Of a stretch of DNA of 24,362 nucleotides, positions 1 through 24,362 are shown piece after piece. The position numbers and the translations under genes are program-made. Position 1 is the first letter of the stretch; each line of letters begins with the position of its first letter. The DNA comes from a virus. The stretch spans positions 1 to 24,362 of IMG/VR virus record IMGVR_UViG_3300005549_000030. The stretch is one strand, 5' to 3'. The notes under the pieces were generated by a model, which saw nothing but the letters and a program-made list of their open reading frames with translations, did no database searches and had not been told where the DNA came from.

Positions 1-1
1 G

Positions 2-496
2 GTCTCCACGGTCCAGCGTTACCGGAGGCAGGGACTTCGTATCTTTGCCATCACGGATGAGAAGACCCGTGCCGGGAAGAAAGACTCGTGGAGACTGGCG
101 CTTGCCAACTTCTTCGCCGATGTGAACGAGCCCATGCCCAACTTCATCCAGTTCGAGCGCGGCGCCACCAAGAAGTACGAGCGTCTCCACACCGCGACGA
201 CATTCTGGGTTGACGGCCATGTGCGCTGGGTGAAGGGCGCTCCCGGCGTGGACAGGCTCTGTGAGCAGATGGCTCGCATCGGCCAGTATGCCGTCAACCC
301 GAGACTCAAGATCGACTGGGCCGATGCCCACTCCGACGCCTTCCAGCCTGAACTCTACTCGCCGATGCGGAGGCGGGAGCAGCACACCCCATGGGACCGG
401 GGTGCGACACCCATCCACGTGGACGGCATGAATCCCGATGACTTCGACGACCGACGTCGGTGGCAGGAGGAAGTGCCGAGAGAACCCATCCGGTGA
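2..496 (+). CDS. terL: Terminase large subunit, C-terminal part (5' truncated by window edge)
   Basis: Open from the first bases of the window, so only the last 164 residues are visible. This part would be the nuclease domain of the packaging motor, which cuts concatemeric DNA at the portal. The stretch ending WADAHSDAF, with acidic residues shortly before the C-terminus, resembles the third acidic cluster of TerL RNase-H-fold nucleases. It is preceded by a DGHVRW strand and a GQYAVNP segment, which fit the same fold. The ATPase domain lies upstream of the window. Gene order supports the call, because a portal gene follows on the same strand, although about 5 kb of cargo now separates the two. 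The stop overlaps the GTG of the next gene by 4 bases. Family assignment is by motif and context only. Confidence 0.8.
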   Translation, partial: VSTVQRYRRQGLRIFAITDEKTRAGKKDSWRLALANFFADVNEPMPNFIQFERGATKKYERLHTATTFWVDGHVRWVKGAPGVDRLCEQMARIGQYAVNPRLKIDWADAHSDAFQPELYSPMRRREQHTPWDRGATPIHVDGMNPDDFDDRRRWQEEVPREPIR

Positions 497-837
497 GCCG
501 CTATGCGTTCGACCTTGACGATACGCTCGATGTACCTGTTATCGCCCAACTGGCCCGGGACCTTCACGCTGCCGGTCACGAGGTCCACGTTGTCACTGGT
601 TGTCCAGCTGATGTCGGAGAGTGGACTGTTCAGGCTCGTCACGAGAAGCTGGCAAGGCTCAACGTACCGTTCACCGAACTCCACCGATGCTGGGGGCAGG
701 ACATCCATTCAATCGGCGTCAGCAAGGGCATCGTGTTGAGGTCTCTTGGGGACCCACTGTTCATCGACGATAACCCCGGCCTGATTCGTGGGGCCGCCAC
801 GATTTCCTCCTGTACCAAACTCTGGGTGGTGCGCTAA
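493..837 (+). CDS. HAD-superfamily phosphatase-like protein
   Basis: 114 residues from a GTG that overlaps the terL stop (GTGA). All four HAD motifs can be placed: motif I FDLDDTL with nucleophile D7 and acid/base D9, motif II threonine T35 in VVTG, motif III lysine K78, and motif IV IDDN with D92-D93 for magnesium. There is almost no cap domain, so this is a minimal HAD of the kind acting on small phosphorylated metabolites, polynucleotide 5'/3' ends or sugar phosphates. It is the first gene of a block of sugar and methyl transferases. That makes a sugar-phosphate phosphatase plausible, but a polynucleotide phosphatase is equally compatible with the sequence. The substrate cannot be read from the sequence. 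Confidence 0.75.
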   Translation: MSRYAFDLDDTLDVPVIAQLARDLHAAGHEVHVVTGCPADVGEWTVQARHEKLARLNVPFTELHRCWGQDIHSIGVSKGIVLRSLGDPLFIDDNPGLIRGAATISSCTKLWVVR

Positions 838-847
838 TGAGGAAGCC

Positions 848-2107
848 ATGAAGGACATCATCAAAGCCACGGCAGGCGCAGACGGTGCCCTGACCATCTC
901 TCGGGCTTCGAACCACATCTACTCGATCCGCACCACCTGTCGCTCCTGCAAGGGCAACCTGGAGACGGTGCTGGATTTGGGTGAGCAGTTCCTGGTCGGC
1001 TTCGTCTCCGATCCCTTCGACCCCATGCTCCCGAGAGCACCGCTCCATCTTGTGCGCTGCACGGCCTGCGGGCTCTTGCAGTTGCTGCACACGGTCGACC
1101 ATGACCGCCTGTTCCGCACCTACTGGTACCGGTCTTCAGTGAACCAGAGCATGAGACTGGCGCTGGACGACTTGGTTTCCGACGCCTTGAACTTCGTCTC
1201 CGAGGGTACATGGCTCGACATCGGGGCCAACGACGGCTATCTGCTTTCGAAGGTCCCGGACAAGTTCAAGCGTATCGCCTGCGAGCCCGCGCGTAGCTTC
1301 CAGGAGGACCTGCACAAGATCGCTGACATCGTTATCGGGGACTTCTTCTCCGCCGACTACGACATTCTGCGAGCCGGGCGGGAGGGTGCCTGCAGCGTCA
1401 TCACTTCCGCTGCCATGTTCTACGACGTCGATGAGCCCGATGAGTTCGTTGCTGACATCGCTCGAGCACTGGCTCCCGGTGGCGTGTGGGTCAACCAGCT
1501 GAACGACTCCCCGACCATGCTGGAGAAGAACGCCTTCGACGCCATCTGCCATGAGCACCTCTGCTACTACGACGTGCCGACGTTGGCGAAGCTCTACGGA
1601 CGTCATGGCCTCTCCATCATCTCCGTGACCTACAACGAGGTGAATGGTGGCTCGGTGCGGATCGTGGCGACCAAGCAGTCGAAGGTGGTAACCCCCATCT
1701 CGGTGGCAGGATTCAAGCGTCCCACGGCGGGGGATTGCCGGCGGTTCGCCAACCGGGTCGCCAAGTGGCGGCAGACGATGCTCGACATGCTCCAGGGGCC
1801 GATGTCGCTGTCCGGCCAGACGTGGCTCTACGGGGCCTCGACCAAGGGCTCGGTGCTGCTCCAGTACCTCGATGCCAATGCTCACTTCGCCGGCATCGCC
1901 GACCGCAACCCGGCCAAGGAAGGTCTCTACTTGGCAGGCACGACCTTGAGCATCGTCAACGAGGAAGCGATGCGACTTCAGTGCCCTCGTTACCTGATGG
2001 CGCTGCCGTGGGCGTTCCGGGACGAGTTCGTCAAGCGCGAACGCGAGCTGCTCGACGCAGGCACGACGTTCTGCTTCCCCTTGCCGTCCATCGAGTTCGT
2101 GTCGTGA
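848..2107 (+). CDS. Zinc-type sugar C-methyltransferase (SAM-dependent)
   Basis: 419 residues. The ATG at 848 is chosen because GAGGAA lies just upstream. Domain order matches the three-part C-methyltransferases that act on keto-deoxysugar nucleotides (TylC3/NovU type). There is an N-terminal zinc site (C31-x2-C34 and C71-x2-C74) and a central Rossmann domain with SAM motif LDIGANDG at residues 123-130. The C-terminal third carries the family pattern around YGASTKG, ADRNPAK and PLPS. Known members add a methyl to carbon of an NDP-4-keto sugar. No dehydratase or aminotransferase making such a sugar is visible here, so the substrate must come from the host or from outside the window. Ten bases follow the HAD stop, and the gene ends in a GTGA overlap with the next gene, giving a coupled operon. 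Confidence 0.85.
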   Translation: MKDIIKATAGADGALTISRASNHIYSIRTTCRSCKGNLETVLDLGEQFLVGFVSDPFDPMLPRAPLHLVRCTACGLLQLLHTVDHDRLFRTYWYRSSVNQSMRLALDDLVSDALNFVSEGTWLDIGANDGYLLSKVPDKFKRIACEPARSFQEDLHKIADIVIGDFFSADYDILRAGREGACSVITSAAMFYDVDEPDEFVADIARALAPGGVWVNQLNDSPTMLEKNAFDAICHEHLCYYDVPTLAKLYGRHGLSIISVTYNEVNGGSVRIVATKQSKVVTPISVAGFKRPTAGDCRRFANRVAKWRQTMLDMLQGPMSLSGQTWLYGASTKGSVLLQYLDANAHFAGIADRNPAKEGLYLAGTTLSIVNEEAMRLQCPRYLMALPWAFRDEFVKRERELLDAGTTFCFPLPSIEFVS

Positions 2108-2808
2108 AAGTCGCCGTCCTGATCCCCAGCCGCGATAGGTATGCCCAGCTTGTGGTGGCTGCCACGTCGGTCCTGAACACGAGTTCCGCCGATGTCTTGG
2201 TCTACGTGGACCAAGACCAGTACCGGCAGTACCAGTTCGTACTGCGGTCCCTCGACCCCAAGCGCGTCAAAGTCCTGTTCGGAGACCGAATCGGTCCCGT
2301 CGCTTCAGCCAATGCGCTGGTCAAGAGCTTCCCCGGCTACGACGTCTACGGGCTCATCACCGATGACAGTGCCATCACCACTTCAGGCTGGGACCAGTGG
2401 ACGCTCGAGGCCATCGCTCGGTTCCCGGGCCGCATTGCGGTCGTCTCTCCGCATCACCCGCATGGTTACCACGTCGACATGCCGTTCGTGTCCAAGGAGT
2501 GGATCGAGATAGTTGGCTGGTATGCCTGTCCGCTGATGAAGCACTACGCTTGGCCTATCGTCACCGGGTTGATCGGCGAGATGACGGGCATCGTCCACGC
2601 CCCGGAGTCGGCGTTCCACATCGACCATGACTACGACCCGAAGGCCAATCAGGACGTCAGGATGTGGGACTACGTGGCGTTCTTCAGCTTCGTGTCTCGG
2701 GACCTTCCTATCGTCGTCGCGGCGCTAAGGAAGGACATGTACGGGTCCAAGACGGTGACGCAGACTCAGCCCATCGAAGGGCTGGGCTACAAGGCGGTGG
2801 TGTCATGA
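2104..2808 (+). CDS. GT-A-like glycosyltransferase, copy 1 of a duplicated GT-FkbM unit
   Basis: 234 residues from a GTG overlapping the previous stop. The frame stays open far upstream, but that part lies inside the methyltransferase gene and is rejected. The N-terminus VLIPSRDR is the usual first strand and loop of GT-A nucleotide-sugar transferases. VYVDQDQ (about 34-39) and ITDDS (D87-D88) are the likely nucleotide-binding and DxD-like metal-binding elements. A histidine-rich stretch (SPHHPHG) follows. It is shorter than common GT2 enzymes and lacks a membrane segment, so it should be cytosolic. It is clearly homologous to the protein at 3449-4105, sharing VAS-NALV, FPGR, VVS-HH, EWI and HIDH/HIEH elements. 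It is coupled by ATGA to the FkbM gene after it. Donor and acceptor are unknown. Confidence 0.7.
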   Translation: MKVAVLIPSRDRYAQLVVAATSVLNTSSADVLVYVDQDQYRQYQFVLRSLDPKRVKVLFGDRIGPVASANALVKSFPGYDVYGLITDDSAITTSGWDQWTLEAIARFPGRIAVVSPHHPHGYHVDMPFVSKEWIEIVGWYACPLMKHYAWPIVTGLIGEMTGIVHAPESAFHIDHDYDPKANQDVRMWDYVAFFSFVSRDLPIVVAALRKDMYGSKTVTQTQPIEGLGYKAVVS

Positions 2809-3452
2809 TTCACGAGCCCCAGGTCTTGGTGCCATCTGACGGCCGGAAGCGGCCGCTGCCTCCGAACGGACATCTATCCAAGTTCATCATTCAGCAGTTT
2901 CCGGAGGGCTACCGGGGCTACGCCATCGACGTCGGTGCCTCGGATGGCATCTCCATCAACACCACCTACGTCTTGGAGATCGCGCATCTCTGGACAGTGT
3001 TGTCAGTCGAGGCCAATCCCGAGTTCGCGCAGTTCCTCAAGAGTTCGCGGGCGTTCGTGGAGATGTGCGCCTGCTCGGACCACACTGGTACCGCGACGTT
3101 CCACGCGAACCAGGAGAACCTGGAGGCGTTGTCGTCCCTTGTGCCCACGGACCGCGCGGATCTCATCAGGGACAACGCTGCCAACAACAAGTGGCAGGAG
3201 TTCGAGGTCCGGCTGGAGACGGTGGACTCACTCATGGCCAAGTGGCAGTTCCCGCAACTGGACGCCCTGTGCATCGACACCGAGGGCACGGAACTGGACG
3301 TCTTGAAGGGCTGCAGCCTCGAACGCTGGCGGCCGAAGGTCATCGTCACCGAATGCTGGGACAGGGTCGGACCCATCGACCTCTATCTCGAAGCCCGTGG
3401 CTACAAGAAGACCGCGCGGAACGCCATGAACGACGTGTGGATTCTCCGGTGA
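2805..3452 (+). CDS. FkbM-family SAM-dependent methyltransferase, copy 1
   Basis: 215 residues from an ATG within the ATGA overlap. SAM motif I is IDVGASDG (41-48). SVEANP follows as the acidic end of strand 2. A late CIDTEGTELDVLKG segment is the hallmark of the FkbM family (Methyltransf_21), whose members O-methylate sugars in polyketides, glycans and surface polysaccharides. The roughly 40 residues before motif I are likely a small cap. The gene sits directly after a GT gene and is followed by another GT-FkbM pair, which suggests each methyltransferase caps the sugar added by its neighbour. That pairing is inference. The 3' end overlaps the next gene by GTGA. Confidence 0.85.
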   Translation: MIHEPQVLVPSDGRKRPLPPNGHLSKFIIQQFPEGYRGYAIDVGASDGISINTTYVLEIAHLWTVLSVEANPEFAQFLKSSRAFVEMCACSDHTGTATFHANQENLEALSSLVPTDRADLIRDNAANNKWQEFEVRLETVDSLMAKWQFPQLDALCIDTEGTELDVLKGCSLERWRPKVIVTECWDRVGPIDLYLEARGYKKTARNAMNDVWILR

Positions 3453-4105
3453 TCGGCGTTCTCTGTCCGAGCCGGGGCAAGCCTGAGGGGTTGAAGCGTC
3501 TCATTGGCAACGTGCAGCGTACGGCGCAGTCGGCTGAAGTGCTGGCCTACGTCGATGAAGACGAGTGGGATGCCTACTCCGAGGTGATTCAGGGCACGCA
3601 ATACATCATCGGTCCCAGAGTCGGCCTCGTGGCATCGGTGAACGCTCTGGTTCAGGCGTTCCCGAGTTATAGCACCTACATCCTTGCTGGCGATGACGTC
3701 AGCATCAGTCCGCGGGGCTGGGATGTGTGGCTGGAGAAGCAGTTCGAGAATTTCCCCGGTAGGCTTGGAGTCGTGTCTGCTCACCACAGCGGCGGGGATT
3801 TCTGCAACTTCCCGGCTCTGTCCCGAGAGTGGATAGCAGCGGTCGGCCACTTCGGATGGCCGCTTTGTCGGCACTACACCTTCGACACCATCATCCAGGT
3901 CTTAGGCGAAGCGACCGACTTCGTCCACTCTCAGGCCTCGCAACTGCACATCGAGCATCCTGTGTTCGATGAGGTGAGCAAGCGCGAAGCGATCAAAGAC
4001 GACGCTCTGGTGTTCTTGGTCTGGTATGCGAAGCAGCGACGGATGTTCATTTCCAGTCTGAACGACAAGAGGGCCGCCAGTGAAGTTCCAGTATCACTCA
4101 AATAA
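3449..4105 (+). CDS. GT-A-like glycosyltransferase, copy 2 of the duplicated unit
   Basis: 218 residues from GTG at 3449. It aligns along its whole length with the GT at 2104-2808. Shared features are the PSR N-terminus, YVDEDE (34-39), a VAS-NALV segment, the GDD pair D82-D83 in place of the other copy's TDD, FPGR, VVSAHH, REWI, the LGE-T-VHS region and HIEH. The copies are diverged, with different loops, so they probably differ in donor or acceptor. There is no membrane segment or signal peptide. The 3' end overlaps the following FkbM gene by 26 bases, the largest overlap in this block. Sugar specificity cannot be read. Confidence 0.7.
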   Translation: MIGVLCPSRGKPEGLKRLIGNVQRTAQSAEVLAYVDEDEWDAYSEVIQGTQYIIGPRVGLVASVNALVQAFPSYSTYILAGDDVSISPRGWDVWLEKQFENFPGRLGVVSAHHSGGDFCNFPALSREWIAAVGHFGWPLCRHYTFDTIIQVLGEATDFVHSQASQLHIEHPVFDEVSKREAIKDDALVFLVWYAKQRRMFISSLNDKRAASEVPVSLK

Positions 4106-4652
4106 CGGAGTCGATGCTGCGGTTGACAAGGTGTTCGGTGACTACGTCGGCCATGCCTGCGACGTTGGTGCCAACGATGGATTGTTCTTCAGCAACACGA
4201 TGTTCTTCGAGCAGAAGGGCTGGACGGTCTTGTGTGTTGAGCCGAACCCGCTCTTGGCTGAAGCTGGTCGCAAGAACCGTAGGCTGTGGAGAGAAGTGGC
4301 TTGCTCAGCGGAAGACGCTGAGCTGGCCACGTTCAAGTCGGTCAAGGGCAATAACCACGCATCTTCTTCTGCCTTGATGCCAGAGGGCCATGCTGACGGA
4401 GCAGACTTGTTCCAGGTCAGGGTGAGGCGTCTGGACAGAGTTCTGGATGAAGCCGGGTTCCCAAAACTGGACTACCTCACGGTGGACGTTGAGAACTGGG
4501 AGCGACAAGTGATGGCAGGGTTCACGGTGGAGCGCTGGAAACCAAAAGTCATTGTGCTCGAGGAATGGACCGAGGAAGTCATCCAGATCCCGGGCTACGA
4601 CGTCGTTAGCAGACATGAGTATGACAACATCTACGTTCGGAGGGAACCGTGA
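4080..4652 (+). CDS. FkbM-family SAM-dependent methyltransferase, copy 2
   Basis: 190 residues. The start is a GTG at 4080, inside the preceding GT gene. SAM motif I is CDVGANDG (27-34). VLCVEPNP is the strand-2 acidic end, and LTVDVENWE matches the FkbM strand that reads IDTEG in copy 1. The ERWKPKVIV-EEW segment also matches copy 1, so the two methyltransferases are paralogues. This copy lacks most of copy 1's N-terminal extension, so the cap or acceptor site may differ. Local G+C is lower than in the head genes (29, 35 and 31 of 60 on three hand-counted lines). The gene is linked by GTGA overlap to the GT9-like gene. The acceptor is unknown; an O-methyl transfer to a glycan is the family expectation. 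Confidence 0.85.
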   Translation: MKFQYHSNNGVDAAVDKVFGDYVGHACDVGANDGLFFSNTMFFEQKGWTVLCVEPNPLLAEAGRKNRRLWREVACSAEDAELATFKSVKGNNHASSSALMPEGHADGADLFQVRVRRLDRVLDEAGFPKLDYLTVDVENWERQVMAGFTVERWKPKVIVLEEWTEEVIQIPGYDVVSRHEYDNIYVRREP

Positions 4653-5497
4653 GCACAGTCTTCACGATGCCGGGTAAGCTGGGTGATTCTCTACTCGAGT
4701 GGCCGGTGGCGTTCTGGTATGGGAAGCAGGTCGGTGACTTCGAGTTGTGGATGGACGAGAAGACCTGCAAGCCCTTGGTGCCTCTGTTCGAGGCCCAGCC
4801 CCATGTCGCCAAGGTCAAGTTGATTCCCGGCGTCGAGCATTGGAACTGTGGTGGGCAACCATTCCACTTCGATCTCCCAACTTCAGCGTTCGAGGGCAAC
4901 ACCATCTTCCATCTGGGACTCCGGATGTTCCCGCAGCGACAGATTTCACTGGAGACACTGGCCAATGCGAAAGTCCCGATCAATGTCTCTCAGGAACTGT
5001 TCTCTTCAACCCCCAGCATCAAGGCAGGCACCGGAGAGAAGCAGAATCGACTTGTACTTCATGGCCAATCAGTTTGCCCCCATAACCGACAGACTCCGGC
5101 CTTCTGGAAGTTCCTTGCTGGAATCAGGGACGAGATTGCAGACCTGTTTGATGACGTGGTGTTCGTCGGGAATGATCGGGACCGTGAAATCGGGAAGCGT
5201 ACATACCCCGGCTGGCATGAGTTCGTGGACGATGGCGACTTCCTGAAGCTCGCCGACCTGATCGCCGACTCCCGGGCCTTCATTGGGGTCGGCTCTAGTG
5301 CGGTGGCCTTGGCAGGGCTCTTGAAGGTCCCGGCTATCCGGGTCCACGACCCCATCGCCGACAACATGCCAAAGATCATCTGGTCCAACTTGGGCGAGAA
5401 CCAGTTGAACGACTCCGAGCTAGGGCTGCGTAAGTCGTGGCCTGAGTGGCGGGACCGCTGGCTCAAACCTGTTGACGCTGGCGTAGCGACCCCCTAG
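4649..5497 (+). CDS. GT-B / GT9-like (heptosyltransferase-like) glycosyltransferase
   Basis: 282 residues from GTG at 4649. The N-terminus TMPGKLGDSLLEWPVAF resembles the glycine-rich loop and first helix of GT9 transferases, which add ADP-heptose to lipopolysaccharide core. The C-terminal FIGVGSSAVALAGLLKVP (from about residue 211) is the matching GT-B nucleotide-sugar loop and helix, where GT9 enzymes carry a short serine/threonine-rich turn. It is shorter than bacterial heptosyltransferases (about 320-350 residues). This is the last gene of the cargo block: 27 bases separate it from the portal start, and a GGAG ribosome site for portal lies in that gap. It may be a transferase with new specificity or a non-catalytic relative. 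Confidence 0.68.
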   Translation: MSTVFTMPGKLGDSLLEWPVAFWYGKQVGDFELWMDEKTCKPLVPLFEAQPHVAKVKLIPGVEHWNCGGQPFHFDLPTSAFEGNTIFHLGLRMFPQRQISLETLANAKVPINVSQELFSSTPSIKAGTGEKQNRLVLHGQSVCPHNRQTPAFWKFLAGIRDEIADLFDDVVFVGNDRDREIGKRTYPGWHEFVDDGDFLKLADLIADSRAFIGVGSSAVALAGLLKVPAIRVHDPIADNMPKIIWSNLGENQLNDSELGLRKSWPEWRDRWLKPVDAGVATP

Positions 5498-5524
5498 CCT
5501 CACTCCGTCTGGAGAACCCAAGGA

Positions 5525-7441
5525 ATGGTGAGCTTTCCGACACCGAAGTCGACTCCTCCGGGGCCTGATGTCGCTGCGCGCATGTCCAACGCTCGCATCA
5601 TGGAGCTGGTGGATGCGAGGCGGCAGGCGTCCCACCGCTACTACGAGGGGGTCTATTCGAGGCTCCAGCGCTGGTACGACGCCTACCGGGGGGTGTGGCA
5701 GGGACGGCTCGCCCAGTTCCGGAATAACGTCAACATTCCCTTCACTTTCGCCATGATCCAGTCCGACGTGGCGAGGAAGGTGCAGACCTCCTTCGGCACC
5801 TGGCCCATCGTTGGGTTCGAGGGCTATGCCCCGGAAGACGTGGCGAGGGCGCGGAAGAACGAGGTCTTGGTGTCCGCGCAGATGAAGGACTGCGACTCGG
5901 TGGTCAAGGCTGCCGACTTCTTCCTTCAGGGGGACATCTCCGGGACCGCAGTCGCCCGCTACGGCTGGAAGCAGATCAAGCGGATGGAACGCACCCGGAA
6001 CCGGGAGATGGTGGCTCCGGGGCTCGAGGTCCCGGTGGTCCGGGAGCGGATGGCGACGGTGTTCGACGGTCCCGACTGGGAGCCGGTGGACAGGCTCGAT
6101 TTCTGGCCCCAGCCGGCGCGGACCAAGATCAAGGACATGGCGTGGGTCATCCACCGTTACTACGCCGACCTTGACGACCTCATCGAAGACGCCAACTCGG
6201 ACTACCCCTACTTTGACGCCGGGGCGGTCCAGCAGCTCAAGCAGTCACCGATGTCCACGACGCTGGCGCAGGAGTACGCGAGACGCCGGGTGACCTACCG
6301 GAACGAGTACGACTACCAGGCCAGAGCTTCCGAGCGATTCGCCAAGCCCGTGGAGATATGGGAGATGCACGGCTTGGTCCCCAAGGAGTTCGCTCAGGAC
6401 GGGGTGCGGTTCCGTTGCATCGCCATCGGCAACCAGCGGGTGGTCCTGAAGAACCGGGAGAGCCCTTTCGGCTCGGAGCTTCCGTTCGCCTCTTACGCCC
6501 CGATGCCCGACCCCTACAGCTTCGATGGGGTGGCGAAGACGGAAGTGGCCTTCGGCCCCCAGCAGACGGCGAACCGGCTGGCGAACCAGAAACTGGACGC
6601 TCTGGACCTGCTGATCGACCCGATGTGGGTGGCGAACTCCGGGGTGAACATCAACACCCAGCACCTGTTCTCAAGGGCTGGACGCATCCTGCTGGTGGAT
6701 GGGGCAGCGGACGAGACCACCATCAGGGCCTTGTCCCCGGATATGCGGGGACTGCAGGCCGCCTATACGGAAGTCGCCCAGTTGTTCCAGTTCATGCAGT
6801 TGGGGACCGGTGAGACCGAGGCGCTTCTGGGTGGTGTGGCGGGTCCGGGTCGAGAGACTGCCCGGGGGTTCTTGGGGCGGCAGGAGAACGCCTTGACCCG
6901 TCTCGCCATGGAGACCCGTCTCGCCGAGGAAGGGTTCATTGAGCCCTTGGCCAACGCTTTCAGGAAGCTGGACCGGAAGTACCTCCAGTTCCCGCACGAG
7001 ATCCGCATCCTGGGGAGTCTGGCTACCACGAATCCGACGACGGGCCTGCCCTACGAACCGGAGCAGGCGACCATCGACTACGAGGACCTGGTGCCCGACT
7101 ACCGGGCTCGAGCCGTGGGAGCGAGCCAGATGATGGGCAAGACGGTCCGCCAGCAGAATCTGGTGTCCCTGCTGCAGATGATGTCGGCCAATCCTGCGAT
7201 GATGCAACTTGTGAACTGGGCGAACTTTGCGAGGCAGGCGTTCGAACTGTTCGACTTCAAGAACGTCAACGAGTTGCTGGTCTCGCAAGTCCCCATGGTG
7301 AACCAGATGGCGCAGGAGACCGGCCAGTCGCCGATGGGGGTGGCCAATGCCGTCTCAAGTCCTCTGGAGCAGTTGTCGCCCCAGACGCTGGGGGCGTTGA
7401 TGCAGACGGGGAACGCGGCACCGATGCCGGGTCTCTCGTGA
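5525..7441 (+). CDS. Portal protein (head-tail connector)
   Basis: 638 residues, within the usual size for short-tailed-phage portals. It forms the dodecameric ring at one capsid vertex through which DNA is packaged and ejected. Supporting features are the early NNVNIPFTFAMIQSDVA segment, the long alpha/beta wing region, a central PFASYAPMPDPYSFDGVA stretch (start of the stem/crown), the later helix-rich NRLANQKLDALDLL, and a C-terminal Met/Gln-rich tail (about 535-638) like a barrel or crown extension. Context is decisive: it is upstream of scaffold and capsid genes and downstream of terL. The ATG at 5525 has GGAG at the expected distance. No truncation is seen. Confidence 0.9.
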   Translation: MVSFPTPKSTPPGPDVAARMSNARIMELVDARRQASHRYYEGVYSRLQRWYDAYRGVWQGRLAQFRNNVNIPFTFAMIQSDVARKVQTSFGTWPIVGFEGYAPEDVARARKNEVLVSAQMKDCDSVVKAADFFLQGDISGTAVARYGWKQIKRMERTRNREMVAPGLEVPVVRERMATVFDGPDWEPVDRLDFWPQPARTKIKDMAWVIHRYYADLDDLIEDANSDYPYFDAGAVQQLKQSPMSTTLAQEYARRRVTYRNEYDYQARASERFAKPVEIWEMHGLVPKEFAQDGVRFRCIAIGNQRVVLKNRESPFGSELPFASYAPMPDPYSFDGVAKTEVAFGPQQTANRLANQKLDALDLLIDPMWVANSGVNINTQHLFSRAGRILLVDGAADETTIRALSPDMRGLQAAYTEVAQLFQFMQLGTGETEALLGGVAGPGRETARGFLGRQENALTRLAMETRLAEEGFIEPLANAFRKLDRKYLQFPHEIRILGSLATTNPTTGLPYEPEQATIDYEDLVPDYRARAVGASQMMGKTVRQQNLVSLLQMMSANPAMMQLVNWANFARQAFELFDFKNVNELLVSQVPMVNQMAQETGQSPMGVANAVSSPLEQLSPQTLGALMQTGNAAPMPGLS

Positions 7442-7442
7442 C

Positions 7443-7760
7443 ATGCCACTGACCGGGGAGCAGCTGGACAAGGTTAAACTTGTCCTGATGAGCCCGGGAT
7501 GGAATGATGTGATCCGGCCGGCGCTCGAGAACCGAGGCCGGAGTGCAATCAAGGCCCTATGCCTGACCCGGGCTGAACGCGCGAAGGTCATGGCGGGGCA
7601 ACCGTTCGACACCGACGATGACGTCTTGAGGGCGATGATCCGCGAAGCCGAGTGGATGATCGCCATCTGGGCGAACGAAGTCTCGGTGGACGAACACAAT
7701 CGCCGTCTCGACGAACTCGACCGGCAGGGCGTAGCAGGGAGTCCCGGGGCGAACCCCTAG
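7443..7760 (+). CDS. Small head-region protein of unknown function
   Basis: 105 residues, starting one base after the portal stop, so probably translated by reinitiation. It is predicted mostly helical and charged, with no membrane segment and no motif I can name. The body has an RAERAKVMAGQPFD element followed by a long amphipathic helix (about 57-92). Its place between portal and scaffold is one where short-tailed phages often carry a small head-assembly or portal-associated protein; a role there is inference only. The stop codon lies within a perfect 10-base palindrome (7754-7763). Confidence 0.7.
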   Translation: MPLTGEQLDKVKLVLMSPGWNDVIRPALENRGRSAIKALCLTRAERAKVMAGQPFDTDDDVLRAMIREAEWMIAIWANEVSVDEHNRRLDELDRQGVAGSPGANP

Positions 7761-7780
7761 GGGCCTAGGGAAAGGCAACG

Positions 7781-8500
7781 ATGCCAGAGCCAAACGAACA
7801 GCCGACTCCGCAGCAGCCGTTGAACCCCGACCTGATGGGCTACCCCACGGTCGAGGCCTTGGTGGCTGCGAAGCGGGCCAGTGACGCCGAGGGCAAGCGT
7901 CTTTTCGATGAGAACCAGAAGAAAGACCTGCTCCTGTCGCAGATGCTCCAGAACGGGCTCGAGGGGACCCCTCGTCAATCCGTTCCGGACCGTCGTTCGG
8001 CTCGCCCTGAAGACCGCTTGACGGAGTTCGGCGTCCCGGTGGACGCGCTCCGCGAGGTGGTGAGGGCGGAGTTCGCGGAAGCATTCCGGCCCATCTCCAA
8101 TGGGCTCCAGGCTCGCGGGCAACTCGTTGCCAGTCACCCCGATTACGTCCAGTTCGAGACCGACGTGGCGCAGTTCATCAACACTGACCCGGAGTTGTCA
8201 GCCTCGTACCCGAAGATGTTCGAGGTCACCCCGGTTCAGGCGATGGAATATGCGTTCCTGAAGTTCACGGAGTCACGTCGGAAGACGCTGGGGGGCGAGC
8301 CAGAGGCTTCCTTCCCCGGCCGTGCCGACGCTGGCATCCCGACATTCCGGTTGGGCGACGGACGGCGAGAGCCGGGGCAGGATGCGGCAGTCCAGCAAGC
8401 CTTCGAGCGTTTCCAGAAGACAGGGACTCCGCAGGATGCTCAAGCCTACGCCAAAGCGCGCCTGAAGAGTGTCATCTCGGACGAGTTCCTGCAGCGATAG
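7781..8500 (+). CDS. Probable capsid scaffolding protein
   Basis: 239 residues, lying directly before the major capsid gene, where scaffolds normally sit. Composition fits: a Pro/Gln-rich flexible N-terminus, then a long charged helical region (about 25-120), an ordered middle (SHPDYVQFETDVAQF) and a polar disordered linker. The C-terminal helix rich in Lys, Arg, Gln and Ala (about 200-239) is of the type that docks to capsid subunits. There is no membrane segment and no protease motif. The ATG at 7781 has an AAGG site upstream. The call rests on position and composition, not on a recognised domain. Confidence 0.65.
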   Translation: MPEPNEQPTPQQPLNPDLMGYPTVEALVAAKRASDAEGKRLFDENQKKDLLLSQMLQNGLEGTPRQSVPDRRSARPEDRLTEFGVPVDALREVVRAEFAEAFRPISNGLQARGQLVASHPDYVQFETDVAQFINTDPELSASYPKMFEVTPVQAMEYAFLKFTESRRKTLGGEPEASFPGRADAGIPTFRLGDGRREPGQDAAVQQAFERFQKTGTPQDAQAYAKARLKSVISDEFLQR

Positions 8501-8526
8501 GGGCTCGCCGGTCAAAGGAGTGACCC

Positions 8527-9492
8527 ATGGCGCTTCCTGGTGGTGCAATCACCACTCAGGTGGCTGGCTTCTTCGGCCAGGCCACCCTTGGCGGTATCCA
8601 CCATGAGGATCTGACGGACCTCGTCACCATCCTCGATTCGTTCCAGACCCCGTTCTTCTCCAGCGCTCCCAAGACTCGCTGCACGGACGTCGTCCACTCG
8701 TGGACGGTCGATACCCTGGTGGCGACCTCGACGGCAGGCGTGCTGGAAGGCGACGACTTCAACGCCGCGGGTACCGGTGCCGCGCTGACTGCACCGACCC
8801 GTCTTTGGAACGTGTGCAGCATCCTCCGGCGCGACGTCGTGGTCTCAGACCGCGAGCGTGACGCCAACCCGGCCGGCATCCGGGACATGTACGAGCACCA
8901 GATCATGAAGGAGTTCAAGGTGCTCGCCCGCAACTTCGAGTCGCTGATGTTCTCGACCGGAGCGACGGCGACCAACACGGGTGCTGCAGCGCAGGCACCG
9001 TTGTCGTTCGGTTTCCGTGGCTTCGGCATCACCATCAGCGGATCGGCGTCGGCAGGCGTGACCACGGCGGACATCGTGTCGCTGTCGCAGACGCTGTTCC
9101 AGAACGGCGCGGAGCCGGATTCGCTGTGGTTCGCTCCCGCCTCGAAGCGTCAGTTCGTCAACGCCACCATCTCCTCGGGTTCGGGCAACGTCCGCAACAT
9201 CGCGGCGACGGACCAGAGGTTGGTGGCGAACATCGACGTGTTCGAGACGCCGTTCAACCAGCTCTACGCGGTGATCACGGACCGGTTCATCCCCATCTCG
9301 ACCAACTCGGCATCCGGTGCGTACTTCATCGGGGATCGAGCGATGGCCAAGGTGGCGTTCTTCCGTCCCCCGCAGCACAAGCCGATGGGTAAGGGCGGCG
9401 ACCATACGAGAGGAATTGTGCTCATGGATGCCACGCTTCAATTGGACCATCCTAGTTCGTGGGCTGCGATCACGGGCGTGACCAACGGCTAG
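8527..9492 (+). CDS. Major capsid protein (SU10 / DUF5309 type, HK97 fold)
   Basis: 321 residues. It builds the icosahedral shell. The pattern is that of the SU10-type major head protein family. It has an N-terminal arm, an early DLVTILDSFQTPFFSS segment, a spine-helix region with SDRERDANPAG and MYEHQIMKEFK, and an A-domain part including ASKRQFVNAT. The last third holds the family's conserved order of strands: VFETPFNQLYAVITDRF, then a FIGDRAMAKVAFFRPPQ strand and a LQLDHPSSWAAI ending. A strong AAAGGAG ribosome site precedes the ATG, and two stops in tandem (TAG TAA) end the gene, both fitting a highly expressed product. No decoration-domain insertion is obvious. Confidence 0.9.
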   Translation: MALPGGAITTQVAGFFGQATLGGIHHEDLTDLVTILDSFQTPFFSSAPKTRCTDVVHSWTVDTLVATSTAGVLEGDDFNAAGTGAALTAPTRLWNVCSILRRDVVVSDRERDANPAGIRDMYEHQIMKEFKVLARNFESLMFSTGATATNTGAAAQAPLSFGFRGFGITISGSASAGVTTADIVSLSQTLFQNGAEPDSLWFAPASKRQFVNATISSGSGNVRNIAATDQRLVANIDVFETPFNQLYAVITDRFIPISTNSASGAYFIGDRAMAKVAFFRPPQHKPMGKGGDHTRGIVLMDATLQLDHPSSWAAITGVTNG

Positions 9493-9510
9493 TAACGAAG
9501 CGAACATGTG

Positions 9511-9534
9511 GGTGGCTGCCAGTACGGGGCCACC
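9511..9534 (+). other. Possible hairpin just after the capsid gene
   Basis: GGTGGC (9511-9516) can pair with GCCACC (9529-9534) around a 12-base loop, between the capsid stop and the ribosome site of the next gene. No T-run follows, so it is not a normal terminator. It could stabilise the capsid message or dampen read-through. A 6-bp stem is within chance expectation for this GC-rich sequence. Confidence 0.25.
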
Positions 9535-9539
9535 TACTT

Positions 9540-9547
9540 GGAGGTGA
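9540..9547 (+). promoter_or_regulatory. Strong ribosome binding site deciding the start at 9550
   Basis: GGAGGTGA lies 5 bases before ATG 9550 when measured from its GGAGG core. An in-frame GTG at 9508 has no such site, so the shorter protein is preferred. Confidence 0.75.
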
Positions 9548-9549
9548 GC

Positions 9550-10047
9550 ATGGCAGGCAATCAGTCCAGAGGTTTGATCGCAGCGAGCAAGACGCGCGGG
9601 TGGGATCCGACGAAGATCCCAGCGCGCGCCGGGCGTCCCGAGGTGGACCTGAGCAAGATCGACGTGGACCCGTTCCCCCACAACATCACGCAGACGACTC
9701 CGGTCTACCCGGAGCAGCCGGGCGGTTACCCTGAAGGCTGGGTGAACGGCACGCAGCCGGTGCCGCCGCCGCAGGACCCGCCGCATGTGGGCGCACAGGA
9801 CATCTTCGCTCCGACACAGTTCTCGCACCCCGACACGTCCAGAGAGACGGTGTCTCGGGGTGTGGGGAAGGAACTGCCGGTTCGTGGCATGACGGGCAAG
9901 GCGACGGAGCCTCCGGCGCAGAACCCGACCCCGAACACGCCGTTCCCGAATCCCGCTGCGGTGCCGTTCGCGCAGCCGAACCACAACAAGGCGGGTGTCG
10001 GCCGTACCACCAACGCCAACCCGTTCGCTGGCATGGGAGGTGAGTGA
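9550..10047 (+). CDS. Proline-rich head-region protein, unknown
   Basis: 165 residues. It is rich in Pro, Gly, Asn and Thr with almost no hydrophobic core, including runs such as PPPQDPP and NPTPNTPFPNP, and so looks largely disordered. There is no signal peptide, membrane segment or catalytic motif. It follows the capsid gene and precedes two more small unknowns, a position used in other phages for decoration, head-fibre or head-completion proteins. A Ser/Thr/Pro-rich surface-exposed protein would also be a good glycan acceptor, which is worth noting given the transferases in this genome; that is speculation. The stop overlaps the next start. Confidence 0.65.
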   Translation: MAGNQSRGLIAASKTRGWDPTKIPARAGRPEVDLSKIDVDPFPHNITQTTPVYPEQPGGYPEGWVNGTQPVPPPQDPPHVGAQDIFAPTQFSHPDTSRETVSRGVGKELPVRGMTGKATEPPAQNPTPNTPFPNPAAVPFAQPNHNKAGVGRTTNANPFAGMGGE

Positions 10048-10385
10048 TGACCATCGTCTTCAAGGGCGGTACCAGTGGCAATCGTGAGGACGCCATCTTC
10101 CCGATGCCGACTTCTGGATCTCCGCAGCCGCTTCTCAAGACTCAGACCTCTGGTCCGGTGCCGAGCACGGTGGTCTTCAACTCGGAGCACTTCGATGTGA
10201 AGACGCACCGCGAGCAGGCGACCCCGGACTTCATGCCCACCGGCGGCACGACCGCTGGCCCCAATGATGCCGAAGGGGCGTACTCGACGGACATGTGTCA
10301 GCAGGACATCAAGGACTTGAAGTTCGACCCCGCTCAGGGTGAGGGGACGATCTTCAAGGGTGCGCCCAACACGGGGACCGACTAG
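10047..10385 (+). CDS. Small head-region protein, unknown
   Basis: 112 residues from ATG 10047, which overlaps the previous stop (TGATG). GGGAGGTGAG ends about 3 bases before it. An in-frame GTG at 10044 would add one residue. The protein is polar and Gly/Pro/Thr-rich, with few hydrophobic stretches apart from STVVFNSEHFDV. No domain is recognised. Close spacing with its neighbours suggests the same late transcript and a virion or assembly role, which is inference from position. Confidence 0.62.
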   Translation: MTIVFKGGTSGNREDAIFPMPTSGSPQPLLKTQTSGPVPSTVVFNSEHFDVKTHREQATPDFMPTGGTTAGPNDAEGAYSTDMCQQDIKDLKFDPAQGEGTIFKGAPNTGTD

Positions 10386-10387
10386 CC

Positions 10388-10846
10388 ATGAGCTTCTTCA
10401 TCGGCAAGAACGAGACGATGATGGATGCCGCTTTCGGCGACGTCGATGACTTCATGGACAAGCACCCGACCATCTACGGACCTCGGTTCGAGGCCATCGC
10501 TGAGTTGCGTAAGGCTGATGACGGCACGATGCACAAGGGGCAGGAGTTCCGGCGGGTGGCCTCGTTCGTCAACATCCCCATGTTCGGCGCGGTGACGAGG
10601 TTGTTCGAGCCGGACTTCATGAAGGACAAGAACAAGTTCTATGCCTTCCTGGACCGGAACAAGCATTACTGCACCTATGACCGCCGCTGGCAGGGTGGGG
10701 AACAGCCGAAGCAGGGAACACCGAAGATCATGAATCTCGCCGACATGGGGCTCGCCTACGAGGGGGCTCCGGAGACGTCAGAGGGCTGGGAACCGGTGGA
10801 GGTGGAAGTGCCGCTCGCTTCGGACATCGTCAGGGAGGACGCATGA
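10388..10846 (+). CDS. Conserved-looking head-region protein, unknown
   Basis: 152 residues, 2 bases after the previous stop. It looks folded: an N-terminal helix rich in Met and Asp, then RRVASFVNIPMFGAVTRLF, then a basic and aromatic segment (KFYAFLDRNKHYCTYDRRW, about 80-98) and an acidic C-terminus. I recall small phage proteins near capsid genes with a similar order of elements (a VAS-IP strand followed by a short helix and a positively charged aromatic turn), but I cannot name a family with assigned function. It ends in an ATGA overlap with the GT4 gene, so the two are co-translated. Confidence 0.68.
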   Translation: MSFFIGKNETMMDAAFGDVDDFMDKHPTIYGPRFEAIAELRKADDGTMHKGQEFRRVASFVNIPMFGAVTRLFEPDFMKDKNKFYAFLDRNKHYCTYDRRWQGGEQPKQGTPKIMNLADMGLAYEGAPETSEGWEPVEVEVPLASDIVREDA

Positions 10847-12168
10847 AGCCGCTTCGCATCTATAGCTTGATCCCGCCCAATGGGTCGGCGTCGTTCTACT
10901 ACCGCTGCTGGGTGACGCTGGACACCGCGGCCCACTTGGGGTTGCCGGTCGAGTGTCTCATCGACAAGAACGACGCCAACGTGCCCCCGGAGAAGCGGGT
11001 CAAGGAGTTCTGCGAGGCTGACCTTATCCTCCTCTACCAGCCCATCGGCGAGTCCCCTGTCAACAACATCCGCGGCATCCAGAGTTTCCTGCCTTCCAAG
11101 CGGGACAACGAATGGAAGTGGAGTCCGAGCATCGTCATCGAGACGGACGACAACCTGTTCAACGTCTCCCCCTTGAACCAGGCGTTCAAGTCGCTGGGCA
11201 TCCGCGACATGAACGGCAACCTGATTCCCATCGGCCACCACATCGGCGTGGTCGAGGAAGGGGAGAAGAAGGTGCTGTGGCAAGACGGCCAGAAGGGCTT
11301 CAGCCTGGCCAAGAACCGCCAGCAGATGGGCACCTACCGGAAGATCCTGGAGATGGCGGACCAGATCCAGTGCTCGACCCCCGAGGTGGAGAAGTCAGTG
11401 TTGAAGGAGATCCAGCCGAGACGTATCAGGACCTTCCCCAACCTGGTGCGGTTTGACCACTACCCGCAGGTGGCGCTGCAGCAGGACGAGTCCAAGGTCA
11501 ACATCATGTGGCAGGGGGGCATCGCTCACTACGAGGACTGGTATCCGCTGCGTCAAGCCGTGGGGAACATTACCAAGCGTTACCCAGAGGTTCACTGGCA
11601 CATCTGGGGGTCGCAGTTCCCGTGGACCACGGAGTTGATCCCGCAGGACCGGTTGACGTTCCACCCGTGGTGCGAATACGTCGAGTACAAGCTCCGCATG
11701 TGCATGATGAATCACGACATCGCATTGGCACCGCTGACTGACAACGTCTTCAACCGCTGTCGCTCGGCCATCAAGTGGTACGAGTCGAGCGTGCTCCACA
11801 AGCCCGCAGCGACCTTGGCGCAGAACACCGGGGCTTACAAGGCCGAGATCCAGGATGGCAAGACCGGACTCCTGTTTGATTCCCCCGAGGAGTTCGAAGA
11901 CAAACTCGCCCGCTTGGTGGAGGACCGCATCTACCGCAAGGAGCTTGCGGCCAACGCCAAGGACTGGATCTCCGAGAACCGGGATGCGTTCAAGGTGGTA
12001 CCGAGCATCATCGCCTCTTGGGAACAGATGCGAGGTGAACGCACCATTGAGCAGCCGCACGTGAGCGACGAGGAGTGGAGCGAGATCGAAGCCCAGGACC
12101 GCGCGGAGCAGGAAGCCGAGATGGGAGCCACGGATGACGCTGTTCCAGCCCTCAACGAAAGCGGTTAG
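10843..12168 (+). CDS. GT4-family (GT-B) glycosyltransferase inside the head gene cluster
   Basis: 441 residues. The N-terminal half begins RIYSLIPPNGSASFYYR and has a conserved IETDDNLFNV segment. The C-terminal half is a typical GT4 Rossmann domain. It starts with NIMWQGGIAHYED (phosphate-binding loop and histidine) and continues with VHWHIWG and DIALAPL. FNRCRSAIKWYESSV and AYKAEIQDGKTGLLF then form the nucleotide-sugar site, where E in KWYE fits the conserved acid of retaining GT4 enzymes. A charged Glu/Asp-rich tail (about 400-441) follows. It is coupled by ATGA to a small head protein upstream and overlaps the adaptor gene by 35 bases. A GT translated together with connector and head proteins is best explained by virion glycosylation, but host-surface modification remains possible. 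Confidence 0.88.
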   Translation: MKPLRIYSLIPPNGSASFYYRCWVTLDTAAHLGLPVECLIDKNDANVPPEKRVKEFCEADLILLYQPIGESPVNNIRGIQSFLPSKRDNEWKWSPSIVIETDDNLFNVSPLNQAFKSLGIRDMNGNLIPIGHHIGVVEEGEKKVLWQDGQKGFSLAKNRQQMGTYRKILEMADQIQCSTPEVEKSVLKEIQPRRIRTFPNLVRFDHYPQVALQQDESKVNIMWQGGIAHYEDWYPLRQAVGNITKRYPEVHWHIWGSQFPWTTELIPQDRLTFHPWCEYVEYKLRMCMMNHDIALAPLTDNVFNRCRSAIKWYESSVLHKPAATLAQNTGAYKAEIQDGKTGLLFDSPEEFEDKLARLVEDRIYRKELAANAKDWISENRDAFKVVPSIIASWEQMRGERTIEQPHVSDEEWSEIEAQDRAEQEAEMGATDDAVPALNESG

Positions 12169-13063
12169 TGCCGCCGCGCAAGAGATAGCAGATTGCGTCG
12201 GGGCGTCCGGCGACTCGGAGATGACGACCCGGGCTGGGCGCTCTCTCTTTGCGGCGCTCGAGCACTTCAACAACCGCGCCAAGTGGAACTTCCTCCTCAC
12301 TGAAGCCTCGCCCATCAGCATCATCGCCCCGTTTCAGGTCACCGGGGTGTCGGCTTCAGGAGGACAAGCCTCCGCTGCTTGTGGTGCCGGGCATGGCCTG
12401 CAGCCCGACGACTTCGTCTCCATGACGGGGTTGAGCGATGGCATCCGCATCTCAGCCACTTCAGCCTCGGGGTTCGGCATCTATGGCACCTTCTCGCTCG
12501 GGGCTGGGGTCAACGTCGGCACGGCCACGGCGATCCGGGACATGTACGACCTACCCTCGGACTGGAAGGCCGCCTACTCGGTGAGAATGGTCGGCTCCAA
12601 GACCACGCTCCATCCGGTGGGACGCAGGTTCTATGACCGCTCCAACTACCTGAGTGAGCAGACGTCGATCACCGTCCCCACCAACTACGACGTGTTCATG
12701 GTCGGGTCACGGGGGAAACTACGGATTCTCCAGCCCCCGTCGACCTCTGACGTCCTGCAGCTCCGCTACTACCGCCGGATGACCATCCCCACCACCACGG
12801 CGACGGCCGCTGTCTTGGACATCCATCAGGACTACGAGCCGTATCTCATGGCGTGGGGGAAGTGGCATTTCCTGACGGACAAGTCCGAGGGTCGCGGGGA
12901 ACAGCTGAAGACGTGGTTCGCGCTCTCGGAGCAGGGGTTGGTGACGATGCTCAAAGAGCAGACGAGCCAGCCGGACGCTGACGTCGGATTTATTCCGGGC
13001 GCCTACGTATTTGGGGTCTGGGGCGATAACACAACCCGGTTCATAAATTGGGATCAATCCTAG
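12134..13063 (+). CDS. Head-tail connector / adaptor protein (probable)
   Basis: 309 residues. The N-terminal part (helices around AAAQEIADCVGA and LFAALEHFNNRAKWNFLL) and the C-terminal part (LRYYRRMTIP, then DIHQDYEPYLMAWGKWHFL, then a helix with EQLKTWFALSEQGL) follow the plan of short-tailed-phage adaptors that sit between portal and nozzle. A Gly/Ser/Ala-rich beta insertion occupies about 65-140. Position before the nozzle-like gene supports this. It starts within the end of the GT4 gene. Its TAG stop shares the CTAG at 13060-13063 with the stop of the opposite-strand HNH gene, so the two genes converge and overlap by 4 bases. Confidence 0.65.
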   Translation: MTLFQPSTKAVSAAAQEIADCVGASGDSEMTTRAGRSLFAALEHFNNRAKWNFLLTEASPISIIAPFQVTGVSASGGQASAACGAGHGLQPDDFVSMTGLSDGIRISATSASGFGIYGTFSLGAGVNVGTATAIRDMYDLPSDWKAAYSVRMVGSKTTLHPVGRRFYDRSNYLSEQTSITVPTNYDVFMVGSRGKLRILQPPSTSDVLQLRYYRRMTIPTTTATAAVLDIHQDYEPYLMAWGKWHFLTDKSEGRGEQLKTWFALSEQGLVTMLKEQTSQPDADVGFIPGAYVFGVWGDNTTRFINWDQS

Positions 13064-13599
13064 GAAACAACGTGCTTCCATGCCCAGCCACGGAGTATGG
13101 CTCTGATGGCCTCACGAGTGACTCCGAACATCTTTCCAAGACGGACTTGCCCGTAGCCCAGGGCGTGAAGCCTCTTGATTTCTAAGACCTTTTGCTCGTC
13201 CAGCTTGGCTAGCCAATGGCGACTGCCTCTTGGCACGTTTTTGGTTGAGCCTTTGCGATACCGGCCCTTGGCCATCATGTCCCGCATGTTCTCGGACTGG
13301 GTACCGAGGAACAGGTGGCTTGGATTAACGCAGTCCTTGACGTCGCACCGATGCAGAACGAACAGTCCAACGGGGATTTCGCCGAAATGAATCCTCCAAG
13401 AAACTCTGTGGGCTCGGTCGGGTTTCCCGTTTCTGTGAGCTTGTCCGTAGCCGTTCCGGTGCTTGGCGCCAATCCATTGCCAGCACCCATCGTCGCTCTT
13501 GGCGACCCGAGCAAAGAAGCTGGCCCGGTATTCCTCCTCGGAAAACGGCAGGTTATGGCCGCCGGAGTCACGTCTCGTCGGGAAGTAGACCGGTGTCAT
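13060..13599 (-). CDS. HNH homing-type endonuclease, antisense to the late operon
   Basis: 179 residues from the ATG at 13599. An HNH_3-like core is visible: CWQWIGAKHRNGYGQ (39-53), the AHRVSW helix (63-68), H83 in FVLHRC, C85, C90, N92 and H95 in CVNPSHLFLGT, and the ENMRDM helix. A basic stretch follows. The C-terminal KVLEIKRLHALGYGQVRLGKMFGVTREAIRAI is a helix-turn-helix of the kind homing enzymes use for DNA recognition. The frame stays open further upstream, but that part lies inside the nozzle gene and is rejected. It fills the adaptor-nozzle gap almost exactly. Three hand-counted 60-base lines give 33, 32 and 33 G+C, below the neighbours, consistent with recent acquisition. Only a weak AGGA lies near the start. 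Confidence 0.85.
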   Translation of the reverse strand: MTPVYFPTRRDSGGHNLPFSEEEYRASFFARVAKSDDGCWQWIGAKHRNGYGQAHRNGKPDRAHRVSWRIHFGEIPVGLFVLHRCDVKDCVNPSHLFLGTQSENMRDMMAKGRYRKGSTKNVPRGSRHWLAKLDEQKVLEIKRLHALGYGQVRLGKMFGVTREAIRAILRGWAWKHVVS

Positions 13600-13614
13600 G
13601 TCCTGGAAGATACA

Positions 13615-13628
13615 CCAATGCACATTGG
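13615..13628. promoter_or_regulatory. Inverted repeat in the HNH-nozzle divergent gap
   Basis: CCAATG-CA-CATTGG, perfect 6-base arms, lies in the 38-base space between the two divergent starts. Its right arm touches the GGGAG ribosome site (13627-13631) of the nozzle gene. It could be an operator, a small RNA hairpin hiding that site, or part of the endonuclease target. Arms this short can also arise by chance. Confidence 0.35.
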
Positions 13629-13637
13629 GAGTCAATA

Positions 13638-16196
13638 GTGCCGCGCAAAGTCGAACCGCTTGACGGAGGTTTGGTAACCGACCGCGACCCGGCGCAGTTG
13701 AAGCCGGGGCAGTTGTCGGCGATGCGGAACTTCGTCTATCGCAATGGCTCGACGAGTCTTTTGCCTGCAGCTGGTAGGGCTGCATGGGGGACTGTGAATG
13801 CGACGGCGACTGCGGTACGGGGCATACGTGATATCCAGTTCGACAACGGCAATCACTACCTGATTGCCATGGCGGGTACCAAGTACCGCCGCGCCCCGGT
13901 GTCGACATCTACCCAGACCTTCACCGACCTTGCCACCATCGCCTCGGTGGGGAGCGCTCAGACGCTGGAAGCGGTGCAGTACCGGAACCGCTTCTTCCTC
14001 CTGAATGGGGCCACGGCTGACAGTTCGGCCATCAACACCAACACAGTGGTCTATCTCTCAGCGACTGCGGCTGCAGCGACGCCTCTGACTCGCCAGCATG
14101 GGATGTTGCCGGTCAACTCTGCTCCCAATGTCGTCACTGCTGGTGGTGGGGCGTTCTCGCAGAGTGTCACCGGGTACTACGAGTACTGGACAACTGAAGC
14201 CTCACGGTTCAAGCAGGATGATGCGGACACGATTCTCGAGTCTGCCTACTCGTCGGACAACGGTACGACGACGGTGTTTGTCTCCGCGACCAGCATCGTG
14301 CCGACCATCCAGCTGCCGACGATCCAGAATGTCGGGTTCGCTACCCACTGGCGCATCTATCGGAGCCCGGTCAAGGCCAAAGCTACAGACAAGAAGTTCC
14401 CAGTAGGGTTCATGATCGCTGAGGTCGGGACCGGAGCGTCTGCCCACGCTGACACGACTGCTGTGGCTTCAGCGTCTGGACTCCCGGCATCGTTCAACAG
14501 CACCGGGTTCTACTTCGGGTTCGCCAGCGCATCGAGCATGGCGGCGGATGACGGTGTGTATGCCTCAGCCACCATCGGCGCCACGCAGGTTCTAACCCAG
14601 CAGGGTGCCTACAACTTCAACATCCCGGCTTTCAATGGCAACGTGCAGGGCATCGTTGTGGAGATACAGGGCTACGTCAGCGCAGGCTCTGCCCCGGTAC
14701 CGGTGACGGTATCTCTGGGCAAGCGGCGCACGAGTGACGGGCACTTCCTGCAGACGGTGCGGGAGCGGCAGACTGTCGACATCGCGGCTTCCAAGTCAGG
14801 GCTCATCACCAGCACGAACTCCGGAGCACCGACCACGTTGACGTTGGGATCGTCCACAGACCGCTGGATACCGAGCAACATCGGCGGGTTCGTGGATACG
14901 GACTTCGACACCACGGTCATGGTCGTGGTGAGTGTCTCCAAGGCCAACGTCTCCATCGGCATCGACTACGTCAAGGTCACGGCGTACTACGGTGCCAGCA
15001 ACGATTCGACGGTGCAGTTCCCGACCATCGTCTACAACTTCGGCGACATCACGAGTCAGGTGGCGAAGAACTTCCCACCGCCTTCAGCCAACACGGGGGA
15101 CGTGTTCCAGGACTCGTTGGTCCTGAATGACATGTCCAACCGGGCCATGGTGCGCTACTCGTTCCCCGGAGAGCCCGAGTCTTTCCCCCCGACCTACTTC
15201 ATCGACTTCGAGACCCGGGATAACGACCAGGTCACCCATATCAGGACGGTGAACAACCGGCTCATCATCGGGCTCGACCACTCGGTGTGGAGGCTCAACT
15301 ACCTGCCCAGTGAGCGGGATTCGACGTTCGACCGTGGCCGTGCGGTGGAACTCATCTCCCGGAGCTTCGGCATCTACAACCCGATGTGCGCCTGTACGCT
15401 GACCATCGATGGCGAGTCGGAGCTGCTGGCGTTCGTCTCGCACAAGGGCATCCACACCACGGATGGCTTCAACTTCATCACCCGATCTCGGAACCAGACG
15501 TGGCGCAACTTCATTCCCAGCATTGGTAATAGCTCCTACCCCATTGCGCTCTTGAACGATCCGGAGAACCGGGTGCTGAGGTTCTACTACCGGAACGACA
15601 ATGACCCGGTATATCCGAGCGACAGCTTCCTCTGCCTGCACATTTCCTACGACCGTGAGGACATTGGTCCTGATGGTAGCTTCAAGTTCTCTGGTCCTGT
15701 CCACATGCGGAACTCGGACGGGGTCGGTAACTATGGCAGTTTAGAGTCAGTGGCTGCGGTTCCACATACCACGGGAACGACTTTGTTCTATCTGGGCTAT
15801 GGCGGTACCGATTCCGGCGTCGGGGGGGGCAAGGTCTACAGGGATGGTCAGTCAAGCACGATTCCATCGGATTACGCCAACTCGACCTTCACCACGCGAC
15901 GCATGTATATGGCGGGCTTGAGCGGTGAGTGGGAGTTGGACGACATGTACGCCTACTGTGGGTCTACAGCGGGCTATCCACTGGCCACGTACACGTTCCA
16001 GAACCTGAAGACCAACAGCACCGAGATCTCGGGGCCGAGCAAGACCTTCTCGGGTACCTCTAACTTCCATCGCGTCAGTCCGCGGATGATGTGCGAAGGA
16101 CTTCGCATCGTAGTCGAGGCAACGGGGACGAACTACAGCTACGAGTACCTCGTGCTCGGGAGCAAGAACTTCGGCCTGGAAGATAGCGGCAAATGA
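13638..16196 (+). CDS. Tail nozzle-like / tail tubular protein (beta-propeller type)
   Basis: 852 residues. The GTG at 13638 is preferred because GGGAG lies 6 bases upstream. The N-terminus (RKVEPLDGGLVTDRDP, then SAMRNFVYRNGS) resembles nozzle and tail-tip proteins of short-tailed phages, which start with a strand that lists and orders ring subunits. The body is beta-rich, with Gly/Ser/Thr repeats. The second half, from about 510, has recurrent blades such as VTHIRTVNNRLIIGLDHSVWRL, SELLAFVSHKGIHTT and TLFYLGYGG, as in a propeller. An inserted beta-sandwich-like region at about 280-470 may be a receptor- or glycan-binding module. It forms the tube end below the adaptor. The family name is inferred from order and fold pattern. 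It ends ATGA into the fibre gene. Confidence 0.6.
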   Translation: MPRKVEPLDGGLVTDRDPAQLKPGQLSAMRNFVYRNGSTSLLPAAGRAAWGTVNATATAVRGIRDIQFDNGNHYLIAMAGTKYRRAPVSTSTQTFTDLATIASVGSAQTLEAVQYRNRFFLLNGATADSSAINTNTVVYLSATAAAATPLTRQHGMLPVNSAPNVVTAGGGAFSQSVTGYYEYWTTEASRFKQDDADTILESAYSSDNGTTTVFVSATSIVPTIQLPTIQNVGFATHWRIYRSPVKAKATDKKFPVGFMIAEVGTGASAHADTTAVASASGLPASFNSTGFYFGFASASSMAADDGVYASATIGATQVLTQQGAYNFNIPAFNGNVQGIVVEIQGYVSAGSAPVPVTVSLGKRRTSDGHFLQTVRERQTVDIAASKSGLITSTNSGAPTTLTLGSSTDRWIPSNIGGFVDTDFDTTVMVVVSVSKANVSIGIDYVKVTAYYGASNDSTVQFPTIVYNFGDITSQVAKNFPPPSANTGDVFQDSLVLNDMSNRAMVRYSFPGEPESFPPTYFIDFETRDNDQVTHIRTVNNRLIIGLDHSVWRLNYLPSERDSTFDRGRAVELISRSFGIYNPMCACTLTIDGESELLAFVSHKGIHTTDGFNFITRSRNQTWRNFIPSIGNSSYPIALLNDPENRVLRFYYRNDNDPVYPSDSFLCLHISYDREDIGPDGSFKFSGPVHMRNSDGVGNYGSLESVAAVPHTTGTTLFYLGYGGTDSGVGGGKVYRDGQSSTIPSDYANSTFTTRRMYMAGLSGEWELDDMYAYCGSTAGYPLATYTFQNLKTNSTEISGPSKTFSGTSNFHRVSPRMMCEGLRIVVEATGTNYSYEYLVLGSKNFGLEDSGK

Positions 16197-17425
16197 GAGA
16201 CTTCACGGGCATCCCCTACGCCAGCATCCCGCCGCCCAATGCGCCGGACTTCTCGTCACGCTTAAGAAATGCCTTGGGTGTCTTGGATGCGTGGGCGAGG
16301 GACGCTTCGCAGGCCGTGGCGTTGATCCAAAGGGGTCAGATTCCGCAGGGTCAGGGCGTGACGCTGGGCTCCAGTAGTCTGACTACGGAAGAAAATGCTT
16401 TCTTGCGTACTGGGGACGGGTTCGTTGACCTGACCACGGACCAGACGATAAACGGTGTGAAGGATTTCGAGACCCAAGTGGTTATCGGGATTTCCTCTGC
16501 TGCGACATTGGATGTTGGTGATTTTCTGGCCCCTGATGGCATCAGGACGGTGTTCGCTGCTGCCAGTGCTGGAGTCGCGGACATCAGTCAGTGGGTAGGA
16601 AGTTCGGGGACGTTGGTGGCTAGCGTGAGTCCAACGGGTCTTTTCACGGCTGACTCGGTATACCTGCCGAATGGTGGCACGCTCGGGGCAAACGTCTTTG
16701 ACGCGGACGCCATTCACAACCAGCTCTACATCAAAGAGACGGGCAGCGGGAACATCGGCACGATCACCTGGCCGGGTCTTGGATCGGGTGCAAGCATCAC
16801 ATTGCCGGTGACGGGAACCATTCTGACCAGTCTTAACACCGTTAATGTGGCTGCAAAGACGTTGTTGAATGACACAAACATCCGCTGCGATACGGGAAGC
16901 GGGGTCACGTTCAAGGACAACACCTCGACTACGAAGCAGATGCGCTTTGACCTCTCGGGGATCACCGCTGGCACCACCCGGGCGCAGAAGTTCCAAGACA
17001 CCGCGGGGTCGGTGGTCCTGGTGGGCAATGCAACTTCAGCCTCGGGAGTTCTTGGGACCATCGCCCTGACCGCCCAGACCGGCAGTCTTGGTGCCCAGAC
17101 CATGCTCACGGGCAATGCCTCGAGCGCGGGGCTCTACCGGCTGGCGTTCTACATGAAGACCACGACGGCGGGGGATCCCGGGGACACGGTCAAGGCGACT
17201 CTGTCATGGAATGACGGCTCGGCCCAGTCGATGGACGTACCGATGCTAAACGCCACCGCCATCGTCAACAACCTGGACGCTGGGACCCTGAATGCCTTCG
17301 TTCAGGGGTCGGTGGTGGTCAAGGCCGCTGCTAGCCAGAACATAACCTTTACAACCACCTTGACATCCCCCGGAGCGGGAACCCCGGCCTATTTGATTGA
17401 CTGCCGGATCGAGGCTTTGGGTTAG
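16193..17425 (+). CDS. Tail fibre / receptor-binding-type protein
   Basis: 410 residues. The N-terminal 50 residues include a helix (RLRNALGVLDAWARDAS) that would bind the nozzle. Then comes a fibre-type repeat, TDQTINGVKDF (about 80-90), a motif common in tail fibres. A beta-rich shaft follows with SITLPVTGTIL and QMRFDLSGITAGTTRAQ elements. The C-terminal domain (about 285-410) has a GLYRLAFYMKTTTAG strand order that looks like a separate tip or sugar-binding module. Hand counts give 32, 30 and 33 G+C per 60 in 16381-16560, against 38 in 17101-17160. The gene therefore looks mosaic, with a replaced shaft. No chaperone or lyase active site is seen. Confidence 0.7.
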   Translation: MRDFTGIPYASIPPPNAPDFSSRLRNALGVLDAWARDASQAVALIQRGQIPQGQGVTLGSSSLTTEENAFLRTGDGFVDLTTDQTINGVKDFETQVVIGISSAATLDVGDFLAPDGIRTVFAAASAGVADISQWVGSSGTLVASVSPTGLFTADSVYLPNGGTLGANVFDADAIHNQLYIKETGSGNIGTITWPGLGSGASITLPVTGTILTSLNTVNVAAKTLLNDTNIRCDTGSGVTFKDNTSTTKQMRFDLSGITAGTTRAQKFQDTAGSVVLVGNATSASGVLGTIALTAQTGSLGAQTMLTGNASSAGLYRLAFYMKTTTAGDPGDTVKATLSWNDGSAQSMDVPMLNATAIVNNLDAGTLNAFVQGSVVVKAAASQNITFTTTLTSPGAGTPAYLIDCRIEALG

Positions 17426-17436
17426 AGTAGCGGTCC

Positions 17437-17444
17437 AAGGAGGG
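17437..17444 (+). promoter_or_regulatory. Strong ribosome binding site before the first ejection-type gene
   Basis: AAGGAGGG stands 4 bases before ATG 17449, in the 23-base gap after the fibre gene. It is one of the few spots in the late operon where translation restarts without overlap. Confidence 0.7.
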
Positions 17445-17448
17445 TCAG

Positions 17449-18078
17449 ATGGCTTACGGATTGCCTGCTGTGAATAGTGGCTTGGTTTCAGCCGGGGGTG
17501 GCGGCGCTGCCTTGGCAGGCGCGGCCGCCATCCCCGGGCTGAATGCCCTCCTGCTGCCCCTGCTGCTCTCCTTCGGCCCCTCGGTGCTCCAGCACCTGTT
17601 CGGGGACCCGAAGCAGAAGCTCCGTCAGCAGATCGAAGCCCTCCTGAGCCCCAAGAACATCGCGGGGACCACGAACTCCCTCTACCAGAACATCTTGGGG
17701 TCCCCGGCCTACTCATCGGCTCTGGGCAACATCGCCACGGGGGCGAACCAGACGGCCAACACGGTGCAGCAGAACCTGGCGGCCAGAGGCTTGGGCACGA
17801 CGGGAACGGGGGCTGTGCTCTCAGGGTTGACCCCCAGTCTCGTCGGGAGCCAGCAATCGGCTCTCCACGCCGGGGCCTATGAGATGGCCCACAAGACGGC
17901 ATTGGACCAGATCCAGGCTCGCATCGCAGCCCTGACCGGGACCTCTGGACCTTCGGCGAGCCAGCAGATGTTCTCTGGGGGACTCGAGGCGTTCGGGCCG
18001 TACCTAGAGCAGTATCTCCGGTCTCGGTTCCCGCAGATGGGGCTTTCCACGACTCCCACCGGGACGACGGTTCACTGA
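17449..18078 (+). CDS. Putative internal virion / ejection protein with hydrophobic segment
   Basis: 209 residues. A Gly/Ala/Leu-rich hydrophobic stretch at about 14-50 (with NALLLPLLLSFGP) could insert in a membrane. An amphipathic part with many Gln and Ala follows (QQNLAARGLG, then helices around ALHAGAYEMAHKTALDQIQ). There is no signal peptide cleavage pattern and no enzyme motif. Small hydrophobic and Gln/Ala-rich proteins after the tail genes of short-tailed phages are commonly internal virion proteins ejected with DNA to form a channel across the envelope. That role is inferred from composition, from position and from the two larger proteins that follow. The last base overlaps the next ATG (TGATG). 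Confidence 0.5.
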   Translation: MAYGLPAVNSGLVSAGGGGAALAGAAAIPGLNALLLPLLLSFGPSVLQHLFGDPKQKLRQQIEALLSPKNIAGTTNSLYQNILGSPAYSSALGNIATGANQTANTVQQNLAARGLGTTGTGAVLSGLTPSLVGSQQSALHAGAYEMAHKTALDQIQARIAALTGTSGPSASQQMFSGGLEAFGPYLEQYLRSRFPQMGLSTTPTGTTVH

Positions 18079-19232
18079 TGCCTCTACCCATCGATCCTGC
18101 CTCTCTCGCGTCACTGGCGAGCCTTCAGGGGACCCTGTCCTCAGGGGACATCCTGTCTCTGTCCGAAGCCCTGAACCAGCGGGCGATGGCGGAGGCCCAG
18201 AGACGGACCGCTCAGGCGACTCAGGAGGCTTCCCAGGCTGGGCAGGCGTTCCAGCAGGCGGCAGCCGCTCCGGTCCAGACCCCGGACGCTCTGGCATCGA
18301 TGCTGCCGCTCCTGACGGGAAACATCGCCTCGGTGATCGCTCAGGACCCGAGTTTCGCCAAGCGCGGGGCGGAGGAAGTGGGCAAGCGTCGTGAAGACCT
18401 GGCGCGGACCAGGTCCGACAACCTCATCGCCTTGAAGGACAACTACGACAAGAAGGCGCTGTTGGCGGCGCATCTCGGGGACAACGAGACCGAGATGGAC
18501 ATGCGGCAGAGGTCAGAGCAGTTGTCCAAGACGCTCGAAGTGCTGCTGCAGGGTGAGCATGAGCGGTCGGCCAAGGAGAACATCGGGCTCCAGCACCAGA
18601 ACCGGATGGCGGAGATCGCGGCTCAAGGGTCTCAGGAGCGGACCACGAACGCTGCCAAGCCTGCACCCCGAGTGCCGCTAGAAGACCAGCCGGTGGACTT
18701 CAACAAGTTCGTCAAGACGTCTTATGGCGGCAGGAAATATCTGGCTATTGGTGACATGACAGGCAACGTCGCCAACAAGCTACGGATTCAGGCTGCTGAC
18801 GCTGGTGTCATCGCTCCAGACAAGGCCAGTCAGGCTGGTGTGACTGACGTTGCTCGAGCGCAGTTGGACTTGGACAAGCTGGAGAAGGACGTTCTGCCTC
18901 TGGTCCCTCGGGACCCGCAGGGCCGTATCCTCGGGGCGTTCAACCGCAAGATCAGCACGCTTGCCCAGACTGACCCAGCTCGTGCTGCTTACAGGGTCTG
19001 GGCTGATGCAGCCATCCCGGTGCTTCGCGCAACGGCGGGCAGCAAGAACCTCCGCATCACTCAGGAGCAGGTGAAACTGGCCATTTCCAACATTCCGAAG
19101 CAGGACGACACCTGGTCCACGGTGGAGAAGAAGCTGGCAGTTCTGCGGACGTTGCTCGGCAACGCCGAGTCTTCATTGCTTGACGTGAACCTGAGCCCGG
19201 GTGCCGCCAAAGACCCGCTGGGGATCCTCTGA
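18078..19232 (+). CDS. Putative ejection protein, helical Ala/Gln-rich
   Basis: 384 residues. The first 75 are very rich in Ala, Gln, Ser and Leu. Then a long charged helical region (about 100-190) with KRREDLARTRSDNLIALKD and a coiled-coil-like QRSEQLSKTLEVLLQ follows. The C-terminal half (about 210-384) looks globular, with RAAYRVWADAAIPVLR and a WSTVEKKLAVLRTLLG helix. No enzyme motif is visible. It lies between two other ejection-type genes with 1-base overlaps on both sides, so the three are likely made together in fixed amounts and packed inside the head. Function is inferred from this arrangement. Confidence 0.52.
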   Translation: MPLPIDPASLASLASLQGTLSSGDILSLSEALNQRAMAEAQRRTAQATQEASQAGQAFQQAAAAPVQTPDALASMLPLLTGNIASVIAQDPSFAKRGAEEVGKRREDLARTRSDNLIALKDNYDKKALLAAHLGDNETEMDMRQRSEQLSKTLEVLLQGEHERSAKENIGLQHQNRMAEIAAQGSQERTTNAAKPAPRVPLEDQPVDFNKFVKTSYGGRKYLAIGDMTGNVANKLRIQAADAGVIAPDKASQAGVTDVARAQLDLDKLEKDVLPLVPRDPQGRILGAFNRKISTLAQTDPARAAYRVWADAAIPVLRATAGSKNLRITQEQVKLAISNIPKQDDTWSTVEKKLAVLRTLLGNAESSLLDVNLSPGAAKDPLGIL

Positions 19233-20662
19233 TGGCGACCCTGAACGACTTGGGCAAGAAGGTGAAGGCCAAGTACCCCGGCCAATACGAGGGTCTATCG
19301 GACCTTGAAGTGGGCCGCAGGGTACGGGCCAAGTACCCCGACGCCTACACGGACTTCGGTGGCGCTGACACGTCACGGGTCATGGTCAGCGCCCATGAGC
19401 GGGGGAAGCCACAGCGCAAGCCCCAGCCGGGGGAGACGACACCGCTCTCCGGCTATCAGAGGGCGACCAATGCCATTCCCTACGTCACTGGGGGCATCGG
19501 CAGCTTCGCTGGCGGTGGACCCGGAGCAATCATCGGTGGGGCTCTGGGAGTGCCGGGAGGCCCTGCAGGAATCGCTGCAGGGGCTGCCACGGGACGACGC
19601 ATTGGTAGCGCTGTAGGCGCTGACTTCGCTGGCCAGGGTGGCGAGGCCCTCCGGCAGCTGCTGACAGAGATCCCGGCTCTGGCCACGGGCGGGGTGCCGG
19701 CCTACGAGGCCGCTGGGGGTCCTGCCAGCCCCAGCGAAGCCTACCAGCGCATCGCTGACGTCGGGGCGGAGCAGGCCAAGCTCGATGCCTTCGGACAGGT
19801 TCTGGGCACTGGGGCCAAGTATCTGGGCAAGGGAGCGATGACTCTTGCTGCTCGGGTCAACCCGGAAGTAGCGCAGACCCTCATCGACAACGGCATCCAG
19901 CTGAGCAACTGGGGCAAGCGGAAGATCATGACCCTCATCGGCCAGTCTGCGACCAAACTGCGGGGCATGGTCGCTGGCGCCGGACTCGGGCGCACCCTGA
20001 ACGCTGACCGTGTTGCCGGCGAAATCGAGAAACGGACTCTGGCTGACATGGGCAAGAGCAGCACGGGAACTGGCGAGGCAGCCAAGAAAACGCTGGCCGC
20101 GTTGAAGGCTGACTTCCTTGGCCATGAGGAAGTCGCTCCCACCGGCAAGATTTCATTCGAAACCGCTCACAAGTTCGCCCAGTCGGCTGGGCAAGAGACG
20201 GCTCCGAAATACGTGAGGATGGCGGACGGGCAGCTCGCTGAGTTGCCCACCGACCCCGTTCGACGTCTGTGGAAGAACAATGAGAATGCTGTCTTCCAAG
20301 AAACCTTGGGGCACCCAGCGGCCGTGGGGCCGGACTATGTTGCAAGGAACGCCCAGACATCGAAGCTGATCGCAGCGAAGAATGCGATGTGGCCCAAAGT
20401 GGACGAGATGGGCTCTGGAGCCGAGGTGGTGCGCCGTGGCATCCCACTGGCCACCACTCTTGGAGGGGCTGCGGCAGGGGAGGAAGTCGGCAGGCGCTAC
20501 CACACTCCGGGCGGTGCCATCGGTGGCGCAGCATTGGGAGCCCTACTCGGGAGTCCAGCGGGGATGTCCACGCTGGCGCTGATCCTCTCCAATCCGGCGC
20601 TCTATGCCGCGCTGCGGGCGGGTCCGCAGGTCACGGGTGGGATGCTTTCGGCCCACGAATGA
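19232..20662 (+). CDS. Putative ejection / membrane-channel protein with KAKYPG repeat and glycine zippers
   Basis: 476 residues. The N-terminus holds two copies of a 20-residue unit, KAKYPGQY and RAKYPDAY, joined by SDLEVGRRV; the DNA repeats 14 bases exactly (19267-19280 and 19327-19340). I know this K-KYPG-Y pattern from N-termini of phage virion proteins. A glycine-zipper segment at about 84-125 (GGIGSFAGGGPGAIIGGALG) and another hydrophobic Gly/Ala region at about 401-463 could cross a membrane. Between them is a helical Lys/Ala-rich body. Together these suit a protein that enters the host envelope during DNA delivery. It ends ATGA into the endolysin gene. Confidence 0.6.
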   Translation: MATLNDLGKKVKAKYPGQYEGLSDLEVGRRVRAKYPDAYTDFGGADTSRVMVSAHERGKPQRKPQPGETTPLSGYQRATNAIPYVTGGIGSFAGGGPGAIIGGALGVPGGPAGIAAGAATGRRIGSAVGADFAGQGGEALRQLLTEIPALATGGVPAYEAAGGPASPSEAYQRIADVGAEQAKLDAFGQVLGTGAKYLGKGAMTLAARVNPEVAQTLIDNGIQLSNWGKRKIMTLIGQSATKLRGMVAGAGLGRTLNADRVAGEIEKRTLADMGKSSTGTGEAAKKTLAALKADFLGHEEVAPTGKISFETAHKFAQSAGQETAPKYVRMADGQLAELPTDPVRRLWKNNENAVFQETLGHPAAVGPDYVARNAQTSKLIAAKNAMWPKVDEMGSGAEVVRRGIPLATTLGGAAAGEEVGRRYHTPGGAIGGAALGALLGSPAGMSTLALILSNPALYAALRAGPQVTGGMLSAHE

Positions 20663-21186
20663 TCGACCGCTCGAACCGGTTGACACCCAACTTCCGCTTG
20701 GGTGAACTCATCCCCAAGGACTGCACCGAGGTCCCACCGTGGATCTTGGGGGAACTGTCGGACCTCTGTGCAGAACTACTGGAACCCATCCGTCTCCGCT
20801 ACGGCCCCTTGGTCATCCACGATGCCTATCGCACCCATGAACTGAACGACAGGGTGGGCGGTGTGACCAGTTCGGACCACTTGAATGGCAGGGCAGCAGA
20901 CTTCCACGTCACGGGGAACCTGGACCGGGCGTGGCAGGAGCAGACGGAAAGTGCTTTTCACTGGGCAAGAGAAAACCTTTCTGGGCGCTTCGGGCAGTTG
21001 ATCCTCGAGGACCACAGGAAGGCACTTGGGGACCAGGCGAAACTCTGGGTACACATCTCGCTACCTTCAGCGAAGCATCCGGGAACCAGCAGCGACTTGA
21101 ACGCGGTGTTGGTGTCCATGGAGCCCAAGCGGTACATGGTCTTCACGGAATGGACGGACCAGCAGCCCGTGACAGGGGTGGGATAG
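20659..21186 (+). CDS. Endolysin, peptidase M15 family
   Basis: 175 residues from ATG 20659, inside the ATGA overlap. The frame is open further upstream, but only as a shadow of the previous gene. The zinc-peptidase pattern is SSDHLNGRAADFH, where H74 and D81 are ligands, with H132 in LWVHIS as third ligand. The N-terminal helix-strand part (LTPNFRLGELI) and IHDAYRTHELN match Peptidase_M15_3 proteins, which cut D-Ala- or L-Ala-containing bonds of peptidoglycan cross-links. There is no signal peptide, so export needs a holin from the genes that follow. No cell-wall binding domain is present, as usual for phages of Gram-negative hosts. Confidence 0.85.
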   Translation: MIDRSNRLTPNFRLGELIPKDCTEVPPWILGELSDLCAELLEPIRLRYGPLVIHDAYRTHELNDRVGGVTSSDHLNGRAADFHVTGNLDRAWQEQTESAFHWARENLSGRFGQLILEDHRKALGDQAKLWVHISLPSAKHPGTSSDLNAVLVSMEPKRYMVFTEWTDQQPVTGVG

Positions 21187-21190
21187 GCCT

Positions 21191-21230
21191 TGGCCGTCTC
21201 GGTCGATGGTCCCCCAAGTCGACCGGGCCA
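21191..21230 (+). other. Long hairpin between endolysin and membrane-protein genes
   Basis: TGGCC (21191-21195) pairs with GGCCA (21226-21230), and CGGTCGA (21200-21206) pairs with TCGACCG (21219-21225). This gives a 12-bp stem with one 4-base bulge (21196-21199) and a 12-base loop, just ahead of the GGGGAGAG ribosome site at 21237-21244. No T-run follows. It could set relative expression of lysis genes or act as an RNase processing site. Confidence 0.45.
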
Positions 21231-21248
21231 TAGGTGGGGAGAGAGCTG

Positions 21249-21470
21249 GTGACCCAATGGTTACTGGACCCGAAAAGCATCGCCCTTATAGCTGGAGCGG
21301 CGGTGCAACTCATCATCACGGTGTGGCACTCTCGTCAGACGGCCGAAGTGGTGGAGGAACTGGTGACGTGGCGGCTGGAGGTGGTAAAGACCATGTCCGC
21401 CCTGGAGACCAAGGTCGACCAGTCCCAGGAGGAGATCCTCAGGCTTCGCAACCTGCTGGACAAAGCGTGA
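21249..21470 (+). CDS. Small membrane protein with coiled coil (lysis region)
   Basis: 73 residues from GTG 21249, chosen because GGGGAGAG precedes it; an in-frame GTG at 21234 lacks a site. One membrane segment (about 8-30, KSIALIAGAAVQLIITVW) is followed by a charged helix, likely a coiled coil (about 35-73, with ALETKVDQSQEEILRLRNLL). The topology resembles an inner-membrane spanin (Rz-like) or a regulator that touches the holin, but no matching Rz1 lipoprotein is seen. The GTGA overlap with the next gene suggests they work together. Confidence 0.6.
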   Translation: MTQWLLDPKSIALIAGAAVQLIITVWHSRQTAEVVEELVTWRLEVVKTMSALETKVDQSQEEILRLRNLLDKA

Positions 21471-21583
21471 TAACGCTCATCGCTCGGATGCGTGCGACCA
21501 ACAAGAAGGCGTTCTTCCTTGCGGTGGGCAATGTGTTCCTGTGGGTGTCGTTGATCGTGTTTCTAATGTTGTTCAAACGATAA
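21467..21583 (+). CDS. Very small one-span membrane protein
   Basis: 38 residues from a GTG overlapping the previous stop (GTGA). A basic N-terminus (ARMRATNKKA) is followed by a single membrane helix (about 17-36, LAVGNVFLWVSLIVFLMLF) and KR at the end, so it probably sits with the N-terminus inside. It may be a pinholin-like or antiholin component. It would be missed with a 60-residue cutoff. The coding call rests on coupling, hydrophobic pattern and position between two membrane-protein genes. Confidence 0.5.
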   Translation: MITLIARMRATNKKAFFLAVGNVFLWVSLIVFLMLFKR

Positions 21584-21593
21584 GGAGGTCGAT

Positions 21594-21803
21594 ATGCAGA
21601 CTGCACCACTTCTCGCATCTGAGACCTGGATCATCATCATCGCGGCATTGCTGGAGGCCTTGGTCCATACCGGCGTCATCCCCGCCACGGCTCAGACGGC
21701 CATCAATGCCGTGGTGGTGGCGTCGCTACCGGTCCTGTTCCAGACCATCTTCCGGAAGGTCAGGACCGGAGTCGCTCCGTTCACGCAGCCGACCCCCAAA
21801 TGA
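21594..21803 (+). CDS. Holin candidate, two membrane segments
   Basis: 69 residues with a strong AAGGAGG site before ATG 21594. Two hydrophobic helices, at about 10-28 (WIIIIAALLEALVH) and 33-53 (INAVVVASLPVLF), are joined by a short turn. The tail is basic (FRKVRTGV). This is class II holin topology, which would open the inner membrane so the M15 endolysin can reach peptidoglycan. Placement three genes after the endolysin supports this. Of the three small membrane proteins, this one best fits a holin. Confidence 0.65.
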   Translation: MQTAPLLASETWIIIIAALLEALVHTGVIPATAQTAINAVVVASLPVLFQTIFRKVRTGVAPFTQPTPK

Positions 21804-21813
21804 TGGAGGTGTC

Positions 21814-22296
21814 ATGAAGGGATTCATCGCTCTACTGGTCGCCATCTTCCTCGCTGGTACGGCTCAGGCAGCCCAGAAGACCGGGCTCCTGACCGTGGCC
21901 GCTGGGGTCAATGGCGCATGGCTCTCGGAGTCCGCTGTGACCACGTTCCCAGCCGTGGAACTGGGTGGTACGGCGTCCTCGAGCCTCAGTCCGCACATCT
22001 CGCTCGTGGGCTCTGGCTTCTACGGGCTCGCCGACCAGTACGTCCGCTACACCGCTGGCGGCAGGATCACCGCCACTGACGTCAACAACCCCAACTTCAA
22101 TGTCTTCCTCGGGGTCGTGTACCGGGGTGGGGATAGGCCAGCGGTACAGCCCAACGAGTGGGCTCCCGAAGCTGGGTTCGGCTGGAAGCCGAATGCCTCG
22201 TGGCCCATCGTGGTCGGGGCTGATGCCGGCTATGGGCTCGACAGCCACAACATCCTTTCCTACGTGGCGCTCCGCTACGTGCTACCGCTCAAGTAA
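21814..22296 (+). CDS. Exported outer-membrane beta-barrel-like protein
   Basis: 160 residues from ATG 21814 (GGAGG upstream). It has a clear signal peptide: basic start, hydrophobic core, and cleavage expected after AQA at about 19. The mature part reads as about eight alternating amphipathic strands separated by short turns and polar loops, for example LLTVAAGVNGAW, ISLVGSGFYGL, YVRYTAGGRITA, FNVFLGVVYRG, PIVVGADAGYGL and a last YVALRYVLPLK. That suits a small outer-membrane barrel of the OmpA/Ail size. Phage Lom proteins give a precedent for barrels of this size encoded near tail and lysis genes. It could change adsorption, exclude superinfection or help lysis. No catalytic motif is seen. 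Confidence 0.6.
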   Translation: MKGFIALLVAIFLAGTAQAAQKTGLLTVAAGVNGAWLSESAVTTFPAVELGGTASSSLSPHISLVGSGFYGLADQYVRYTAGGRITATDVNNPNFNVFLGVVYRGGDRPAVQPNEWAPEAGFGWKPNASWPIVVGADAGYGLDSHNILSYVALRYVLPLK

Positions 22297-22305
22297 GGAG
22301 GCCAC

Positions 22306-22560
22306 ATGACGCTCTTGGAGATCATCCAGAAGTTGCTGGGAACGGCGGCAGGGCAGATGGGGCACGTGAAGGACATCTTGGCTGCGGTGGTGGCCAAGTA
22401 CCCGGACACGGCGGGGTCTCTGAACCCGATCATCGCCGAGTTGGACGCACCGGTATCGCCTGAAGCCCTGGCGACTCTCGTCTCAGCGCTGCCGCAGGAG
22501 GTGCTGAACATCGCCCGGTTCAAGCTCGACCCGAAGCTCCATCCGGGGGATGCGATTTAG
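22306..22560 (+). CDS. Small helical protein, unknown
   Basis: 84 residues with a strong AAGGAGG site. It is soluble and helical by composition: MTLLEIIQKLLGTAAGQM, then a longer helix around DILAAVVAKYPDTAG, then SPEALATLVSALPQEVL. No signal peptide or membrane helix is convincing. It is the last + strand gene before the convergent terminator-like hairpin. Function is not recognised; position suggests late expression with the lysis genes. Confidence 0.65.
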   Translation: MTLLEIIQKLLGTAAGQMGHVKDILAAVVAKYPDTAGSLNPIIAELDAPVSPEALATLVSALPQEVLNIARFKLDPKLHPGDAI

Positions 22561-22594
22561 GGACGCTGTCCAGAGAGAGCAGCGGAGCCGTGGG

Positions 22595-23023
22595 TCATCC
22601 GGTACGCGCCCCGAGACTCGCATCCTCGGGGCGTTCCCTTTGGTAGCGCTTGAGTTCCTGCTGTAGCCACATGAGCGTCAGGCGGCGGTCGATCTTCCCC
22701 TTACTGGAGAGGGTGTGGCGGAGTTGGGCGTGGGCCTGCTCGCCGTACTTGGACACCCACCAGGTCACGGCATCCAGCGGGTTGTGATGCCAAGCCATGT
22801 GACAGCCGCCGCAAAGCGTCATCGCGTTACCGATTGCCCAGCGCAGGCTCAGGTAGCGCCGCGAGTAGACATGAGCCCATTGGAGATACTCCCGGTTGCC
22901 GCACTTGACGCAGCAGTAGCCGTCCCGGGCGAAGACCACGGCTCGAGCAGCGTCATCGAGCATCTTGTTCGAGACTGTTCCACGTGGAACCAGCTTCCGG
23001 CGGCGGAGCCTGGTGCGCTTCAC
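22595..23023 (-). CDS. HNH nuclease-like protein (NinG-like)
   Basis: 142 residues from GTG 23023. This start is set by an AAGGAGG site (23028-23034 on the opposite strand); the frame is open upstream but without such a site. A basic N-terminus (KRTRLRRRK) comes first. The metal-finger HNH core then follows: C38-x2-C41, H51 in LQWAHVYSR, N66 in NAMTLC, C71-x2-C74, H75 and H79. The RRYLSLRW spacing resembles lambda NinG and related recombination or packaging-linked HNH proteins, not homing enzymes. A C-terminal helix (LMWLQQELKRY) follows. The start overlaps the stop of the upstream gene by GTGA. A role in recombination or end processing is inferred from the family. Confidence 0.75.
   Translation of the reverse strand: MKRTRLRRRKLVPRGTVSNKMLDDAARAVVFARDGYCCVKCGNREYLQWAHVYSRRYLSLRWAIGNAMTLCGGCHMAWHHNPLDAVTWWVSKYGEQAHAQLRHTLSSKGKIDRRLTLMWLQQELKRYQRERPEDASLGARTG
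22607..22633 (+). terminator. Terminator-like hairpin between convergent gene blocks
   Basis: A perfect 9-bp stem, CGCCCCGAG (22607-22615) with CTCGGGGCG (22625-22633), 9-base loop, is followed by TTCCCTTT. It lies 46 bases after the last + strand stop, where a late-operon terminator is expected. It also lies inside the last codons of the minus-strand HNH gene. The T-run is interrupted, so the strength is uncertain. Confidence 0.6.
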
Positions 23024-23421
23024 TTCGCCTCCTTGATGGAGGAAACCGGATGAATCTCCCAGAGCGTCCCGCGACCCGGCTCGTGGAGGTGGTGCCCGTC
23101 CCAGTAGACCCAGCCGGTGATGCTCACGTGCTTGCCCTTGACCGGAGGCTTCAGGGGATGGGTGGGGACGATCTCGCACACCACTGAATGAGCCCTGTTG
23201 GCCTTGGGACTCTGGGCCAGTTCGATGTGGTAGTCACCATCCGCCTCATGCCTCACCCCCGAGACGTAGCCGGTCAGGGTGGCTGAGTCACCGACATGGA
23301 AACGTCCTTCAGGTGCAGCGAGCATGACCAGGATGGTGATGTGGTCGGGGTGCTTGGGGGTATCGGTACGGTGCTTGAGTCCTGCGGAAAGCCAGAGAGA
23401 GGCGAGTAGTACGAGGATCAT
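23020..23421 (-). CDS. Membrane-anchored or exported protein with possible OB-fold domain
   Basis: 133 residues from the ATG at 23421, chosen for AGGAG about 5 bases upstream. A hydrophobic N-terminus (MILVLLASLWLSAGL) looks like a signal anchor or lipoprotein-less signal. The rest is beta-rich, with a GDSATLTGYVSGVRH strand pair, DYHIEL, SVVCEIVP, KHVSITGWVYWDGHH and a closing WEIHPVSSI. The order resembles small OB-fold modules in which a conserved WEIHP ends the barrel. I cannot assign a named family. It is coupled by overlap to the NinG-like gene. Whether it binds nucleic acid in the envelope, or a protein or sugar, is open. Confidence 0.6.
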   Translation of the reverse strand: MILVLLASLWLSAGLKHRTDTPKHPDHITILVMLAAPEGRFHVGDSATLTGYVSGVRHEADGDYHIELAQSPKANRAHSVVCEIVPTHPLKPPVKGKHVSITGWVYWDGHHLHEPGRGTLWEIHPVSSIKEAK

Positions 23422-23498
23422 CCCTGCTCCTGATTGGTTGGGGCGGGCCGTCGATGCGTTGCTCCCCGAGAGCGAACCACCGGCTGCCACCCGCCCCT

Positions 23499-23687
23499 CT
23501 ATGTAGGAGAACCGGACCGGGTGCTCGACTCCCGCCGTGACGCCCGCCGCCCCACGGGACCGCTCATCCGATTCTCCGCTTGAAGCGTGGACCACGCGAT
23601 CAGCCCCCCGAACGTGTTCCCTTTGCGCCCCGGGGCCACCGGAAATCCGGCACGCAGTCCACGCACATCCTCAAGTGAAGCCGCCAC
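23499..23687 (-). CDS. Doubtful small ORF in the 23422-23806 gap
   Basis: 62 codons from GTG 23687, supported by AGGAG 5 bases upstream. The product starts AASLEDVRGLRAGFPVAP and is protein-like for about 40 residues, then basic and Ser/Arg-rich. Against it, another frame (minus strand, 23600-23785, containing RLHLRMCVDCVPDFRWPRG) overlaps it and has more G/C at third codon positions in the shared stretch. At most one of the two is likely real. Apart from these, bases 23422-23806 show no clear gene, tRNA or promoter. Confidence 0.28.
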   Translation of the reverse strand: MAASLEDVRGLRAGFPVAPGRKGNTFGGLIAWSTLQAENRMSGPVGRRASRRESSTRSGSPT

Positions 23688-23806
23688 TCCGTCTCCTGTG
23701 ATGTCCTCCCGACCCAATCCACAGGCTGTCCGACGTGGCGGCACGACGGACCGTCTCCCACGCCACCCGATCCCAATCGAGTCATGGGAGAGCGGTCCGA
23801 AAGGTG

Positions 23807-24004
23807 TCAGCGGCCGGGTTCTTTCAGGCTCTCGAGGAACCCAGCGACCATGAGCCTTGCCTCCTTCCCGGTTGGGGTCTCTCCGCGATCGATGGACCAC
23901 TCCGCGAGCAATGCAGCTTGGGTCTGGGCGGCCACGGTGTCCTGCTGCTTGATGGCACTGGCCAGAGCCCAGAGATGCCTAGCTGCCCTGTCCTTGGGCG
24001 TCAC
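23807..24004 (-). CDS. Small helical protein, unknown
   Basis: 65 residues if started at GTG 24004, which has GGAGG 6 bases upstream. Alternatives are ATG 24019 and a longer form from 24046. It overlaps the end of the upstream DUF6165-like gene by 26 bases. The sequence is helical, with HLWALASAIKQQDTVAAQTQAALLAEW and a C-terminal ARLMVAGFLESL. No motif or membrane helix is seen. Coupling to its neighbours supports coding. Confidence 0.5.
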   Translation of the reverse strand: MTPKDRAARHLWALASAIKQQDTVAAQTQAALLAEWSIDRGETPTGKEARLMVAGFLESLKEPGR

Positions 24005-24362
24005 GGCGGGCCTCCGCATAGTCCTTGACTTCCGTGGTGAAGACATCCAGTTCGTCGTTGATGCGGCGCTTCAGGTCGGTGCGCTTGTCGTTGGCATCAC
24101 GGGCGTCAAGAGCAGCCCTCGTGGCAAACCCGAGCACCGAGCCGTTTATACGAATCTCGTTCTCGGCGTCCCAGATGGCCTGATTGGCGTCCAGCAACCC
24201 ATTGATGCAGCGGCCCACCTCGGCTGACATGCGGACCGAGTAGGGGGAGTTGTCCCAGATGTCCGTCATCTCGGACAGTTCCTGGGTCACGGTCGAGAGC
24301 TTGGCCCTATCGGAGAGGTTGCGGACCTTGACCCGGAGGATGCTGATGCGGTCCAGCAACTC
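23979..24362 (-). CDS. DUF6165-like protein, N-terminus cut by window edge
   Basis: 127 residues visible; the frame continues past the end of the window, so the true start is outside. The order of elements follows what I recall of DUF6165: ELLDRISILRVK at the start, a middle helix ending QAIWDAENEIR, a basic DANDKRTDLKRRIN stretch and a final TEVKDYAEA. Members known to me are found near lipopolysaccharide and glycosyltransferase genes, with no solved reaction. Its presence in a phage that carries many sugar transferases is suggestive. The assignment is from memory of the pattern and should be read as moderate. Confidence 0.55.
   Translation of the reverse strand, partial: ELLDRISILRVKVRNLSDRAKLSTVTQELSEMTDIWDNSPYSVRMSAEVGRCINGLLDANQAIWDAENEIRINGSVLGFATRAALDARDANDKRTDLKRRINDELDVFTTEVKDYAEARRDAQGQGS

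Follow-up and report, generated by a model that had tools for sequence, protein, structure and literature searches.

In an uncultured podovirus lineage, a single glycosyltransferase (GT) gene behaves as though it belonged to the core head/connector set, and this behavior appears to be new. Glycosyltransferases encoded by phages usually count as accessory genes. In the diverse lineage studied here, one GT instead behaves as a core head gene would, with a GT-B enzyme fold, invariant motifs, purifying selection, and a near-universal, deep linkage to the capsid and adaptor genes. Because it is universal among 33 relatives, co-diverges with the head genes, and keeps its key motifs, the GT is no incidental passenger of the head/connector block.

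The window, i.e., the whole stretch of DNA analyzed, is a virus record of 24,362 bases that is assigned to an SU10-like podovirus by Pfam matches, all above cut-off, to the portal (5525-7441; SU10_portal, 67.7 bits), the major capsid protein (8527-9492; SU10_MCP, 157 bits), and the adaptor, or head-tail connector (12134-13063; SU10_adaptor, 35.6 bits against a cut-off of 27). These three genes lie on the plus strand, as do the terminase end, the sugar cassette, the genes from 9550 through the GT, and the nozzle-like gene described below. The window opens with the C-terminal end of a putative terminase large subunit (2-496), recognized by position and size and lacking a Pfam match; the full-length gene, encoding 569 amino acids, is present in the near-identical contig G001 (L122:16828-18537). 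A nozzle-like tail protein of ~860 residues, with an uncertain start codon, occupies 13593-16196. It is named by position and size only, both of which are as expected; profile searches return no match, and the gene is kept in relatives.

The GT gene (10843-12168, 441 residues) was labeled a GT4 glycosyltransferase in the initial annotation, and the label is borne out by Pfam (Glyco_trans_1_4, 29.4 bits versus a cut-off of 27), by a match to phrog_7162 “glycosyltransferase” (E 5e-24), and by an AlphaFold (AF2) model that matches GT4 structures. The model (pLDDT 88.9, pTM 0.85) displays a two-domain GT-B fold. Its best structural match is BshA (Z 28.2, rmsd 2.9, 325 residues aligned); PimA scores a Z of 25.9, and WaaG and TarM are also among the matches. 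The enzyme shares with BshA, PimA, and PglA the fold over ~325 residues (Z 25-28) and the C-terminal donor-domain sequence, and differs from them in its low identity (11-16%) and in having an FNxCRSxxKxYE motif. Both domains are conserved across 32 orthologs (0.56 for the N-terminal and 0.67 for the C-terminal domain); the orthologs from the relatives L099 and L103 score under the Pfam cut-offs.

Three sequence motifs stand out. Residues 102-104 (DDN; 11146-11154) are invariant in 32/32 orthologs. Within residues 223-232 (WQGGIAHYED; 11509-11538), Q224, G225, and H229 are invariant in all 32, G226 is a serine in two, and W223 and D232 differ in L103. The third motif, residues 303-314 (FNRCRSAIKWYE; 11749-11784), is conserved among the orthologs, with F303, N304, C306, R307, S308, K311, Y313, and E314 invariant in the 32. 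Canonical retaining GT4 enzymes of the EX7E type carry both Glu residues of that motif. Judged from sequence alone, E314 is placed like the second of these, just before the segment that aligns with PglA, and the residue eight positions before it is the invariant Cys306. If E314 is indeed the second Glu of EX7E, the first would be replaced by Cys306.

The initial annotation had proposed a comparison of syntenic loci in related phages, and this comparison finds the GT consistently in place. Relatives comprise ~60 distinct contigs retrieved with the capsid protein and with the GT as queries, and presence was counted in contigs that hold a capsid gene followed by at least 3.6 kb of sequence. The GT is present in all capsid-bearing contigs with this much sequence (33/33), a count that becomes 30/30 without L099, L100, and L103, which were fetched via the GT itself. 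It also lies immediately upstream of the adaptor in 37/37 adaptor genes with enough upstream sequence, some of whose contigs were found through the GT. The linkage persists in deep relatives: L099, L100, and L103 keep the order small head-region gene, GT, adaptor, with identities to the window of 43, 39, and 22% for the capsid, 37, 35, and 23% for the adaptor, and 44, 42, and 33% for the GT, respectively.

Beyond these contigs, a tblastn search of the GT against 50,697 phage records at E 1e-5 returns two Streptomyces phages, Zuko and KimJongPhill, and a podovirus genome from Manatee Spring, MW202801, and nothing else. The GT of the latter (UOF82074) resembles that of the window (hhalign E 3e-18 over ~268 columns) and likewise stands directly upstream of an SU10 adaptor, whose ORF it overlaps by 16 bases; it differs in that it closes a larger sugar cassette (oxidoreductase, GT, PhyH, methyltransferase, NodB-like) and is not a lone gene. 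The adaptor ORF itself (L107:12804-13517) is unannotated in MW202801.1 and was recognized by Pfam (33.9 bits, cut-off 27). Among isolated phages, none with a close GT was found, a portal search gave one weak record, and an adaptor search gave none. Scanning genome contigs with the GT alignment for hosts or prophages yielded a single weak hit (26%), to a Verrucomicrobia MAG. The alignment-based search for GT copies found all known ones; a Pfam-based genome search missed some and was not used for absence. LUZ24 and HTVC106P, whose capsids are distantly related, have no GT annotated from capsid to tail and no GT-profile match in their records; phages with related capsids thus assemble without a GT.

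The GT evolves with its neighbors. Its pairwise identity tracks that of the portal (rho 0.81), capsid (0.87), and adaptor (0.81), the portal-adaptor pair (0.83) serving as reference. Genes of the upstream sugar cassette follow the portal with rho values of 0.37 (FkbM1), 0.38 (GTa), and 0.57 (the homolog of 4649-5497). Over shared pairs, GT identity (0.585) is higher than adaptor identity (0.493). The dN/dS of 0.03-0.28 across seven pairs indicates purifying selection, so the frame did not arise by chance. The mirror-tree signal is evidence of vertical co-inheritance rather than of interaction.

At the nucleotide level, the GT ORF, its start and stop, and both of its reported junctions are as first described. 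The start codon sits over the TGA stop of the preceding gene in an ATGA (10843-10846), and a Shine-Dalgarno-like AGGGAGGA (10832-10839) can be read directly inside the 3′ end of that gene, which encodes a small helical protein of 152 residues (10388-10846) with a homolog in nearly all relatives by alignment. At the other end, the last 35 bases of the GT (12134-12168) overlap the 5′ end of the adaptor gene. The 4-base ATGA overlap is common to most close relatives, and the GT/adaptor overlap of 35 (or 38) bases is found in one clade. Outside that clade, the gap between the small head-region gene and the GT is mostly about +26 to +1510 bases, and that between the GT and the adaptor start is mostly 0 to about 20. 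The initial annotation argued from this coupling to a virion substrate; the tight head/connector linkage on which it drew stands, but the ATGA and the overlap hold in one clade only.

Some of these junctions are interrupted. Homing-endonuclease ORFs split the pair formed by the 152-residue gene and the GT in L041 (HNH) and L015 (LAGLIDADG-like), both of them close relatives that keep the GT. More generally, free-standing genes resembling homing endonucleases have a hot spot between the capsid and GT genes, where they split pairs coupled in near relatives (L004:1811-2386 and 2870-3370, L015:8949-9464 and 10794-11294, L039:8986-11986, and L041:8282-8764). Pfam confirms HNH_3 in L041 and L039; the LAGLIDADG match in L015 is below cut-off, and the others were recognized by eye. 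In the window, an HNH endonuclease gene (13060-13908 (-); HNH_3, E 4e-14) lies on the opposite strand between the adaptor and the nozzle-like gene, which abut without this insertion in L004, L005, and L065. A second HNH-like ORF is found near the right window end (22595-23179 (-); HNH_2, E 0.013, below cut-off).

The initial annotation also placed the GT in the core virion operon, apart from the other sugar genes. Those genes form a sugar cassette (788-5497) between the terminase and portal genes, also inside the virion block, so the position of the GT alone does not identify its substrate. The cassette comprises a C-methyltransferase (788-2107), two glycosyltransferases (about 2107-2808 and 3449-4105), two FkbM methyltransferases (about 2802-3452 and 4080-4652), and a gene that is GT9-like by eye, with no profile match (4649-5497). 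The C-methyltransferase and the 4649-5497 homolog occur in 24/24 close relatives with enough sequence. Elsewhere the cassette is missing or replaced: in G016 the terminase abuts the portal, in G015 the interval holds a DegT aminotransferase instead, and in G014 it holds a methyltransferase-like ORF. All three keep the GT, whose role is therefore independent of the cassette. In distant podoviruses, it is the post-capsid interval that contains multi-gene sugar cassettes (MW202801, L107:7788-12819; MW202524, L109:2636-11978), and this interval is thus a recurrent site of glycan genes.

The reading favored here, plausible if still short of probable, is late phage-intrinsic glycosylation, whose target is most likely a virion protein that is conserved; the upstream cassette, which varies, would elaborate the glycan. 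We infer a catalytically active, cytoplasmic GT-B enzyme, expressed late and together with the head and connector genes, that would draw on a nucleotide sugar of the host to glycosylate an acceptor intrinsic to the phage. In the bulk of the family, the terminase-portal cassette would then extend or methylate the glycan made by the GT. The deep conservation of the enzyme and the retention of both its acceptor-side and donor-side domains suggest a constant phage-intrinsic acceptor, and the location of the gene among head and connector genes makes a virion protein the most likely one. As for the virion substrate first proposed, linkage and co-divergence leave a phage-intrinsic substrate as the best reading, but the three specific arguments offered for it (coupling, separation from the other sugar genes, and a Ser/Thr/Pro-rich acceptor) are weak. 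The constant presence of the GT is also expected of an enzyme that acts on a conserved host glycan.

The acceptor would most likely be the capsid, the 152-residue protein, the adaptor, or the nozzle, rather than the product of 9550-10047, which the initial annotation had put forward as a Ser/Thr/Pro-rich candidate. This 165-residue protein is indeed proline-rich (17%), but its Ser+Thr content is an ordinary 12.7%, below that of the capsid (17.8%), adaptor (18.4%), nozzle-like protein (20.0%), and the product of 16193-17425 (21.5%). It evolves fast, is conserved only in an N-terminal MAGNQSRGLI..S...GWDP segment, and has no counterpart between capsid and GT in L103, which keeps the GT; it was rejected as the acceptor. 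The next gene (10047-10385, with an alternative GTG start at 10044) encodes a 112-residue protein (FKGGTSGN...GSPQP) with 19.6% Ser+Thr and is not universal. The 152-residue protein was modeled with a pLDDT of 71 and has no Foldseek match in the PDB. Comparing it by hhalign with the small proteins encoded after the capsid gene in LUZ24, HTVC106P, MW202801, and MW202496 revealed no convincing kinship (probability at most 13%).

A bolder form of the same idea, which we regard as rather doubtful, is that the GT is an obligatory, assembly-linked enzyme of the whole podovirus lineage that would attach the initial sugar to a conserved virion protein in the host cytoplasm, while the fast-changing cassette would vary the cap and thereby yield a diversifying sugar coat.

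It is also possible, though unlikely, that the target is a glycan of the host envelope (LPS, capsule, or glycolipid). The GT would then modify it late in infection and thereby keep the dying cell or its debris from binding progeny or competing phages. Enzymes of the same GT-B fold include envelope-glycan and lipid transferases (PimA, WaaG, and TarM, all found among the structural matches), and the window holds further sugar genes and FkbM methyltransferases. There is also a precedent in the Gratiaviridae, an uncultured phage family that resembles the present lineage in having a GT beside late structural genes: that GT lies upstream of a kinase between portal and capsid, together with an ATPase, and the authors interpret it as modifying the host capsule (PMC8008677). 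Surface glycans vary by host, however, and variable presence would be expected of an enzyme directed at them, whereas the GT occurs in nearly all relatives and stays strongly conserved even between deeply diverged ones. The GT also shows no marked basic N-terminal domain in its sequence (N-domain pI 5.0-7.7), a weak argument against an envelope substrate.

That the GT is cargo with no tight functional link, one of the sugar genes that accumulate in the SU10-like structural block and serve whatever the cassette targets, is improbable. MW202801 and MW202524 do hold their multi-gene sugar cassettes in exactly this interval, and two of the window's cassette genes, the C-methyltransferase and the 4649-5497 homolog, match the GT in their constancy among close relatives (24/24). 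However, the lone GT persists in G016, which lacks the cassette, and in G014 and G015, which have it replaced, and it tracks the head genes better than the cassette genes do. Least credible is glycosylation of modified phage DNA in the manner of T4-type or TET-associated glycosyltransferases: phage GTs that act on DNA are known (PMC12619734) and a family-wide GT would fit a genome-protection gene, but this one lies in the virion block, 19 related records (some incomplete) contain no thymidylate-synthase-like base hydroxymethylase in a search whose control was positive in 9 genomes, and a Tet_JBP search, with a silent control, was also empty.

Glycosylation of a virion protein, the reading preferred above, has a parallel in mycobacteriophages of clusters F1 and O, whose GTs glycosylate the capsid and tail proteins of the virion, according to Freeman et al. 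2023 as cited in PMC11600133 and PMC12619734. By the same accounts, cluster O phages carry several GTs in tandem beside an O-methyltransferase gene. The likeness consists in GTs that are phage-encoded and in the GT and methyltransferase content of cluster O, which is comparable to that of the window. The present GT differs in lying within the head/connector block, directly before the adaptor, of a podovirus-type genome, where virion glycosylation is what we infer; it has no tblastn match to the mycobacteriophage GTs at E 1e-5. A literature search, which was not exhaustive, found no description of a GT beside the adaptor in this lineage. If the GT acts on the virion, its sugar would be a regular component of the particle, with consequences for stability, adsorption, and recognition. 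With a GT that is conserved and a cassette that varies, the order in which the glycan is built would be open to direct testing.

Three further genes of the window merit mention. A small ORF between the terminase and the C-methyltransferase (460-837 in the window; L122:16487-16825 (-)) has an acidic MSRYAFDLDDTLD motif and looks HAD phosphatase-like by eye; Pfam gives it weak GT4 N-terminal matches only. A gene of 105 residues between the portal and the scaffold position (7443-7760 (+)), kept among relatives, matches Swt1-like HEPN below threshold (19.5 bits, cut-off 27.5). Lastly, a 155-residue ORF (21829-22296 (+)) with a signal-peptide-like sequence and a weak outer-membrane beta-barrel match (E 0.087) adjoins the lysis genes, including an M15 peptidase (20662-21186); a beta-barrel-like ORF in this setting hints at a Gram-negative host.
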